64,000 nt of DNA. It comes from Immundisolibacterales bacterium. GTDB taxonomy: Bacteria > Pseudomonadota > Gammaproteobacteria > HK1. This document shows positions 1 to 64,000 of this stretch, one piece after another; the stretch's first letter is position 1; each line of letters opens with the position of its first letter. A program made the position numbers and the translations under genes. Under the pieces are notes generated by a model. That model saw nothing but the letters and a program-made list of their open reading frames with translations, searched no databases and was not told the DNA's origin. The stretch lies in the NCBI GenBank assembly GCA_026712715.1, contig JAPOPW010000033.1, forward strand, positions 1-64,000, read 5' to 3'.

Positions 1-213
1 TCGATCGATTCGACCGGGGTCACGATCGAGCGCGAGGCCGTGCCCACCCTCGTCACCTCGATCAATTCGACCGGAGACCGGGTCCGGGAGCTGGCCGCGC
101 TCGGCTGGAACGACAGCGAGATCGCGCGCGAGCTGGGAATTTCGTACCAGCGCGCCTACGACGAGTCGCGCCGGCCGGCACGAAACTACGAACCGAGCGA
201 CTACGGCCGGTAG
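1..213 (+). CDS. C-terminal end of a hypothetical protein with a helix-turn-helix-like segment (partial)
   Basis: The reading frame is open from the first base and ends at TAG 211-213, so only the last 70 residues are present and the start lies outside the window. The visible part contains a stretch like a DNA-binding helix-turn-helix (LAALGWNDSEIARELGIS, about residues 36-53 of the fragment) followed by a polar tail. The stop lies 24 bases before the flotillin-like gene, so the two may share a transcript. I do not recognise the family. The HTH resemblance suggests a regulator but rests on one short motif. Confidence 0.6.
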   Translation, partial: SIDSTGVTIEREAVPTLVTSINSTGDRVRELAALGWNDSEIARELGISYQRAYDESRRPARNYEPSDYGR

Positions 214-237
214 TCGTTCGCGGGAAGGAGAGAAACC

Positions 238-2574
238 ATGGCAACCGGACTGATTGGCTCGATCATCCTCTGGCTCATCGTCGCGATCATCGTCATCGTG
301 GTGGTGGCCTATCTCCTCCACTGGCTCTACCACCGCTCGACCAAGGAGACGGCATTCGTGCGCACCGGGTTCGGCGGCGAGACGGTGGTCATCGACGGCG
401 GGGCGCTGGTCCTGCCCATCGTCCACCAGGTCACCTCCGTCAACCTCAACGTCCTGCGAATCGCGGTCGCGCGCACCCGCGAGGAGGCGGTCATCACCCG
501 AGACCGGATGCGGGTCGACATCGAGGCGGAGTTCTTCGTCCGGGTCGTGCAGAAGCCCGAGGCGGTCGCCGCCGCGGCCTCCACCCTCGGGCGTCGCACC
601 CTGGACCCGGAGCGCCTTGCGGACCTCCTGTCGGGCAAGTTCGTGAGCGCGCTGCGCTCCGTCGCCACCCAGATGAGCCTCGACGAGATCCACGAGAAGC
701 GCGGCGACTTCATCTCCGCGGTCGGGGTGCGGGCGGCCGAGGTGCTGATCCCGAACGGCCTCGAGCTCGAGTCGGTCGCGATCACCGGCCTCGACCAGAC
801 CATGCTCGAGTTCTTCAACCCGGCGAACCGCTTCGACGCGGAGGGCCTCACCCGGCTCATCGAGGAGATCGAGACCCGGCGCAAGGCCCGCAACGACATC
901 GAGCAGAGCGCGATGGTGGCGATCCGGTCGCGCAACCTCGAGGCGGAGCGCGAGACCCTGAAGCTCGACCAGGAGAGCGAGAGCTCGCGTCTCGACCAGC
1001 AGCGCGAGATCGAGGCGATGCGGGCCGGACAGCGCACCGCGATCGTGCGCGAGCAGGTCGCGCGGGAGGCGGAGGCGCAGCAGTCGCGCATCACCACCGA
1101 GCGCGAGACGGCGGAGCGCGAGATCGAGCGCCGGGAGGCCCTGGAGAAGGCGGAGATCCGGACCCAGGAGGAGCTCCAGCGGGCCCGCATCGCGCAGGAG
1201 CAGGCCATCGAGCACGCCCGCATCGAGCGCGAGAAGCTCATCCGCGCCGAGCAGATTCGCCAGCGCCACGAGACCGAGGTCGCGGAGATCGGCGCGAACG
1301 AGGACATCGAGCGCGCCCGGGTCGTCTCCGAGCGGCAGGTGCGCGAGGCGCAGATCGTCGCCGAGGAGGAGACCGAAGCCCGCGAGATCGCCCGCGGCGA
1401 GCAGCTCGAGACGGCCCGCATCGCCGCGGACGAGGCCGTGGAGCGCGCCCGCATCGTGCAGGGGCAGACCGTCGAGCACGCCCGCATCGAGCGCGAGAAG
1501 CTCATCCGCGCCGAGCAGATTCGCCAGCGCCACGAGACCGAGGTCGCGGAGATCGGCGCGAACGAGGACGTCGAGCGCGCCCGGGTCGTCTCCGAGCGGC
1601 AACTCCGCGAGACCCGCATCGCCGCCGAGGTGGAGACCGAGACGCAGGAGATCGCCCGTGGCGAGCGCCTCGAGACGGCCCGGGTCGCGGCCGACCAGGC
1701 CATCGAGGCGGCGCGCATAGCGCGCGAGCAGACCCTCGACACGGCCCGGATCGAACGCGACCGGCGCCTTCGCTCGCAGCAGGTCGCGCAGCGCCAGTCC
1801 AACGAGGAGGCGGAGATCGCGGCCCAGGAGGAGATCGAGCGGGCCCGGATCGCGTCCGAGCGCGGCCTCGACGAGGCGCGGGTCCTTCGCGAGCGCGACC
1901 TGCGGCGGCTCGAGATCGACCGCCAGCAGGCGGTCGAGACAGCGGAGCTCGACCGGCAGATCGCGCTGCGGCACAAGGAGGCCGAGGAAGCCGATGCGCG
2001 GGTCGCCACCGAGACGGCCCGGGCGCGCGCGACGGCCGCGGAAGAGGAGGTCGCGACCACGCGGGAGACCGGCGTCGCCGAGCGCATCGCGGCCGTGGAT
2101 CGCCTCATTGCGGCCAAGGACGCGGACATCGCCCGCATCGCGGCGGAGGCGGAGAAGGTGACCGCCGCGGTGGCCGCGGAGGGGCAGCGCCTGCGCAACG
2201 AGGCGGAGAACGTCCTCGGCGACGACGCGCGGGCGGCGATGCTGCGGGGCCGGCTAATCGATCGCCTCGAGAGCATCGTCCGCGAGAGCGTCCGGCCGAT
2301 GGAGAAGATCGAGGGCATCCGGATCCTGCACGTGGACGGCCTCGGGGGCGCCGGCGGCGGCGGGGACGGCCACCGGTCCCCGACCGACGAGGTCATCCAG
2401 AGCGCCCTTCGCTATCGCGCCCAGGCGCCGCTCATCGACGAGGTCATGAAGGAGATCGGGGTCGAGAACCCGAACGTCGCGGGGATGGGCGACATCTTCC
2501 GCTCCGCCCGCGACGCGCAGAGCCTCGTCCGCGAGTCGGAATCGGAGAAGGAGAAGGAGAAGGACGGCGAGTGA
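238..2574 (+). CDS. Flotillin-like SPFH/band 7 protein with a very long repetitive coiled coil
   Basis: A 778-residue membrane scaffold protein. Residues about 5-28 form one hydrophobic N-terminal membrane segment. Residues about 35-200 form the SPFH/band 7 domain (TGFGGETVVIDGGALVLP is typical of the YqiK/flotillin group). Residues about 205-640 are almost entirely charged coiled coil rich in Glu, Arg and Ala. Family members sit in the inner membrane and organise detergent-resistant domains. The coil is longer than in usual flotillins and holds an 88-residue unit repeated two to three times, visible in the DNA as near-identical direct repeats. The C-terminus is a charged ESEKEKEKDGE-type tail. 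ATG at 238 follows a good ribosome-binding site (gggaaggagag). The gene usually paired with yqiK (yqiJ/NfeD-like) is not evident upstream. Confidence 0.88.
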   Translation: MATGLIGSIILWLIVAIIVIVVVAYLLHWLYHRSTKETAFVRTGFGGETVVIDGGALVLPIVHQVTSVNLNVLRIAVARTREEAVITRDRMRVDIEAEFFVRVVQKPEAVAAAASTLGRRTLDPERLADLLSGKFVSALRSVATQMSLDEIHEKRGDFISAVGVRAAEVLIPNGLELESVAITGLDQTMLEFFNPANRFDAEGLTRLIEEIETRRKARNDIEQSAMVAIRSRNLEAERETLKLDQESESSRLDQQREIEAMRAGQRTAIVREQVAREAEAQQSRITTERETAEREIERREALEKAEIRTQEELQRARIAQEQAIEHARIEREKLIRAEQIRQRHETEVAEIGANEDIERARVVSERQVREAQIVAEEETEAREIARGEQLETARIAADEAVERARIVQGQTVEHARIEREKLIRAEQIRQRHETEVAEIGANEDVERARVVSERQLRETRIAAEVETETQEIARGERLETARVAADQAIEAARIAREQTLDTARIERDRRLRSQQVAQRQSNEEAEIAAQEEIERARIASERGLDEARVLRERDLRRLEIDRQQAVETAELDRQIALRHKEAEEADARVATETARARATAAEEEVATTRETGVAERIAAVDRLIAAKDADIARIAAEAEKVTAAVAAEGQRLRNEAENVLGDDARAAMLRGRLIDRLESIVRESVRPMEKIEGIRILHVDGLGGAGGGGDGHRSPTDEVIQSALRYRAQAPLIDEVMKEIGVENPNVAGMGDIFRSARDAQSLVRESESEKEKEKDGE
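1208..1337 (+). repeat. 130-bp direct repeat, copy 1, inside the flotillin-like coiled coil
   Basis: This segment recurs at 1472-1601 with one visible mismatch (gacatc versus gacgtc). The offset is 264 bases, which equals 88 codons, so the repeat keeps the reading frame. It encodes EHARIEREKLIRAEQIRQ and the following residues. Such near-identity at the DNA level points to a recent internal duplication or ongoing gene conversion. Confidence 0.9.
1472..1601 (+). repeat. 130-bp direct repeat, copy 2, inside the flotillin-like coiled coil
   Basis: Second copy of the repeat at 1208-1337, 264 bases downstream and in frame. A third, diverged unit follows in the protein (TARIERDRRLRSQQVAQRQ, then EERIERARIASER-like sequence), recognisable only at the amino-acid level. 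The spacing suggests the coiled coil grew by unequal duplication of an 88-residue unit. Confidence 0.9.
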
Positions 2575-2712
2575 ACGGCGAAGTTCGCGCCGGAGCGCCC
2601 CGCGCCGGGCTCGCGCAGGGTCTGCCAAGTCATCGACAATTCCCTGATCAAGCTTTCGAAATCAATCGGGAAACGCCCACGGACTTCGCGTGAGAAAAGT
2701 GAGGTAAGAGAC

Positions 2713-3147
2713 ATGGCCGAAGCCTATGCATCCTCTGTCATCGGAGCCCCGGCGGCGCGCGTATGGGAGCGTGTCCGCGACTTCAACGGACTTCCCGACT
2801 GGCACCCCGCGATCGCGGAGAGCCGGATCGAAGGCGGCGGACCGTCCGACCAGGTGGGCTGCGTGCGGGCATTCCGGCTGAAGGACGGTTCGTTTCTGCG
2901 CGAGCAGCTCCTCGCCTTGTCGGACTTCGACTTCTCCGTCACCTACTCGATCCTCGAGAGCCCCATGGGGGTCGAGAACTACGTCGCGACCCTGAAGCTG
3001 ACCCCGGTGACGGACGGCGACCGGACCTTCGCGGAGTGGTCCGCGGAGTTCGACTGCCCGCCGGAGCGCGAGGACGAGCTGGTCGCGCTCATCGCGGGAG
3101 ACGTATTCCAGGGCGGCTTCGACGCGCTCGAGCGCACGCTCGGTTAG
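2713..3147 (+). CDS. SRPBCC-family protein (START-like, polyketide cyclase/lipid-binding fold)
   Basis: A 144-residue single-domain protein of the SRPBCC superfamily (MxaD/BFIT type). It starts with a short strand, then the helix AARVWERVRDFNGLPDWHP, a signature of small bacterial SRPBCC proteins that bind hydrophobic ligands in a central cavity. No catalytic residues can be assigned. The ATG follows a purine-rich stretch (gtgaggtaagag). The next gene begins 29 bases downstream with a clearly homologous domain (same VRDFNG, DQIG and PVTDGDRTF landmarks), so the two are tandem duplicates. Ligand unknown. Confidence 0.85.
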   Translation: MAEAYASSVIGAPAARVWERVRDFNGLPDWHPAIAESRIEGGGPSDQVGCVRAFRLKDGSFLREQLLALSDFDFSVTYSILESPMGVENYVATLKLTPVTDGDRTFAEWSAEFDCPPEREDELVALIAGDVFQGGFDALERTLG

Positions 3148-3176
3148 CGGCCCGGCAGCGCCGGGAGATCGGTCGG

Positions 3177-4769
3177 ATGGTCCGGGTCGTGCGCAGCACC
3201 GTTCTCGACGCCCCGGTCGACGCGGTGTGGCGAATCGTGCGGGACTTCAACGGCCACGACCGCTGGCACCCGATCGTCGAGCGGAGCGTCCTCGAGGAGG
3301 GCCGGCGGACCGACCAGATCGGCGCGGTGCGCAACTTCACCATCCGAAGCGGCGAGAGGGTGCGGGAGGTCCTCCTCTCACTCTCGGACCGCGAGCGGCA
3401 CCTTCGCTACGCCATCGTGGAGAGCGAGCTCCCGCTTCGCGACTACGTCGCCGAATTCCGGCTCCGGCCCGTGACGGACGGGGACCGGACCTTCTGGACG
3501 TGGAGCTCGCGCTTCCGGACGCCGCCGGGCGAGGAGGAGGCCCTCGCGCGTCTCGTCGGCGAGGCGGTCTACGAAGCGGGCTTCGACGGCGTGCGCGGCG
3601 CGCTCGGTCTGCGAACCGCCGCCGGAAGCGGGCCGTCGCGGGCCCCGCCCCCTTCGACGGGGGTGCCCGCGTCGCGCGCCGGGGACGACCCGGCGCCGGA
3701 TTCGGCCCCTCCTCCGTCCGGCACTCGGACGACGGCCGCGGCCTCCCGGCCCGGAAGCCGGAGCGCGGCGGGGGCCATCGAGGGCGAGGCGATGGCGATC
3801 GCGCGCCACGGCGGTCCGGAGGTGCTCCGCCCCGCCGCGACCGCGGCGCCGCGGCCGGGACCGGGAGAGGTCCGGATCCGGCAGACCGCGATCGGGGTCA
3901 ACTACATCGACGTCTACTGCCGCACCGGGTACTTCGACCTCGTGCAGCCGCCCGGAACCCTCGGCATGGAGGCGGCGGGAACGGTGGTCGACGTCGGGTC
4001 GGGGGTCCGGCATCTCGCGCCCGGCCGGCGGGTCGCCTACGCCTGCCCGCCCCCCGGCGCATACGCGACGGTGCGGACGATGGACGCGGCCCTCGTGGTC
4101 CCCCTCCCCGACGGGCTCGACGACGAGACGGCCGCGGCGGTGCTCCTCAAGGGGATGTCGGCGGAGTTCCTGCTGCATCGGGTGCACCGGCTCGAAGCGG
4201 GCCAGACCGCGCTCGTCTTCGCCCCGGCGGGCGGGGTCGGCCGCCTGCTTTGCCAGTGGGCGGCGCATCTCGGCGCCCGGGTGATCGGGGCCACGAGCAG
4301 CGACGAGAAGGCGCGCACGGCCCGCGCGGCCGGCGCGCACGACGTGGTGCTGCCGGGCGAGGCGAGCCTCGAGGACCGAATCATGGAGCTCACCCGCGGC
4401 CACGGCGCGGACGTCATCTACGACGGAGTGGGCCGCGACAGCTTCGCCCACTCCGTCGCCGCCCTCGCGGTGCGCGGGCACCTGGTGAGCTACGGCCAGG
4501 CTTCGGGAGACATCGGACCCTTCGACATCGGCTCGCTCGCCGCGAAATCGGCGACCGTCTCGCGTCCCAATTTCGCGCACTTCACGGACACCCCGGAGAA
4601 GGTCGGCGCCATCACCCGCCGGATGTTCGATGCCCTGGAGCAGCGCATCCTCGGGGTCGAGATCGGCGCCCGCTACCCGCTCCACGAAGCGGCCTCGGCA
4701 CACCGCGCCCTCGAAGCGGGCGAGACGACCGGCTCGACCATCCTCCTGCCGGAAGGGTCTGCCCGGTGA
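3177..4769 (+). CDS. Fusion: SRPBCC domain + zinc-independent quinone oxidoreductase (MDR superfamily)
   Basis: A 530-residue two-domain protein. Residues 1-143 are an SRPBCC domain paralogous to the preceding gene. Residues about 145-205 are a Pro/Ala/Ser-rich linker. Residues about 206-530 are a medium-chain NADPH:quinone oxidoreductase: GVNYIDVYCRTGYF near the start, the nucleotide-binding AGGVGRLLCQWA, then GADVIYDGVG and the C-terminal HRALEAGETTGSTIL. No structural-zinc cysteine cluster is visible, as expected for QOR. ATG 3177 follows ccgggagatc. An in-frame ATG at 3792 begins MAIARHGGPEVLRP, exactly where free-standing QOR proteins start, so internal initiation could also make the reductase alone. 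I know of no standard family with this architecture. Confidence 0.82.
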   Translation: MVRVVRSTVLDAPVDAVWRIVRDFNGHDRWHPIVERSVLEEGRRTDQIGAVRNFTIRSGERVREVLLSLSDRERHLRYAIVESELPLRDYVAEFRLRPVTDGDRTFWTWSSRFRTPPGEEEALARLVGEAVYEAGFDGVRGALGLRTAAGSGPSRAPPPSTGVPASRAGDDPAPDSAPPPSGTRTTAAASRPGSRSAAGAIEGEAMAIARHGGPEVLRPAATAAPRPGPGEVRIRQTAIGVNYIDVYCRTGYFDLVQPPGTLGMEAAGTVVDVGSGVRHLAPGRRVAYACPPPGAYATVRTMDAALVVPLPDGLDDETAAAVLLKGMSAEFLLHRVHRLEAGQTALVFAPAGGVGRLLCQWAAHLGARVIGATSSDEKARTARAAGAHDVVLPGEASLEDRIMELTRGHGADVIYDGVGRDSFAHSVAALAVRGHLVSYGQASGDIGPFDIGSLAAKSATVSRPNFAHFTDTPEKVGAITRRMFDALEQRILGVEIGARYPLHEAASAHRALEAGETTGSTILLPEGSAR

Positions 4770-4919
4770 CGATCGACGACGCCCGCGGACGCCCGGGGCT
4801 TCCTTCCGCGTTCACGCCACGCGCGCTGCGCGACCTCCTGCCTTGCGCCCATGGATGCCACAAGGGTCCGACCGTCCGGTGGACCGCGGCGCATTCCGAG
4901 CAAAGCGGGTGAACGGCTG

Positions 4920-5702
4920 ATGGACGTGCGGCTCGGCAGCTTCGTTGCGGAATCCCACGGCTCGGGGCCGGCCGTGGTCATGGTGCACGGCCTCGGCGGC
5001 AGCTCGGGGAGCTTCGAGACCCTGATGCCGGCCCTCGGGCGCTTCCGCGTGCTCCGCCCGGACCTCCCCGGCGCGGGGCGCTCCGCCCTTCGGCCCGGGC
5101 GCCCCGGCCTCGCGGGACTGGTGGCGGCGGTGCGCGAGTGCATGCGCGCGCTCGGCATCCCGCGCGCCCACCTGGTGGGCCATTCGATGGGCGCGCTCGT
5201 GTGCCAGCACGTCGCCGCCGCGGCGCCGGAGCTGATCGCGAGCCTCACCCTCTACGGCGCCCTCCTCGAGCCGTCGCCGGCCGCGCGCGCCGCCCTCGTG
5301 GAACGCGCACGGGAGGCGACGGCCGCCGGCATGTCGGGGATCGCGGACGCGGTAGCGGCGGGAAGCCTCGGACCGGGCACGGCCGGCGGCGCGGCGGCCG
5401 CCTTCGTGCGCGAGAGCGTGCTCCGCCAGGTCCCGGCCGGGTACGCGGCGCACTGCAAGGCGCTCGCCGCCGCGCGCGCCCCCGACCACGGCGCCATTCG
5501 CTGCCCCTGCCTGCTGGTTCACGGAGAAGGGGACCCGGTGGCGCCGCTCGCGCAGGCGAGGCGTCTTCGCGACGCGATTTCCGGGGCACGCCTGGAGATC
5601 CTTCCCGGTCTCGGACACTGGCCCATGGTGGAAGACCCGCAGCGGGCCGCGGAGCTGCTCCGCGACCACCTTGCAGCCGCCTCCGACCCCGCGCCGCACT
5701 GA
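4920..5702 (+). CDS. Alpha/beta-fold hydrolase
   Basis: A 260-residue hydrolase or esterase. The oxyanion-hole region is VMVHGLGG (residues 21-28). The nucleophile elbow is GHSMG with Ser89. The acid is Asp205 in HGEGDPV and the catalytic His is His233 in GLGHWPM. All members of the triad are present at the usual spacing. The protein resembles 3-oxoadipate enol-lactonase-type hydrolases, but the substrate cannot be fixed. I chose ATG 4920 because homology starts there; the frame is open upstream to 4851. It lies 150 bases after the SRPBCC-QOR gene in the same direction, so co-transcription is possible. Confidence 0.8.
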   Translation: MDVRLGSFVAESHGSGPAVVMVHGLGGSSGSFETLMPALGRFRVLRPDLPGAGRSALRPGRPGLAGLVAAVRECMRALGIPRAHLVGHSMGALVCQHVAAAAPELIASLTLYGALLEPSPAARAALVERAREATAAGMSGIADAVAAGSLGPGTAGGAAAAFVRESVLRQVPAGYAAHCKALAAARAPDHGAIRCPCLLVHGEGDPVAPLAQARRLRDAISGARLEILPGLGHWPMVEDPQRAAELLRDHLAAASDPAPH

Positions 5703-5841
5703 GCCCGCCGGCACCGCCGACCGGAGTCGTCCCGAACCGGTTCCGGACGCGGGGCGCTCCTTGCATCGGCGCGCCGGCGCCGCGACCATAGGACCCACCT
5801 TGCCGAGCTGACCCATCGGCAACCGACCGGGAGGACGAGCC

Positions 5842-7176
5842 ATGGCGGAACGACTGGATCCCTGGAGCGGCCGGCGCGCGAGCGGCACCGGCGAGAACGA
5901 GATCACCTTCACCAACGTCCGTGTGCTCGACGGCACCGGCGAACGCCCCTACGCCGGCGAAGTCACGGTGCACGGGAACCGGATCCGGCAAGTCACCCGC
6001 GCAGGCGGCGGCTATCAGTGGAACACCAACGGAGGCCAGCGGGTCGACGGTCGCGGCGCGACTCTCATGCCGGGCCTCGTCGACGCGCACCTGCACCTGA
6101 GCTGGAACAACGCCCCGGGCATCGATCCCATCCAGATGATGCCCATCGAGGAGCACATGCTGTGCACCATCGAGATGGCCAAGGTCATGATCGACGCGGG
6201 GTTCACGGCCGGGCGGGGAGCGGCGGCGGCGAAGCCCCGACTCGACGTCGTGGCCCGGGACGCGATCAACGCCGGCCGCTTCCCCGGTCCGCGCTACACC
6301 GCGGCCGGCCCCGAGATCACGACGACCGGCGGGCTCGGCGACGCGGCCCCGCCGCACATTCCCCACGAGGGGCTCAACCTCGGCCTCGTCGTGTCCGGCC
6401 CCGAGCAGGTGCGGCACACGGTGCGGACCCTCATCAAGTACGGGGTGGACACCATCAAGCTCAACCTCTCCGGGGAGGAGATCACCGGGACCAAGGCGGA
6501 AGAGACGCCGATGGCGGACGAGGAGATCGCGATGGCGGTGAGCGAGGCGCGCCGCCGCAACAAGGGGCTCGCCGCGCATGCCCGCTCGTCGGAGTCGATC
6601 AAGCAGTGCGTGCGCTACGGCATCGAGTACATCTACCACGCCTCGTTCGCCGACGGCGAAGCCCTGGACCTGCTCGAGGCCAACAAGGACAAGCACTTCG
6701 TCGCGCCGGGGCTCGCCTGGCTCATCGGAGTGGCGCGCAATGCCGCGGAATGGGGGATCAAGCCGGGCACCCCGCTCACCATCGCGTACGAGCGCGAGCT
6801 CGAGAGCGCGGTCGAGACCATGAAGGAGATGCACCGGCGCGGGATCCGGGTGCTCATCGGCGGTGACTACGGCTTCGCGTGGACCCCGATGGGGACGAAC
6901 GCCAAGGACCTCGAGTACTTCGTCGACCTGCTCGGCATGTCGCCGATGGAGGCGATCCAGGCGGGCACCCGCTACGGAGGCGAGATCATGGGGATGGGGA
7001 ACGAGCTCGGGCTCGTCCGCGAGGGCTACCTCGCGGACCTCCTCCTCGTCGACGGCGATCCGAGCACGGACGTGCGCGTCCTTCAGGACCACAGCCGCCT
7101 CCTCGCGATAATGAAGGACGGGAAGTTCCACAAGGCCCCGGAGAACGGCGCGACGTACATGCGCCTGAGCGCGTGA
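5842..7176 (+). CDS. Metal-dependent amidohydrolase (imidazolonepropionase/prolidase-like)
   Basis: A 444-residue cytosolic amidohydrolase of the superfamily that includes imidazolonepropionase and the Sgx9260/prolidase-like enzymes. The metal-binding HxH is in GLVDAHLHLSW (His83, His85). A lysine in TIKLNLSGEE is the likely carboxylated bridging residue. Later ligands are His in AAHARS, His in YIYHASF, and Asp in the GGDYGFAW segment. A C-terminal strand (LADLLLVDGDP) closes the composite beta-sandwich. These enzymes hydrolyse C-N bonds in cyclic amides or N-acyl/aminoacyl substrates. The ATG has a good site (gggaggacgagcc). The metal site looks complete, so the enzyme is probably active; its substrate is unknown. 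Confidence 0.85.
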   Translation: MAERLDPWSGRRASGTGENEITFTNVRVLDGTGERPYAGEVTVHGNRIRQVTRAGGGYQWNTNGGQRVDGRGATLMPGLVDAHLHLSWNNAPGIDPIQMMPIEEHMLCTIEMAKVMIDAGFTAGRGAAAAKPRLDVVARDAINAGRFPGPRYTAAGPEITTTGGLGDAAPPHIPHEGLNLGLVVSGPEQVRHTVRTLIKYGVDTIKLNLSGEEITGTKAEETPMADEEIAMAVSEARRRNKGLAAHARSSESIKQCVRYGIEYIYHASFADGEALDLLEANKDKHFVAPGLAWLIGVARNAAEWGIKPGTPLTIAYERELESAVETMKEMHRRGIRVLIGGDYGFAWTPMGTNAKDLEYFVDLLGMSPMEAIQAGTRYGGEIMGMGNELGLVREGYLADLLLVDGDPSTDVRVLQDHSRLLAIMKDGKFHKAPENGATYMRLSA

Positions 7177-7330
7177 ACACCGGACCGCGAAGTTCGGACG
7201 GAGGTTCCGCGGGTGACGTTCGAGATCGAGCATCACGCTACGGGACTTCCCGCAATCCGGCTCTCCTGCGAGCGTCTCCGCTTCGCCCCGATCGCGAAGC
7301 TGCCGCGGATACCGTCGCCGTCCGGCTGAA

Positions 7331-7360
7331 TTGCAACCGGACGGAAACCGCCCGTACATT
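7331..7360 (+). promoter_or_regulatory. Candidate sigma-70-type promoter upstream of the ABM-domain gene
   Basis: TTGCAA at 7331-7336 and TACATT at 7355-7360, separated by 18 bases, lie 31 bases before the start codon at 7391. The segment is AT-richer than its surroundings. It is a plausible vegetative promoter but has not been tested, and chance matches occur. Confidence 0.35.
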
Positions 7361-7390
7361 CCGTTTTCCTCGAACATGAGACATTGACGC

Positions 7391-7732
7391 ATGCTGGTAC
7401 GACTCGCGCGATGGGAGTGCAAACCCGAAGCTCAGGAAGAAGCGGCGGCTCTCTTCGAGCATGGAGCGCTACCCATCCTCACCCGACAGCCGGGCGCACG
7501 GGGCGCGATGCTCCTCGCCGAACCGGACGGCAACCGGCGCATCGCGTTCACCATGTGGGAGGACGAGGAGAGCTACCGGGCGTTCGTGGAGAGCGATGCG
7601 ATGCGCGAGATCACCGAGATGTTCGCCCCGATGTATGCGCATGATCTCCAGCCGATCGGCACCGACTTCGAGGTCGTGCGGTGGGGGGGCTTCTCCGAGC
7701 CGGACGCCGGCCCGGACAACCGTTCGTGCTGA
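7391..7732 (+). CDS. Small antibiotic-biosynthesis-monooxygenase (ABM) domain protein
   Basis: A 113-residue protein with a dimeric ferredoxin-like alpha/beta barrel fold of the ABM/quinol monooxygenase type. The early strand MLVRLARWECKPE is followed by a helix, and FTMWEDEESYRAFVESD is the usual second half of the domain (an aromatic residue plus W-x-D/E-x-x-x-Y/F). Such proteins oxidise quinols or aromatic intermediates without a cofactor, or degrade haem. No dedicated haem ligand is obvious. It stands alone between an amidohydrolase and a hydantoinase A gene, and the substrate is not predictable. A candidate promoter precedes it. Confidence 0.75.
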   Translation: MLVRLARWECKPEAQEEAAALFEHGALPILTRQPGARGAMLLAEPDGNRRIAFTMWEDEESYRAFVESDAMREITEMFAPMYAHDLQPIGTDFEVVRWGGFSEPDAGPDNRSC

Positions 7733-7927
7733 TCGGCCTGCCGGCCGAGGCCGGCTGCGGTACTCGAGCCGGCCGGAGGCGCGGTTCCGCGTGCCCCGCT
7801 CTCTCCCACGTGACGCCCGACGCACCTCGACCATCGCCAGGGCCCCACCCGGCCCGCGCGCTGGACCAGGGGTGCACGGTTCCGTTTGCACGATCCTCAC
7901 GGTGACCACGCGACGGGAAGAAATCGC

Positions 7928-7951
7928 ATGAATTCGATACGTCATGAATGA
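7928..7951 (+). other. Possible 7-codon upstream ORF overlapping the hyuA start
   Basis: ATG 7928 is preceded by gggaagaaatcgc. It encodes MNSIRHE and ends at TGA 7949-7951, which overlaps the hyuA start codon at 7944 in another frame. The hyuA ATG itself has no close ribosome-binding site, so termination and re-initiation on this short frame could deliver ribosomes. This is speculative. Confidence 0.25.
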
Positions 7952-10007
7952 CGCTCGTGCCCGGTACCGGATAGGGGTGGACGTGGGCGGCACGTTCACG
8001 GACGTGATCGCGGTCGACGAGGGCGGACGGGTGACGTTCGCGAAGGCGGAGAGCACGCCGTCCGACCAGTCCACCGGGGTCGTGGACGGCCTCGATCGGC
8101 TGGCCGCGTCGCTCGCCGTACCGCTTCGCGAGCTCCTCGGCCGCACGGACTCCATCGTCCATGGCATGACGGTGGCGACCAATGCCCTCATCGAGCGCAA
8201 GGGAGCGAAGGTCGGATTGCTCGCGACGGAGGGTCATCGCGACATCCTCGAGATGCGCGAAGGACTCAAGCCCGAGCGCTACAACCTGCGCCTCGCGCGC
8301 GAGGAGCCGCTCGTGCCGCGGCACCTTCGCTTCGGGGTGCGCGAACGGGTCCGTCCGGACGGGCGCATCGACACGCCCCTCGACCCCGCGTCGCTCGCGA
8401 AGGCGATCCGCGGACTTCGCCGCGGCGGGATCGAATCGGTCGCGGTCTGCTATCTCCACTCGTACCGGGACAATCGGCACGAACGGTTGACCCGCGAGGC
8501 AATCGCCGAGCAGCTCCCCGACGTCTACGTCAGCCTCTCGTCGGAAGTGCTGCCGCGGATCAAGGAGTACGAACGCACCTCGACGACCGTCGTCAACGCC
8601 TACGTGGGACCGCGCATCGCCCGCTATCTCGCCCGCCTCGGGGACCGGCTCTCCGCGGCCGGGTACGGTGGGCCGATCCTCATCATGCAGTCCCACGGCG
8701 GGGTGGCGCCGATCGAGGAGACGATTCGCGTCGCGGCGGGCACGGTGCTGTCCGGGCCGGCCGGGGGCCTCGCGGCGGCGCGCCGGGTGGCGGAGCTCGC
8801 GGGCGCCCCGAACCTGATCCCCTTCGACATGGGGGGAACGTCGAGCGACGTCTCCCTCGTCGTCGACGGCGAGGCGATGCTCGCCGTCGACAAGGCGATC
8901 GCGCGCGAGCGCATCGCCCTCCCGAGCCTCGACATCACCACCCTCGGGGCAGGCGGCGGCTCCATCGCCCGGGTGGACGGCGGCGGCCTCCTCAAGGTCG
9001 GCCCGCAGAGCGCGGGCGCGGAGCCCGGTCCCGCGTGCTATGGACAAGGGGGGCACGAAGCGACGGTGACGGACGCGAGCGTCGTGCTCGGGTTCCTCGA
9101 TCCGGACAACTTTCTCGGCGGCGCATCGAGGCTGGACCGCGGGGCCGCGGTGGACGCCCTCGCGCGCCTCGGCGAAGCCCTCGGCACGGACCACGTGCGC
9201 GCGGCCGAAGGCGTCCATCGGGTGATCAACACCCAGATGGCGGAAGGGATCCGGGTCGCCACGGTCCGCCGCGGCGTCGACCCGCGCCGCTTCGCGATCC
9301 TCGGCTTCGGCGGGGCGGCGGGCCTCCAGGCGACCGAGCTCGCCCGCATCGTCCACGTCCGCCGCATCATCGTGCCGCGGGTCGCCTCGGTCCTTTCCGC
9401 CTGGGGCATGCTCGGGACCGAGCTTCGCCTCGAAGCGACCCGCTCGCACGTCGGCGACACCGGCGAGCTGGACCTCGCGGCGCTCCGCGCGCTATACGAC
9501 GAGCTCGAGACCGACGGGCGCGCGCGTGTTGGCGGCTGGACGGACGGTGGGGTGCGGTCACGGCGCGCGGCGGAGATGCGCTACGGCGAGCAGGTCTACG
9601 AGATCGACGTGCCCCTCGACGGGGTGGACTTCGATTCGCCCGACCTCGCCGACGCCCTGAAACGGGCCTTCGAGGCCCGGCACGAAGAGCTCTACACCTA
9701 TATTCTGCCGGACCTGGACCCGGTGCTGATCAACGCGAGGGTGACCACGTCCGGCGCCCTCCCCGCCCCTCCGATCGAGCCGCAGGCCCCGCGCGACGGA
9801 GCGGCCGCTCCCGTCGGCGCACGCGAGATCTGGCTCGGCGAGTGGATGGAAGCGCCGGTATACGACTTCGACACGCTCTTCGGCGGTCAGGTGCTCGCGG
9901 GACCGGCGCTCGTCGAGTCGGACACGACGACAGTGCTCCTTCGCCCGGGAGACGAAGCGACCACCACCCCCGAGCGCTGGCTCGACATCCGCCTTCCCGA
10001 GGGGTAA
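7944..10007 (+). CDS. hyuA: Hydantoinase/oxoprolinase A subunit family protein (HyuA), without adjacent HyuB
   Basis: A 687-residue protein of the N-methylhydantoinase A / acetone carboxylase / 5-oxoprolinase beta family. The N-terminal nucleotide-binding signature is RIGVDVGGTFTDVIA (about residues 9-23). The second ASKHA-type motif is PFDMGGTSSDVSLVVDG, followed by the glycine-rich GAGGGSIARVD and AGAEPGPACYGQGG. All are characteristic. Family enzymes open cyclic amides (hydantoins, 5-oxoproline) with ATP, and normally need a HyuB partner. Here the downstream 340 bases hold no hyuB, and the next gene is an aldo/keto reductase. The two other hyuA genes in this window both have partners. It may borrow one of those subunits. 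Confidence 0.9.
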   Translation: MNDARARYRIGVDVGGTFTDVIAVDEGGRVTFAKAESTPSDQSTGVVDGLDRLAASLAVPLRELLGRTDSIVHGMTVATNALIERKGAKVGLLATEGHRDILEMREGLKPERYNLRLAREEPLVPRHLRFGVRERVRPDGRIDTPLDPASLAKAIRGLRRGGIESVAVCYLHSYRDNRHERLTREAIAEQLPDVYVSLSSEVLPRIKEYERTSTTVVNAYVGPRIARYLARLGDRLSAAGYGGPILIMQSHGGVAPIEETIRVAAGTVLSGPAGGLAAARRVAELAGAPNLIPFDMGGTSSDVSLVVDGEAMLAVDKAIARERIALPSLDITTLGAGGGSIARVDGGGLLKVGPQSAGAEPGPACYGQGGHEATVTDASVVLGFLDPDNFLGGASRLDRGAAVDALARLGEALGTDHVRAAEGVHRVINTQMAEGIRVATVRRGVDPRRFAILGFGGAAGLQATELARIVHVRRIIVPRVASVLSAWGMLGTELRLEATRSHVGDTGELDLAALRALYDELETDGRARVGGWTDGGVRSRRAAEMRYGEQVYEIDVPLDGVDFDSPDLADALKRAFEARHEELYTYILPDLDPVLINARVTTSGALPAPPIEPQAPRDGAAAPVGAREIWLGEWMEAPVYDFDTLFGGQVLAGPALVESDTTTVLLRPGDEATTTPERWLDIRLPEG

Positions 10008-10376
10008 CGACGGCTGAGAACGCGGCGGCCGCAACGGCAGCGACGACCGCGGCGACGCACGGATCGTTGAGCGGGAGCAGCTTCCCGTACACCGCCCGCC
10101 GGGCGACGGAGCCCCCGGAGGGCCGGTGTCCGCGTCAACGAGGTCGTCGACGTGGCCCCTGGCCCGCACGGGGAGCAGGTCGGCGTCGAGCAGCGCGTCG
10201 AAACCCCTTGGGCATTTCGCTTCCTCCGTGGCCGCGCCGGGGGCGGAAGAACACGATGCGCGCGCCGATCGAGCGGCCGAGGCTGCCGTTTACCTTCGCG
10301 GAGCGCGCCGCCCGTGGCGGTGCGGCGCCCCGGCCAACGCCCTATCATGGCGGCCCCGGAACCGGAAATCAGGAAC
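10008..10376 (-). other. Non-coding stretch with traces of decayed minus-strand coding sequence
   Basis: No intact gene is seen between hyuA and the aldo/keto reductase. Read leftward on the minus strand, short pieces keep strong G/C third positions and protein-like composition in different frames: GSLGRSIGARIVFF, then GFDALLDADLLPVRARG, then AVYGKLLPLNDPCVAAVV. Frame changes separate them, as in a frameshifted relic. I cannot assign a family, so this is only a hint. Confidence 0.3.
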
Positions 10377-11405
10377 ATGGCCTTGAAGACTCGCAGATGG
10401 CAGCGAGGCGGGGGCGCGGCCCTCGAGTTCACCGAGCTCGGTTTCGGCACCGCGCCCCTCGGCAACCTGTACCGGGCAATCGGCGACGATGATGCACGCG
10501 CGATTCTCGACGCGGCGTGGGCGGGTGGGGTGCGTTACTACGACACCGCCCCGCTCTACGGACTCGGACACTCCGAGCGCCGGCTCGGCGCCCACCTCCG
10601 AGACAAGCCTCGGGACGACTACGTCCTGTCCACCAAGGCGGGCCGCCTCCTCGAAGCCTGCGCTCCGGCGGAGCGGACCGGGCATGGCAAGTGGTTCGAG
10701 GTACCGGCCCGCCGCGAGGTCTACGACTACAGCTACGACGGGGTCATGCGCAGCTTCGAGTTCTCGCTCGAGCGGCTCGGGGCGGACCGGGTGGACATCC
10801 TCCTGGTGCACGACATCGACGTCCAGAATCACGGCTCGAAGGCCGCCTCGGACTCGCAGATCGACAAGTTCATGGCGTCGGGCTACCGCGCCATGGTCTC
10901 GCTCCGGGAGCAGGGAGCGATCAAGGCGATCGGCGGCGGGGTGAACGAATGGGATGTCTGCCAGAGCCTCGCCGAGCGCGGCGACTTCGACCTCTTCCTC
11001 CTCGCCGGGCGCTACACCCTCCTCGAGCAGGAACCTCTGGACAGCTTCCTCCCCCTCTGCGCGTCGCGGGGGATCGGCATCGTCGTCGGCGGCCCCTACA
11101 ACTCCGGGGTCCTCACGAGCGGGGCGAAGCCCGGCGCGTTCTACAACTACGAGCCCGCCCCGGAAGCGATCCTCGAGCGCGTGCGACGGCTCGGGGAGGT
11201 GTGCGCCTCGCACGGGGTCCCGCTCGTCGACGCCGCGTTCCAGTTTCCGCTCCTGCACCCGTGCGTGGTCTCGGTGATCCCGGGCGGCCAGCGGGAGGAG
11301 GAGGTCGCGAGCAATCTCCGCGCCGCCCGGGCGGAGATCCCCCCTTCGCTCTGGGACGACCTCAAGGCGCAGGGACTGATGCGGACCGACGCTCCGACCG
11401 GATAG
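10377..11405 (+). CDS. Aldo/keto reductase, D-threo-aldose 1-dehydrogenase (L-fucose dehydrogenase) type
   Basis: A 342-residue TIM-barrel oxidoreductase. The catalytic tetrad is visible: Asp56 and Tyr61 in YYDTAPLYGLGHSERRLG, Lys87 in VLSTKAGRLL and His145 in ILLVHDIDVQ. GTAPLGNLYRAI near the N-terminus is typical of the D-threo-aldose 1-dehydrogenase clade, which oxidises L-fucose and related aldoses to lactones. The start may be ATG 10377 or the in-frame ATG 10347, 10 codons earlier; homology begins near the former. A lactonase-family gene follows 53 bases downstream, matching the next pathway step. Exact sugar specificity is inferred. Confidence 0.83.
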   Translation: MALKTRRWQRGGGAALEFTELGFGTAPLGNLYRAIGDDDARAILDAAWAGGVRYYDTAPLYGLGHSERRLGAHLRDKPRDDYVLSTKAGRLLEACAPAERTGHGKWFEVPARREVYDYSYDGVMRSFEFSLERLGADRVDILLVHDIDVQNHGSKAASDSQIDKFMASGYRAMVSLREQGAIKAIGGGVNEWDVCQSLAERGDFDLFLLAGRYTLLEQEPLDSFLPLCASRGIGIVVGGPYNSGVLTSGAKPGAFYNYEPAPEAILERVRRLGEVCASHGVPLVDAAFQFPLLHPCVVSVIPGGQREEEVASNLRAARAEIPPSLWDDLKAQGLMRTDAPTG

Positions 11406-11458
11406 CGCGCAAGCCGGACGAAGCGAACCGAGCGGTCGAAGAAGACGGGAGAACAGTC

Positions 11459-12304
11459 TTGCGAATCGACTCGCACCAGCACTACTGGGAACCCCGGCGC
11501 GGCGACTACGACTGGATGCCGAAGGACGAGCCGGTCCTCTACCGCCGCTACGGCCCGGCCGACCTCGAGCCGAGCCTGGCACGAAACGGGATAGACCGGA
11601 CGGTCGTCGTCCAGGCGGCGGAGAGTGTCCACGAGACGGAGTACATGCTCGGGCTCGCCGACGCGAGCGAGTCGGTCGCGGCCGTCGTCGGCTGGGTGAA
11701 CTTCGAAGACCCCGGCGACCGCCGGCAGCTCGAGCGGCTCGCCCGGCATCCCAAGCTCGCCGGGGTTCGCCCGCTCATCCAGGACATCCCGGACGTGGAC
11801 TGGATGCTGCGCGACGACGTCCAATGGGCATACGAGGCGATCGTCGACATCGACCTCACCTTCGACGCCCTCGGGTTCCCTCCGCATCTCGACAACTTCC
11901 TCACCATCTTCCGGCGCCATCCGGACCTCAGGGTCGTGATCGACCACTGCATGAAGCCCGAGATCCGCCACCACCGGGACAATCCGGCCATCTTCGACAC
12001 CTGGGCGGAGAAGATGTCCCGGTTCGCCACGGAAACCGCGGCCTGCTGCAAGCTCTCGGGGCTCGTCACGGAGGCGAACGAGGACTGGACGGTGGAGGAT
12101 CTTCGTCCGTTCACCGACCACGTCCTGTCCGTCTTCGGACCGGAACGGGTGATGTGGGGCTCCGACTGGCCGGTTTGCCAGCTACGGGCGACCTACGACG
12201 CCTGGTGGGAGGCGACGAACGAGCTGACCCGGCACCTCGACCCGGCGGCGCGGGACTGCGTCTTCGGTGGGACCGCGGCCCGGTTCTACCGCATCGAGAC
12301 CTGA
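11459..12304 (+). CDS. Amidohydrolase-family sugar lactonase (L-fuconolactonase-like)
   Basis: A 281-residue member of the amidohydrolase-2 family. The N-terminal metal motif is HxH in MRIDSHQHYWEP (His6, His8). A later His is in VVIDHCMKP and the active-site Asp is in MWGSDWPVC. Related enzymes hydrolyse L-fucono-, L-rhamnono- or galactono-lactones. No ATG is available near the homology start; TTG at 11459 places MRIDSHQHYW correctly and is preceded by gacgggagaac, so I take it as the initiator. It lies directly after an L-fucose-dehydrogenase-like gene, so the pair likely converts an aldose to its aldonate through the lactone. Confidence 0.82.
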   Translation: MRIDSHQHYWEPRRGDYDWMPKDEPVLYRRYGPADLEPSLARNGIDRTVVVQAAESVHETEYMLGLADASESVAAVVGWVNFEDPGDRRQLERLARHPKLAGVRPLIQDIPDVDWMLRDDVQWAYEAIVDIDLTFDALGFPPHLDNFLTIFRRHPDLRVVIDHCMKPEIRHHRDNPAIFDTWAEKMSRFATETAACCKLSGLVTEANEDWTVEDLRPFTDHVLSVFGPERVMWGSDWPVCQLRATYDAWWEATNELTRHLDPAARDCVFGGTAARFYRIET

Positions 12305-12427
12305 CGCGCCCGGAACGCCGCCCGGCCCCGGCTCGAGGCGCGCCCGGGCTTGCGGCGCGGCGCTGGCCGCCCGCACGCCGGCGCGATACCATCTGTTCCG
12401 AAGCGTCGTCGACCGAGGGACATTGCA

Positions 12428-12817
12428 ATGGCCGCCGCGGAACCGCTGCGAGAACCGACGCCGGACGGTTCGACCTACGTTCGCCCACAGGATCTCGACT
12501 GGAAGCCGACCCGATTCGAGGGCATCTCGATCAAGGTGCTCTACCAGGATTCGGAAAAGGGCGAGATGACCTGCCTGCTCAAGTGGGAGCCCGGAGCGAG
12601 CCTCCCGTTTCACCGGCACCCGGAGATCGAGCAGAGCTACGTCATCGAAGGCTCATTCTACGACCACGACGGCATCGCCCGGGCCGGCGAGTACGTCTGG
12701 CGCCGGCCGGGCTCGTGCCACGAGACCCACTCCGACGAGGGCTGCGTGATCCTCGCCGTGTACCGCAAGCCGAACGTGTTCCGCTCGGGCGCGGGCTACG
12801 GCGCCGACTCGGACTGA
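12428..12817 (+). CDS. Cupin-domain protein (ChrR-type cupin)
   Basis: A 129-residue single cupin. The first metal motif is in LPFHRHPEIEQSYVIEGSF (His-x-His plus Glu), and the second contains CHETHSDEGCVILAV. The fold is that of the anti-sigma ChrR cupin and acetylacetone/2,4'-dihydroxyacetophenone dioxygenase-like groups. It follows the aldose dehydrogenase and lactonase genes in the same direction with a gap of 123 bases. It could be an isomerase, a dioxygenase or a sugar-binding accessory; the motif does not decide. The stop is followed by a convergent GMC oxidoreductase gene. Confidence 0.75.
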   Translation: MAAAEPLREPTPDGSTYVRPQDLDWKPTRFEGISIKVLYQDSEKGEMTCLLKWEPGASLPFHRHPEIEQSYVIEGSFYDHDGIARAGEYVWRRPGSCHETHSDEGCVILAVYRKPNVFRSGAGYGADSD

Positions 12818-12936
12818 CTCTCCCCCCCGGAGACGCCCCGGAGCCCGGCCGACGGCCGCGGGGGGGCGGTCCGGCCAAGATCCGACCGGTCCGTCCGGCC
12901 CGGTCGGGTAACGCCGGCCGGCCGGCGCCGTCCCGC

Positions 12937-14541
12937 CTATTGCGGAGGGACTGCGCGGTTTCCCCTGACGAGGTCGCTCGCCTTCTCCCCGATCATGATG
13001 GAGGCCGCGTTGGTGTTGGAGCTGACGAGGCGGGGCATGATCGACGAATCGGCGACGCGAAGCCCCGCGAGACCGCGCACCCGGAGCGAAGGGTCGACGA
13101 CGGCCATCTCGTCGACCCCCATCTTGCACGTTCCGACGGGATGGTAGTCCGTCTTGCCGAAACGCCGTGCATGGGCCGCGATTTCCTCCCGGGTCGTCGC
13201 CGCGGGCCCCGGAAGGTGCTCGCGGGTGACGAACTTGCGGAATGCCGGCCGGGACATGATGTCGCGCGCGAGCTCGAAGCCCCGAAGCGACATCTCGAAG
13301 TCGTAGGGCTCGGCCCAGTAGTTCGGATCGATGTCGGGAGGCGTCGCCGGGTCCGCATCCCTCAGGGTGACCGTGCCCCGGCTCCGCGGGCGGAGGTGGC
13401 AGGAGTTCAGGGTGCACCCGGCGCCCCCGAGCGGCGGCACCCCCGGCTCGAGCCCCGCCCCCGGAAGGAAGTGGAACTGCATGTCCGGTGCCGCCTCCTC
13501 CCCGTCCGCCCACCAGAACGCCCCGCCCTCGGCAAGGTTCGAGGTCGCGGGCCCGGATCCGAAGAGCTTCCACTGCGCTCCGGCCCAGAGCTGGCGGCCG
13601 AGCGACCGGTAGTGGTCGTAGCTGTGCCGGCCCGACAGCGCGTTGATCGTGTAGACGTCGATATGGTCCTGGAGGTTCTTGCCGACTCCCGGAAGGTCGT
13701 GCACCACGCCCACCCCCGCCTTGCGGAGCTCGTCCGCCGGACCGATCCCTGAAAGGAGCAGAAGTCGCGGCGAACCGATGGCCCCCGCGGCGACGATGAT
13801 CTCCTGCGCGGCCCGCGCAACCGTGACTCCGCCGCCGCCGGATCGCGCGTACTCGACCCCGACCGCGCGCCCGTCCTCGATGACGACGCGGGTTGCCCGG
13901 CAGTCGGTGTGCACGGTCAGGTTCGGCCGCGAGAGCGCGGGCTTGAGGTAGCCGACGGCCGCGCTGCACCGCCGTGCGCCCCGCTGCGTCACCTGGTACA
14001 GGCCGCATCCCGCCTGGCGCGCTCCGTTGAAGTCGGGGTTGTAGGGGATCCCGGCTTCCTGCGCGGCGCGAACGAACACCTTGGTCAGATAGTGGGGGCT
14101 GATCTGATCCGATACCCCGAGCGGGCCATCCGCCCCGTGAAACTCGTCCGCGTAGCGCTCGTTGTCCTCGGCCCGGCGGAAGTACGGCAGCACGCCGGCG
14201 TAGGACCAGCCCTCGCAGCCTTCCTCACTCTCCCAAGCATCGTAGTCGGCCGCGTTTCCCCGCGTGTAGACCATGGCGTTGATGGAGCTGCCCCCGCCGA
14301 GGACCCGGGCCTGGGGAAAGACCATGCGGCGCGCGTCGGCTTGACGGAGCGGCGCGGTGTCGTAGCCCCAGGTGAGCGGCCCTCCCGTCACCTTGTAGAA
14401 GCCGGCGGGCGCGTGAATGTTGCGGTCGCGGTCCGGCGGACCGGACTCGAGCAGCAGCACCGTCGCATCGTCGAGCTCGCTCAGTCGGGCCGCGAGCGTG
14501 CAGCCGGCGGACCCGCCGCCGATGATGACGAAGTCGTGCAT
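12937..14541 (-). CDS. GMC-family FAD-dependent oxidoreductase (choline dehydrogenase-like)
   Basis: A 534-residue flavoprotein. The N-terminal FAD dinucleotide-binding motif is FVIIGGGSAGCTLAARL (about residues 4-20). The GMC signature follows (VLGGGSSINAMVYTRGN), and then GAIGSPRLLLLSGIGP. The C-terminal substrate domain holds the catalytic His467 in HPVGTCKMG, followed by ADSSIMPRLVSSNTNA. Family members oxidise alcohols such as choline or polyethylene glycol, passing electrons to quinone or oxygen. The start at 14541 (MHDFVII) has an upstream gaggagtgtc site; the longer open frame upstream overlaps the glnK promoter region and is unlikely to be translated. Substrate unknown. Confidence 0.9.
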   Translation of the reverse strand: MHDFVIIGGGSAGCTLAARLSELDDATVLLLESGPPDRDRNIHAPAGFYKVTGGPLTWGYDTAPLRQADARRMVFPQARVLGGGSSINAMVYTRGNAADYDAWESEEGCEGWSYAGVLPYFRRAEDNERYADEFHGADGPLGVSDQISPHYLTKVFVRAAQEAGIPYNPDFNGARQAGCGLYQVTQRGARRCSAAVGYLKPALSRPNLTVHTDCRATRVVIEDGRAVGVEYARSGGGGVTVARAAQEIIVAAGAIGSPRLLLLSGIGPADELRKAGVGVVHDLPGVGKNLQDHIDVYTINALSGRHSYDHYRSLGRQLWAGAQWKLFGSGPATSNLAEGGAFWWADGEEAAPDMQFHFLPGAGLEPGVPPLGGAGCTLNSCHLRPRSRGTVTLRDADPATPPDIDPNYWAEPYDFEMSLRGFELARDIMSRPAFRKFVTREHLPGPAATTREEIAAHARRFGKTDYHPVGTCKMGVDEMAVVDPSLRVRGLAGLRVADSSIMPRLVSSNTNAASIMIGEKASDLVRGNRAVPPQ

Positions 14542-14666
14542 CGTTTCGTGACACTCCTCGGGCGGTTGCCGGAACCACCTTGATACCAGACGGGCCCGTC
14601 CGGCCGCAATTCGCCCCGCCATGCGCGAAGCACCTTCACCCTCCCCCCCGTGGCTGAATTCCCCAC

Positions 14667-14683
14667 TGCACCATATTGGTGCG
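14667..14683 (+). promoter_or_regulatory. NtrC-type enhancer site upstream of glnK-amtB
   Basis: The sequence TGCACCATATTGGTGCG is a palindrome with one mismatch to the classical NtrC operator TGCACC-N5-GGTGCA. Its centre is about 137 bases upstream of the start predicted from the sigma-54 promoter at 14786-14802, the usual distance for an NtrC enhancer. A further half-site TGCACC lies at 14749-14754. Phosphorylated NtrC would activate glnK-amtB when nitrogen is limiting. Confidence 0.8.
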
Positions 14684-14785
14684 CAATTTCCACGTTCCGC
14701 CCTGAAACGGGGCGGGAACACGGGCCGCCCGCATCTCCGGCCAAGTCCTGCACCCTGCCTTCGTTCCCGGAGGGAGGGCGCGTAC

Positions 14786-14802
14786 TTGGCACGCTGTTTG
14801 CT
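14786..14802 (+). promoter_or_regulatory. Sigma-54 (-24/-12) promoter of glnK-amtB
   Basis: TTGGCACGCTGTTTGCT matches the sigma-54 consensus TTGGCACG-N4-TTGCW exactly. The invariant GG is at 14788-14789 and GC at 14800-14801. Transcription should start near 14812, about 100 bases before the glnK ATG at 14911. Together with the upstream NtrC palindrome it implies nitrogen-limited expression. Confidence 0.9.
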
Positions 14803-14817
14803 TCCTCGCATGCGTAG

Positions 14818-15249
<432 letters not shown>

Positions 15250-15299
15250 GGGCACGGGCTGCAATGCGGAATTCGTTCGATTCGGAAGGGGAAGGACCA

Positions 15300-16601
15300 A
15301 TGTTCAGAAAGTGCGTCAAGTGGACCCGGGCACCGATGCTCGGAGCAATTGCAGCCGGGCTCGCTCCGGCGACGGCGATGGCCGACGACCTGAGCGCGGG
15401 CGACACCGCGTGGATGCTCACCGCAACCGCGCTCGTGCTCTTCATGACCATTCCCGGGCTGTCGCTCTTCTACGCCGGGATGGTGAGAAGCAAGAACGTG
15501 CTCTCGGTGCTGATGCAGTGCTTCGCGATCACCGGACTCATCAGCATTCTGTGGGCCTTCTGGGGCTACAGCATCGCCTTCGACGAGGGCGGCGGCTTCA
15601 TGGGCGGTCTCGGCAAGCTCTTCCTCTCCGGGGTCACCGTGGATTCGATGAGCGGGACCATCCCGGAAACGGTCTTCATGACCTTCCAGATGACCTTCGC
15701 GATCATCACCCCGGCCCTCATCGTCGGGGCCTTCGCCGAACGCATGAAGTTCTCCGCCATGCTCTGGTTCATGGGGATCTGGGTGACGATCGTCTACGCC
15801 CCGGTCACCCACTGGGTCTGGGGCGGCGGCTGGCTCGGCGACTACGGGATCCTGGACTTCGCGGGCGGGACGGTGGTGCACATCAACGCCGGCATCGCGG
15901 GGCTCGCCGCGTGCATCGCGCTCGGCAAGCGCCGGGGATATCCGACCACCGCGATGCCCCCGAACAATGTCGGCTACACCATCGTCGGAGCGGCCATGCT
16001 TTGGGTGGGCTGGTTCGGCTTCAACGCCGGGAGCCAGCTCGCGGCCGACGGCGTCGCCGGCATGGCGATGGCGGTCACCCAGCTCGCGACGGCGGCCGCG
16101 GCGCTCGCCTGGATGTCCAGCGAATGGGTCTCGCACGGCAAGCCGAGCGTGCTCGGCATCGCGTCCGGGGCCATCGCCGGGCTCGTCGCGATCACCCCCG
16201 CGAGCGGCTCGGTGGGACCGATGGGGTCGATCGTCATCGGTCTCGCCTCCGGGTTCGTCTGCTTCCTCGCCTCGACGAGGATCAAGCGGGCGCTCGGGTA
16301 CGACGATTCCCTCGACGTGTTCGGCATCCACTGCATCGGCGGCATCGTCGGGGCGCTGCTGACCGGGATCTTCTGCGCGCAGGCGCTCGGAGGAGCGGGA
16401 TTCGGCGGCGACAACGAGAGCATCGGGGCGCAGCTCTTCGCCCAGCTCGTCGGCGTGCTCGCGACCCTCGTCTACACCTTCGTGGTGAGCTTCGTCCTGC
16501 TCAAGATCCTCGACGCCGCAATCGGCCTGCGGGTGAGCGAGGAAGACGAGGAAGAGGGGCTCGATCTCGCCCTGCACGACGAGCGGGGCTACATCCTCTG
16601 A
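15300..16601 (+). CDS. amtB: Ammonium channel AmtB
   Basis: A 433-residue inner-membrane ammonium channel with an N-terminal signal peptide (about residues 1-28, ending ATAMA) and eleven expected membrane helices. The twin pore histidines are visible: His194 in VVHINAGIAG and His344 in FGIHCIGGIVG. The ammonium-recognition entry region (GLSLFYAGMVRSKN and ITPALIVGAFAER) is intact. It imports NH4+/NH3 under nitrogen limitation and is blocked by GlnK. ATG 15300 is preceded by ggaaggggaagga; an in-frame ATG at 15264 is less likely. It is co-transcribed with glnK. Confidence 0.96.
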   Translation: MFRKCVKWTRAPMLGAIAAGLAPATAMADDLSAGDTAWMLTATALVLFMTIPGLSLFYAGMVRSKNVLSVLMQCFAITGLISILWAFWGYSIAFDEGGGFMGGLGKLFLSGVTVDSMSGTIPETVFMTFQMTFAIITPALIVGAFAERMKFSAMLWFMGIWVTIVYAPVTHWVWGGGWLGDYGILDFAGGTVVHINAGIAGLAACIALGKRRGYPTTAMPPNNVGYTIVGAAMLWVGWFGFNAGSQLAADGVAGMAMAVTQLATAAAALAWMSSEWVSHGKPSVLGIASGAIAGLVAITPASGSVGPMGSIVIGLASGFVCFLASTRIKRALGYDDSLDVFGIHCIGGIVGALLTGIFCAQALGGAGFGGDNESIGAQLFAQLVGVLATLVYTFVVSFVLLKILDAAIGLRVSEEDEEEGLDLALHDERGYIL

Positions 16602-16639
16602 GCCGCCGCCCGGGCAGGTCGAGCGCCTGCCCCGTCTTC

Positions 16640-16680
16640 GGGCCCGCGTCACCGTCCGGCGGCGCGGGCCCTCGCGCCTT
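16640..16680 (+). terminator. Possible terminator after amtB
   Basis: GGGCCCGCG (16640-16648) pairs with CGCGGGCCC (16663-16671) around a 14-base loop. A weak pyrimidine run (tcgcgccttt) follows, 39 bases after the amtB stop. There is no strong U-tract, so it may act as a weak or Rho-assisted terminator or simply as a 3' stabilising hairpin. Confidence 0.45.
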
Positions 16681-16892
16681 TCGATTACGGCCGGGGCGGA
16701 GCTTGCGGTCGCTACCCGACCGGGCGGAAATCCGCCGTCCGTCGCGCTAAGCTTCGCCCGTTGCCCCTCCGGGCAAGGGACGACGGCACGGCAACCCGGA
16801 CCGGACGGCACGCGCGCCCGGGCCCGACCGGCCAGCGACCCCGGTCGCCGGCTCCGCCGCGTGGTGGCACGAGAATTCGAAGGAGCAGCGCG

Positions 16893-18071
16893 GTGAACGC
16901 CGAGACGACGGCCACCACCCTCCCCTTCCCCCGAATCGAGCTCGAGGGACGGATCGCCGCCGCGCGCGAGGCGCTTACCGGCCAGGGGCTCGACGCCGCG
17001 CTCGTCTTCGCCCAGGAGACGGACTACTGGCTGACCGGCTACGACACGGGCGGATTCGTCTTCTTCCAGTGTCTCGTCGTGACCCTCGAAGGACCCCTTA
17101 CCCTGCTCACCCGGCGCCCCGACCAGGTCCAGGCCCGGGACACCTCCATCATCGACGACGTGCGAATCTGGTGGGATGCGGACGATGCCGACCCGGCCCG
17201 CGAATTGCGGGACATCCTCGCCGAGAAGGGACTTCGCGGCCGGGCCGTCGGGATCGAGCTCGGCACCCACGGGCTGACCGGCCTCAACCACCAGCGGGTG
17301 CGTGACGCCCTGGACGGCTTTTGCACCCTCGTCGACGTGTCCTGGCTCCTGCGCCGGCTCCGGCTCTCCAAGTCGGCGGGGGAGATGGCGTGCGTTCGAA
17401 GGGCGGCCGAGCTTTGCCGCGCCTCGCTCGAGGACGTGATCGCGGCCGCCCGCCCGGGGGTCATGGACACGACCCTGAAGTCCGCCTTTCTGAAGCGGGT
17501 CCTGGAAGGCGGCGCCGACATGCCCCCCAACCCGCCGCTGTTCAACTCCGGCCGGCGGGCCCTCTACGGACGCGGGGTGTCCGGCGGGCGGGTGCTCGAG
17601 GCGCGCGACCAGATCATCGTCGAGTATCCGGTCTCGTTCCGGCGCTACAACGTGAAGACCGAGTGGACAATCGTTCTGGGCGCGCTCGACCCCCGGCAGG
17701 CGCGGATGTACGAGGTGGCGCGACGGGCCCTTGCCGAGATGACCGCCACCGCCCGGCCCGGGCGGCGCCTCGGGGAAATCTTCGAGGCGCACGCCCGCAT
17801 CCTCGACGAAGGCGGCTACGCCCGTCACCGCTACGGCGCCTGCGGATACTCGGTCGGGGTGAGCTTCCCGCCCACCTCCATGGACGTGCCGCCGATGATC
17901 TACCCCGGGGCGGCGCTCGAGTGCGCGCCCGGCATGACCCTCTTCTACCACGTGATGATCACCGACACCGACACCGGACTCGCCATGGGCGTCGGCCATA
18001 CCCTCCTGGTGACCGGGGATGCCCCCGAGATTCTCAATCCGCTGCCCGACGCGCTGACCGTGAAGGCCTGA
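16893..18071 (+). CDS. M24-family hydrolase of the metal-free creatinase/ectoine-hydrolase (DoeA) type
   Basis: A 392-residue 'pita-bread' protein: an N-terminal creatinase domain (about residues 10-150) and a C-terminal M24 domain. The metal-binding Asp pair of true aminopeptidases is missing: the segment reads IIVEYPVSFRRYNVKTEWTI without Asp. The usual HG motif is replaced by GACGYSVGVSFPP. GYSxG followed by a PP-containing loop is typical of ectoine hydrolase DoeA and relatives, which hydrolyse C-N bonds without metal. GTG 16893 fits a gaaggagcag site. A peptide-type ABC transporter follows on the same strand, so it may act on the imported solute. Substrate not fixed; ectoine or other cyclic amidines/guanidino compounds are candidates. 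Confidence 0.78.
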   Translation: MNAETTATTLPFPRIELEGRIAAAREALTGQGLDAALVFAQETDYWLTGYDTGGFVFFQCLVVTLEGPLTLLTRRPDQVQARDTSIIDDVRIWWDADDADPARELRDILAEKGLRGRAVGIELGTHGLTGLNHQRVRDALDGFCTLVDVSWLLRRLRLSKSAGEMACVRRAAELCRASLEDVIAAARPGVMDTTLKSAFLKRVLEGGADMPPNPPLFNSGRRALYGRGVSGGRVLEARDQIIVEYPVSFRRYNVKTEWTIVLGALDPRQARMYEVARRALAEMTATARPGRRLGEIFEAHARILDEGGYARHRYGACGYSVGVSFPPTSMDVPPMIYPGAALECAPGMTLFYHVMITDTDTGLAMGVGHTLLVTGDAPEILNPLPDALTVKA

Positions 18072-18462
18072 GCCGCCGGGCCGCCGGCGGGAACGCCCGA
18101 CCCTGCCCGTCACGAAGGACGTCCGGAACCGGGCGGACCGTCGGCGCGCGAACCGCATCGACCTTCCCCGTCCGCCCGGAACGGCAAGGCGCCGGACCGG
18201 AACGGGCTTCGGCGGAGGAAGCCGCTGCCGCAGCCCGCGTCCCGATTCCGCACGAACCCCTTCCGGCCCGTTCACCCGCGAGTGGACCCCACCCTGCCCC
18301 CCTGGACCCCGCACCGGGAAGGGCACGGCGCGCTTGTTCCGGTTCACGGGGGGCGGATAACATGCCGGCAAGGTGAGTCGACGGCCGGGCAGTTCCGGAC
18401 CGGCCGCCGCACCCGCGCCGCACCCGGTATTCCGCGGCCGCAACTGTGGAGGAGCATCTCGA
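18072..18462 (+). other. Intergenic region upstream of the first peptide-type ABC transporter
   Basis: About 390 bases without a convincing gene. It probably holds the promoter of the downstream transporter operon. TTGTTC at 18334-18339 and GATAAC at 18356-18361, 16 bases apart, are the best sigma-70-like pair I see, and they lie about 100 bases before the start at 18463. No clear operator or hairpin stands out. Confidence 0.35.
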
Positions 18463-20049
18463 ATGTCCAGCAGACGAACGAAAGATCGACTCACGCGCCG
18501 CGACGTGCTCTACGGCGGCACGGCCCTCATCGGCGCCGCCGCGACGTCCCGGCTCTGGCGGCCGGGTCCGGCGTTCGCCGCGGAGCCACGCCCGGGCGGC
18601 ACCGTGCGCATCAGCGTCACCCAGCAGATGACGACCCTCATCCCCTTCAAGCAGGGCAACAACCCCGAGTACATGACCGGCGAGATGATGTACTCGGGCC
18701 TCGTCCGGGTCGGCCCCGACATGGTCCCGCGCCCGGACGTCGCGGAGAGCTGGTCGGCCAACGAGGACGCGAGCGAGTTCGTGTTCAAGCTCCGCAAGGG
18801 GGTCCGGTATCACCACGGGCCGGAGGTCACGGCCGCGGATGCGGTCGCCTCCCTCAAGGCCGTGCTCGATCCCGAGACCGCGTCCCCGGGCCGCAAGAAC
18901 GTCGGCCCCATCAAGGACATCGTCGCCGACGACGACTACACCGTCCGGATCACGCTCGACGGCTCGTTCGCGGACCTTCCGGTGACCATGGGCCATCCGA
19001 GCGCGAAGATCGTCCCGGCCGCGATCCTGGACAAGGGGCTCGACACGCTCGCCCAGGGCGACTACGGGTGCGGCCCGTTCAAGCTGGTGGACTACGCCCC
19101 GGCGCGCACCCTCAAGGTGAGCCGCTATGACGGCTATCACGTGCCGGGGCAGCCGTATCTCGACGGGGTCGAGCAGATCCTGTTCCCGGATCTCGCGGCC
19201 GAGTCGGCGGCGCTCCTCAACCGCGAGACCGACGTCATGCTGGCCGTCAACAACGCCGACTTCGAGCGGCTCTCGAACACCGGCGGGGTGGTCGGCCGGC
19301 GCCAGCGCACGGGCCGCTTCCTCAACCTGGTGCTGCGGATGGACACCAAGCCCTTCGACGACATCCGGGTGCGGCAGGCGATGGCCATGTGCCTCGACCG
19401 CCAGGGGCTGGTGGACCTCGTGCTCGAAGGGTTCGGACGCCCGGCGTACGACAACCCCATCTCGCCCGAGTACCGCTACTACATCGACCACAACCGACCC
19501 TCCTACGACGTGGAGGGTGCGAAGCGGCTCCTCGCCGAGGCCGGCTATCCCAACGGCGTCAAGGTGGAGCTCACGTGCTCTACCCGGCCGCCGCTGCGGG
19601 CTCAGCTCGGGGTGGCGCTCAAGGAGATGGCGCGCGCCGCGGGCTTCGACATCGACGTTAAGACCGTCCCCCACGACTACTACATCGCCAACGTCTGGAA
19701 GAAGGGCGGGTTCTACGTGGGGAGCTGGAACATGCGGCCCATGGAGGACCAGATGTTCACCCTGCTGCTGACCTCGGACGCGCCGTGGGCGGACACCGCG
19801 TGGAACAACGCGACCTTCGACGAGATCGTGTACAAGGCGCGCCGGACCACCGACGACGACGAGCGGCGCGAGCTCTACGCCGAGGCGCAGCGCATGTGCA
19901 TCGACGAGAAGCCGTACATCGTTCCCTTCTACCAGGACGTGCTGACCGCCCATCGCGACTACGTGATGGACTACACCATGCACCCCCTCCAGGTCTCCTA
20001 CTACATGGACCGGACCTGGCTGGCCGAGGGCGCGCCGCAGCGGGGCTAG
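18463..20049 (+). CDS. Periplasmic solute-binding protein of a peptide/nickel-type ABC transporter (family 5)
   Basis: A 528-residue substrate-binding protein. The N-terminus has a twin-arginine signal (LTRRDVLYGG, then a hydrophobic run and the cleavage region PAFAAEP), so export may use Tat rather than Sec. The mature protein shows family-5 landmarks: MYSGLVRVGPDMVPRPDVAE, then FKLRKGVRYHHG, the segment DIRVRQAMAMCLDR and the C-terminal HPLQVSYYMDRTWLAEG. ATG 18463 is preceded by gtggaggagc. It heads a compact operon with two permeases and a fused ATPase. Neighbouring M24, M20 and hydantoinase genes suggest a modified peptide or amide as ligand, but that is inference. Confidence 0.9.
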   Translation: MSSRRTKDRLTRRDVLYGGTALIGAAATSRLWRPGPAFAAEPRPGGTVRISVTQQMTTLIPFKQGNNPEYMTGEMMYSGLVRVGPDMVPRPDVAESWSANEDASEFVFKLRKGVRYHHGPEVTAADAVASLKAVLDPETASPGRKNVGPIKDIVADDDYTVRITLDGSFADLPVTMGHPSAKIVPAAILDKGLDTLAQGDYGCGPFKLVDYAPARTLKVSRYDGYHVPGQPYLDGVEQILFPDLAAESAALLNRETDVMLAVNNADFERLSNTGGVVGRRQRTGRFLNLVLRMDTKPFDDIRVRQAMAMCLDRQGLVDLVLEGFGRPAYDNPISPEYRYYIDHNRPSYDVEGAKRLLAEAGYPNGVKVELTCSTRPPLRAQLGVALKEMARAAGFDIDVKTVPHDYYIANVWKKGGFYVGSWNMRPMEDQMFTLLLTSDAPWADTAWNNATFDEIVYKARRTTDDDERRELYAEAQRMCIDEKPYIVPFYQDVLTAHRDYVMDYTMHPLQVSYYMDRTWLAEGAPQRG

Positions 20050-20084
20050 ATTCACCGTAGCGCGTCGGCCGGCGGGATACGGCG

Positions 20085-21035
20085 GTGCGGCCGGCCTACC
20101 TGCTGAAGCGGGTCGGCTTCATCGCCGTCATCCTGCTGGTCGTATCGTTCATCGTCTTCGCGATAACCCAGATCCTGCCCGGCAACGCCGCCCAGATGAT
20201 TCTGGGCGAGTTCGCCCTTCCCGAGCAGCTCCGGGCGCTCGAGCGGCAGTTCGGGCTCGACGATCCGTGGTTCGTCCAGTACGGGCGCTGGCTCGCAGGC
20301 CTCGTGAGCGGCGACTGGGGCACCTCCATGGTGATGCGCCAGCCCGTGCTGCCGCTCGTGCTCGATGCGCTCGGCCGGTCGCTGGTCCTCGCCGCGATCG
20401 CCCTCGCCGCGGTTACCTGCATCGCCATTCCGATGGGGGTGCTCGCTGCCTCGAGGCGGGGCAAGGCGGCGGACGCGGGGATCAGCATCGTCTCCTACGC
20501 CGGGGTGTCGTTCCCCGAGTTCGTCACCGCGACCCTGCTCCTCGTGTTCCTGACCCGTCCCGAGGTGGGCCTGTTCCCGGCCGGCGGCTACACGCCCCCG
20601 GGCGAGGACTTCCTCAGGTACCTCAGCCACCTCGTGCTGCCGGCGCTTACCCTCATCATCATCCTGATGGCCCACATCTCCCGCCAGACCCGGTCGGAGA
20701 TGGTGGACGCCCTGCAGCACGACTACGTCCGCACCGCGACCCTCAAGGGCCTGCCGCGGCGCACGGTGCTCGTCAAGCACGCGCTCCGCAACGCCATGCT
20801 GCCCACGATTACGGTGATCGCGCTCGACGTCGGGTACCTCATCGGCGGGATCATCGTGGTGGAGGAGGTGTTCGCCTACCCGGGCCTCGGGCGGCTGCTG
20901 GTGTTCGCCATGCAGAACCGGGACCTGCCCCTCATCCAGGCCGGGGTGCTGGTGATGGCGGCCACCTACGCAACCGCGAACCTCGCCGCCGATCTCCTGT
21001 ACGCGGCGCTGGACCGGCGGATCCAGTATGACTGA
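20085..21035 (+). CDS. ABC transporter permease, DppB type
   Basis: A 316-residue inner-membrane permease with about six helices. The first is VGFIAVILLVVSFIVFAIT, followed by the periplasmic QFGLDDPWFVQYGRWL region typical of DppB/OppB. The ATPase-coupling (EAA) loop lies in DYVRTATLKGLPRRTVLVKHALRNA. Translation starts with GTG at 20085. The stop overlaps the next permease start by 8 bases, indicating translational coupling within the operon 18463-24011. Confidence 0.9.
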   Translation: MRPAYLLKRVGFIAVILLVVSFIVFAITQILPGNAAQMILGEFALPEQLRALERQFGLDDPWFVQYGRWLAGLVSGDWGTSMVMRQPVLPLVLDALGRSLVLAAIALAAVTCIAIPMGVLAASRRGKAADAGISIVSYAGVSFPEFVTATLLLVFLTRPEVGLFPAGGYTPPGEDFLRYLSHLVLPALTLIIILMAHISRQTRSEMVDALQHDYVRTATLKGLPRRTVLVKHALRNAMLPTITVIALDVGYLIGGIIVVEEVFAYPGLGRLLVFAMQNRDLPLIQAGVLVMAATYATANLAADLLYAALDRRIQYD

Positions 21036-21873
21036 CCGGTTCCGCGGGAGCTGGCTCGAGCGCCTGCTCACCAATCCCCTGGGGCTCGCCGGCACCGTGA
21101 TCCTCCTCGTCGCCGCGGCGCAGGTGGCGCTGGGGCCCGCGCTCGCCCCCTACGACCCGCTCGAGTTCCATCCCCGGAACCGGCTGGAAGGCCCGAGCCT
21201 CGCGTTCTGGTTCGGCACCGACCAGTTCGGCCGCGACGTCTTCAGCCGGGTGATGGTCGGCGCCCGCTCCACCATCCTCTTCGGCGTCGTCGCGACCGTG
21301 CTCAGCACCGCGGCGGGCTCCCTCGTCGGCATCGTCTCGGGGTACGTCGGCGGCCGGATCGACGACGTGATCATGCGCGCCACCGACTCCTTCATGGCCA
21401 TCCCGAACCTGCTGCTGGCCATGCTGATCATCACCGTGCTGGGTCCGAGCACCACGAACGCGGTTCTTGCGGTCGCGGTCTCGTTCACCCCGTCCATGGC
21501 CCGGATCGCGCGCAGCGTGACCCTGTCCGTGCGCACGCGCGACTTCGTCCACGCGGCGGTGGCGAGGGGCGAGGGAGCCGCCTACATCGTGCTCCGCGAG
21601 ATCCTCCCCAACGTGGTGGCGCCGGTGGTCATCGAATCGTCGATTCGCATCGCCTTCGCGATCATGATCGGCGCGACCCTGAGCTTCCTCGGCCTCGGGG
21701 CCCAGCCGCCCGCCTCCGACTGGGGGCTGATGGTGTCGGAGGCGCGCAGCTTCATGTTCCGCAATCCCTGGCTCGTGGTCTGGCCGAGCCTCGCCATCGG
21801 GAGCGTCGCGATCGGGTTCAACCTGTTCGGGGACGGCTTGCGCGACGCCCTCAATCCCCGGGTGGGGCGATGA
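21028..21873 (+). CDS. ABC transporter permease, DppC type
   Basis: A 281-residue partner permease. The conserved DppC segment FWFGTDQFGRDVFSRVM (about residues 54-70) precedes the membrane core. The coupling loop is DFVHAAVARGEGAAYIV, followed by LREILPNVVAPVVIES. The C-terminal RDALNPRVGR is the usual end of DppC proteins. It overlaps the upstream permease by 8 bases and the ATPase gene by 4 (ATGA). With DppB it forms the heterodimeric channel. Confidence 0.9.
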   Translation: MTDRFRGSWLERLLTNPLGLAGTVILLVAAAQVALGPALAPYDPLEFHPRNRLEGPSLAFWFGTDQFGRDVFSRVMVGARSTILFGVVATVLSTAAGSLVGIVSGYVGGRIDDVIMRATDSFMAIPNLLLAMLIITVLGPSTTNAVLAVAVSFTPSMARIARSVTLSVRTRDFVHAAVARGEGAAYIVLREILPNVVAPVVIESSIRIAFAIMIGATLSFLGLGAQPPASDWGLMVSEARSFMFRNPWLVVWPSLAIGSVAIGFNLFGDGLRDALNPRVGR

Positions 21874-24011
21874 CGCCGGGCGCGGGCGCAAACGCGGGAG
21901 CGGGAGCGGGAGCAGGCGCGCCGGCGGACGGGGGTCTCGCGGTGCGGGGCCTCTCGGTCGGCTACCGCACGCCGCGCGGGCTCGCGCAGGTCCTCCACGG
22001 CGTGGACCTCGACATCCCGCCCGGCACCGCGGTCGGCCTGGTGGGCGAGTCGGGCTCGGGGAAGAGCACCCTTGCGTACTCCATCGTCCGTTATCTCGCC
22101 GACAACGCGCGGGTGCTCGGCGGCACGGTGACCCTGGACGGCGAAGACCTGCTGGCCGCGAGCGGGCCGCGCCTCCAGGCCATCCGGGGCTCGGTCATCG
22201 GAATGGTCTACCAGGACCCGAGCGCCGCCCTGAACCCGACCCTTCGCCTCGGCGAGCAATTGACGGAAGGAATCCGCCGCCACGAGGCGCTGGACCGCCG
22301 CCAGGCCGCGCGCCGCGGCGCGGAGCTCCTGGACCGGGTCCGCCTGCCCGATCCCGAGTCCATCATGCGTCGCTTCCCGCACGAGGGCTCCGGCGGCGAG
22401 AAGCAGCGGGTGCTCATCGCGATGGCCTTCGCGTGCCGGCCGCGGCTCCTCGTCTTCGACGAGCCGACGACCGCCCTCGACGCGACCACGGCGGCCGGGA
22501 TCCTGGACCTCATCCGCGGCCTCCAGGAGGAGACGGGAGCCGCGGTCCTGTACATCACCCACGATCTCGGCAACGTGGCCCGGGTGGCCCGGCGGGTGAA
22601 CGTCATCTACGCAGGACGGGTGGTGGAGGAAGGCCGGGTCGACGACGTGCTCCGGCGGCCGCGCCATCCCTACACGCGCATCCTCATGGCGAGCGTGCCC
22701 AACCCCTATCGGGAGAGCGGGCGGGAGAGTGGGCGGGAGAGCGGGCGCCGGAGACTCACGACCTTCGCGGGGCTCCCACCCAACCTCCTGTCGCCGCCCG
22801 CCGGCTGCATCTTCGTGGACCGCTGCCCGTTCGTGGAGGAGCGCTGCCGGACCGAGCCGGTGCGTCTGCCGGGCGGCACCGGGCATCGCGCGGCGTGCCT
22901 TCGAAGCGGCGAGATCGCCGGCTCGCCGCTCCCCGCTCCGGTCGAAGCGGGGGCCGTGAACGAGCCCGCAGGGGACCAGCCGCTCCTCGAGGCGAACGGG
23001 CTCGAGGTGCGCTACGGCCGGCAGAGCCTCATCGAGCAGGTCCTGCGCGTGCCTCCCGAGCCGGTCCACGCCCTGACGGACGCCGACCTCGTCATCGGGC
23101 GCGGCGAGACCGTGGGCCTGGTCGGCGAGAGCGGGTGCGGCAAGTCGACCCTGGCGCGCGCCCTGGTGGGGCTCGCGAGCTTCCGGGGCACGATCCGCAT
23201 GGGCGGGAGGCAGATCCGCGGCCCCGCGGACATGGCCGACGACTATCGGCGCGCCGTGCAGATCGTGTTTCAGCACCCGGACCTCTCGCTCAACCCGCGG
23301 ATGACGGTGGGCCAGATCGTCGGGCGCCCGCTCAGGCTCTACGGCCGGCTTTCCGGCCGGGAGCGGGAGGAGCGGGTCTCCGCCCTCCTCGAGGAGGTCC
23401 GCCTGCCGGCGAACTACGCGCGCCGCCGGCCCCACGAGCTCTCCGGCGGCGAGAAGCAGAGGGTCGCCATCGCCCGCGCCTTCGCCCCTCGGCCGGAGCT
23501 CGTGATCTGCGACGAGATCACTTCCGGCCTGGACGTGTCCGTGCAGGCTTCCATCCTCAACCTGCTGGCCGACCTGCAGGACGAGCTCGGAACCGCCTAT
23601 CTCTTCATCTCCCACGATCTGAACCTGGTGCAGCACTTCGCGGATCGGATCGTGGTCATGTACCTCGGCCGTGTCGTCGAGCGGCGGACGATGGCCGGCG
23701 GGGCGATCGCGCCCCCCTTCCATCCCTACACCGAGGCGCTGCTGAGCGCGGTGCCGGTCCCGGAGCCCGGCCTCGAGGCGCGACAGATCCGCCTGGAAGG
23801 CCCGCTGCCGAGCCCCAAGCGCCCCCCGGCCGGCTGCTGCTTCTCCACCCGCTGCCCGCGCCGCCTCGGCCCGGTGTGCGACGGCGAGCCTCCACCGCTC
23901 GTCGAGGCGGGAGCCGGACACCGCCTCGCCTGCCACATATCGCCCGCCGACCTCGCGGCGGTCGAGCCCATCTGGCGCCGGATCGAGTCCGAGGGAACCG
24001 AGACGGCGTGA
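21870..24011 (+). CDS. Fused double ATP-binding subunit (DppD-DppF fusion) of the peptide-type ABC transporter
   Basis: A 713-residue protein with two complete nucleotide-binding domains, where most related systems encode DppD and DppF separately. First domain: Walker A GESGSGKST (residues 59-67), signature GSGGEKQRV and Walker B LLVFDEPTTALD. Second domain: Walker A GESGCGKST (419-427), signature LSGGEKQRV and Walker B VICDEITSGLD. Each half ends in the oligopeptide-ATPase C-terminal region with a Cys cluster (GCIFVDRCPF and GCCFSTRCPRR, possible Fe-S or structural sites). The N-terminus is Gly/Ala-rich low complexity. The linker after the first domain contains RESGRESGRESG, encoded by a 12-bp tandem repeat. 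It is the last gene of the operon. Confidence 0.92.
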   Translation: MTPGAGANAGAGAGAGAPADGGLAVRGLSVGYRTPRGLAQVLHGVDLDIPPGTAVGLVGESGSGKSTLAYSIVRYLADNARVLGGTVTLDGEDLLAASGPRLQAIRGSVIGMVYQDPSAALNPTLRLGEQLTEGIRRHEALDRRQAARRGAELLDRVRLPDPESIMRRFPHEGSGGEKQRVLIAMAFACRPRLLVFDEPTTALDATTAAGILDLIRGLQEETGAAVLYITHDLGNVARVARRVNVIYAGRVVEEGRVDDVLRRPRHPYTRILMASVPNPYRESGRESGRESGRRRLTTFAGLPPNLLSPPAGCIFVDRCPFVEERCRTEPVRLPGGTGHRAACLRSGEIAGSPLPAPVEAGAVNEPAGDQPLLEANGLEVRYGRQSLIEQVLRVPPEPVHALTDADLVIGRGETVGLVGESGCGKSTLARALVGLASFRGTIRMGGRQIRGPADMADDYRRAVQIVFQHPDLSLNPRMTVGQIVGRPLRLYGRLSGREREERVSALLEEVRLPANYARRRPHELSGGEKQRVAIARAFAPRPELVICDEITSGLDVSVQASILNLLADLQDELGTAYLFISHDLNLVQHFADRIVVMYLGRVVERRTMAGGAIAPPFHPYTEALLSAVPVPEPGLEARQIRLEGPLPSPKRPPAGCCFSTRCPRRLGPVCDGEPPPLVEAGAGHRLACHISPADLAAVEPIWRRIESEGTETA
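22710..22745 (+). repeat. 12-bp tandem repeat, three copies, inside the fused ATPase gene
   Basis: cgggagagcggg is repeated three times head to tail (one base differs in the middle copy). It encodes a repeated RESG in the linker just before the first oligopeptide-ATPase C-terminal region. Because the unit is a multiple of three, changes in copy number would keep the frame. Confidence 0.85.
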
Positions 24012-24122
24012 TCCCGTTCGGTTCCGATTCGATCGGGCCGGAATCGAAGGTGACTCGCCCGCACGCAGCCGGCCGGCCGCCCGGCCGCGGCTTCCCGACC
24101 CCTCCCCTGTCCGGGCGCGGAT

Positions 24123-25253
24123 TCAGGCGACGAGGAGGCGGCGCGGGTAGTTGGTCAGGCGTTCGTGGCCGTCGGGGGTGACGGCAATGGTCTCCGAGAA
24201 GCCGAAGCCGTCCACCAGCAGGTAGGTGTGGAAGGTCATCCCGGGAACGAAGGTCCAGGTACAACCGGGGGTGGCTTCCAGGGGCTCGCCGCCCGAAGGG
24301 CGAAGGATGAGGCCGACGGAGTAGAAAGTCTTGTTGGTGTAGCGGTCCGTCAAGCCGGTCGCGAGGATCCCGTCCCGGTACACCCGGTCCGGGACGGCGG
24401 CCGCCACGCCGGGACGCACCTCGGCGAGCGCCCGGTCCTGGACGGCAAGCAGGGCCTCGGCCTTGCCCCGCTCCTCAGGGGTCGCCCGCCCCACCTTGAT
24501 GGTGCGCATGAAGCGGGCGTGGTACTGGCGGACACATGGCGTCACTTCGAGCTGCAGGGTGTCGCCTTCCTCGAGCCGACGGTCTCCGTAGCCGCCATGC
24601 AGGTGAAGCGCTCGCTCGCCCGAGGCCAGCACACCAGGACCGGGCTCGTCGCTCCCCGCCCGCACCAGGGCCGCCGATACCGCCGCGGCCACCTCCCGCT
24701 CCAAGACGCCGGGGCGCGCCGCCTCGACCCCGGCCGTCATCCCCGCCTCCGCCGCCTTCCCGGCCCGGCGCTGAAGGGCGAGCTCGCCGGGCGACTTGAC
24801 GAGGCGCTGCCGGGCGACCAGGTCGCCGATGTCCTCGAAGACGGTGTCCGGCAGGGCGCTCCGGAGGGCGACGAAGCGAGACGCGCTCAGGTGCCACGCG
24901 CCCATCTCGATTCCGAGGCGCCCCGCGGGACCGAAGGTCTCGGTGACAGCCCGGGCGGCGGTCGCCACCGGGTCGTCCCCGTCCCGCCAGACGAAGCATC
25001 CGTCGAAGGCGCCCCGCAGACGAACGTAGAACGCGGACTGGTCCCGACACACGACCAGGGGGTCCCGGTCGCGGGGGACGAGGGCGAGCTGGAACGCCCC
25101 GTAGGCGCGCGTGAAATGGCCGGTGAGCCAGGTGACGCTCTCCGCCTGAAAGGCGAGCAGGCCGTCGAGGCCGCGTTCCCGGAGCCGCTCCTGCACCCCG
25201 GTGACCCGGGAGCGATACTCGGAGATCGGAAACCAGAGCTCCTTGTCGGACAT
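24123..25253 (-). CDS. Second M24-family, metal-free creatinase-like hydrolase
   Basis: A 376-residue creatinase-fold protein. The N-terminal domain includes RLRERGLDGLLAFQAESVTW. In the C-terminal M24 domain the first metal-ligand segment reads LQLEVTPCVRQYHARFMRT, with no Asp pair. The usual HG(I/L)G is replaced by KTFYSVGLILRPSGGE, and a late Glu remains in FGFSETIAVTP. It is therefore not a metal-dependent Xaa-Pro peptidase but closer to creatinase/DoeA-type C-N hydrolases. The start is ATG 25253. It lies last in a leftward set with a GATase-like gene and an M20-like gene, 170 bases after the GATase stop. Substrate unknown. Confidence 0.78.
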   Translation of the reverse strand: MSDKELWFPISEYRSRVTGVQERLRERGLDGLLAFQAESVTWLTGHFTRAYGAFQLALVPRDRDPLVVCRDQSAFYVRLRGAFDGCFVWRDGDDPVATAARAVTETFGPAGRLGIEMGAWHLSASRFVALRSALPDTVFEDIGDLVARQRLVKSPGELALQRRAGKAAEAGMTAGVEAARPGVLEREVAAAVSAALVRAGSDEPGPGVLASGERALHLHGGYGDRRLEEGDTLQLEVTPCVRQYHARFMRTIKVGRATPEERGKAEALLAVQDRALAEVRPGVAAAVPDRVYRDGILATGLTDRYTNKTFYSVGLILRPSGGEPLEATPGCTWTFVPGMTFHTYLLVDGFGFSETIAVTPDGHERLTNYPRRLLVA

Positions 25254-25423
25254 CGGTTCAACCACCTCGCATGGGCGATGCCGGTCGATCGAGGACGGCC
25301 CGGGCAAGCGCCCGTGCGAACGGATCGGGACCGCCGCGCGGCGGCTCGCGCCCCCCCGCCCCGAAAGGCCGGCCGGCGGCGGCGCTCGGGTCAGGGCCGG
25401 ACGTGCGCCCGACCCCTCGGCCA

Positions 25424-26155
25424 TCAGCCAATCGGCGTCGCTTCGCCCCGGTGCTCGCGCACGAGCGCGATGAAGTTCTCGAACAGGGTCTCGGCGGCGC
25501 TCACGTCGCCCGCGTCGCCGATGAGGGCATCCACGTCCGCGCCGTCGCGCGCGAGCCGCGGGCGGCGCTCTTCGAGCCATTGGCGCGCCGATTCGGGGTT
25601 CACTTCGGGGTGGCCCTGGATCCCCCACACGGGCCGATCCCGGAAGCGCCATACCTGGTTGGGACAGGCGTCCGAGGAGGCGAGGATGACCATGTCGGGA
25701 TGCTCCGCGCGAACCTCGTCGTTGTGCCAGACGAACATCGGAAAACGGGGCGGCAGATGCCGGGCGATCCGGTCTTCGCAGGCCGCGGCCGTGCTCCGGA
25801 GCCGTGCGTGGCCGACATCGCACGTGGACCGGCGGAACACCTGATCCCGGCCGCAGAGGGCCGAAGCGAGCATCTGGCTGCCGAAGCAGACCCCGAGCAC
25901 CGGCACGCCCCGATCGACGACGTCGGCGACGAGCGCGTGCTCCCGGTGGATGAAGGGAACGTCCTCGTACGCGCCGTGGGGACTCCCGGACAGGAACATC
26001 GCGTCGTAGCCGTGCGGATCCGCGGGAAAATCGTCCTGCCAGGCCCACCGATAGTCCGGGTCGAGCCCCGCCGCCTCGAAGCGGCGGCCGATGTGATCGA
26101 CGGGGTCCCGGTTCGGCCCGTTGAGGAGGAACAGGACGCGCGGCCGCCCGTTCAC
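25424..26155 (-). CDS. Class I glutamine-amidotransferase-like protein (GATase1_1 type)
   Basis: A 243-residue flavodoxin-like hydrolase domain. The oxyanion-type strand is AMFLSGSPHGAYEDVPFI. The nucleophile Cys is in PVLGVCFGSQMLA and the His-Glu pair is in WGIQGHPEV, so the catalytic triad is complete. There is no synthetase domain, so this is a free-standing GMP-synthase-like GATase or a gamma-glutamyl hydrolase. It starts with GTG at 26155, overlapping the M20 stop by 4 bases (GTGA), so the two are translationally coupled. It probably releases an amide or gamma-glutamyl group from a small molecule. Confidence 0.82.
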   Translation of the reverse strand: MNGRPRVLFLLNGPNRDPVDHIGRRFEAAGLDPDYRWAWQDDFPADPHGYDAMFLSGSPHGAYEDVPFIHREHALVADVVDRGVPVLGVCFGSQMLASALCGRDQVFRRSTCDVGHARLRSTAAACEDRIARHLPPRFPMFVWHNDEVRAEHPDMVILASSDACPNQVWRFRDRPVWGIQGHPEVNPESARQWLEERRPRLARDGADVDALIGDAGDVSAAETLFENFIALVREHRGEATPIG

Positions 26156-27369
26156 GCCGGCTCGCAGATGTCGAGGATGGTCAGCAGGTAGACCTCGATC
26201 ATGTCGAGGTAGTCGGGCACGTCCACCCGTTCGTCGGGCATGGTGTTGTAGCGCCCACCAGGGCCGCAGACGATGCCCTCCATGCCGGCCCGATGGAGGA
26301 AGTGGGCCGCGTCGGTGCCGTAGAAGCAGGGCGGCGGAAGGGCCCCGGTCGGCTGGGGCGTGCCCCGCACCGATTCATGGGCCCGGTTGACGGCGGAGAC
26401 GATCCGCGAGTCCCGCGCCACCTCGAAGGGGAGCATGGACGGCTTCTCTCCCTCCGCCTGCTTGACCACCCGGGTCCCGAGGCCCGGAAACCGGGTCTCG
26501 AGCTCGTCCAGCAACGCCCGAAGGTCGGCCAGCACCGTCTCCTCCGATTGGCTCGGCGCATATCGGGCCGTCCCGGCGAGACGCACGAAGTCGGCCACCT
26601 GGGGTGGACGCCAGTCGTGGAACTGCGACGACAGCGCCCCGCGGAGGACGCCGACGTTGGCCCGGTTGACGGACGCGTGCTCTGCGTTGGCGGCGCCGCT
26701 GAACGTCATGGCGTTGATCCGCGGCACGAGGTCGCAGGCGGCCGCGATCGCGTCCACCGCCTCCTCGCGCTTGGAGATGTGCCGAGTGACTCCCGTCAGC
26801 TCGATCTCGAAGACGAAGGCACCCGCGTGCATGGTGAGGGCCGCGAGGTCGGTCGGCTCCGAGTTGACGAAGTAGTCCGCCCGGACACCGGACTCGATGG
26901 CCGCGACCGACCCGATCCCGCCCTGCAGCTCCCCCACCACGTAGGTGAGGACGACGTCCCCCTTGAGCTTCACCCCGGCGTCGACGAGGGTCTTGACGGC
27001 GCAGAAGCTCGCCGCGTCGCCCGCCTTCATGTTGGAGACCCCGATGCCGTAGATGAAGTCCTCGTCGACCAGCCCGCCCCACGGGTCCACCGTCCAGCCT
27101 TCGGTCACCGGGTTGGTGTCGAGATGGCCGTTGAACAGCAGGCTCGACCCGCCCCCGGAGCCCTTCAGGGTCCCGAGGGCCTGGAACCGGCCGGGCTCCA
27201 CTTCCTGGAGGCCCGCGTCGAGTCCGATGTCCTCCATCGACCGGGCCATGAAACGCGAGAGCTCGGTCTCGCCCGGCGTGTTGCTGTAGCTCCGGTGCCG
27301 GACCATGCGGGCGACGAAGTCGAGGCACGCCGCGCGATCGATGGATGCGAGCAGGCGGTCGCGGTTCAT
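26152..27369 (-). CDS. M20/ArgE-DapE-family protein with an altered metal site
   Basis: A 405-residue protein of the M20 amidohydrolase family. The first ligand is present (LLFNGHLDTNP), as are the Glu of VVGELQGGIG and the EPT segment in NSEPTDLAAL. But the bridging Asp of the usual GRGxxDMKGG is Asn (YGIGVSNMKAG). The second Glu of the EE pair is Leu, and the final His of HxPDE is absent (RYNTMPDERVDV). It may belong to a distinct subgroup with modified metal binding. Relatives deacylate acetylornithine, succinyl-DAP or N-carbamoyl amino acids. It is divergent from a peptide-type ABC transporter gene and coupled to the GATase gene. Confidence 0.8.
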   Translation of the reverse strand: MNRDRLLASIDRAACLDFVARMVRHRSYSNTPGETELSRFMARSMEDIGLDAGLQEVEPGRFQALGTLKGSGGGSSLLFNGHLDTNPVTEGWTVDPWGGLVDEDFIYGIGVSNMKAGDAASFCAVKTLVDAGVKLKGDVVLTYVVGELQGGIGSVAAIESGVRADYFVNSEPTDLAALTMHAGAFVFEIELTGVTRHISKREEAVDAIAAACDLVPRINAMTFSGAANAEHASVNRANVGVLRGALSSQFHDWRPPQVADFVRLAGTARYAPSQSEETVLADLRALLDELETRFPGLGTRVVKQAEGEKPSMLPFEVARDSRIVSAVNRAHESVRGTPQPTGALPPPCFYGTDAAHFLHRAGMEGIVCGPGGRYNTMPDERVDVPDYLDMIEVYLLTILDICEPA

Positions 27370-27642
27370 GGCTCCCGGGTTGGTTGCGGAGTTCGCCGTG
27401 GATCGTGGGGGCAGACTAAGTCACCGGCCCGGACGGTGCAATCGCCGCGGCGAAGTGGACGCTGACGTCCGGCCCGACGCCGCCGCCCGCATGGTTTTGT
27501 GGCGCGTCCCGGCGTACCGCGCCCGGCACCGGCCGCAGACCGGCGCCCGTCCCGATTCGGGTTCGGTTGCTTGCCGGGGGGGTGCATGGGAACATCGGAA
27601 GCGCCAATTCAGAGAAATTCCGAACCCATGGGAGGCGATCAC

Positions 27643-29232
27643 ATGAACCGCAAAGTTCTGCTCGGAACCGCGGCCGCCGCACTCTCGATCGCCATGGGCG
27701 GACACGCCCATGCCGCGAAGTTCGTCTATGCAAGTCAGGGGGACCCGCGAACGCTCGATCCGCACGCGATGAACGAACAGCTCACCCTCTCGATCCAGAC
27801 CCAGATCTACGACACGCTCGTCGGCCGGGGAAAGAGTCTCGAGCTCGTGCCGAGCCTCGCGACGAGCTGGGAGAACGTCGGCGGCGCCACCTGGCGGTTC
27901 ACCCTCCGGCAAGGAGTGAAGTTCCACGAGGGACAGGACTTCACCGCCGAGGACGTCGCGTTCTCGATCGAACGCGGAAAGCCCGGTTCCCAGTTCCGGG
28001 CGTTTCTCGCCCACATCACGGACGTGCAGGTCGTCGACGACCACACCATCGACGTCACGACGGCCGAGGTCGACCCGCTGCTGCCGGGCAAGCTCTCCAC
28101 CCTGAACATCATGGACCGGGACTGGGCCGTCGAGCACGACTCGCAGAGCGTCAGCGACATCGGAGCGGACGCGGAGGAGATCCACGCGACCCGCCACGCG
28201 AACGGAACCGGTCCGTACCGATTGCAGCTCCGCGAGCCCGGCATTCGAACGGAGCTCGTTCGCAACGACGACTGGTGGGGGGAGAACCCGGGGAACGTGA
28301 CCGAAGCGACGTACCTTCAGATTACGTCGGCGCCGACGAGGGTCGCGGCGCTGCTGTCCGGCGAGGTCGACCTGATCATGGACGCACCGCTTCAGGACCT
28401 TCCGCGGATCGAATCCTCGCCCGATCTCAAGGTGCTGCAGGGCCCCGAGATCCGGACCCTGCTGATCGGGATGGACCAGCACCGCGAGCAGCCCCTGCAC
28501 GCGTTCGACGCGGACGGCAATCCGCTGGCGGCCAATCCGTTCAAGGACCTGCGCGTGCGCCAGGCGGTTGCGCACGCCATCAACGTCGACGTGCTGATCG
28601 ATCGGGTCCTGCGCGGCAACGGGGTCCCCGCCGGCATCGTGTCCATTCCCGGGCTGAACGGCTACGATTCCGAGCTCGACCGCCGGCCGGCCTTCGATCT
28701 CGACCGGGCGCGTGCCCTGATGAGCGAGGCCGGCTGGGGCGGCGGATTCCGAATCGGCTTCCTCTGTCCCAACAACCGCTACGTGAACGACACCGAGGTG
28801 TGCCGCGCGATCGCCGCGCAGCTCGCGCAGATCGAGATCGAGGCCGAAGTCGATTCGGTGCCGCGCAACGTCTACTTCTCGCGGCTCCTGGAGATCGACA
28901 CGTCGTTCTACATCATCGGCCTCACCGCTTCGGCCTACGACACCTTCGACCTCCTGCAGTCCAACCTGATGACCCGAGAGCCGCCGGACGGCCAGGTGAA
29001 CTTCGGACGCTGGTCGAACGCGGAGTACGACGCGGCGGTGGACGCGCTGAAGAGCGAGATCGATCCCGCGAAGCGGCAGGATCTCTACCGGCGCGCCATC
29101 ACCCTGGCGCGCGACGATCTCGCCGACCTTCGTCTCTACCACCAGGCGATCAACTGGGCGATGAAGTCCAACGTCGACGCGACCCTGCGTTCCGACAACT
29201 TCGTGCACCTGAAGTGGATAACCGTCAACTGA
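27643..29232 (+). CDS. Periplasmic solute-binding protein of a second peptide-type ABC transporter (family 5)
   Basis: A 529-residue binding protein with a Sec-type signal peptide (residues 1-23, ending HAHAA) directly followed by the family-5 start KFVYASQGDPRTLDPHAMNE. Further landmarks are WRFTLRQGVKFHEGQDFTAEDV, DLRVRQAVAHAINVD and RADLRLYHQAINWAMKS-like sequence near the end. ATG 27643 has a strong gggaggcgatcac site. It is divergent from the M20 gene, with 273 bases between, and is followed by two permeases but no ATPase. The ligand is probably a peptide-like compound. Confidence 0.9.
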   Translation: MNRKVLLGTAAAALSIAMGGHAHAAKFVYASQGDPRTLDPHAMNEQLTLSIQTQIYDTLVGRGKSLELVPSLATSWENVGGATWRFTLRQGVKFHEGQDFTAEDVAFSIERGKPGSQFRAFLAHITDVQVVDDHTIDVTTAEVDPLLPGKLSTLNIMDRDWAVEHDSQSVSDIGADAEEIHATRHANGTGPYRLQLREPGIRTELVRNDDWWGENPGNVTEATYLQITSAPTRVAALLSGEVDLIMDAPLQDLPRIESSPDLKVLQGPEIRTLLIGMDQHREQPLHAFDADGNPLAANPFKDLRVRQAVAHAINVDVLIDRVLRGNGVPAGIVSIPGLNGYDSELDRRPAFDLDRARALMSEAGWGGGFRIGFLCPNNRYVNDTEVCRAIAAQLAQIEIEAEVDSVPRNVYFSRLLEIDTSFYIIGLTASAYDTFDLLQSNLMTREPPDGQVNFGRWSNAEYDAAVDALKSEIDPAKRQDLYRRAITLARDDLADLRLYHQAINWAMKSNVDATLRSDNFVHLKWITVN

Positions 29233-29266
29233 CCGTCGCCTGAGGGAAGGGAAGCCGGCGCGCCCC

Positions 29267-30235
29267 ATGCTTGCGCATATCGTTCGCCGGCTTCTTCAGG
29301 GCCTCGTCGTGATGCTCGCGGTGGGGCTCGTCAGCTTCTCCCTCATCTCGTTCGTCGGCGACCCGGTCGCGAGCCTCCTCGGCCTCGATACCCCGCAGGA
29401 GGCGCGCGAGGAGCTCAAGGAGGAGCTCGGCCTCAACGACCCGTTCGTCGTCCGGTACGGCGCGTTCCTGCTGCGCGCGGCACAGGGCGATCTCGGTCTG
29501 TCCTACACCTCGTCACGGCCGGTCGTCGAGGTCATCGCCGAGCGGTTGCCCGCGACCATCGAGCTCACCGTGGTCAGCGCCGTGCTCGCGATCGTCCTCG
29601 CCATTCCGATGGGGGTGTACACCGCGCTGCATCGCGAGACCTGGGGGGCACGGCTGCTCCTCACCGCGTCGCTCGTCGGCGTCTCGCTGCCGACCTTCGT
29701 CATCGGCATCATGCTGATCCTCGTGTTCTCGGTGTCGCTCGGCTGGCTGCCGTCATTCGGCCGCGGGGAGCTCGTGCGAATCGGCTGGTGGACGACCGGG
29801 CTTGCCAGCATCAGCGGCTGGAAGTCGATCCTCATGCCGGCGGCATCGCTCGCGCTGGTGCAGATGACCTTCACCATGCGGCTCGTGCGCGCGGAGATGC
29901 TCGAGGGGCTGCGCACCGACTACATCCGGTTCGCGCGCGCGCGGGGCCTAACGAACCGAGCCGTCCACTTCCGCCATGCGCTCAAGAACACCCTGGTACC
30001 GGTGGTCACCGTCATCGGTCTGCAGGTAGGCACCCTGCTCGCGTTCGCGATCGTGACGGAGACGGTGTTCCAGTGGCCGGGAATGGGACTCCTGTTCATT
30101 CAGTCGGTGTCGACGGTGGACGTGCCGGTCATGACCGCGTTCCTGATGGTCGTGGGCCTCATCTTCGTGGTCGTCAATCTCGCCGTCGACCTGCTCTATC
30201 TGGCGATCGACCCGCGCCTGCACGTCACGCAATGA
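29267..30235 (+). CDS. ABC transporter permease, DppB type (second system)
   Basis: A 322-residue permease with about six membrane helices (first: LVVMLAVGLVSFSLISFVG) and the DppB hallmark ELGLNDPFVVRYGAFL. The coupling loop is DYIRFARARGLTNRAVHFRHALKNT. ATG 29267 follows gagggaaggga. It ends overlapping the next start by 4 bases (ATGA). Its helices and coupling loop are standard, so it should dock on a DppD/F-type ATPase encoded elsewhere. Confidence 0.9.
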   Translation: MLAHIVRRLLQGLVVMLAVGLVSFSLISFVGDPVASLLGLDTPQEAREELKEELGLNDPFVVRYGAFLLRAAQGDLGLSYTSSRPVVEVIAERLPATIELTVVSAVLAIVLAIPMGVYTALHRETWGARLLLTASLVGVSLPTFVIGIMLILVFSVSLGWLPSFGRGELVRIGWWTTGLASISGWKSILMPAASLALVQMTFTMRLVRAEMLEGLRTDYIRFARARGLTNRAVHFRHALKNTLVPVVTVIGLQVGTLLAFAIVTETVFQWPGMGLLFIQSVSTVDVPVMTAFLMVVGLIFVVVNLAVDLLYLAIDPRLHVTQ

Positions 30236-31170
30236 GCGAGCTCGCCTCGACTTCGGGGGGCGTGGGTCCCCGGTCGGTGTGGCAGAGCGACTTCGTCCAC
30301 CGCTTCCGCACCTCCCCGGTGGCCGTGCTGTCGGCGCTCGTTTGCGTGCTGTTCTTCGCCGGGGCCCTGCTCGCGCCGTGGATCGCGCCGACGAACCCCT
30401 ACGATCTGAAGACCCTCAATCTCCTGGACTCGCGTCTGCCCCCCGCATGGATGCCGGAGGGCGACGTGCGATACCTGCTCGGCACGGACAACCAGGGCGC
30501 CGGCGTGCTGTCCTCGATCCTGTTCGGCGCCCGCGTCTCGCTGCTGGTCGGCTTCGCCTCGGTGATCCTCTCGATGATCATCGGCGTCGCGCTCGGCCTC
30601 GTCAGCGGCTACTTCGGCGGGCGCACGGACGCCGTCATCATGCGCATGGCCGACGTGCAGTTGACCTTCCCGGCAATTCTCGTCGCCCTCCTCCTCGGCG
30701 GCATCGCCGACGCCGCCTTGCCGGAACACACCCGGGCATCGTTCTCGATCCTGATCCTCATCCTTGCCATCGGCGTCTCCAACTGGGTGCAGTTCGCGCG
30801 GACCGTGCGCGGCTCGACCCTCGTGCAGAAGAACCGGGAGTACGTGCTCGCGGCCCGGATGATGGGGTTGAGCGACTTGCGCATCATGTACCGGCACATC
30901 CTGCCGAACGTGATGGGCCCCGTGCTCGTCATCGCCACGATCGGCCTCGCGTTCGCGGTCATCACCGAGGCGACCCTGTCGTTCCTCGGGGTCGGGGTGC
31001 CGATCACCGAGCCGTCGCTCGGGATGCTGATCCGCTTCGGCTACGACTACCTGTTTTCCGGGGAATGGTGGACGGTGGTGTTTCCGAGCGGGGCGCTCGT
31101 CGTGCTCGCGCTGGCCGTCAACCTGCTGGGCGACTGGCTGCGCGACATGCTCGATCCCGGCCTGCGCTGA
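30232..31170 (+). CDS. ABC transporter permease, DppC type (second system)
   Basis: A 312-residue permease. A cytoplasmic N-terminus leads into a first helix (VAVLSALVCVLFFAGALL), then YLLGTDNQGAGVLSSILFGAR typical of DppC. The coupling loop is EYVLAARMMGLSDLRIMYRHILPNV. It overlaps the upstream permease by 4 bases. The operon ends here: the next gene is on the other strand. The missing ATP-binding genes make this an incomplete set, which could be energised by the fused ATPase at 21870-24011. Confidence 0.9.
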   Translation: MSELASTSGGVGPRSVWQSDFVHRFRTSPVAVLSALVCVLFFAGALLAPWIAPTNPYDLKTLNLLDSRLPPAWMPEGDVRYLLGTDNQGAGVLSSILFGARVSLLVGFASVILSMIIGVALGLVSGYFGGRTDAVIMRMADVQLTFPAILVALLLGGIADAALPEHTRASFSILILILAIGVSNWVQFARTVRGSTLVQKNREYVLAARMMGLSDLRIMYRHILPNVMGPVLVIATIGLAFAVITEATLSFLGVGVPITEPSLGMLIRFGYDYLFSGEWWTVVFPSGALVVLALAVNLLGDWLRDMLDPGLR

Positions 31171-31240
31171 GGGTTGCTGCCGCCCCGCTCCGGTTCACCG
31201 GCCCGGAACTGCCGACTCACCCGCTCGGGCGGGTCCGGGG

Positions 31241-32317
31241 CTAAAGGCGCGCGCCCGTCCGGGAGTCGAAGAGGTGAACGCGTGCGGTGTCCGGGACCAG
31301 CGCTATCGAATCTCCGGGCACGGCATCGAGCCTCTCGGTGGAAATGACCCGCACGACCTGCCCACCCACGTCGGCGTGGAGGTGCGTCTCGAAGCCGGCC
31401 GGCTCGACGAGCGATACCGTGGCGGCGAGCCCGGCCGGTCCGTCGCCGATTCTGAGGTGCTCCGGCCGCAGGCCATACACGACTTCCGCACCCGGGCGCA
31501 CGGCGGAGCCCGGAGAAAGCGGCAACGTCAGGTCGTCCCCGGCATCAATCACCGGACCCGCCTCGCTCTCCGCAACCGTGCCCGCGATGAGGTTCATGGC
31601 CGGCGACCCGAGGAAGTCGGCAACGAACACGGTCGCCGGTCGATCGTAGAGCTCGAGCGGCGGACCCAGTTGCTCAATCCGACCGTCGTTCATTACGACC
31701 ACGAGGTCCGCCATGGTCATGGCTTCGACCTGGTCGTGCGTGACGTAGATCGTCGTGCTCCTGAGACGCTGGTGCAGCGCCTTGATCTCGGCCCGCATCT
31801 CGACCCTGAGCTTCGCATCGAGGTTCGAGAGCGGTTCGTCGAACAGGAACAGCTCCGGCTCCCGGACGAGGGCCCGGCCCATCGCCACCCGCTGGCGCTG
31901 GCCGCCCGAGAGCTGGGCCGGGAAGCGTTCGAGGAGCGCATCGAGATACAGGATGCCGGCAGCACTCTCGATCCGTTCCTGCTTCACGTCTCTCGGGGTC
32001 TTGGCCATCTCCAGGCTGAAGGAGAGGTTTTCCCGAACCGTCATGTGGGGATAGAGCGCATACGACTGGAACACCATGGCGATCCCGCGGTCCTTCGCGG
32101 GAACCCGATTGACGACCCGCCCGTCCATGACGATCGTGCCGGACGTCACCGACTCGAGCCCGGCAATCATCCGCAGCAGGGTCGACTTCCCGCAGCCGGA
32201 GGGTCCCACGAGGACGACGAAGGCGTGCTGCTCGATCGCGAGCTCAATCCCGTGCAGGACCTCAAGCGGCCCAAAGCTCTTTCGAAGTTCGTGGAGCTCC
32301 ACGAGCGGCGTGCTCAT
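31241..32317 (-). CDS. ABC transporter ATP-binding protein of the sugar (CUT1, MalK/UgpC) type
   Basis: A 358-residue ATPase. Walker A is GPSGCGKS (38-45). Next come the Q-loop MVFQSYALYPHMTVREN and the signature LSGGQRQRV. Walker B is FLFDEPLSNLD and the switch His is in YVTHDQVEAMTMAD. The C-terminal OB-type regulatory domain (about residues 240-358) is present, as in MalK/UgpC. It is last in a leftward operon: binding protein (35616), permeases (34241 and 33268), ATPase. Coupling is through EAA loops of both permeases. Ligand probably a sugar, polyol or glycerophosphodiester. Confidence 0.92.
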   Translation of the reverse strand: MSTPLVELHELRKSFGPLEVLHGIELAIEQHAFVVLVGPSGCGKSTLLRMIAGLESVTSGTIVMDGRVVNRVPAKDRGIAMVFQSYALYPHMTVRENLSFSLEMAKTPRDVKQERIESAAGILYLDALLERFPAQLSGGQRQRVAMGRALVREPELFLFDEPLSNLDAKLRVEMRAEIKALHQRLRSTTIYVTHDQVEAMTMADLVVVMNDGRIEQLGPPLELYDRPATVFVADFLGSPAMNLIAGTVAESEAGPVIDAGDDLTLPLSPGSAVRPGAEVVYGLRPEHLRIGDGPAGLAATVSLVEPAGFETHLHADVGGQVVRVISTERLDAVPGDSIALVPDTARVHLFDSRTGARL

Positions 32318-32377
32318 TGGACAATCCCTGAGTGTTGGTTTCGCGGTTCGCCCGCCGGGACCGTGCGCTTCAACATG

Positions 32378-33268
32378 CTACTTCACCGCCCCCGACACGA
32401 TGCTCTCGACCACCCTTCGTTCGAGCAGGAGGTAGACCACGAGGAGCGGCAGAACGGTCAGGACCGTGAACGCGTTGTAGACCGCATAGTCCTGCACCCC
32501 CATGGAATCCTTGAGCATGTAGAGCTGATAGGGAAGCGTTCGCATCGAGGTCTCGTTGATGAGCGCGAGGACGAAGGCGAATTCGTTCCAAGCTTCGCGG
32601 ATGCACAGCACCGCGGCCGTCACCACCCCGGGCCAGGCGATCGGCAATATGACGCGCCGCAAGCGGTGCCACATGTTGGCGCCGTCCATCGTGGCCGATT
32701 CCTCGATCTCCTTCGGGATCGCCGCGAAGAATCCGACCAGGATCCAGGTGGACAGCGGGATCGCGCTCGCCGTGTAGGTGATGAAGAGCACCCAGTAGGT
32801 ATTGATGAGACCGAGGTCGCTCATCAGGCTGTTGAGCGGCACGATCAGGCTGACCCTTGGAATGATGCGGGGCACGAGATAGAGGAGAAGCAGAATGTGG
32901 CGGAATCGGAACGCATAGCGGGCGAATCCGTACGCGGCGAATATGCTGAGCACCAACGGCACGATGGTCGCGACCACGGTGACCAGGAAGCTGTTGAACA
33001 GCCAGGAGTCGAAACCGCGCATCGCGAGGACCGTTCGATAGCCGTCGAGATTCGGATTGGCCGGCAGCAGCGTGTTCGACTCGTAGATTTCGAGCGATTC
33101 CTTCAGCGACGACAGCACCGCCCAGAGGATCGGCAGCGTCGTCCAGATGACGAGGATCGCGAGCGGAATGCCGATCAGGAGGAAGCGGCCAACCCGGTGG
33201 CGAAGGCCGGCGGTGAACATTCCGCTCTCGCGCATCGGATGCGGAGCGCGCTCGGCCCGGCTCACCAT
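32378..33268 (-). CDS. Carbohydrate-type ABC permease (MalG/UgpE type)
   Basis: A 296-residue inner-membrane permease. The first helix is LIGIPLAILVIWTTLPILWAVLSSL. The EAA coupling loop is found in PKEIEESATMDGANMWHRLRRV, exactly as in the MalG/UgpE family. The C-terminus runs through LLVVYLLLERRVVESIVSGAVK, a standard end. It is the second permease of the leftward operon, 41 bases after the MalF-type gene. An alternative start 11 codons downstream (MRESGMFTAG) is possible. Confidence 0.9.
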   Translation of the reverse strand: MVSRAERAPHPMRESGMFTAGLRHRVGRFLLIGIPLAILVIWTTLPILWAVLSSLKESLEIYESNTLLPANPNLDGYRTVLAMRGFDSWLFNSFLVTVVATIVPLVLSIFAAYGFARYAFRFRHILLLLYLVPRIIPRVSLIVPLNSLMSDLGLINTYWVLFITYTASAIPLSTWILVGFFAAIPKEIEESATMDGANMWHRLRRVILPIAWPGVVTAAVLCIREAWNEFAFVLALINETSMRTLPYQLYMLKDSMGVQDYAVYNAFTVLTVLPLLVVYLLLERRVVESIVSGAVK

Positions 33269-33308
33269 CGCGAACGTCCCGTCATCGCGGCGGCCGTGCG
33301 CTCGGCGT

Positions 33309-34241
33309 TCATGACACGACCTTGTAGCGGCGGTCGCCGTAGACGAAGAACCTCAGGTAGACGAGGCTCAGCAGGGTGTTGAAGGTCAGCAGCATCACCA
33401 TCAGGACGGAGCCCTGGCCGAAATCGAGCTCGAGGAACGCGATCTGGTACATGTAGACCGAGATGAGCTCGGTGGCCCGTCCCGGGCCCCCCGCCGTCAG
33501 CGCCAGAATGATGTCGAACGTGCTGAAGCTGATGTACGAGACCCAGATGAGGCTGACCCCCATCATCGGCTTGATGAGGGGCAGGGTGATCCGGCGGAAG
33601 GTGTGCAGCCCGGAAGAGCCGTCGAGCTTGGCCGCCTCGTAGATGTCCTTGTCGACGGTCTGGAGGCCGCCGAGCAGGATGAGGGTCGCGAACGGCACCA
33701 TGAACCAGGCGTTGGCGAGGATGGAAACGGTGAAGGCGAGGACCGGATTGCCGAGCCAGGACGGCCCTTCCATGCCGAACGTGGTGAGGATGTAGTTCAC
33801 GAATCCACCGCTCGTCGTGAAGATGAAGCGGAACATGACGGCCGCGGCGATTCCGGAGACGAAGTACGGAACGAGGCTGAGCCCTCGGAAGAACCGCCGG
33901 CCGAAGCCGACGTGGTAGAGGGTCAGCGCGAACATCATCGACATGGATATGCCAAGCCCGATGGACAGCACGACGAAGGCGAGGGTTCTCCAGAGCGAGC
34001 TCTGGAACCGGGGGTTGTGGAAGATTGCGATGTAGTTCTTCAGACCGACGAACGTCTTGTTGAGGAACATGTCGGTCTCGTTCAGGGACAACACGAAGCC
34101 GCCGGCAACCGCGTAGCCCAGAACGCCGAGCACGAAGAGGAGGCCCGGAATGACCAGCAGGTACGGTACCGCCCGCTTTCCGAACTCCGCGCTCCGCTCG
34201 CGAGCGGTCATCGCCTCCGAATCGTGGAGCGTCGCGTTCAT
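33309..34241 (-). CDS. Carbohydrate-type ABC permease (MalF/UgpA type)
   Basis: A 310-residue permease. The first helix is VPYLLVIPGLLFVLGVLGYAVAGG. The periplasmic segment NETDMFLNKTFVGLKNY is typical of MalF/UgpA-type partners. The EAA loop is KDIYEAAKLDGSSGLHTFRRITLP. It is separated from the binding-protein gene by 97 bases containing a perfect hairpin (34271-34311), which may set a lower expression level for the membrane parts. Confidence 0.9.
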   Translation of the reverse strand: MNATLHDSEAMTARERSAEFGKRAVPYLLVIPGLLFVLGVLGYAVAGGFVLSLNETDMFLNKTFVGLKNYIAIFHNPRFQSSLWRTLAFVVLSIGLGISMSMMFALTLYHVGFGRRFFRGLSLVPYFVSGIAAAVMFRFIFTTSGGFVNYILTTFGMEGPSWLGNPVLAFTVSILANAWFMVPFATLILLGGLQTVDKDIYEAAKLDGSSGLHTFRRITLPLIKPMMGVSLIWVSYISFSTFDIILALTAGGPGRATELISVYMYQIAFLELDFGQGSVLMVMLLTFNTLLSLVYLRFFVYGDRRYKVVS

Positions 34242-34270
34242 TTGTTCAGTGCCAGTGCCGCCGTACCGCC

Positions 34271-34311
34271 GGGGCGCGACCCGCTCCAGTGATGGGAGCG
34301 GGTCGCGCCCC
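34271..34311 (-). promoter_or_regulatory. Perfect 17-bp stem-loop between binding-protein and permease genes
   Basis: ggggcgcgacccgctcc (34271-34287) is followed by a 7-base loop and its exact reverse complement (34295-34311). In the leftward transcript it sits 28 bases after the binding-protein stop. No U-tract follows, so full termination is unlikely. Such hairpins between malE-like and malF-like genes typically stabilise the upstream mRNA or allow partial read-through. Confidence 0.85.
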
Positions 34312-34338
34312 GGCCGGTGACCGGGTTCGGGTGGCTCG

Positions 34339-35616
34339 TCAGATGCCGGCCGCGTCGTTCAGCTTTGTCTGGAATTCCGCGGCAATGCCCGCAGGATCGG
34401 CGCCCGGATTGGCGACCATCGCGCTGCGGAGCTCCTTCAGGACGTCATAGATCTGGATCACCCGCGTCGGGTGGGTGGGCAGCGAGATGAGGTTGGAAGC
34501 GATCGGCACGATGTCGCCCGCCCAGGGCTTGGCGGCCAGGTACTCCGGATCCTCGGCAACCGCGGCATTGGTCGTCGGCTGATAGCGGATGGCCACCTGC
34601 TTGGCGAATGCCGGCCGGGCCAGGTACTCGATCACCAGCAACGCCGCCTCTTCATCCTCGTTGGCGGAGGTCACGATGAAGGGAAACGCGAACCCGGACT
34701 GGACCTGCGGCTCGGTCTGCCCCGGACGCGTCGGAAGCGCCTCGAACGCCCACTTCCCGTCCCCGTACGGCATCTGTTTGTGCACCTCGACGTAGATGTG
34801 CTCGCCCTCGTTCATCATGCCGGCCCGCTCGCCGATGAAGGCGGCGCGCATCTGACCGGAATCCCACGACGGCGTATCCGCATGGGCACTGCCATCGTTC
34901 AGCAGGGTCTGATAGAAGCTGATCCACTCGATGCCCGCTTCACTGTCGATCTGCGGGACCCCGTCGACGACCTGTCCGCCCATGGAGAGGAACAGCGGCA
35001 GCTCCCACACCGTGCTGTGGCAGCATCCGATCAGGCTGAAGCCGAGCCGATCGCCGTCCAGCGCGGCAATCTTGCGGGCTGCCTCGAGCACCCGGTCGGT
35101 CGTCTTCAGAGGCGGTTCGATGCCCACTTCCGCAAGCCAGTCGGTGCGATAGGTGAGGTAGATCGACTGAGCGAACAGGGCGGCACCGTAGAGGTTGCCC
35201 TTGGAATCGGAAGCGCCCTCCCAGGTCAGCGGCGCGAGCTGCCCGTAGGTCTCCGGGAAGCGGGTCTTGAATTCCTCGATCCCGGCCGTGAAGTCCTTGA
35301 CCACCTTGTTGATGGCGAGCTGTTCGACGTCGCGGGAGTGAATCTGCACGATGTCGGGCGCATTTCCCGACCGCATCGCGAGGATGAGCTGCGCATTCAC
35401 GTCTTCCAGCCGGATCACTTCGAAATCAACCTTGATGTCCGGATACTCGGCATTGAACGTCTCGAATCGGTCGTCGGGGATGAAGTTCTCGCGTCCGAAC
35501 CAGACCTTGATCGAGCGCTCCTGCGCACCGGCCGGCTGGACGGCGAATCCGAACGCCATGGCGCCCGACAACATGGCGCCGGTTAGCGCGAGTCCGAAAA
35601 GCTTCTTGATGCCCAT
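34339..35616 (-). CDS. Periplasmic sugar-type solute-binding protein (family 1)
   Basis: A 425-residue binding protein. The signal peptide covers residues 1-30 (MGIKKLFGLALTGAMLSGAM, then PAGAQ). The mature protein begins ERSIKVWFGRENFIPDD. Later segments such as APDIVQIHSRDVEQL and KQVAIRYQPTTN are usual for CUT1-type binding proteins. The start at 35616 is chosen because the signal peptide begins there and aggagaaaacggaa precedes it; the open frame extends further upstream. It is the first gene of the leftward operon and its ligand is not predictable beyond a sugar or polyol-like compound. Confidence 0.9.
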   Translation of the reverse strand: MGIKKLFGLALTGAMLSGAMAFGFAVQPAGAQERSIKVWFGRENFIPDDRFETFNAEYPDIKVDFEVIRLEDVNAQLILAMRSGNAPDIVQIHSRDVEQLAINKVVKDFTAGIEEFKTRFPETYGQLAPLTWEGASDSKGNLYGAALFAQSIYLTYRTDWLAEVGIEPPLKTTDRVLEAARKIAALDGDRLGFSLIGCCHSTVWELPLFLSMGGQVVDGVPQIDSEAGIEWISFYQTLLNDGSAHADTPSWDSGQMRAAFIGERAGMMNEGEHIYVEVHKQMPYGDGKWAFEALPTRPGQTEPQVQSGFAFPFIVTSANEDEEAALLVIEYLARPAFAKQVAIRYQPTTNAAVAEDPEYLAAKPWAGDIVPIASNLISLPTHPTRVIQIYDVLKELRSAMVANPGADPAGIAAEFQTKLNDAAGI

Positions 35617-36110
35617 TTTCCGTTTTCTCCTGCCTGTCGTCATTGCCGAATGCCGGTTCCGGCATTCCGGAGGACTCCGCGACACGCTGCGGCGCGGTTG
35701 TCGCCCGACCGTGATCGCGGTCTTTCGATTGAACTGCAAGTCACTGGTTTATGGTTAGTTTCTCCTTCATCTAGATCGCCACCGCAGGCCGGCTCAGCCT
35801 CGACATTCTGACCGGACGGATCGAAGGTACCACCGCCATGCTGGCGTCGCAAACGCCGATCGAGCGCGCTTTTCGGTGAATCGGATCACCGGACACGGAC
35901 CCGACAAGAGCCCGCCGGCGCCGTGCCGCGAACCGGTCGGAGCCGGGGTCCCCCTGCTTGGAGCAGCGACCGCATCGGCACCCGACGCTTGCCGGCCGGA
36001 GTCGCGCCACCGTCAGGATGGCAGCGATGGCGATGCGGAAAAATCCTCGTCGCACCGTGCCGTGGCGACGTCTCGGGCCGTGCGCGACACGGAGTGCCGG
36101 AGTCGGAATC
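35617..36110. other. Gene-free region upstream of the sugar-type transporter operon
   Basis: About 490 bases between the binding-protein start and the end of the phosphatase-like gene. No convincing gene is present. The part at 35725-35775 is clearly AT-richer than its surroundings (tggtttatggttagtttctcc) and probably holds the leftward promoter, but I cannot fix -35/-10 boxes with confidence. Confidence 0.4.
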
Positions 36111-36794
36111 TCATCTGCATCTGCCTTCATCTCCAACCGTCCGGAACCAGGTATGGTGCAGACCCCCCGCGGCGGCGGGGCGCTGGACGCGGCCTCGGTT
36201 CGGGCCGTCGCCGAGGGCCGGGCCGTTCGACACGCAAGCGGCCTGGGCCTCGGTCTCGATGGCACCGGGACGGGCAGCCCGGACGCGCCGGATCGCATCG
36301 GCCGGCGACATGCCGAGAGCGGTGAGCAGCTTCGCCGCCAGCATGCCCGTGCGCCCGAGGCCGGCCGCGCAATGGATCAGAACCCTCTCGCCTCGTCCGA
36401 GGGATCCGAGAACCCGGTGCCCCGCGCGCTCCCAGGCACGGACGAAGTCCGGGCCGGGCGTACCCATGTCGGGAATCGGCAGGTGATGCCATTCAACGCC
36501 GCCCGCTTGCAGCGCACGCGCGAGCTCAGGCACCCCGAGGCGGGAGAACTCGTGCAGCTCGAGCAGGGTGAGAACCGCCGACGGACGCCAGGTGGCGATG
36601 GCTGCGACGTCGGCGGCCAGATCGCGCCGCCAGTGGCGGCCGGAGTCGTCCACCTGATTTCGCCCCGGGCAGTGCACCAGGCCGAGCGTGCCGCCGCCCG
36701 GTGCGTGAACCATGGTGATGCGAAGCGGTCCTGCGAGCGCATCCTCCGGCGCGACGGCCGTGCCTTCCCGTGCGGTCGCGATCCGCCCGTTCAT
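36111..36794 (-). CDS. Dual-specificity/CDKN3-like protein phosphatase domain protein
   Basis: A 227-residue cytosolic protein with a cysteine-phosphatase fold. The active-site P-loop is LIHCAAGLGRTGMLAAKLL (Cys-x5-Arg complete). The general-acid loop is LPIPDMGTPGPDF, with Asp in the WPD-like position. The upstream strand SAVLTLLELHEFSRLGV is typical of the CDKN3/KAP and bacterial tyrosine-phosphatase group. It reads in the same direction as, and 152 bases after, the phosphonate/iron-type binding protein gene, so it may belong to that locus. Its C-terminal 40 residues are low in conserved features. Substrate may be a phosphoprotein or a small phosphorylated compound. Confidence 0.8.
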   Translation of the reverse strand: MNGRIATAREGTAVAPEDALAGPLRITMVHAPGGGTLGLVHCPGRNQVDDSGRHWRRDLAADVAAIATWRPSAVLTLLELHEFSRLGVPELARALQAGGVEWHHLPIPDMGTPGPDFVRAWERAGHRVLGSLGRGERVLIHCAAGLGRTGMLAAKLLTALGMSPADAIRRVRAARPGAIETEAQAACVSNGPALGDGPNRGRVQRPAAAGGLHHTWFRTVGDEGRCR

Positions 36795-36879
36795 GCTGCT
36801 GAAGTCGCGCCCGTGACGAGAGGGAGGTGGATTCCGGGGACCGTCCACGCGCTCGACCGCGGGCGGCGGGCAGTCCGGC

Positions 36880-36903
36880 CGGCGGCCGGAACGCCGGCCG
36901 CCG
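36880..36903 (-). terminator. GC-rich hairpin after the phosphonate/iron-type binding protein gene
   Basis: cggcggccgg (36880-36889) pairs with ccggccgccg (36894-36903) across a 4-base loop, 44 bases after the binding-protein stop in the leftward direction. No U-run follows. It may stabilise the 3' end of the binding-protein mRNA or partly terminate before the phosphatase-like gene. Confidence 0.45.
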
Positions 36904-36946
36904 CCGGGGCCGCAGAGCCCGCTCGGACCCTGCCGCCCATTCGCCG

Positions 36947-37981
36947 CTACTTCTTCGGCTCCGACTTCCCTTCGTAGCGCTTGCGCCACTCCTTGATCAG
37001 GCGGTCCCGATTCTTCGCGGCCCACGGGAAGTCGTTGTTGATCATGCGGGTCTGCACCTCCGGGGGGAAGTTCTCCCACTTCTTGGTCATCACCGGCATG
37101 GCGACGACGGAGTAGCGATGGGCGTAGATTTCCATCGCGGGCTCGGTGACCGACCAGTCGATGAAGCGCTTGGCGGCCTCCAGGTCCTTCGCACCCTTCA
37201 TGATGGCCACGGCCTGCATCTCCCAGCCGATGCCCTCTTCCGGAACGATGATGTCGATCGGCGCGCCCTTCGATTTCAGCTTGGCGCCGCGGAACGGCCA
37301 CGAGATGCCCACCACCGTTTCGCCCGACGCCGCCCGCTGGCAGGGCGTGGAACCGGAGTGCGTGTAGGACGTGATGTTCTCGTGCAGCTTGTCCATGTAG
37401 TCCCAGGCCCGGGCTTCGTCCCAGATCTGGATCCAACTGGACACGTCCAGGTATCCGGTACCCGAGGAGGCCGGGTTCGGCATGATGATATGACCCCGGT
37501 ACACCGGATCGGTCAGGTCGGACCACTTTGTCGGCTTGGGCAGATTGTTCTTCTCGGCCTCGATGGTGTTGAAGCAGATGGCGCCGGCCCAGCCGTAGAT
37601 GCCGACCCAATGGTCGGGATCGTTGTTGCCGTCCTGGTAGCGCTCGTCCAGCTTTTCGATCCCCTTCGGCGTATAGGGAACGAACATGCCCATTTCGTCG
37701 AAGGTCAGCATGCTGGTCGCTGCCATCCCGAAGAGCACGTCGGCCCGGGGATTGTCCTTTTCGGCCAGAATCCTGGCCGCCATGATGCCCGTCGAGTCGC
37801 GGACCCAACTGATGTTGATGTCGGGATGAGCCTTCTTCACGGCCTCCGCGATCACCTTGAGGTTGTCACCGTCGGTGGTCGAATAGATGGTCAGATCGGC
37901 GGCCGAGGCAGTTGCCGCGCCGAGCGCGAATCCGGCCGCGATGCCGACGATCACCGCGAAACGCGGCGAGCGCTTGATCAT
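36947..37981 (-). CDS. Periplasmic binding protein, 2-aminoethylphosphonate/Fe(III)-type
   Basis: A 344-residue binding protein with a clear signal peptide (residues 1-27, ending ATASA). The mature start ADLTIYSTTDGDNLKVIAEA and the segment PNPASSGTGYLDVSSWIQIW match the putative 2-aminoethylphosphonate (PhnS-like) group, which is related to Fe(III) and thiamine binding proteins. The Tyr pair of iron binders is not evident. A strong site (ccaggaggatac) precedes the ATG. The ATPase and permease genes are divergent, with 284 bases between. Ligand is likely an aminophosphonate, but not proven. Confidence 0.85.
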   Translation of the reverse strand: MIKRSPRFAVIVGIAAGFALGAATASAADLTIYSTTDGDNLKVIAEAVKKAHPDINISWVRDSTGIMAARILAEKDNPRADVLFGMAATSMLTFDEMGMFVPYTPKGIEKLDERYQDGNNDPDHWVGIYGWAGAICFNTIEAEKNNLPKPTKWSDLTDPVYRGHIIMPNPASSGTGYLDVSSWIQIWDEARAWDYMDKLHENITSYTHSGSTPCQRAASGETVVGISWPFRGAKLKSKGAPIDIIVPEEGIGWEMQAVAIMKGAKDLEAAKRFIDWSVTEPAMEIYAHRYSVVAMPVMTKKWENFPPEVQTRMINNDFPWAAKNRDRLIKEWRKRYEGKSEPKK

Positions 37982-38265
37982 TTCGTATCCTCCTGGTCCA
38001 TCGAGTCAGGGCCCGTTGGTTGGCCCTGCGGGGAGAACCAAGCTTAGATGCGGGGCATCTGAACCACAAGAGACGCACCGACGTTCCCGGCTTCTCGAAG
38101 ACCCGGGAGCCGGCCGGGGCAGGTTCCGGCGACCCGCGGTCCACGGGGGCGTTCTCGCCGCAAGTCCGCCATGACTCATCCGTAAAGATTGGGGCCCCGC
38201 AAGGAGTCTAGAATGGGCTGCGGGCCGGGGCACGCCCCACGCGTATCCCGCGGAGGGCAGCAGTC

Positions 38266-39372
38266 ATGACGGCCGAGGCCAACCCAGCCAATGACGGATT
38301 CCTGCAACTGGAGGGCGTGAGCAAGGACTTCGGCGGATTCCGCGCCCTCACCGACGTCAGCTTCAAGGTCGCCGAAGGCGAGTTCATCTGTTTCCTGGGT
38401 CCTTCCGGCTGCGGCAAGACGACCTTGCTGCGCTGCATCGCCGGCCTGGAGACGCAGACCCGGGGCAGCATTCGCATGGGCGGCGAGGACATTTCCTGGC
38501 TGCCGCCCTCGCGCCGCGACTTCGGAATCGTGTTCCAGTCCTACGCGCTGTTCCCGAACCTGACGGTGTCGGACAACATTGCCTACGGGCTCGTCAACAA
38601 GGGCTTGGCCCGACCCGAAATCGTCGCTCGGGTCACCGAACTGCTCGATCTGATCGGTCTCTCCGAGCACGTCTCCAAGTACCCCAGCCAGCTCTCGGGC
38701 GGCGAACAGCAGCGCGTGGCGCTGGCGCGGGCGCTCGCCACGTCGCCGGGCCTGCTGTTGCTGGACGAACCCTTGTCGGCATTGGACGCCAAGGTACGCG
38801 CGCGTCTGCGGCGGGAGATCCGCGCCATCCAGGACCGCCTGGGGGTGACCACCATCATGGTCACGCACGACCAGGAAGAGGCCCAGACCATGGCCGATCG
38901 GATCTTCGTCATGAACGGGGGCCGGATCGAGCAGTTGGGCACTCCGGACGAGATCTACGATGCACCGGCGACCCCGTTCGTGGCCGACTTCATCGGCGTC
39001 ATGAACTTCTTTCCGGTCACGGTCGTGGACGGGGAGGCGGTCACCCCGGGCAACCTGGCGCTCACCTGCGATGTCGGCGGCCTGAACCCCGGCGCCCGGG
39101 TGAATTGCGCGGTCAGGCCCGAAGACATCCTGCTGGTCGACGACGGTCGAGACGGCGGCGAGAACACCATCGAAGCGACCGTCAGCGACATCGAGTTCCT
39201 CGGGTCCTTCGTCCGCCTCTACCTTGAAGCGCCGGCCCTCGGTGACGGCGAATTGCGCGCGGACGTGCGCAAGGATCTGGCGCGGCGGCACGAGATCGCG
39301 ACCGGTCGCCCCGTCAGGGTGCGCATACCTCCGGCGACGATCCGGCTCTACGGCACCGGGCCGGCCGCATGA
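38266..39372 (+). CDS. ABC ATP-binding protein, 2-aminoethylphosphonate/Fe(III)-type
   Basis: A 368-residue ATPase. Walker A is GPSGCGKTT (45-53). Next are the Q-loop FQSYALFPNLTVSDNI and the signature LSGGEQQRVAL. Walker B is LLLLDEPLSALD and the switch His is in VTHDQEEAQTMAD. A TOBE-type C-terminal domain (about residues 270-368) follows. The sequence belongs to the PhnT/FbpC group. It overlaps the permease gene by 4 bases (ATGA). It starts a rightward operon divergent from its binding-protein gene, sharing one control region (37982-38265). Confidence 0.9.
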   Translation: MTAEANPANDGFLQLEGVSKDFGGFRALTDVSFKVAEGEFICFLGPSGCGKTTLLRCIAGLETQTRGSIRMGGEDISWLPPSRRDFGIVFQSYALFPNLTVSDNIAYGLVNKGLARPEIVARVTELLDLIGLSEHVSKYPSQLSGGEQQRVALARALATSPGLLLLDEPLSALDAKVRARLRREIRAIQDRLGVTTIMVTHDQEEAQTMADRIFVMNGGRIEQLGTPDEIYDAPATPFVADFIGVMNFFPVTVVDGEAVTPGNLALTCDVGGLNPGARVNCAVRPEDILLVDDGRDGGENTIEATVSDIEFLGSFVRLYLEAPALGDGELRADVRKDLARRHEIATGRPVRVRIPPATIRLYGTGPAA

Positions 39373-41069
39373 CGACGGCCGCCACCGCCCTTGACCGGGC
39401 GCAGGGCAAGCTGCGCCTGGATCGGGACGATCTGACGGTTCGCTGGCTCATTGTCGGCTTCGCGCTGTTCTTCGCGATCGCGCTCGTCATCCCGCTCTAC
39501 ATGATGGTCTCGCGCAGCTTCTTCGACCGGAACGGCGAGTTCATCGGGCTCGCCAACTACCGCGAGTACTTCGACACGCCGGCGCTGTTCCTCTCCATTC
39601 AGAACAGCTTCACCGTGGCCGGCATCAGCACCGCGATCGTCATCGTCCTGGCGTTTGCCTACGCCTATGCGCTGAACCGCACCTGCATGCGCTTCAAGGG
39701 CTTCTTCAAGGTCATCGCCATGGTGCCGCTGCTCAGCCCGTCGCTCCTCAAGGCGATTGCGCTGGTCTACTGGTTCGGCAAGCAGGGGATCCTGACGGAC
39801 CTGCTGTTCGGACACTCCATCTACGGGCCCATCGGAATCGTCATGGCCTCGGTGTTCTGGACCTTCCCGCACGCGGTCCTGATCATCGGCACGGCCCTGG
39901 CCCTCTCGGACTCTCGGCTCTACGAGGCCGCCGAAGTCCTGAAGACGAGCCACACCCGCATCTTTCTCACCATAACCCTGCCCGGCGCCCGTTACGGCAT
40001 CATCAGCGCCGTCATCGTGGTGTTCATCCTCGTCCTGACGGACTTCGGCGTGCCCAAGGTGATTGGCGGAAGCTACAACGTCATGGCCACCGACATCTAC
40101 AAGGAGGTCATCGGTCAGCAGAATTTCGAGATGGGGGCGGTGGTATCGGTCATCCTGCTGATCCCGGCGGTCATCGCCTTCGCCATCGACCGCATCGTGA
40201 CCCGCAGGTCGGTGGCCCTGCTGTCCTCCCGCGCGGTGCCCTACGCGCCGAAACCGAACTGGCTGGTCGACAACGCGATGCTGGTCTACTGCATCACGAT
40301 TGCCGTCCTGACCCTGGCCATTCTCGGCATGGCCCAGTACGCGGCCCTGGTGAAGTTCTGGCCCTACAACCTCGAGCTGACCCTGGACCACTACTCGTTC
40401 GAGGTCCAGGGCGCGGGCTGGGAGAACTTCTACAACTCCCTGAAGGTCGCCGCCAGCGTCGCTCTCATCGGCACGTTCGTGATCTTCATCGGCGCCTACG
40501 TGGTGGAGAAGCCCCGCCGTGATCCCGTCGCGCGCCAGGCCATCCAGATGATGGCGCTCCTGCCCATGGCGGTGCCGGGCCTGGTGCTGGGTCTGGCCTA
40601 CCTGATGTTCATCAACCACCCGTCGAATCCGCTCGGCTTCCTCTACGGCACGATCACGATCATCGTGCTCAGCACCATCACGCACTTCTATACCGTGACC
40701 CACCTGACGGCGGCGACCGCGCTCAAGCAGATGGACCGCGAGTTCGAGTCCGTCTCCGCCTCGCTGAAAGTGCCGCTGGCAAGGAGCTTCCGGCGCGTCA
40801 CGATGCCGGTGTGCATGCCTGCGATCTTCGATATCTCGATCTACCTGTTCCTGAATTCCATGACGACCGTTTCCGCGGTGATCTTTCTCTACGGACCGGG
40901 CACCAAGGTCGCCTCCGTCGCCGCCATCCACCTGGACGATTCCGGCGAGACGGCGGCCGCCGCCGCCATGGCCATGCTGATCGTCTATGCGTGCATCGTC
41001 GTGCGGGTCCTGCATGTCATCGTCACCGGGCGGCTCCTGTACCGTCTGCAGGCCTGGCGCCGAAGATAG
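39369..41069 (+). CDS. Two-module ABC permease, 2-aminoethylphosphonate/Fe(III)-type
   Basis: A 566-residue permease containing two complete transmembrane modules in one chain, as in FbpB and the PhnU-like proteins. First module: FALFFAIALVIPLYMMVSRSFF with the coupling loop RLYEAAEVLKTSHTRIFLTITL. Second module: VAASVALIGTFVIFIGAYVVEK with the loop EFESVSASLKVPLARSFRRVTM. About twelve helices are expected. It is co-translated with the upstream ATPase. Leucine codons here favour CTG, unlike the CTC-rich neighbours. Confidence 0.9.
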   Translation: MTTAATALDRAQGKLRLDRDDLTVRWLIVGFALFFAIALVIPLYMMVSRSFFDRNGEFIGLANYREYFDTPALFLSIQNSFTVAGISTAIVIVLAFAYAYALNRTCMRFKGFFKVIAMVPLLSPSLLKAIALVYWFGKQGILTDLLFGHSIYGPIGIVMASVFWTFPHAVLIIGTALALSDSRLYEAAEVLKTSHTRIFLTITLPGARYGIISAVIVVFILVLTDFGVPKVIGGSYNVMATDIYKEVIGQQNFEMGAVVSVILLIPAVIAFAIDRIVTRRSVALLSSRAVPYAPKPNWLVDNAMLVYCITIAVLTLAILGMAQYAALVKFWPYNLELTLDHYSFEVQGAGWENFYNSLKVAASVALIGTFVIFIGAYVVEKPRRDPVARQAIQMMALLPMAVPGLVLGLAYLMFINHPSNPLGFLYGTITIIVLSTITHFYTVTHLTAATALKQMDREFESVSASLKVPLARSFRRVTMPVCMPAIFDISIYLFLNSMTTVSAVIFLYGPGTKVASVAAIHLDDSGETAAAAAMAMLIVYACIVVRVLHVIVTGRLLYRLQAWRRR

Positions 41070-41163
41070 AACGGGCGGCGCGGCGAATGAATCCCGAGCG
41101 TGTGGAACTGCATTGCGAGCGTAGTCGGCAAGAATCAGGAAAATAGATGTTTTGCAGGAAGCC

Positions 41164-43251
41164 ATGACTGATTCCGGGCCAAGATGTCGCGTCGGAGTCG
41201 ACGTCGGCGGCACGTTTACCGACTTCGTGCTCGCCGGCGGCCCGCACGCGGGAGACGGCGGCGCGCGGCTCGTCTACCACAAGCAGGCGAGCACCACCCG
41301 AGAACCGGCGCGCGGCGTCGCCGAGGGGCTCCTCGCGCTGCTCCGCAAGGCGGATGCGGACCCGGGGTCGGTCGAGCTCGTCGTGCACGGGACCACGCTC
41401 GCCCTCAATGCGATCCTGCAGCGAAGGGGCGCACGGGTCGCGCTGGTCATCTCGCAAGGCTTCGGCGACACGATGGTGCTCGGCCGGGGCGGGCTGCCGA
41501 ACTCCTACAACTACAAGCACCCCAAGCAGGTACCGCTCGTCCCCACCCACATGGTCTTCGAGGCGGCGGCAAGGGTCGCCGCGGACGGCCGGGTCCTCGC
41601 GCGTCCGGGGGCGGAGGAAATCGGGGCGCTGGCCGCCGGGATTCGCGCCGTGGATGCCGAGACCGTCGTCGTCGTCGTGGTCAACGCCTACGCCCACCCC
41701 GCCCTCGAGGCCGAGCTGGCCGCGGCCCTCTCCGATCACCTGCCCGGGGTGCCGGTCACCGCCTCCGCACAGCTCTGGCCCGAGATCCGGGAGTTCGAGC
41801 GCACCACGGTCTGCGTGCTGAACGGTTTCGTGCACCCCATGATGGACCGCTACTACGCCGACCTGGCGGCTCGCATCGCGGACACCGGGATCGCGGCGCC
41901 GGTCCACATCGCCACGTCGAACGGCGGCACGGTCAGCATCGCGACGGCGCGCCGGCGTCCGGTCGACACGCTGCTCTCGGGACCCGCCTCGGGCGTCGTC
42001 GCGGCATCCCGGATCTCCGGGATTGCGGCCGAGCCGCGCATCGTCTCCCTCGACATGGGCGGTACGTCGAGCGACCTCGCGGTCACCCGGGACGGCGCGC
42101 CGGAGTACACGACGGAAACGCGCATCGGCCACCTTCCGCTCGTCGTGCCGGTCGTCAACGTGCGCGCCATCGGTGCGGGTGGCGGATCGATCATCTGGAC
42201 TGACGAACAGGGAGTGCTCAAGGTGGGGCCGGAGAGCGCCGGCGCGGAACCCGGGCCGGTGTGCTACGGGCGCGGCGGCACGCGGCCGACCGTCACCGAC
42301 TGCTACGTCGTGAGCGGCCTGATCGATCCCGCCCGCTTCCTCGGGGGCCGCATGCCGCTCGACGGCGACGCGGCGGAGCGGGCTCTGTCCGAAGTCGCGG
42401 AGCGCCTGCGCATCGACGGAGCCGACCGCGCCCTGCGGGCGGCCGATGCCGCGCTCCGGGTCGCGACCGCGCACATGGCGACGGAGATCTCGAAGAACAT
42501 GGCGGAGAAGGGTCTCGACGTGCGGGACTTCGCGCTCGTGCCCTACGGCGGCGCGGGACCGACCCACGCGCTTCGTCTTGCGGATGCGGCCGGCATCGGG
42601 CGCGTGATTGTCCCGCTGGCTCCGGGGACGTTCTGCGCGTTCGGGGCGATCGTGTCTGATCTGCGGCGCGACTTCGTCCGTTCGAAACGGTTGACCCTGG
42701 GATTCGATCCGACCGCGGGGGAAGCGCTCCGGTGCGTCGTGCAGTCCCTCGAGCGGGAAGCCGCCGGTTGGGTCGAGGCCGAGGGCGAGCTCGTGAGGAA
42801 CGCTCGATTCGAAGTTTCGGCGGACATGCAGTATCCACGTACCGCCTTCGAGCTCAACACGACGATTCCGGCGGATGCGTGGCAGCGCGGCGACGCCGGG
42901 GAGATCGCCGAGCTGTTCCACTCTCGGCACGAGCGGCTCTACGGATTCCGCGACCGGGACAGTCCCGTCGACATCACGACGGTGCGGCTGCGCGCGACCG
43001 CGCCCGCGCCGAAGGTCGCGTTTCCGGAGATCGCCGCCGGCGGGGAGCCCGAGCCGATCGGCCGCCGCCGCGTCCACCTCGATGGAGAATGGCTCGACGC
43101 CGTGCTCCACGACCGGCGCGAGCTGCGGGCGGGGAATCGAATCGTCGGCCCCGCCATCGTCGAGCAGGAAGACACGACGGTCTGGCTCTCGCCCGGCTGG
43201 CAGGCGTGCGTCGACCGGGTGGGCTCGATGCACGCGACGAAGATCGGATAG
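41164..43251 (+). CDS. hyuA: Hydantoinase/oxoprolinase A subunit (HyuA), second copy
   Basis: A 695-residue ASKHA-type ATPase subunit. The first signature is CRVGVDVGGTFTDFVLAGG, the second is SLDMGGTSSDLAVTRDG, and then come GAGGGSIIWTD and AGAEPGPVCYGRGG. With HyuB it hydrolyses cyclic amides at the cost of ATP. The likely start is ATG 41164, with gcaggaag just upstream. The partner hyuB begins 13 bases after the stop, so this is a full pair. It lies immediately after the phosphonate-type transporter operon. Confidence 0.93.
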   Translation: MTDSGPRCRVGVDVGGTFTDFVLAGGPHAGDGGARLVYHKQASTTREPARGVAEGLLALLRKADADPGSVELVVHGTTLALNAILQRRGARVALVISQGFGDTMVLGRGGLPNSYNYKHPKQVPLVPTHMVFEAAARVAADGRVLARPGAEEIGALAAGIRAVDAETVVVVVVNAYAHPALEAELAAALSDHLPGVPVTASAQLWPEIREFERTTVCVLNGFVHPMMDRYYADLAARIADTGIAAPVHIATSNGGTVSIATARRRPVDTLLSGPASGVVAASRISGIAAEPRIVSLDMGGTSSDLAVTRDGAPEYTTETRIGHLPLVVPVVNVRAIGAGGGSIIWTDEQGVLKVGPESAGAEPGPVCYGRGGTRPTVTDCYVVSGLIDPARFLGGRMPLDGDAAERALSEVAERLRIDGADRALRAADAALRVATAHMATEISKNMAEKGLDVRDFALVPYGGAGPTHALRLADAAGIGRVIVPLAPGTFCAFGAIVSDLRRDFVRSKRLTLGFDPTAGEALRCVVQSLEREAAGWVEAEGELVRNARFEVSADMQYPRTAFELNTTIPADAWQRGDAGEIAELFHSRHERLYGFRDRDSPVDITTVRLRATAPAPKVAFPEIAAGGEPEPIGRRRVHLDGEWLDAVLHDRRELRAGNRIVGPAIVEQEDTTVWLSPGWQACVDRVGSMHATKIG

Positions 43252-43264
43252 CGAAGGGCGGAAG

Positions 43265-45310
43265 ATGCGAATCGAGCCGGTCACCCTCGAGATCCTGAAT
43301 ACGAAGGTCGCCGCCGCGACCGAGGAGATGGCTCTCACCCTCAAGCGCACCGGGCGGTCCCTCTACGTCAAGGAGGCGGTGGACTTCGCGGTGGGGCTCG
43401 TGGATCTCAAGGGCAAGTTCTTCGCAACCCCCCGCCACTTCGGGTCCGCCCTCATCGACTACGACTGCATGCCGGCGATTGCCGGGGCGGGTGCGCTCGA
43501 GGAAGGCGACGTCATCCTCACGAACCATCCGTACTTCTCCGGCGGGCTCGTCAGTCACACCCCCGACCTCACGTTCATCAAGCCGTACTTCCACGACGGC
43601 CGGATCGTGTGCTACGGATACGACTTCATCCACTCGACGGATGTCGGCGGCAGGGTGCCGTCGTCGATTTCCCCGACCAGCTCCGAGATCTTCCAGGAGG
43701 GCCTCCTGATCCCGCCGCTCAAGATCAGGAAACGAGGCCGGCTCAATGACGATCTGATCGCGCTCTACCGGGCGAACGTGCGGACACCGGAGCTCAACCT
43801 GCAGGACATGTCCGCGATGTTCGCGGCCATCGAGACCGGAGAGCGGAGGGTCGCCGAGATCATCGCCGCCCACGGAGTCGACACCTTCGTTCGGGCGCAG
43901 GCCGACCTCCAGGGCTACGCGGCCGAGAAGTCGCGGGCGGTCCTGCGGCGGATCCCCGACGGCGTGTACGATTTCTGGGACTTCATGGACGACGACGCGG
44001 TGACCCCCATTCCGGTCCGCCTCCGCGTGCAGGCGACCGTGCGGGACGGCGCCGTGCATCTCGACTACAGCGGAACCGACCCGCAGGTGCTGTCCGCCTA
44101 CAACGTGCCGACCCTGTCGACCCGCCACCCGTGGCTCACGACCCGGATCATGCACTACGTCACCACGCACGATCCGACGCCCCCGCTCAACGCCGGCATC
44201 TTCGAGCCGGTGACGACCCACGTGCCCGTCGGCGCGATCCTGAACCCCGAGTTCCCGGCCGCGACCGGGGTACGGGCGGCCACCGCCTATCGCTGCAACG
44301 ATGCCGCAACCGGAGCGCTCAGCCACGGCGTGCCGCGGGACATGCCCGCGCCGAGCGGCGGCGCGATGGTGCCCGTCGTGCTGGCCGAGTTCGACAAGCG
44401 CACGAACCGGCGCAACGTGCTGGTGCTCAACTCGATCATCGTCGGCTCGGGCGCACGCTACGGCAGCGACGGCTACGACGGCGTGGACGGGTCGATCTCG
44501 ACCATCCGCAACACCCCGGCCGAGAAGTCCGAGCTCGAGGCAGGGGTCGAGATCCTCGAGTACCGGCTCAATCCCGATTCGGCGGGCCCGGGCCGCTGGC
44601 GCGGGGGCCTGGGGCTCCTTTTCGCCTTTCGCGTCACCCAGGGCGGGAGCGCCGTGCTCGGCCGCGGCCTCGAGCGTTTCCGCTTCCGGCCCTGGGGGAT
44701 GGCGGGCGGCCAACCCGGCGCCAACATGCGGGTCGTGCTCAACCGCGGGACGGAAGGTGAACGCGACCTCGGGAAGATCGACATGGTGCAGGTCGCCGAG
44801 GGCGACACGGTCACGTTCATGACGCCGGGCGGTGGAGGCTACGGCGACCCGTTCCTGCGGGACCCGTCGGCGGTGCTGAACGACGTGCGGGCCGGTCATG
44901 TGTCGGCGCAGTCCGCAGAGCGTGACTACGGGGTCGTGATCGATGGCGCGGCGGTCGACCCCGACGCGACCGCGGCGCGCCGCCGGGAGAGGCCGATCGA
45001 AGCCGACGAGCTGGCCTTCGACTTCGGGCCGGAACGCCGGGCCTGGGACGAGGTCTTCACCGACGAACGCATGTTCGCGCTCAACCGGCTGCTCCTCGAG
45101 GTCCCCTCCTCCGTCCGGCAGACCGTGCGTCAGTCGGTCTACTACCGGGTCGTGCCCAACCTCGAGGATCCGGAGAAGCTCGCGGCCAACGAGCTGATTA
45201 CCGATCCGGCGCGGCAGGGCGCACGCCTCGATCGGGAGATCGCGCGTCTCGAGCGGGCGCACGACGACGACGACGCTCCGGCGGAGGACGGGGCAGGGGC
45301 CGCGCCTTAG
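43265..45310 (+). CDS. hyuB: Hydantoinase/oxoprolinase B subunit (HyuB), paired with the second HyuA
   Basis: A 681-residue protein, longer than the 546-residue HyuB at 50932-52572. Conserved N-terminal segment MRIEPVTLEILNTKVAAATE is followed by VILTNHPYFSGGLVSHTPD, the GATGVRAAT-type core and the C-terminal MTPGGGGYGDPFLRDP. The extra C-terminal 120 residues (from about 560) are charged and specific to this copy. Site gaagggcggaag precedes ATG 43265. Together with the upstream HyuA it forms the heteromeric, ATP-dependent amidase. Confidence 0.93.
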   Translation: MRIEPVTLEILNTKVAAATEEMALTLKRTGRSLYVKEAVDFAVGLVDLKGKFFATPRHFGSALIDYDCMPAIAGAGALEEGDVILTNHPYFSGGLVSHTPDLTFIKPYFHDGRIVCYGYDFIHSTDVGGRVPSSISPTSSEIFQEGLLIPPLKIRKRGRLNDDLIALYRANVRTPELNLQDMSAMFAAIETGERRVAEIIAAHGVDTFVRAQADLQGYAAEKSRAVLRRIPDGVYDFWDFMDDDAVTPIPVRLRVQATVRDGAVHLDYSGTDPQVLSAYNVPTLSTRHPWLTTRIMHYVTTHDPTPPLNAGIFEPVTTHVPVGAILNPEFPAATGVRAATAYRCNDAATGALSHGVPRDMPAPSGGAMVPVVLAEFDKRTNRRNVLVLNSIIVGSGARYGSDGYDGVDGSISTIRNTPAEKSELEAGVEILEYRLNPDSAGPGRWRGGLGLLFAFRVTQGGSAVLGRGLERFRFRPWGMAGGQPGANMRVVLNRGTEGERDLGKIDMVQVAEGDTVTFMTPGGGGYGDPFLRDPSAVLNDVRAGHVSAQSAERDYGVVIDGAAVDPDATAARRRERPIEADELAFDFGPERRAWDEVFTDERMFALNRLLLEVPSSVRQTVRQSVYYRVVPNLEDPEKLAANELITDPARQGARLDREIARLERAHDDDDAPAEDGAGAAP

Positions 45311-46287
45311 CGGATGCGGCGGATGAGGTGACCGATGCCCTCGCCCCGGCGCACGCGGTCCGCAACGGTGATGAGGACGCAGTCATCCCACGGCGCCTCG
45401 ATGCGCCTGGCTCCGTCGGTCGCGATCAGCTCGCCCCTGGCGAACGTCTCGTGGCCCCGGAACTCGCCGGCCCAGCGAAACGCGTCGGTCTCCGCAGTCG
45501 GCGCGATCATGTCGGTGTAGAGGGCGATCTCGCCCTCATCCACGAGGGCTCCGTACCGGACCGCGGTGTCCCGATCGGTCATCTCGAGCGCGCGGAGAAA
45601 CCTCGCCGCGACGTTCAGGCAGTTGTCGACCGAGCGCCGGGCGAAGTGTGGACCGCACTCGGCGAGAAAGGCCGCCGCGGCGCAGTCGTGATCGCTGAAC
45701 CGGCCGTACTCGAAGAGGAGGCCGGAGTGCTCGCCACCGGCCCTTGCCGGACAGCCGACGTGATGCAGCGGGAATCCGATCCGGTCGCCAAGCCGACGAG
45801 TCGCCGGCTTCTCGATGTACGCGAGGAGCGGCGGGTCGTTCCACGGATCGGGGGCCCGATAGAAGCAATCCGACAGCAGGTCCAGCAGGACATCGGCATC
45901 GCGCCCCACCGGGCGCATCTGCCGCGCCCGCTCGACCTCGCGAGCCGTCGACGGCCCGTCGATGGTCGCGTCGTTCCAGATCCGGTTGAAGTTCACGTCC
46001 AGGAACTTCGATGGCGCCGGATCGTGGACGTCGAGCCGCTCGTAGGCTTCCACGTTGGCGAAGCTCAGGGTCAGGCGGCCTCGGATCGGTCGCACTCCGT
46101 CATCCAGGAGGGCGGCGACCGCCTCCGAGCCGCAGATCTCGTTGCCCTTCGAGAGCGAGTTGATCATGAGATGGGGACCCGCGACCCCCGAGTCGAACGT
46201 GTGGACGTAGTCGATGCCGGCGGTGCCCGCGCGATAGGGCGACAGATCGCGCGGCGTGACCTGAATGAGCGATGGTGGATAGCTCAA
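45307..46287 (-). CDS. Succinylglutamate desuccinylase/aspartoacylase-like protein lacking zinc ligands
   Basis: A 326-residue protein of the AstE/aspartoacylase (M14-like) family: GVAGPHLMINSLSKGNEICG, then LTLSFANVEAYERLDV and DVNFNRIWND. In active enzymes the first zinc motif is HxxE; here the His is Lys (SLSKGNE). The next His of the DxH motif is Leu (LLDLLSDCFY). The catalytic-type GGEHSGLLFEYG segment remains. It is probably inactive as a zinc hydrolase or works differently. I infer a TTG start at 46287 with a strong gaggagg site; there is no ATG. Its stop overlaps that of the convergent hyuB. Confidence 0.72.
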   Translation of the reverse strand: MSYPPSLIQVTPRDLSPYRAGTAGIDYVHTFDSGVAGPHLMINSLSKGNEICGSEAVAALLDDGVRPIRGRLTLSFANVEAYERLDVHDPAPSKFLDVNFNRIWNDATIDGPSTAREVERARQMRPVGRDADVLLDLLSDCFYRAPDPWNDPPLLAYIEKPATRRLGDRIGFPLHHVGCPARAGGEHSGLLFEYGRFSDHDCAAAAFLAECGPHFARRSVDNCLNVAARFLRALEMTDRDTAVRYGALVDEGEIALYTDMIAPTAETDAFRWAGEFRGHETFARGELIATDGARRIEAPWDDCVLITVADRVRRGEGIGHLIRRIR

Positions 46288-46319
46288 CTCTTCCTCCTCG
46301 CGACCGCGGGCGGCGTGGC

Positions 46320-47240
46320 TCAGCGCGCCGCCGCCGAGAGGTTCGCGGCGGCGGCCTCGATCTCGACCCGGGCGGGCTGGGACGACTGCGCTCCGGGCCG
46401 GGTGCAGGCGAGCGACCCGGCGGCGGCGGCGTAGCGGGCCGCCTCGCGGAGGTCGCGGCCGGCGGCGAGGGTCGCCGCGAGCACCCCGCAGAACGTGTCC
46501 CCGGCCCCCGTCGTGTCCACCGGGCGTATGGGGAGGGCCGGCGTGCGGATTGCCTCGCGGCCGGTGTGGCAGACGGCGCCCTCCTCGCCGTAGGTGGCGG
46601 CGACGATCAGTCCGAAGCGGCGCGCGAGCCATTCCGGCAGGCGCTCCGGGGGCTCGTCGCCGCCCCCCGCGTGGGCCGCCACCTGGACGATCTCAATCTC
46701 GTTCACGATGAGCACGTCGAGGGCGGCGAGGACGTCCTCCGGGACCGGGAATGCGGGGGCCGCGTTCAGGAGGATTCGGCAGCCGCGCCGCGCGGCCCGG
46801 TCGACCAGCCGCCGGTTCTCCTCGAGGGGGACCTCGTGCTGGAGGAGCAGGACCGTGTCGCCATCCAGCAACTCGTCCGGCACCTGGTCGTGGGTCACCC
46901 GGGTGTTGGCCCCGGACGCGACCGCGATGGTGCTCGCGCCCGTCCCTTCCTCGACCCAGATGGTGGCGCACCCGGTCGGCTCGGACGACTCCTCCACCCG
47001 GGACAGGTCCACGCCCTCGGACCGCATCCGGGCGAGAGCGGGGGGCGCGAAGGCGTCCGCCCCCCCCCGGCCGACCATCGCGACGTCCGCGCCGGCACGG
47101 CGAGCCGCATGGGCCTGGTTCGCGCCCTTTCCGCCCGGCGAGATCACGCAGCCGTGACCCAGCACGGTCTCGCCCCGTTCGGGTAGCCGAGCGAGGTTGA
47201 CGGCGATGTCGATGTTGATCGAGCCGAAGACGATGACCAT
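46320..47240 (-). CDS. PfkB-family carbohydrate kinase (ribokinase-like)
   Basis: A 306-residue kinase. The N-terminal PfkB signature is FGSINIDIAVNLARLPERGET and the adjacent GGKGANQAHAARRAGADVAMVG is the substrate-binding motif typical of ribokinase. The C-terminal motif DTTGAGDTFCGVLAATLAAG holds the catalytic Asp. These kinases phosphorylate ribose or related sugars or nucleosides with ATP. It precedes the aspartoacylase-like gene by 32 bases in the same (leftward) direction, suggesting an operon. Start at 47240 fits the family start (MVIVFGS). Confidence 0.88.
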   Translation of the reverse strand: MVIVFGSINIDIAVNLARLPERGETVLGHGCVISPGGKGANQAHAARRAGADVAMVGRGGADAFAPPALARMRSEGVDLSRVEESSEPTGCATIWVEEGTGASTIAVASGANTRVTHDQVPDELLDGDTVLLLQHEVPLEENRRLVDRAARRGCRILLNAAPAFPVPEDVLAALDVLIVNEIEIVQVAAHAGGGDEPPERLPEWLARRFGLIVAATYGEEGAVCHTGREAIRTPALPIRPVDTTGAGDTFCGVLAATLAAGRDLREAARYAAAAGSLACTRPGAQSSQPARVEIEAAAANLSAAAR

Positions 47241-47724
47241 GTCGGACCGGTGGTGGCGAAAACGGGTCGGCGCGGGAACCCGGCCGGAACGCCGTCCGCC
47301 TGCACACCGCCCCGGCGGCCGGCGTGCGCGGAGCGACCGTACCGTCGCTCTCGGAGTCCGGGTCCCGGGCGGGCGCCCCGCTCGTGCCGTCAATGGTATT
47401 GCGGATGCCGAAGACGCTCCACCCCTGCGCTCCGGGCCCGGGTCAGGGCGTTGCGCCGGTGCCGGTCCTCCCGGGGACGGTCCCGCGCCGGCTCGATGCG
47501 CCTTCGAAGCGAGGAAGGGGCGCCGTCCCGCCATCTGCGTTGTCACCTGTTCCGGTCGGTGATACCGTTCGGCAGCCCGGTTGATCGACGCGACTGCACG
47601 GAGCTGTCATGACTGGCGTCGGCAGGTTCCGGCCTTCGATTCCCCGTCACGTTCCGAAACGGGCGCTCGTGCGAACGTGCGCCGTATCGGGTAATTTCGG
47701 GCGTCGCCGAATCGAGGAGCTCAC
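47241..47724. other. Divergent intergenic region between the PfkB kinase and the secreted protein
   Basis: About 480 bases with no convincing coding sequence. Both flanking genes should have promoters here. The rightward gene has a good ribosome-binding site (cgaggagctcac) directly before its ATG at 47725. I see no clear operator or terminator. Confidence 0.4.
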
Positions 47725-48729
47725 ATGAAGACCTTCATGCGCCTGGTAGCCGTCGTCCTCGTCTTCGCCACCGCGGCTTGCGCCGCCACCGGCAACGACC
47801 GGGACCTCGGACCGCTCGTGACCGAGAGCGGCATTTCGTTCGAGCGAAACACGAGCTTCGACGGCGAGGTTCTGAGGATCGAGCTGCCCCGCGAGGACGG
47901 GGGAACGGAGAAGTTCAGCTCGGGCAGGGACGAATGGTTCAGCTCGTCCTGGGCGCCGTTCATTCCCAATCACGTGGGACGGCGCTGGGGGCTCATCAAG
48001 GCCGCGAGCGACCACACTTCTCTCGCCTATGCGGTGGTGAGCTGGGACAACGACGATCCGACCGACTACCTTGCGGTCGGCTACTGGCTTCGGTTTCCCG
48101 GGACCGTTTCCCGGCGTTTTCGTTCTCTGTCGGATGCCGAGAACACTCCATTCTTCGACGGACCGGAAGTCGATCCGTCCCTTCCGCCCCGGCTGCCGAT
48201 CTCGGGAACCGCGACCTACGTGGGTCCCGTCGGAGGGCTCTACACCTATCGCTACGGCAGCGATTGGATCGGGTTCGAGGAGCCCGTCGTGACGGAGGAG
48301 TTCCAGGGAATAATGACGCTCAGCGCGGACTTTTCGGACAACACCGTCGCGGGCTGCATGGGTTGTGTCGGCGACCTCGACATCAACCGCCAACACCTCT
48401 ACCTGCAGTTGGGATTCCGGCGCGGGGAGCCGCTGTCGCTTCCCACCGACTACGAAGTGCACTTCGGCGCGACGCCGATCAACCGCAACGGAACCTTCGA
48501 GCACACGGACGTCGAGGTCAGGCACCCGACGCGCCCGATCACGGGGTCGAGCGGGTTCTCGGGCGGAATGTTCTCCAATGTCCCGGACGCGGACGGAAAC
48601 CCGAGGCTGGCGATCGGTCTGACCAGAGCCGAATTCGACGAGGCGGACGGGAGCCAGGGCAAGTTCGAGGCGCTGTTCACCGGTTTGGGAGCTTCTCTGC
48701 GTCCGACCGAACCGAGCGGGGATCGCTGA
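47725..48729 (+). CDS. Secreted or lipoprotein of unknown function with a TbpB-like beta-barrel C-terminus
   Basis: A 334-residue exported protein. Residues 1-19 form a signal sequence (MKTFMRLVAVVLVFATAAC), and the Cys at position 19 could be lipidated, though the lipobox (TAAC) is not ideal. The middle holds a CMGC motif (AGCMGCVGDLD). The C-terminal region (GSSGFSGGMFSNVPDADG, then a FEALFTG end) resembles the eight-stranded barrel of transferrin-binding-protein-like and Slam-exported proteins. That resemblance is from general pattern, not a match. Its neighbours are a kinase and a hydantoinase A gene, which give no clue. Confidence 0.6.
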   Translation: MKTFMRLVAVVLVFATAACAATGNDRDLGPLVTESGISFERNTSFDGEVLRIELPREDGGTEKFSSGRDEWFSSSWAPFIPNHVGRRWGLIKAASDHTSLAYAVVSWDNDDPTDYLAVGYWLRFPGTVSRRFRSLSDAENTPFFDGPEVDPSLPPRLPISGTATYVGPVGGLYTYRYGSDWIGFEEPVVTEEFQGIMTLSADFSDNTVAGCMGCVGDLDINRQHLYLQLGFRRGEPLSLPTDYEVHFGATPINRNGTFEHTDVEVRHPTRPITGSSGFSGGMFSNVPDADGNPRLAIGLTRAEFDEADGSQGKFEALFTGLGASLRPTEPSGDR

Positions 48730-48844
48730 TGGCGGGTCACGGCGGTCACGGAGCCCGCGCAGCCCGGCGGATGGACGCGGGAATGCCGAAACGTACGCTT
48801 GAACGAGACCGGCGTGACGCGCCGGGAAGGAGGCGGCGCGACTC

Positions 48845-50935
48845 ATGACCTATCGTCTGGGTGTGGACATCGGCGGAACGTTCACCGATTTCGCCCTGTT
48901 CGACGAAGGCGGCAGCCGGATAGCCGTCCACAAGCGGCTCACCACGCCGGACGACCCGTCGGCGGCGGTGCTCGGCGGCGCGACCGCCCTTCTCGAGCGC
49001 GAGAACGTCGCGATGGCCGCGGTCGAATCAATCGCCCACGGCACGACCCTCGTCACCAACTCGATCATCGAGCGGCGGGGGGCAAGGGCCGGCATGCTCG
49101 TGACCGCGGGGTTCCGCGACATCCTCGACATGGGGTTCGAGCAGCGCTACGACCTCTTCGATCTGCGCCTGAGATGGCCCGATCCCCTGGTTCCGCGGCG
49201 CCTGCGACGGGAGGTCCGCGAGCGGATCGCCCATGACGGCCGGGTGACCGAGCCCCTCGACCGTGACGGCGTTCACGAGGCGGTGCACGGTCTCGTCAAC
49301 GAAGACGGCATCGACGCCCTCGCCATCTGCTTCCTTCACGCCTACGCCAATCCGATTCACGAGGAGGCGGCCGGCGAGGTGGTGCGCGAGGCCTTTCCGG
49401 ATCTCTACGTCTCGCGGTCCGCCGGGGTCTTCGGAAACATGCGCGAGTACGAGCGCTGGACCACCGCGACCATGAACGCCTATGCGCAGCCGATGTTCGA
49501 CCGCTACGTCGAGCGGCTCGAACGCGGGCTCGCGGAGTCGGGATTCGCCGGGCAGCTCCACATCATGACCTCCTCCGGCGCCTCGATCGTGCCGGAGACG
49601 GCCCGGCGCTTCCCGGTACGCGCCCTCGAGTCCGGACCCGCGGCCGGCGCCCTCATGTCCGCCCACCACGGCCGCAGCCTCGCGCTCCCCGACCTCCTGT
49701 CGTTCGACATGGGCGGAACCACCGCGAAGGGGGCGCTCATCCGGCGCTTCGCGCCGCTGAAGCAGTACGACCTCGAGGTCGGGCGGGTGCACGAGTTCAA
49801 GCGCGGCAGCGGCCTGCCCGCGAAGCTTCCGGTCATCGACATGATCGAGATCGGCTCGGGCGGCGGCTCGCTCGCCCGCGTCGACGAGCGCGGCCTCATT
49901 CGGGTCGGGCCGCGGAGCGCCGGCGCGGATCCCGGCCCCGCGTGCTACGGCAAGGGCGGCACCGGCGCCACCCTGACCGACGCGAACGTCGTCCTCGGCT
50001 ACCTCGACCCCGGCTTCTTTCTCGGCGGCGAGATGCGCCTCGACCCGATTGCAGCGCGCGAAGCGATCGAGCGGCACGTGGCGGGGCCCGCCGGGCTCGA
50101 GCCGATCCGCGCCGCGTGGGGAGTGCACGAGATCGCGAACGAGGACGTGGCCCGGGCGTTCCGGATCCACGCGTCGGAGCGCGGGTTCGACTATCGCGAC
50201 TCGTCCATGGTCGCGTTCGGCGGCTCGGGTCCGGTGCACGCGCTCGCGATCGCCCGCAAGCTCCGGATCCCGCGCGTCGTGTTCCCCATCGGGGCGGGGG
50301 TGATGTCCGCGCTCGGGTTGCTCGTCAGTCCGCTCGGATTCGAGGTCTCGCGCTCGCGGCGGGCGTTCGTGGCCGATCTCGACGCCGCGCAATTCGAAGC
50401 CATCATCGCCCCCCTCGTCGACGAGGCGACGGGGTTCCTCCGCCGCGCCGGGGTTGCGGAGCCGGCCGTCGTGTGCCGCCTGGACATGCGCTACCAGGGA
50501 CAGGGCTACGAGATCGAGGTGACCGTCCCGGGGGACGGCACGCGCGGCGGCTACGCAGCCGCATTTTCGCGGCTCGAAACGCTCTTTCGCGCCCAGTACG
50601 CGGAGATCTTCGCGGAGACCTTTCTCGACGAGCCGCTCGAGATCGTGAGCTGGAAGGTTGAGGCGGCGGGCTCCGAGGCGCCGCTCGCCTACCATGGCAT
50701 GCGCGGTGGCGAACGCGGGCGCGCGAAGCGTTCGCGGGCGCTCTGGTTCGGGGACGCCTTCGTCGACTGTGAGGTGATCGACCGTTACGGGCTCGCGGTG
50801 GGAACGACCGTCGAGGGCCCGGCCGTCGTCGAGGAGCGCGAATCCACCTGCGTGCTCGCCCCGGGAGACCGGGCGACCGTGGACGAGCGGCTCAACCTGG
50901 TGGCGGAGCTCGCGAACCGAGGAGGTGACGCATGA
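48845..50935 (+). CDS. hyuA: Hydantoinase/oxoprolinase A subunit (HyuA), third copy
   Basis: A 696-residue HyuA with full motifs: YRLGVDIGGTFTDFALFD, then LSFDMGGTTAKGALIRRF, GSGGGSLARVD and AGADPGPACYGKGG. The second phosphate motif reads GGTTAKG where the two other copies read GGTSSD, which suggests a different subclass and probably different substrate. ATG 48845 follows a purine-rich ggaaggagg site. Its stop overlaps the partner hyuB by 4 bases (ATGA), so the pair is translationally coupled. Confidence 0.93.
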   Translation: MTYRLGVDIGGTFTDFALFDEGGSRIAVHKRLTTPDDPSAAVLGGATALLERENVAMAAVESIAHGTTLVTNSIIERRGARAGMLVTAGFRDILDMGFEQRYDLFDLRLRWPDPLVPRRLRREVRERIAHDGRVTEPLDRDGVHEAVHGLVNEDGIDALAICFLHAYANPIHEEAAGEVVREAFPDLYVSRSAGVFGNMREYERWTTATMNAYAQPMFDRYVERLERGLAESGFAGQLHIMTSSGASIVPETARRFPVRALESGPAAGALMSAHHGRSLALPDLLSFDMGGTTAKGALIRRFAPLKQYDLEVGRVHEFKRGSGLPAKLPVIDMIEIGSGGGSLARVDERGLIRVGPRSAGADPGPACYGKGGTGATLTDANVVLGYLDPGFFLGGEMRLDPIAAREAIERHVAGPAGLEPIRAAWGVHEIANEDVARAFRIHASERGFDYRDSSMVAFGGSGPVHALAIARKLRIPRVVFPIGAGVMSALGLLVSPLGFEVSRSRRAFVADLDAAQFEAIIAPLVDEATGFLRRAGVAEPAVVCRLDMRYQGQGYEIEVTVPGDGTRGGYAAAFSRLETLFRAQYAEIFAETFLDEPLEIVSWKVEAAGSEAPLAYHGMRGGERGRAKRSRALWFGDAFVDCEVIDRYGLAVGTTVEGPAVVEERESTCVLAPGDRATVDERLNLVAELANRGGDA

Positions 50936-52572
50936 GCCCACGCACGATTGATGCGGTGAGCCTTTCCATCATGTGGGATCGGCTCATCGGGATCACCGAC
51001 GAGATCATCTCCGCCCTGGTGCGAAGCTCGTTCTCGACCATCGTGCGCGAGAGCGGCGACCTCTCGGTGGTGGTGCTCGACGCGGACGGCAACTCCGTCG
51101 CCCAGGGCAGCTACAGCGTGCCGTCGTTCACCGGCACGGCCGCCCCGACCCTGCGGCACATGCTGGCGAAGTTTCCCGCGGAGAGCCTGGAGCCCGGCGA
51201 CGTCATCGCCACCAACGACGCGTGGATGGGCACCGGTCACCTCTTCGACATCAACGTGATGCGGCCCGTGTTCCGAGGCGCGCGAATCGTCGGCTACACG
51301 ATGAGCATCACCCACCTTCCGGACATCGGCGGGCTCGGGTTCGGCGCCGCCGCGTCGGAGATCTTCCACGAGGGGCTTCGCCTTCCCGTGTGCAAGCTGG
51401 TCCGGGCCGGGCGGCTCGACGAGCCCATGTTCGACGTCATCCGCAGCAACGTGCGAGTGCCGGAGCAGGTCTTCGGCGACCTGATGGCGAACGTCACCTG
51501 CAACGAGGTCGGCGGCCGCCAGCTCCTCGACTTCATGGACGAGTACGGACTCGACGACCTCGCACCGCTCTCCGAGGCGATCCGCGGGCAGAGCGAGCGG
51601 GCCATCCGGGACCGGATCGCGGCCCTCCCCGACGGGATCTACGAGGGAGCGATCGACATCGAGGGGATCGACGACCCGCTCCGGCTCGTTTGCCGCGCCG
51701 AGATTGCGGGAGAGGAGATCGGGCTCGACTTCGCGGGGACCTCCCCGCCCGTCAATCGCGGCATCAACGTGCCGTTCTGCTATACGCGGGCGATGGCCCG
51801 CTACGCGGTCAAGTGCCTCACCGTGCCCGGCATGCCCAACAACGAGGGTGCGGTGGCCCCGATCCGGGTCACCGCCCCGGAGGACTCGATCCTGAACGCG
51901 CAGCCGCCGTACCCGACCGGAGGCCGGCACGTGACCGGGCACATGGTCGTCCCCCTCGTCTTCCGCACCCTCGCCGAAGCGGCTCCCGAGATGGTGCAGG
52001 CCGACTGCGGCAACATGAACATCGTCACCTTCCAGGGTACCCGGGCGGACGGCCAGCCGATGTCGACGATCTACTTCTCGACCGGGGGGTTCGGCGCCTT
52101 GCAGGGCTTCGACGGGGCGGACACGATCCCCGGGCCGTCGAACATGCGGGCGGTTCCGGTCGAGATGTGGGAGTCGCTGACCGGCATCACCATCGTGCAC
52201 AAGCGGCTGCTCCCCGACACGAGCGGGCACGGCGAGGCGCGGGGCGGTCTCGGCCAGGAGATCGAGTTCCGGAACGACACGGGCTTCCCGTTCACCGCGT
52301 TCTGCATCGCGCCGCGTTCCGAGTTTCCGGCCCGTGGCCTCTTCGGAGGGGGAGACGGAAGCCGGCGCACCATCCTCATCGACGACCGCCCGGTCCATCC
52401 GAAGGGCGCCCACGCGGTGGCGCCGGGGCAACGCTTCACGATGCGCGACTCGGGGGGCGGCGGGTTCGGCGACCCTGAGAACCGCCCCCGCGGGAAGGTT
52501 CTCGCCGACCTCGACGAGGGCCTCATCACCCCTCCCGTCGCCCGCGAGGTCTACGGCGTCACGCCGGGGTAG
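50932..52572 (+). CDS. hyuB: Hydantoinase/oxoprolinase B subunit (HyuB), paired with the third HyuA
   Basis: A 546-residue HyuB of usual length. Key segments are VSLSIMWDRLIGITDEI, the metal- or substrate-site stretch VIATNDAWMGTGHLFDINV, and later GGRHVTGHMVVPLVF and SGGGGFGDPENRPRG near the end. Overlap with the HyuA gene implies a fixed-ratio complex. No M20-type N-carbamoyl amidohydrolase follows; the next gene is a convergent HisD-like dehydrogenase. Confidence 0.93.
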   Translation: MSPRTIDAVSLSIMWDRLIGITDEIISALVRSSFSTIVRESGDLSVVVLDADGNSVAQGSYSVPSFTGTAAPTLRHMLAKFPAESLEPGDVIATNDAWMGTGHLFDINVMRPVFRGARIVGYTMSITHLPDIGGLGFGAAASEIFHEGLRLPVCKLVRAGRLDEPMFDVIRSNVRVPEQVFGDLMANVTCNEVGGRQLLDFMDEYGLDDLAPLSEAIRGQSERAIRDRIAALPDGIYEGAIDIEGIDDPLRLVCRAEIAGEEIGLDFAGTSPPVNRGINVPFCYTRAMARYAVKCLTVPGMPNNEGAVAPIRVTAPEDSILNAQPPYPTGGRHVTGHMVVPLVFRTLAEAAPEMVQADCGNMNIVTFQGTRADGQPMSTIYFSTGGFGALQGFDGADTIPGPSNMRAVPVEMWESLTGITIVHKRLLPDTSGHGEARGGLGQEIEFRNDTGFPFTAFCIAPRSEFPARGLFGGGDGSRRTILIDDRPVHPKGAHAVAPGQRFTMRDSGGGGFGDPENRPRGKVLADLDEGLITPPVAREVYGVTPG

Positions 52573-52985
52573 CACGGCAAGGCCCGTCTGCCGGACGGCG
52601 ACGGCTGCCGTCTTCCCGGCGGCGGCATCCATGGACGGAACGGCCCGCCGCGTCTCTCCCGGCGCGGCGCGCGCGAAGCGGACGCGGGGCTGCCCGGAAC
52701 GTTGCGCACGGCGCAAGCAGCGGTCGCGCGGCCTTCCCGGCCCACATCCAGCCGTCCCACCACTCTCCGCGCCCGGGAGAGGCGGTCGGACCCGGTCGGA
52801 CCAACCGCCGCCCGCGGACAACCTAACGAATACTCCGGCACCACCCGCCATGAAAATCGAACGGCTGCCGTCCGATTCCCATGGTGAACGGAGGCAGCGG
52901 AACAGCCATCTCCGGCCTCGAGCGCCGCGAGTGCGCATCGCACACGCCACCCCGGCCGACTGTCGCGACGCGGCAGCCGGCCGGT
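52573..52985. other. Convergent gene-free stretch between hyuB and the HisD-like gene
   Basis: About 410 bases with no supported gene. A short hairpin (gacgg-ctg-ccgtc, near 52600-52612) is followed by a few pyrimidines and could weakly terminate hyuB transcription. Otherwise the sequence shows nothing distinctive. Confidence 0.4.
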
Positions 52986-54302
52986 CTACTCGGGAGCGCC
53001 GGGAAGGGCTTCGAGGCCGCGTACGTTCTGGCCGCCGTAGCGGCGAAGGCGGATGTCCGCCTGCTCCTTGTGACCCGCGAAGTGCTCGAGGGCGCAAAGG
53101 CGCGAGCAGTACTCCCCGACCTTGACGGACGCCTCCTCGGTGATGCGCTGGTAGGTGCAGGTCTTGATGAACTTCCCGACCCAAAGGCCCCCCGTGTAGC
53201 GGGCCGCCCGGCGGGTCGGGAGGGTGTGGTTGGTGCCGATCACCTTGTCGCCGTAGGAGACGTTCGTCTCCGGGCCGAGGAAGAGCGCGCCGTAATTGGT
53301 CAGGTGGTCGAGGAAGTACTGCGGGTCCTCGGTCATGACCTGGACGTGCTCGGCCGCGATGCCGTCCGCGACCGCCACCATCTCGTCGACCCCGTCGCAG
53401 ACGATCACCTGGCCGTAGTCGCGCCACGCCGTGCCGGCCGTCTCGCCGGTGGGAAGGATCCCGAGCTGGCGCTCGACCTCCGCCATCGTGTCGCGGGCGA
53501 GCTCTTCGGAAGTGGTGAGGAGGGTCGCGGGCGAGGTGGGGCCGTGCTCCGCCTGGCCGAGGAGGTCGGCCGCGCAGAGCTCGCCGTCCACCGTCTCGTC
53601 CGCGATGACGAGGGTCTCGGTGGGACCTGCGAAGAGGTCGATGCCGACCCGGCCGAAGAGCTGCCTCTTGGCCTCGGCGACGAACATGTTCCCGGGCCCG
53701 ACGAGCATGTCGACGGGCTCGACGGTCTCGGTGCCGAGGGCCATCGCCCCCACCGCCTGCACCCCGCCGAGGCAGTAGATCTCGTCCGCGCCACCAAGGT
53801 CCTGGGCGACGACGATGGCGGGGTTCGGCTCGCCCGCGTAGGGCGGCGCGCAGGTCGCGATCCGCTTCACCCCCGCGACCTTCGCGGTCACCACGCTCAT
53901 GTGGGCGGAGGCGACCATCGGGTACTTTCCGCCCGGCACGTAGGAGCCGACGCTGTTCACCGGGATGTTCCGGTGGCCGAGGATGACCCCCGGCATGGTC
54001 TCGTGCTCGACGTCGCGAAGCGCCCCCATCTGGATCTCGGCGAAGCTCCGGATCTGTTTCTGCGCGAACTCGATGTCCGCCCGCTCGCGCGGGCTCACCC
54101 GCTCGTAGCAGGCGTCGATCGCCGCCCGGCCGAGGCGAAAGTTCGCCGGCGACCAGCCGTCGAAGCGCTCCGAGTACTCGCGCACGGCGGCATCGCCCCG
54201 CGCCTCGATGTCCGCGAGGACGTCCTCCACGGTCCGGCGGACCTTCGCGTCCGCATCGGCCCTGGCGTCGTCGCTCATCCCGGTCTTGAGGTAACGGGGC
54301 AC
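52986..54302 (-). CDS. HisD-family dehydrogenase (histidinol dehydrogenase paralogue, HpsN/sulfopropanediol-dehydrogenase-like)
   Basis: A 438-residue NAD-dependent zinc dehydrogenase of the HisD family. Landmarks are [19 protein letters not shown], then [36 protein letters not shown] and the zinc-site region [12 protein letters not shown]. The overall pattern, including [20 protein letters not shown] and the YQRITEEAS end, is closer to 2,3-dihydroxypropane-sulfonate 3-dehydrogenase HpsN than to biosynthetic HisD. No histidine-biosynthesis genes are nearby, supporting a catabolic role. The start is a GTG at 54302 ([12 protein letters not shown]) behind a strong ggaggaggg site. Substrate remains inferred. 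Confidence 0.85.
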
Positions 54303-54527
54303 GGCACCCTCCTCCCGTCGGCTTCGGATTCGGTTCCGGCCGATCGTAGTGCGCGACGAGGTGGCTGACAAAGCGAGAGCAGGGGAGGCAACCCGAGGTC
54401 GAATGGCGGACCGGACCGGCTCGACGCGAGCTTCGCACGGGCCCGCAGCCTTCGGGAAACCGGCGGCGCGAGCTCCGCCGGCGACCGGGGTCTCACACGT
54501 CGGGGCGCGGGTCGCGGACCTCGACGC

Positions 54528-55166
54528 TCATGCCACCGACTCCTCCGCCACCCGTTCGAGCACCTCGCGCAGGACGCCCGGATCCTGGGCCCCGGTCACC
54601 GCGTAACGTCCGCCGATGATGAAGAACGGAACCCCCGTCACCCCCATCCGCCGCGAGCGTTCCTCGACCGCCCGCAACGCCTCGACCTCTTCGGTGCTCG
54701 CGAGGTACTCCGCGAGGGCGACCGGATCGATGCCGCACTCCGCGCCGATGTCGACGAGGGTCTCGAAGTCCCCGATGTCCCGCCCCGCCACGAAGACGGC
54801 ATGGAACAGTGCCTCGACCGCCTCGTCCTGAAGCCCCTCGCGCGCCGCGAAGTGCACCAACCGATGGGAGGCGAAGGTATTGGGGGTGCGCGGCATGCGC
54901 TCGAACGCGAACGCGATCCCGTCCGCCGCCCCCGCCTCGCGGATACGGTCGTACACGGCCCGGGCCGCATCCGGTCCGCCGAACTTCGAGGAGACGTACT
55001 CGGCTCGATCCATGCCCTCCGGAGGCAGTCCGGGGTTGAGCTGGAACGGGTGCCAGCGGATGCGCACCTCGTCGGCATCGAAGCCCGCGAGGGCGCGCTC
55101 GATTCGGCGCTTGCCCACGTAGCACCACGGGCAGATGGTGTCGGAAACGATGTCAATCTCGATCAT
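54528..55166 (-). CDS. DsbA-family (FrnE-like) thioredoxin-fold oxidoreductase
   Basis: A 212-residue cytosolic DsbA-fold protein. MIEIDIVSDTICPWCYVGKR opens the domain, with the redox motif Cys12-Pro-Trp-Cys15. A helical insertion follows (about residues 60-150) and the cis-Pro loop is GVTGVPFFIIGG. Members act as disulfide oxidoreductases (FrnE in oxidative stress) or resemble 2-hydroxychromene-2-carboxylate isomerases. No signal peptide is present. ATG 55166 (MIEIDIV) is the natural start; the longer open frame upstream lacks conserved sequence. It is divergent from an SDR gene. Confidence 0.85.
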   Translation of the reverse strand: MIEIDIVSDTICPWCYVGKRRIERALAGFDADEVRIRWHPFQLNPGLPPEGMDRAEYVSSKFGGPDAARAVYDRIREAGAADGIAFAFERMPRTPNTFASHRLVHFAAREGLQDEAVEALFHAVFVAGRDIGDFETLVDIGAECGIDPVALAEYLASTEEVEALRAVEERSRRMGVTGVPFFIIGGRYAVTGAQDPGVLREVLERVAEESVA

Positions 55167-55560
55167 GACGGGGCTCCGGGACGCCGGCGTGCCGGGTCGC
55201 GGGGAATCCGCGCCGCTCCGGCCGAGCCGTCGAATTCGCGGGCATCGCATTGGCCATCGTGATGGTCACCCGGAAGAGCCGCGGCCGGAACGCGAGAGTC
55301 CGCTCCGGCGAGGAACCTGCACGGCGGCGACCGGCCGCCCGGTCGGAGCTCCGCCCGAGGGCCCGGCCAGCCGGCCGGATGATTCGGCATCTCGCGGGTC
55401 TTGCCCATTTGGACCGTTCCACCGTCGCGACAGGACTGAAGTCTAGACGATCCGCCTCGCCGGTGCGGTCGCCGCGCGTCACGACGCTTCAACCCGTCGA
55501 GGGTTGCGAGAAGGAAGCGAGAATCTGCATGAGCCGGCCAGCGGGTAGAATCGCGCGCCC
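55167..55560. other. Divergent intergenic region between DsbA-like and SDR genes
   Basis: About 390 bases without a supported gene. Promoters for both flanking genes should lie here. The SDR start at 55561 has only a weak upstream site (gcgggtagaatc). I see no strong promoter boxes, operator palindrome or hairpin. Confidence 0.4.
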
Positions 55561-56334
55561 ATGAAAGAACGATTCGGGGTTCGCGGCAAACGGGCGATCG
55601 TGACCGGAGCGTCTTCGGGCCTCGGGCGGCGGTTCGCCATCACCCTTGCCGGCGAGGGGGCGCGGGTCGCGCTCGTGGCGCGACGGGTGGAACGGCTCGA
55701 AGCGCTCGCGCGCGAGATCGGGGCCGCGGGCGGCGAGGCGGTCGCGATCGGGATGGACGTGTCGGACGGAGCGTCCGTCCGCAACGGTATTGCCCGCGTC
55801 GTGGAAAGACTCGGCGGCATCGACGTGCTGGTCAACAACGCAGGGATCGTCATCCACAAGCCGCTGCTCGAGCACGACGAGGCCGACTGGGACGCGGTAA
55901 CGGGAGTGAACCTCCGGGGCGCGTACCTGGTGGCCCTCGAGGCGGCGCGGTGCATGACGGCGCAAGGGGAACCCGGCGGCAGCATCATCAACATCGCCTC
56001 GGTGATCGGCCACGGCAGGGTCGCGATGCAGATCCCGGAGTACATGGCCGCCAAGGGCGGCCTCGTGCAGCTCACCCGGGCGATGGGGGCCGAGCTCGCC
56101 CGGCACTCGGTGCGGGTCAACGCGATCGCGCCCGGGTACATCGAGACCGATTTCAACCGCGAGTTCCTCCGCACCGAACAGGGCGCGCGCCTCGTGCGCG
56201 GGATCCCGCAGCGGCGGGCCGGCCGTCCGGAAGAGCTCGACGGCGCCCTGCTGCTGCTCGCTTCCGACGCATCTTCCTTCATGACCGGGAGCGTCATCAC
56301 CGTGGACGGCGGGCACGCCTGCACCTCGGTCTGA
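55561..56334 (+). CDS. Short-chain dehydrogenase/reductase (classical SDR)
   Basis: A 257-residue NAD(P)-dependent SDR. The cofactor motif is VTGASSGLGRRFA (about residues 15-27), then VLVNNAGIVIH. The catalytic Ser is in IINIASVIGHG and the Tyr-x3-Lys in EYMAAKGGLV. The C-terminal substrate loop ends DASSFMTGSVITVDGGH. It resembles 3-oxoacyl-ACP reductases and 3-hydroxyacyl-CoA dehydrogenases, which fits the downstream acyl-CoA dehydrogenase and enoyl-CoA hydratase, so it may belong to a beta-oxidation-like set. Confidence 0.88.
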   Translation: MKERFGVRGKRAIVTGASSGLGRRFAITLAGEGARVALVARRVERLEALAREIGAAGGEAVAIGMDVSDGASVRNGIARVVERLGGIDVLVNNAGIVIHKPLLEHDEADWDAVTGVNLRGAYLVALEAARCMTAQGEPGGSIINIASVIGHGRVAMQIPEYMAAKGGLVQLTRAMGAELARHSVRVNAIAPGYIETDFNREFLRTEQGARLVRGIPQRRAGRPEELDGALLLLASDASSFMTGSVITVDGGHACTSV

Positions 56335-56545
56335 TCGCCCCTTCCGGCGCGAGGGACGAACGGACCGCCGCCGCGGAGCCCGCCGCACCTCCCGGCCGGC
56401 CCGACCGGCACGCCGCGCCACCCCGCGCTGGAGCGCAGCGAACCGCACCGGGGAAGACCGAAGCGGACCAGGCCGGACCGCGCTTCGCCGGAGCCCATCA
56501 CCGGAACACGCCGAACCGCACCGCAACCATCAGGAAACGCCCACC

Positions 56546-57745
56546 ATGGACTACCACCTTCCCCCCGAGGTCGAAGCGGTCCGGATTCGCATCCGCGACT
56601 TCGTCGACACCCACCTCATCCCCATCGAGGCCGACCGCTCGGTGTACGACCCTCACGAGAACATCGCGGCCGCCCCCCTCGCCCGCCTCCGGGCCGCGGC
56701 CCGCGCCGAAGGGCTGTGGGCGCTGCAGATGCCCGAGGAGAGGGGTGGGGCCGGCTTCCCGACCGTCGGGATGGCGGCCTGCTACGAGGAGATGAACCGC
56801 TCCATCTTCGGACCGGTCACCTTCAACTGCCAGGCCCCCGACGACGGCAACATGATCCTGCTGAACCGGGTCGGCACCGAGGACCAGAAGGACCGGTGGC
56901 TCCAGCCCATCATCGACGGCGAGGTCCGCTCCTCGTTCGTCATGACCGAGCCCGCGCCGGGCGCCGGGTCCGACCCCGCGGGGGCGATGCAGACTCGGGC
57001 GGAGCGGCGCGGCGGGAAGTGGGCGATCTCCGGGCGCAAGTGGTTCATCACCGGCGCGGGGGAGGCGAAGCACTTCATCGTCGTTGCGCGCACCTCGGAC
57101 GACACGCGCCGCGGCCTCTCCGCGTTCCTCTTCCACGCCGATCAGCCGGGCTGGCGGATCCTCCGGACCGTGCCCATCATGGGCCCGGAGGAGCACGGCG
57201 GGCACTGCGAGCTCGAGTTCGACGGGCTCGAGGTCGGCGACGAGGACGTGCTGATGGAGATCGGAGACGGCCTCAAGGCGACCCAGATCCGCCTCGGCAC
57301 GGCCCGCCTCACCCACTGCATGCGCTGGCTCGGGCTCTCCAAGCGGGCCCTCGAGATCGCCTCCGCCTACGTCCAGGAGCGCGAGAGCTTCGGCCTCACC
57401 CTCGCCGAGCACGAGGGCGTGCAGTGGATGATGGGCGAGGCGGCGATGGACATCCACATCGGGCGCCTCCTCACCATGCACGCGGCGTGGAAGCTCGACC
57501 AGGGCGACTTCGCGCGCAAGGAGGTGTCAATGGCGAAGGTCGCGGTGGCCGACGTGCTCCACAAGGCGGTCGACACCGCCATCCAGCTCCTCGGCGCCAG
57601 GGGCTACTCGAAGGACACCCCCCTCGAGTGGATGTACCGCTACGCGCGCCAGGCCCGCCTCGTGGACGGCGCCTCGGAGGTCCACAAGATGGTCCTCTCG
57701 CGCTTCTTCTTCCGCGAGGGGGTAGACTTCTGGAACTGGGGATGA
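56546..57745 (+). CDS. Acyl-CoA dehydrogenase, ACAD10/11 (FadE2)-like
   Basis: A 399-residue FAD enzyme of full length. FAD/substrate segments FVMTEPAPGAGSDPAG and WFITGAGEAKHF are intact. The C-terminal segment YRYARQARLVDGASEVHKM has Asp where classical enzymes have the catalytic Glu of YEGT; this Asp version is typical of the ACAD10/11-FadE2 clade acting on long or modified acyl groups. It introduces an alpha-beta double bond, passing electrons to ETF. It is followed by an enoyl-CoA hydratase gene, the next step of beta-oxidation. Confidence 0.9.
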   Translation: MDYHLPPEVEAVRIRIRDFVDTHLIPIEADRSVYDPHENIAAAPLARLRAAARAEGLWALQMPEERGGAGFPTVGMAACYEEMNRSIFGPVTFNCQAPDDGNMILLNRVGTEDQKDRWLQPIIDGEVRSSFVMTEPAPGAGSDPAGAMQTRAERRGGKWAISGRKWFITGAGEAKHFIVVARTSDDTRRGLSAFLFHADQPGWRILRTVPIMGPEEHGGHCELEFDGLEVGDEDVLMEIGDGLKATQIRLGTARLTHCMRWLGLSKRALEIASAYVQERESFGLTLAEHEGVQWMMGEAAMDIHIGRLLTMHAAWKLDQGDFARKEVSMAKVAVADVLHKAVDTAIQLLGARGYSKDTPLEWMYRYARQARLVDGASEVHKMVLSRFFFREGVDFWNWG

Positions 57746-57887
57746 CCCCGGGGACCGGTCGCCCGGCGTAGCGGCCGGGCACGAGGCGGGGCTCCCCCGC
57801 GGCACGGCGCGAAGCGATGCGGGCCCGCGCCCTCACCTTCTCGTCGCACCACGCGAACTCAACTCAGCACCGTCGAATCCGGAACCG

Positions 57888-58682
57888 ATGCAAGAAACCT
57901 ACGAGACGATCGCGATCGAGGCGGTCGACGATCACCGGCTGGTCGTGCGGCTGAACCGCCCGGCTTCCGCCAACGCCCTCAACACCCGGATGGGACTCGA
58001 TCTCCGCCACCTCTTCACGGAGCTCTACGTCGCGCCGGGGGACATCCGGTGCATCGTCCTGACCGGCGAAGGCGACAGGGCGTTCTGCGCGGGAGGCGAC
58101 CTCAAGGAGCGCAACGGAATGACGGACGCGGACTGGCAGCGCCAGCACGCGATCTTCGAGCAGATGACCCTCGCGGTGGTCGAGTGCCCCGTCCCGATCA
58201 TCGCGGCCGTCAACGGCGCCGCGTACGGCGGCGGCACCGAGCTCGCCCTCGCCTGCGACTTCATCTACGCAGGCAAGCGCGCGCGCTTCGCGCTCACCGA
58301 GGTCACCCTCGGAATCATGCCGGGGGCGCTCGGGCCGCAGAACCTCGCCCGGGCCGCCGGCGTGCGGCGTGCGAAGGAGGCGGTGCTTACCGGCCTCCCC
58401 TTCGGGGCGGAGGAAGCGCTCGCGTGGGGGGTCGCCAACCGGATCTGCGAGAACGACACCCTCGTCGACGAGGCGCTCGCGACCGCCGCGCGCATCGCGT
58501 CGAACGCCCCGCTCGCGACGCGCCGGGCGAAGCGCACGATGTCCATCGGAAGCGATATCGACCTTCGAAGCGCGTTCGCCCTCGACCTCGAGGCGTACAA
58601 CCGGCTGGTGCCGACCGACGACCGCCAGGAGGGCGTGCGGGCGTTCAACGAGAAGCGGCCCGCCCGCTTCCAGGGACGGTAG
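57888..58682 (+). CDS. Enoyl-CoA hydratase/isomerase family protein
   Basis: A 264-residue crotonase-fold enzyme. The oxyanion-hole motif is CAGGDLKERN, the first catalytic Glu is in YGGGTELALACD and the second in ALTEVTLGIMPGALG. The GIMPG pattern is common in methylglutaconyl-CoA hydratase and related enzymes. It follows the acyl-CoA dehydrogenase gene by 142 bases on the same strand and precedes a MoxR-type ATPase by 8 bases. Hydration of an enoyl-CoA is likely; exact acyl group unknown. Confidence 0.9.
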   Translation: MQETYETIAIEAVDDHRLVVRLNRPASANALNTRMGLDLRHLFTELYVAPGDIRCIVLTGEGDRAFCAGGDLKERNGMTDADWQRQHAIFEQMTLAVVECPVPIIAAVNGAAYGGGTELALACDFIYAGKRARFALTEVTLGIMPGALGPQNLARAAGVRRAKEAVLTGLPFGAEEALAWGVANRICENDTLVDEALATAARIASNAPLATRRAKRTMSIGSDIDLRSAFALDLEAYNRLVPTDDRQEGVRAFNEKRPARFQGR

Positions 58683-58690
58683 GCCGGACG

Positions 58691-59692
58691 ATGCCCTCCG
58701 CCTCCCCCGCTTCCTCCCCCGTTGCCTCCCCCAGTCTGGAGCGGCTCGGCGGGGCGGACCGGATCGCCGCCGGGCTCGAGGGGGGCGGCTACATTCCGAG
58801 CCGGGCCATCGCGACCGCGGTCCACGTGGCCGCCCACCTCGAGAAGCCCATCCTCGTCGAGGGTTCGGCCGGGGTCGGCAAGACCGAGCTCGCCCTCTCC
58901 GTCGCCCGCTGGCTCGACCTCCCGCTCGTCCGCCTCCAGTGCTACGAGGGGCTCGACGAATCGAAGGCGCTCTACGAGTGGAAGTACGGCAAGCAGCTCC
59001 TCTATACGCAGATCCTCAAGGACCGCATGAGCGACGTGCTGCGCGACGCGGACGGCTTCGAGGGCGCGATGGCGCGCCTGCACGACTTCGGAGACCTCTT
59101 CTTCTCCGAGCAGTTCCTCGAGCCGCGGCCCCTCCTGCGCGCGCTTCGCACGGAAGGGGGCGCGGTGCTCCTCATCGACGAGGTCGACAAGTCGGACGAG
59201 GAATTCGAGGCGTTCCTGCTGGAGGTCCTCTCCGCCCACCAGGTCACCATCCCCGAGCTCGGCACGGTGCGGGCGGACATGCCCCCGGTCACGTTCCTCA
59301 CCAGCAACAACACGCGCGACCTCGGGGACGCGCTCAAGCGCCGCTGCCTGCACCTGCACATCCCGCTGCCCGAGGCGCGCCTCGAGCGGCGCATCGTGGC
59401 GACCCGGGTCCCGGAGGCGGGCGAGGCGCTCCGGCGCCAGCTCGTCGACTTCGTGCAGCAGCTTCGCACCCTCGAGCTTCGCAAGCTGCCGTCGATCAGC
59501 GAGACCATCGACTGGGCGCGGGCCCTCGTGCTGCTGAACGCGAGCGAGCTCGAGCGCGAACTGGTCCGCGACACCCTGAACGTGCTGCTCAAGTTCGAGG
59601 TGGACGTCGAGCGGGCGGACCGCGAGCTCCCCGCCCTCCTCGCCCACTCAAGGCGCGAGGGCGGCCCGGCGGCGGCTCCCCGGGTGGCGTAG
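58691..59692 (+). CDS. MoxR/CoxD-type AAA+ ATPase
   Basis: A 333-residue AAA+ chaperone ATPase. Walker A is EGSAGVGKTE (57-66). Walker B is GGAVLLIDEVDKSDEEFEAF and sensor 1 is FLTSNNTRDLGDALKRRC. The early CYEGLDESKALYEW matches CoxD/MoxR members. Such ATPases work with a VWA protein to mature or activate a metalloenzyme; CoxD/CoxE do this for CO dehydrogenase. The VWA partner follows 10 bases downstream. No coxMSL genes are present here, so the client is unknown. Confidence 0.92.
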   Translation: MPSASPASSPVASPSLERLGGADRIAAGLEGGGYIPSRAIATAVHVAAHLEKPILVEGSAGVGKTELALSVARWLDLPLVRLQCYEGLDESKALYEWKYGKQLLYTQILKDRMSDVLRDADGFEGAMARLHDFGDLFFSEQFLEPRPLLRALRTEGGAVLLIDEVDKSDEEFEAFLLEVLSAHQVTIPELGTVRADMPPVTFLTSNNTRDLGDALKRRCLHLHIPLPEARLERRIVATRVPEAGEALRRQLVDFVQQLRTLELRKLPSISETIDWARALVLLNASELERELVRDTLNVLLKFEVDVERADRELPALLAHSRREGGPAAAPRVA

Positions 59693-59702
59693 ACGACGAG
59701 GG

Positions 59703-61067
59703 ATGCGGCAAAACCTCGAGCGCTTTCTCAAGGCCCTGCGCGGGATGGACGTCCCGGTCTCCGTCGCGGAGGCCATCGACGCCCACCGCACCGCGGCCCT
59801 CGTCGGATGGAGCGACCGCACCCTGCTCCGCGACGCGCTCGCCGTCGCGGTGGCCAAGAGCGAAGACGAGAAGGCGCGCTACTTCGAGTGCTTCGACGCC
59901 TTCTTCGCGGCGGCGGGAGCGTCAAGGGACCCGGACCGCGCAACCGCGGCGGAGACCGCGGGCGAAACGTTGCGCGCCGCCGATGCCGACCCGGATCGCC
60001 CCGCGGGCGACCTCGTCCGGATGCTCCTCGACGGCGACCGGGCCGGGGTCTCCGCCGCGATGGCCGCGGCGGCCGGAGAGGTCGATCTCTCGCGGCTGCG
60101 GCTCTTCACCCAGCGCGGGGTCTTCATGCGCCGGATCCTGGACGCGATGGGGATCGGCGATCTCGAGACCGAGATTCGCAGTCTCCGCGCGGCCCCCGAC
60201 GATCCGGCCGCCACCGAACGGGCGGACCGCCTCGAGGACGCCCGGGAGCGGCTGATCGAAGAATCGCGCGACCTCGTCGAGCGCAACATCGCTCTCTTCG
60301 CGGACCCCGCGTCGGCGCGCCTCCGCGAAGAGTTCCTGGAACGGATGCGCCTTGCGAACATCCCGCCGCGCGACTTCGAGCGGGTGCGGCGCATCGTCCG
60401 GCGGATGGCGAAACGCCTCGCGAGCCGGCACGCGCGGCGGCGCTTCAACCGCAAGGACGGGCGGCTCGATCCGCGCCGCACGATCCGTTCGAACATCGCC
60501 CACGACGGAGTGCCGTTCCGTCTCGCGTGGCGCTACACCCGGGTGGAGCGCCCGAAGGTGGTCGCGGTCTGCGACGTGAGCGGCTCCGTCGCCGCCACCG
60601 CCCAGTTCCTGCTCCTGCTGCTCCACTCGATGCGCGAGGTGATGTCCGACTTCCGGGCCTTCGCCTTCTCGAGCCACCTCGAAGAGGTGGACGACCTGCT
60701 GGGCGGGCGCCCGTTCGAGGAGGCGGCAGCGGGGATCATGGAACGGATCGGCTTCCGCCCGACCGACTACGGCCGCACCCTCGTCGACCTCGAGGAGGGG
60801 TATCTCGACGTCATCGACCGGCGCACCACCGTCATCGTGCTCGGCGACGGCCGCAACAACCGGGGCGATCCGCGCACCGCTTCGCTGGAGCGGATCTTCC
60901 AGCGGGCGAAACGGGTCATCTGGCTGAACCCCGAGCCGCGGACGTTCTGGGGAACCGGCGACTCCGAGATGCTGCGCTACCTCCCCTGGTGCCACGTCGC
61001 GCGGGTGTGCAACACCTTGCGCCACCTCGAGCGCGCCGTCGACGACCTCCTCGCCGCCCGCGCCTGA
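59703..61067 (+). CDS. VWA-domain protein, CoxE-like, partner of the MoxR ATPase
   Basis: A 454-residue protein. The N-terminal half is mostly alpha-helical and charged. The von Willebrand A domain occupies about residues 280-450 and has the metal (MIDAS) motif VCDVSGSVAAT with Asp near residue 291. TVIVLGDGRNNRGDPR further on is typical of CoxE. With the MoxR ATPase it forms a metallo-chaperone-like pair (compare CoxD/CoxE or NorQ/NorD). It sits after a beta-oxidation-like set, and the next gene is convergent with only 10 bases between. Confidence 0.9.
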   Translation: MRQNLERFLKALRGMDVPVSVAEAIDAHRTAALVGWSDRTLLRDALAVAVAKSEDEKARYFECFDAFFAAAGASRDPDRATAAETAGETLRAADADPDRPAGDLVRMLLDGDRAGVSAAMAAAAGEVDLSRLRLFTQRGVFMRRILDAMGIGDLETEIRSLRAAPDDPAATERADRLEDARERLIEESRDLVERNIALFADPASARLREEFLERMRLANIPPRDFERVRRIVRRMAKRLASRHARRRFNRKDGRLDPRRTIRSNIAHDGVPFRLAWRYTRVERPKVVAVCDVSGSVAATAQFLLLLLHSMREVMSDFRAFAFSSHLEEVDDLLGGRPFEEAAAGIMERIGFRPTDYGRTLVDLEEGYLDVIDRRTTVIVLGDGRNNRGDPRTASLERIFQRAKRVIWLNPEPRTFWGTGDSEMLRYLPWCHVARVCNTLRHLERAVDDLLAARA

Positions 61068-61077
61068 CTCCGGGATC

Positions 61078-61701
61078 CTATTCGAGGAGGTTGTCGCCCC
61101 CGTCGTCGAGCGTGTCGGGCCGGCGCCAGTAGGAGAACTGGGGGGTCCAGTCGTCCACGCCGTGTCCGGCGAGGGCGAGGAGGTTCCAGGCCGAGCAGAA
61201 GAGGTCGCCCGGCCCGAATACGACGGCGTTCTTTCGCACAAGCGCACCGTCCTTTTTCTCGTAGACGACCGCGCCCGGCACGTTGTCTTCGCCGGACATC
61301 ACGGTCTGCTCGCGGATATAGGCTCCACCCGTGTGGGAGGCGAGGCGGAAGCGCCAGCCGCGCGCGTTCGCGAAGCGGCGCTGGGTTTCGGGGTCGTCCT
61401 TGGAAAGCAGCACCACCGCCATCGCGGATTCGAGGTGCGGGAGGAATCCGTTGATGCCGTCCGCCCAGAGGGTGCAGTAGCGGCAGCCCTGCCCCATGTT
61501 GTGGATCGCGAGGAGCCGGTCGTGGCCCGCGAAGAGCTCGCTCAGGTGCGCCTCGCCGGCGAGGGTCCGGAACGCGTAGTCCGGAACTTCGCGTCCCGCG
61601 GCGGCCCGCCGGGCCTTGTTGAGCCTGGCCGTCAGCTCCGCGATCTCGGCTTCGAGCTCCGTAATGGTTGCGTCTGGCATGTCAGGAGTCACTTCGGTCA
61701 T
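61078..61701 (-). CDS. DUF899 / thioredoxin-like protein
   Basis: A 207-residue protein of the DUF899 group, distantly related to thioredoxin. An N-terminal helix (ITELEAEIAELTARLNKARR) leads into the domain. A CxxC motif is present in GQGCRYCTLWADG, followed by the family's NGFLPHLESA and SWNLLAL-like helices and the tail QFSYWRRPD. The function of the group is not established; redox activity is plausible from CxxC. It lies convergent to the VWA gene, with acyl-CoA dehydrogenase genes nearby. Confidence 0.82.
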   Translation of the reverse strand: MTEVTPDMPDATITELEAEIAELTARLNKARRAAAGREVPDYAFRTLAGEAHLSELFAGHDRLLAIHNMGQGCRYCTLWADGINGFLPHLESAMAVVLLSKDDPETQRRFANARGWRFRLASHTGGAYIREQTVMSGEDNVPGAVVYEKKDGALVRKNAVVFGPGDLFCSAWNLLALAGHGVDDWTPQFSYWRRPDTLDDGGDNLLE

Positions 61702-61728
61702 GGACGTGATGCCTCGTCGGAACGCGGA

Positions 61729-61857
61729 TCATGCGGCGTTCTGGAGCCGGTTCGCCCAGTCGCAACCTGCCGTGGCCGGCGGAAGCGGCTTTCCGTCCGC
61801 GTGATGGAGATCGATGGTTTCCTCGACGATCTTGACGTAACGCGCGCTCACGTTCAT
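61729..61857 (-). CDS. Small hypothetical protein (42 residues)
   Basis: A short reading frame from ATG 61857 to TGA 61729-61731, preceded by a purine-rich gtgggggtgcggcg. The product MNVSARYVKIVEETIDLHHA, then a Pro-rich stretch, has balanced composition and sits in the gap between the DUF899 gene and the acyl-CoA dehydrogenase gene on the same strand. It has no recognisable domain. It could be a real small gene or noise. Confidence 0.4.
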   Translation of the reverse strand: MNVSARYVKIVEETIDLHHADGKPLPPATAGCDWANRLQNAA

Positions 61858-61895
61858 CGCCGCACCCCCACTTGGCCGGACGGACCGTTCCACGC

Positions 61896-63101
61896 TCAGT
61901 ACGAGCGGGGCATGCCGAGGACGTGCTCGCCGAGGTAGGAGAGGATGAGGTTGGTCGAGATGGGGGCGATCTGGTACAGGCGGGTCTCGCGGAACTTGCG
62001 CTCGACGTCGTACTCCTCGGCCATCCCGAACCCGCCGAAGGTCTGGATGCAGGTGTCGGCGGCGTGCCAGGCCGCCTCGGCCGCGAGGTGCTTGGCCATG
62101 TTCGCCTCCGCCCCGCAGGGGCGGGCGTTGTCGAAGAGGGCGGCCGCCTGGCGCACCATCAGCTCCGCCGCCCGCATCTCGGCGTAGGCCCGCGCGATCG
62201 GGAACTGGACCCCCTGGTTCTGGCCGATGGGGCGGCCGAACACCACCCGCTCCTTCGCGTAGCCGCTCGCCCGCTCGACGAACCAGCGGGCGTCCCCGAT
62301 GCACTCCGCCGCGACCACGATGCGCTCCGCGTTCATCCCGTCGAGGATGTAGCGGAAGCCCTTCCCCTCGGCGCCGATGAGGTTCTCGGCCGGAACCCGC
62401 ATGTCGTCGAAGAAGACCTCGGTCGTCGAGTGGTTGATCATCGTGCGGATGGGGCGGATGGTGAGGCCGTTGCCGAGCGCCTCGCGCATGTCCACCACGA
62501 AGACGGAGAGCCCGTCCGTGCGTTTCGCCACCTGGTCGGCGGCGGTGGTGCGGGCGAGGAGAAGCATCAGATCCGAGTGCTCGGCCCGCGAGGTCCACAC
62601 CTTCTGGCCGTTGACGACGTAGTGGTCGCCGTCGCGCACGGCCACGGTCTTGAGGCCCAGGGTGTTCGTGCCGCTCGTCGGCTCGGTGACCCCGAACGCC
62701 TGGAGGCGGAGGTCTCCGCGGGCGATGCCGGGGAGCCACTGGCGCTTCTGCTCGTCGCTGCCGTGCCGCAGGATCGTGCCCATGATGTACATCTGGGCGT
62801 GGCAGGCCGCCCCGTTGCCGCCGCTCGCGTGGATTTCTTCGAGGATCGCGGCCGCCGCTCCCGTGCCGAGCCCGCTTCCTCCGTACTCCTCCGGGACGAG
62901 CACGGCGAGGAAGCCGGCCTCGGTCAGGGCCCGCACGAACTCCGTCGGGTACTGGCGCTCGCGGTCCTTCTCGCGCCAGTACTCGCCGGGGTAGCCGGCG
63001 CAGAGCGCCCGCACCGATTCGCGGATCTGCCGGATGTCGTCGGAGTCCTCGAGCGGCCGGCCGGCCGCCGGGTCGATCACTTCCATCGCTGTCGCGGCCA
63101 T
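61896..63101 (-). CDS. Acyl-CoA dehydrogenase (second)
   Basis: A 401-residue FAD acyl-CoA dehydrogenase. The segments AFGVTEPTSGTNTLGLKTVA and YVVNGQKVWTSRAEHSDL are the family FAD/substrate signatures. A Glu in GMNAERIVVAAECIG could serve as the catalytic base, as in isovaleryl-CoA dehydrogenase. The C-terminus RKFRETRLYQIAPIS lacks the classical YEGT Glu. QNQGVQFPIARAYAEM is intact. It is separated from the first dehydrogenase by about 4 kb and on the opposite strand. Substrate not predictable. Confidence 0.9.
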   Translation of the reverse strand: MAATAMEVIDPAAGRPLEDSDDIRQIRESVRALCAGYPGEYWREKDRERQYPTEFVRALTEAGFLAVLVPEEYGGSGLGTGAAAAILEEIHASGGNGAACHAQMYIMGTILRHGSDEQKRQWLPGIARGDLRLQAFGVTEPTSGTNTLGLKTVAVRDGDHYVVNGQKVWTSRAEHSDLMLLLARTTAADQVAKRTDGLSVFVVDMREALGNGLTIRPIRTMINHSTTEVFFDDMRVPAENLIGAEGKGFRYILDGMNAERIVVAAECIGDARWFVERASGYAKERVVFGRPIGQNQGVQFPIARAYAEMRAAELMVRQAAALFDNARPCGAEANMAKHLAAEAAWHAADTCIQTFGGFGMAEEYDVERKFRETRLYQIAPISTNLILSYLGEHVLGMPRSY

Positions 63102-63164
63102 CTCGGTTCCTCGGCTCTTCGCGTTCGATTCGGGCGGTGGGGGCAGGGGAGCGGGCGGCGGCGA

Positions 63165-64000
63165 CTACGCCGCCGCGGCCCGGCACTCATCGGCCCGCGT
63201 GCGGGCCGCGGCGCTCGCCGCCTCCTCCCCGCAGCCGGAGAGCGCGTCCGCGTACTTTGACCACGAGTCGGCGCTCGACGGCCTGAGCTCGACCCGCTCG
63301 GCGAGCAGGCCCCGGGCGAGGCGGTACCGGCGGCCCCGGAGCGCCGCCTCGTTGAGGAGCTGCGCGAACACGTCGCGCTGGGCGTGGCTCGCCCCCATCA
63401 ACGGGTAGTCGGCGCGGATCGGGAGGAGGATCTCGGTCGCCGCCTCGTATTCTCCGCGGCAATAGGCGGCGACCGCCCGGCAAAGGGGTAGCGTCAGGCG
63501 CCGGGCAATGCCCGCCGCCCAGGTCGTGCGCTCGGCGGCGCACCGCTCGAGCGACTCGAACACCCGCTCGACCTCCTCGAAGCGCCCCGCCCGGCCGAGG
63601 GCCATCACGTGGTGCGGCTCGGTGAACGCGAGCGCGTGGTCCTCGATCTTGCCCGCGCACGCCTCGGCGAGCTCCTCCCAGCGGTCGCCCACGTCGACGT
63701 CGCGGCACTCGAGCCGCCACAGCATCGAGGCGCAGTTCTGGATGTCGAGATAGAAGTCCGTGGGCTTCGCCCGGAACCGCCCGTCGTAGAGGGCGAGCAC
63801 CTCGTCGACTCGGCCCCGCTCGATCTCGAACATCGCGAGGTGCCACCACAGGTGCTCGCGCATCGGGTTGCGGTCGTCCCAGATGTCGGGCGGACGGGAG
63901 AGCCACTCGGCGCCTTCGCGAAGGCGCCCCTGCATCTCGAGGACGTGAGAGACGGCGTGGATGGACCACACGTCGTCCTCGTTCATCTCCACGGCCCGGC
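63165..64000 (-). CDS. TPR (tetratricopeptide repeat)-like protein, C-terminal part (partial)
   Basis: The frame is open to the window edge, so the N-terminus is missing. The visible part (about 278 residues) has helical repeats; DVWSIHAVSHVLEMQGRLREGAEWL and LWWHLAMFEIERGRVDEVLALYD are typical of the TTC38-like family. An in-frame ATG at 63992 is probably internal, because related proteins continue upstream with conserved sequence and the frame stays open. The family's role is not known; it is often found near catabolic genes. It lies 63 bases upstream of the acyl-CoA dehydrogenase in the same direction. Confidence 0.78.
   Translation of the reverse strand, partial: RAVEMNEDDVWSIHAVSHVLEMQGRLREGAEWLSRPPDIWDDRNPMREHLWWHLAMFEIERGRVDEVLALYDGRFRAKPTDFYLDIQNCASMLWRLECRDVDVGDRWEELAEACAGKIEDHALAFTEPHHVMALGRAGRFEEVERVFESLERCAAERTTWAAGIARRLTLPLCRAVAAYCRGEYEAATEILLPIRADYPLMGASHAQRDVFAQLLNEAALRGRRYRLARGLLAERVELRPSSADSWSKYADALSGCGEEAASAAARTRADECRAAAA

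Follow-up and report, generated by a model that had tools for sequence, protein, structure and literature searches.

Several described systems lie close to the protein considered here. The closest are AstE, ASPA and aminoacylase 3 (PF24827, M14-like), together with the N-acetyl-diaminobutyrate deacetylase DoeB/EutE (6twm), which belongs to the same superfamily and hydrolyzes acyl amino acids. The cyanophycin dipeptide hydrolase CphZ (8ein/8eip) is an active enzyme with this fold, and the part of PMC10206079 drawn on here, which does not use the name CphZ, describes proteins carrying the annotation 'M14 family metallopeptidase' or AstE/ASPA family as beta-Asp dipeptidases. Natural changes at the metal site have also been described. 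The M14 pseudopeptidases AEBP1, CPXM2 and CPD domain III carry metal-site substitutions and have non-catalytic roles; in the sections of the review used here, the pseudopeptidases named come from vertebrates, Drosophila or yeast, and the substitutions tabulated (N196, Q196, A72/D196) include no Lys at the first ligand (PMC11266112). The main text of that review contains the word 'aspartoacylase' 0 times. Csd4 has a QxxE motif, keeps Glu49 and His128 and still binds metal, according to passages of PMC4220969. In the literature searched, we found no work joining aspartoacylase, pseudoenzyme and zinc, and no description of a bacterial pseudo-aspartoacylase tied to a hydantoinase and an importer.

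The window, a stretch of 64,000 nucleotides from an Immundisolibacterales bacterium (genome G000), includes a gene for a protein of the AstE/aspartoacylase fold, as predicted by modeling, in which both zinc-binding histidines are replaced (hereafter the target; Table 1). With a probability of roughly 0.6, and judging from sequence, we favor the reading that the target is a pseudo-deacylase with a kept pocket, which would no longer hydrolyze and would instead act alongside HyuAB and an ABC importer, as a ligand-binding or regulatory partner. We infer the absence of zinc and of hydrolysis, the binding of a ligand and the identity of the partners; the assignment of HyuAB as a partner is the least certain step, and is put forward tentatively.

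Table 1. Features of the window discussed in the text, with their positions and strands.
Feature	Position	Strand	Remarks
Opp/Dpp/nickel-type ABC importer (SBP5, permB, permC)	27628..31170	+	co-inherited
HyuA (CapA-like)	41152..43251	+	conserved partner gene; 77% identical in G001
HyuB (CapB-like)	43265..45310	+	conserved partner gene; 88.5% identical in G001; HTPD...H present
Target, zinc-less AstE/aspartoacylase-fold protein	45307..46287	-	326 aa; TTG start
Glu210 codon	45658..45660	-	kept counterpart of catalytic Glu, ECG motif; role taken from ASPA/AstE
Extended loop 3' of DLLSDC, residues 142-152	45832..45864	-	low model confidence
Leu138 codon	45874..45876	-	third zinc ligand His position; DLLS replaces D[ILV]HS
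Lys94 codon	46006..46008	-	position of otherwise invariant Arg
Lys47 codon (AAG)	46147..46149	-	first zinc His position; KGNE replaces HGNE
AGGAGG ribosome-binding site	46293..46298	-	5 nt ahead of TTG; sequence reading
PfkB (ribokinase-like) kinase	46320..47240	-	32-nt gap, upstream of target

The reading frame of the target runs unbroken on the minus strand from a TTG at 46287 to a TAA at 45307, and its stop codon overlaps that of hyuB, tail to tail. An earlier note on this DNA had the gene begin at this TTG behind a very strong ribosome-binding site. The AGGAGG is indeed in place; however, G001, a second genome from the genus, has an ortholog that reads CTG, preceded by GAGGAAGG, at this position, and TTG is therefore best regarded as a probable rather than a proven start codon.

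The target itself falls below the family threshold. Against PF24827 it scores just 11.7 bits (E 0.19), with a gathering cut-off of 25, and its description in the earlier note as an otherwise well-conserved aspartoacylase sequence must be withdrawn. It gives E 0.053 against NCBIfam AstE and, at E up to 1, matches neither the DoeB/EutE equivalog TIGR02994 nor, by phmmer, any PDB sequence, where family profiles did find matches. Intact members of the family match PF24827 at E up to 1 in 30 of 30 cases (44.2 bits for the member L013) and TIGR02994 in 2 of 30 (best E 0.023), and a profile built from them recovers the solved AstE and ASPA sequences. Weak matches to the Shiga-toxin family (E 0.0024-0.021) were seen in 1 of 30 alignment members and are likely due to chance.

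The structural model of the target (pLDDT 88.8, pTM 0.89; 93.4 and 0.92 for intact L013) contains both the catalytic domain and the C-terminal part that define the AstE/ASPA fold. The first structure listed, tied with the next rows, is DoeB 6twm (Z 22.0, rmsd 3.3, 269 residues), and AstE 2g9d (Z 21.8, rmsd 3.8, 282 residues), CphZ (Z 20.0-20.5) and ASPA 4nfr (Z 20.3) are matched as well; Foldseek pairs the model with 2bco at E 4.1e-14. With AstE, ASPA and aminoacylase 3 the likeness spans the fold at near full length (Z 19-22, 246-282 residues). The case for homology rests on the predicted structure and the intact relatives, which place the target in the AstE/aspartoacylase fold. Its own genome holds three PF24827 matches above the cut-off (two of them C18 and C44), and the target is not among them. 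Annotation by family would name this protein a hydrolase or overlook it.

Family members are scattered among the genomes searched. Searches recovered matches of ~30-49% identity in 9 of 143 relatives (counting the window's own genome), in 16 of 398 genomes from the phylum, in 36 of 149 relatives of G594 (where 17 of 37 matches had no locus and were left out), in 20 of 195 relatives of G681, at 17 loci in a genome collection and in 22 plasmid records, of which 4 were fetched and aligned. In an even, class-wide sample of 369 genomes, G000 alone had a match. These sample sets overlap and, except for the genome collection and the plasmid records, lie within the phylum. The target's ortholog in G001 (locus L012) is 82% identical in protein and 82.9% in nucleotide sequence and carries the same three substitutions as the target. 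An assembly or sequencing error is therefore very unlikely as their source, and we rejected it.

The earlier note had read KGNE in place of HxxE (residues 47-50, codons AAG GGC AAC GAG) and DLLS in place of DxH (residues 136-139, codons GAC CTG CTG TCG), and the alignments bear this out: the two substituted columns are otherwise His in 81 of 81 members, and in 43 of 43 in a smaller alignment of 45 rows. The larger alignment comprises 83 distinct members (84 less L106, a duplicate of L013; the partial L009 kept), and the smaller one was made without L002, a duplicate of L012, and without L009. A third substitution, Arg to Lys94, had been overlooked. Across the active site, the pattern H/E/R/NR/H/E is found in 81 of the 83 members, window included, and K/E/K/NR/L/E in two, the target and its G001 ortholog; no further member with Lys, Leu and Lys at the changed positions is present among those aligned from the relatives, phylum, collection and plasmid searches. 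Thus, zinc ligands 1 and 3 are Lys47 and Leu138 in the target (each His in 81/83) and the active-site Arg is Lys94 (Arg in 81/83), while ligand 2 is retained as Glu50, the Asn-Arg motif as Asn101-Arg102 and the catalytic Glu of the ECG motif as Glu210 (each 83/83). Family residues were aligned to ASPA in the profile alignment; we take Lys94 to occupy the position of ASPA Arg63, Asn101-Arg102 to be Asn70-Arg71, and Glu210 to be the catalytic Glu178. The roles of these active-site residues are those they have in ASPA/AstE.

Changes extend beyond the site. In the 45-row alignment, columns 47, 85, 94, 138 and 308 hold His, Phe, Arg, His and Pro, respectively, in all 43 other members and are changed in the target and its ortholog. 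Where conservation among these 43 reaches 88% or more (76 columns), both zinc-less members differ at 20, one at 3 and neither at 53.

Compared with the described systems, the target thus shares with AstE, ASPA and aminoacylase 3 the Glu of HxxE, the Asn-Arg motif and the catalytic Glu, but differs from them by the absence of both zinc histidines, by Lys in place of Arg and by a score below the Pfam gathering threshold. Unlike DoeB/EutE it lacks a TIGR02994 match at E up to 1 and has lost zinc ligands, and unlike CphZ, an active enzyme, it is proposed to be non-hydrolytic. As in Csd4, the first ligand of HxxE has undergone a natural change, but in the target the third ligand is lost too. The M14 pseudopeptidases AEBP1, CPXM2 and CPD domain III share with it the M14 fold and a changed metal site, although these are vertebrate or Drosophila proteins and the target is bacterial.

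Loss of two ligands might be offset by a rebuilt metal site, in which Glu50 and loop residues (Asp140/Cys141, Cys179, Glu186/His187) would hold a metal and the protein would remain a hydrolase of shifted specificity. Asp140, Cys179 and His187 are common to both zinc-less members and depart from the consensus among the other 43, and Cys141 and Glu186 (the latter in GEHSG) can be read from the pairwise alignment of target and ortholog. Both longer loops adjoin a motif in sequence; the stretch from Asp136 to Pro153 is 7 residues longer than its equivalent in intact L013 (Asp138-Pro148). However, model confidence is low in these loops (mean pLDDT 60 at residues 141-150 and 59 at 181-190), two of three canonical ligands are gone, one of them replaced by Lys, and the active-site Arg is changed as well. 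Lysine is rarely a zinc ligand. Even with the precedent of Csd4, which binds metal despite one change of an M14-type ligand (QxxE; PMC4220969, in the passages used), we consider a rebuilt site unlikely.

The same residues could instead form a metal-free enzyme, wherein the Lys47 ammonium would replace the charge of zinc near Glu50, or Lys47 would act as a nucleophile or Schiff-base former, with Glu210 as the base. Lys47, Glu50, Lys94, Asn101, Arg102 and Glu210 are identical in both zinc-less members, and the motif segments are strongly constrained: between target and ortholog, 50 of 53 residues in these segments are identical versus 217 of 273 in the rest of the protein (Fisher p 0.005, the segments having been picked after the alignment was seen). 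Yet no member of the fold with such a mechanism was found in the literature or structure titles searched, and Leu138 takes a polar group out of the site, which makes this explanation more improbable still than a rebuilt metal site. A wider idea, that Lys in the place of the catalytic zinc creates a metal-free site of Lys47, Glu50, Lys94 and Glu210 for new chemistry or for sensing the substrate of an ATP-dependent lactamase, would on the same residues be doubtful, if a little less so than either of these two. On that idea, the target would be a pseudo-aspartoacylase of bacteria, coupled to a hydantoinase together with its importer.

The persistence of the gene and the constraint on its motif segments are consistent with the favored reading, that of a pseudo-deacylase kept for a non-hydrolytic role. 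The earlier note had reasoned from the intactness of the gene to selection, and this is upheld. Neither the target nor its G001 ortholog contains a stop or frameshift, and between the two, dN is 0.097 and dS 0.585, giving dN/dS 0.166 (bootstrap 0.116-0.251), similar to values for neighbors in the same genomes (HyuB 0.143, HyuA 0.275, SBP 0.116; intact paralog 0.225). These values were calculated by NG86 from a single pair per gene and, as the substitutions have two carriers, the estimate for the target is one pairwise comparison. When the protein was divided into three arbitrary thirds, the lowest ratio (0.095) was that of residues 111-200, which include Leu138 and the longer loop. The target has been kept by purifying selection after the loss of its zinc ligands and is not decaying; the loss of catalytic or metal-binding residues combined with purifying selection, which marks a pseudoenzyme, is present in this one ortholog pair.

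In the phylogenetic tree, the target and its ortholog form one clade (support 100/100) within a six-row group that includes the intact members L013 and L029-L031 (100/99), although long branches may meet there, L013 is a long row, and the fork of L013 with L029-L031 has support of 95/76. Because the zinc-less clade is nested among intact members, and because the other members and the solved AstE/ASPA proteins keep the motif, the loss of zinc ligands is derived. The maximum-likelihood stem of this clade is long (1.37), yet just 2 of 30 relative-rate comparisons exceed 3.84, and we do not claim a general acceleration. That the gene is a decaying pseudogene or a neutral remnant, as the lost catalytic residues, the altered conserved columns outside the site (20/76 in both members) and the long stem might suggest, is very improbable in view of the upper bound on dN/dS, the unbroken frames in both genomes and the relative-rate counts.

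The genes around the target point to possible partners. HyuA and HyuB score best against the caprolactamase subunits CapA and CapB, far under the equivalog cut-offs (474.5 and 251.3 bits, each against 1000), and by this comparison HyuAB belongs to the same superfamily as CapAB. In the portions of PMC8453981 drawn on here, HyuAB of a hyuABC system opens hydantoins and HyuC takes off the carbamoyl group, and the metal residues of CapB are His99, Asp102 and His124; the HTPD...H residues of HyuB (His98, Asp101, His123) correspond to these by position. Since HyuB retains HTPD...H, it can account for metal hydrolysis within the unit.

Linkage was compared with G001 and with a third genus member searched, G002. 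The order in G001 is SBP5-permB-permC-hyuA-hyuB, followed by the target on the opposite strand and next by an Opp-type double ATPase, whereas in the window the importer lies ~10 kb from hyuA with other ABC genes between. G000 and G001 each have the target together with orthologs of HyuB (89%) and SBP (91%). G002 (one contig, 97% complete) lacks close orthologs of the three; its best matches are an intact paralog of the target (38%), a HyuB (54%) and an SBP (41%). Across the three genomes, therefore, the target, HyuAB and the importer are co-inherited. The homologue that shares both the substitutions and the neighbors is thus the G001 ortholog, which lies beside the same HyuAB but not beside the PfkB kinase.

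We also searched by tblastn the neighborhoods of 42 of the family's loci, G001's included, from the 83 members. In 12 of the 42, two or more of SBP5, permB and permC lie within 6 kb, and an importer is nearby in 11 of the 41 around intact members, a count given without a background rate; some neighborhoods are one-sided, and several rows come from one genus. HyuAB is found in 0 of the 41, leaving G001 as the sole one of the 42 with it. Neither an intact-HxxE relative at a HyuAB locus nor relaxed selection, the two findings that would have told against the earlier interpretation, was seen. Gene calls in neighborhoods, unlike these tblastn counts, were made by a simple codon-usage method that missed some genes, such as the target in L146, L023 and L069. 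From the counts, the association with the importer looks old, whereas the one with HyuAB looks new to the zinc-less lineage.

Several observations bear on how far this neighborhood can be read. Being encoded on the strand opposite hyuAB, the target is not co-transcribed with it. SBP and HyuB paralogs occur in all three genomes, which shows how common importers and hydantoinases of these kinds are in them, so the neighborhood may say little on partnership. The neighbors of intact relatives vary (Opp/Dpp importer, SSADH, MFS-like and TctA-like genes, the last two labels being a reading of N-terminal sequences), and thus no substrate could be named. A special kinship of importers was considered and rejected: the permeases near L013 share 57-60% identity with those of G001, but because another unit in G000 is equally near (~61%), the likeness is uninformative.

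The earlier note had the target follow a PfkB kinase and sit between hydantoinase loci. The kinase does precede it, but this linkage is not conserved: PfkB orthologs lie elsewhere in G001 (82%) and in G002 (85%), where the target lacks a close ortholog, and no PfkB is encoded in the 18 kb around the G001 target. We rejected PfkB as a functional partner, and it probably lies outside the unit. The HyuAB genes on the left are kept beside the target, but its other side in G001 is the Opp-type ATPase, and the second hydantoinase locus is not part of the unit. The earlier interpretation is thus partly supported, being right in kind but wrong on PfkB and on two flanking hydantoinase loci.

For the target as a pseudo-deacylase partner, the following course of events can be proposed. 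An ancestral hydrolase of the AstE/aspartoacylase fold, from a subfamily often found beside importers, would have lost zinc binding before G000 and G001 split, when Lys47 replaced the first zinc His, Leu138 the third-ligand His and Lys94 the active-site Arg, while the fold, the Asn-Arg motif, the Glu of HxxE and the general-base Glu were retained. The pocket may now bind a small ligand, most likely a compound imported by the Opp/Dpp system or a substrate or product of HyuAB, which in this scheme would be an ATP-dependent lactamase/hydantoinase; the target would pass on the ligand state as a regulatory or scaffolding partner. In a plausible history, the deacylase acted on the imported compound or the HyuAB product, and when the route changed it may have become a binding partner. 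The M14 pseudopeptidases AEBP1 and CPXM2 are precedents for new roles after loss of metal-binding residues, as described in the sections used of PMC11266112.

A zinc-less bacterial relative of aspartoacylase, kept by selection beside an importer and a HyuAB pair with a metal motif, would offer a compact system for studying the evolution of a dead hydrolase into a sensor or regulator.

In the second genome of the genus (G001), the Opp/Dpp-type importer genes and hyuAB are contiguous, whereas in the window they are separated by genes for a 2-aminoethylphosphonate-type ABC transporter. The G001 locus that carries the ortholog of the zinc-less AstE/aspartoacylase-fold protein (L012) also holds a permease-like piece, which precedes an Opp ATPase gene and is possibly the remnant of a lost permease gene. 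This ortholog has a CTG at L012 8001-8003 at the place where the window has TTG. The CTG, which is preceded by GAGGAAGG, is a possible start codon for the ortholog.

Features in the window and in the G001 ortholog locus
Feature	Location	Basis
Permease-like 50-residue piece	L012 7596-7748	Likeness to C-terminal end of Opp-type permease, by eye
2-Aminoethylphosphonate-type ABC transporter genes	window 36947-41069	PhnS2 and PhnT2 models above cut-offs
334-aa protein, lipoprotein-like N-terminus	window 47725-48729	
Second HyuAB pair	window 48845-52572	
HisD-family dehydrogenase	window 52986-54302	TIGR00069, 456.6 bits

For the 334-aa protein, Pfam gave no hits at E <=1, and none of the NCBIfam hits (best E 0.07) passed the cut-off. 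The HisD-family dehydrogenase gene adjoins the second HyuAB pair.

A paralogous importer-HyuAB unit is present in the window's own genome (G000:C61) and in the third genus member (G002:C1, near 5.06 Mb), adjoined by a gene that is putatively aminotransferase-like from its N-terminal reading. HyuB-type genes form a very large expansion in these genomes, with whole-genome matches at E <=1e-60 numbering 24 in G000, 23 in G001, 17 in G002, and 28 in genome G016.
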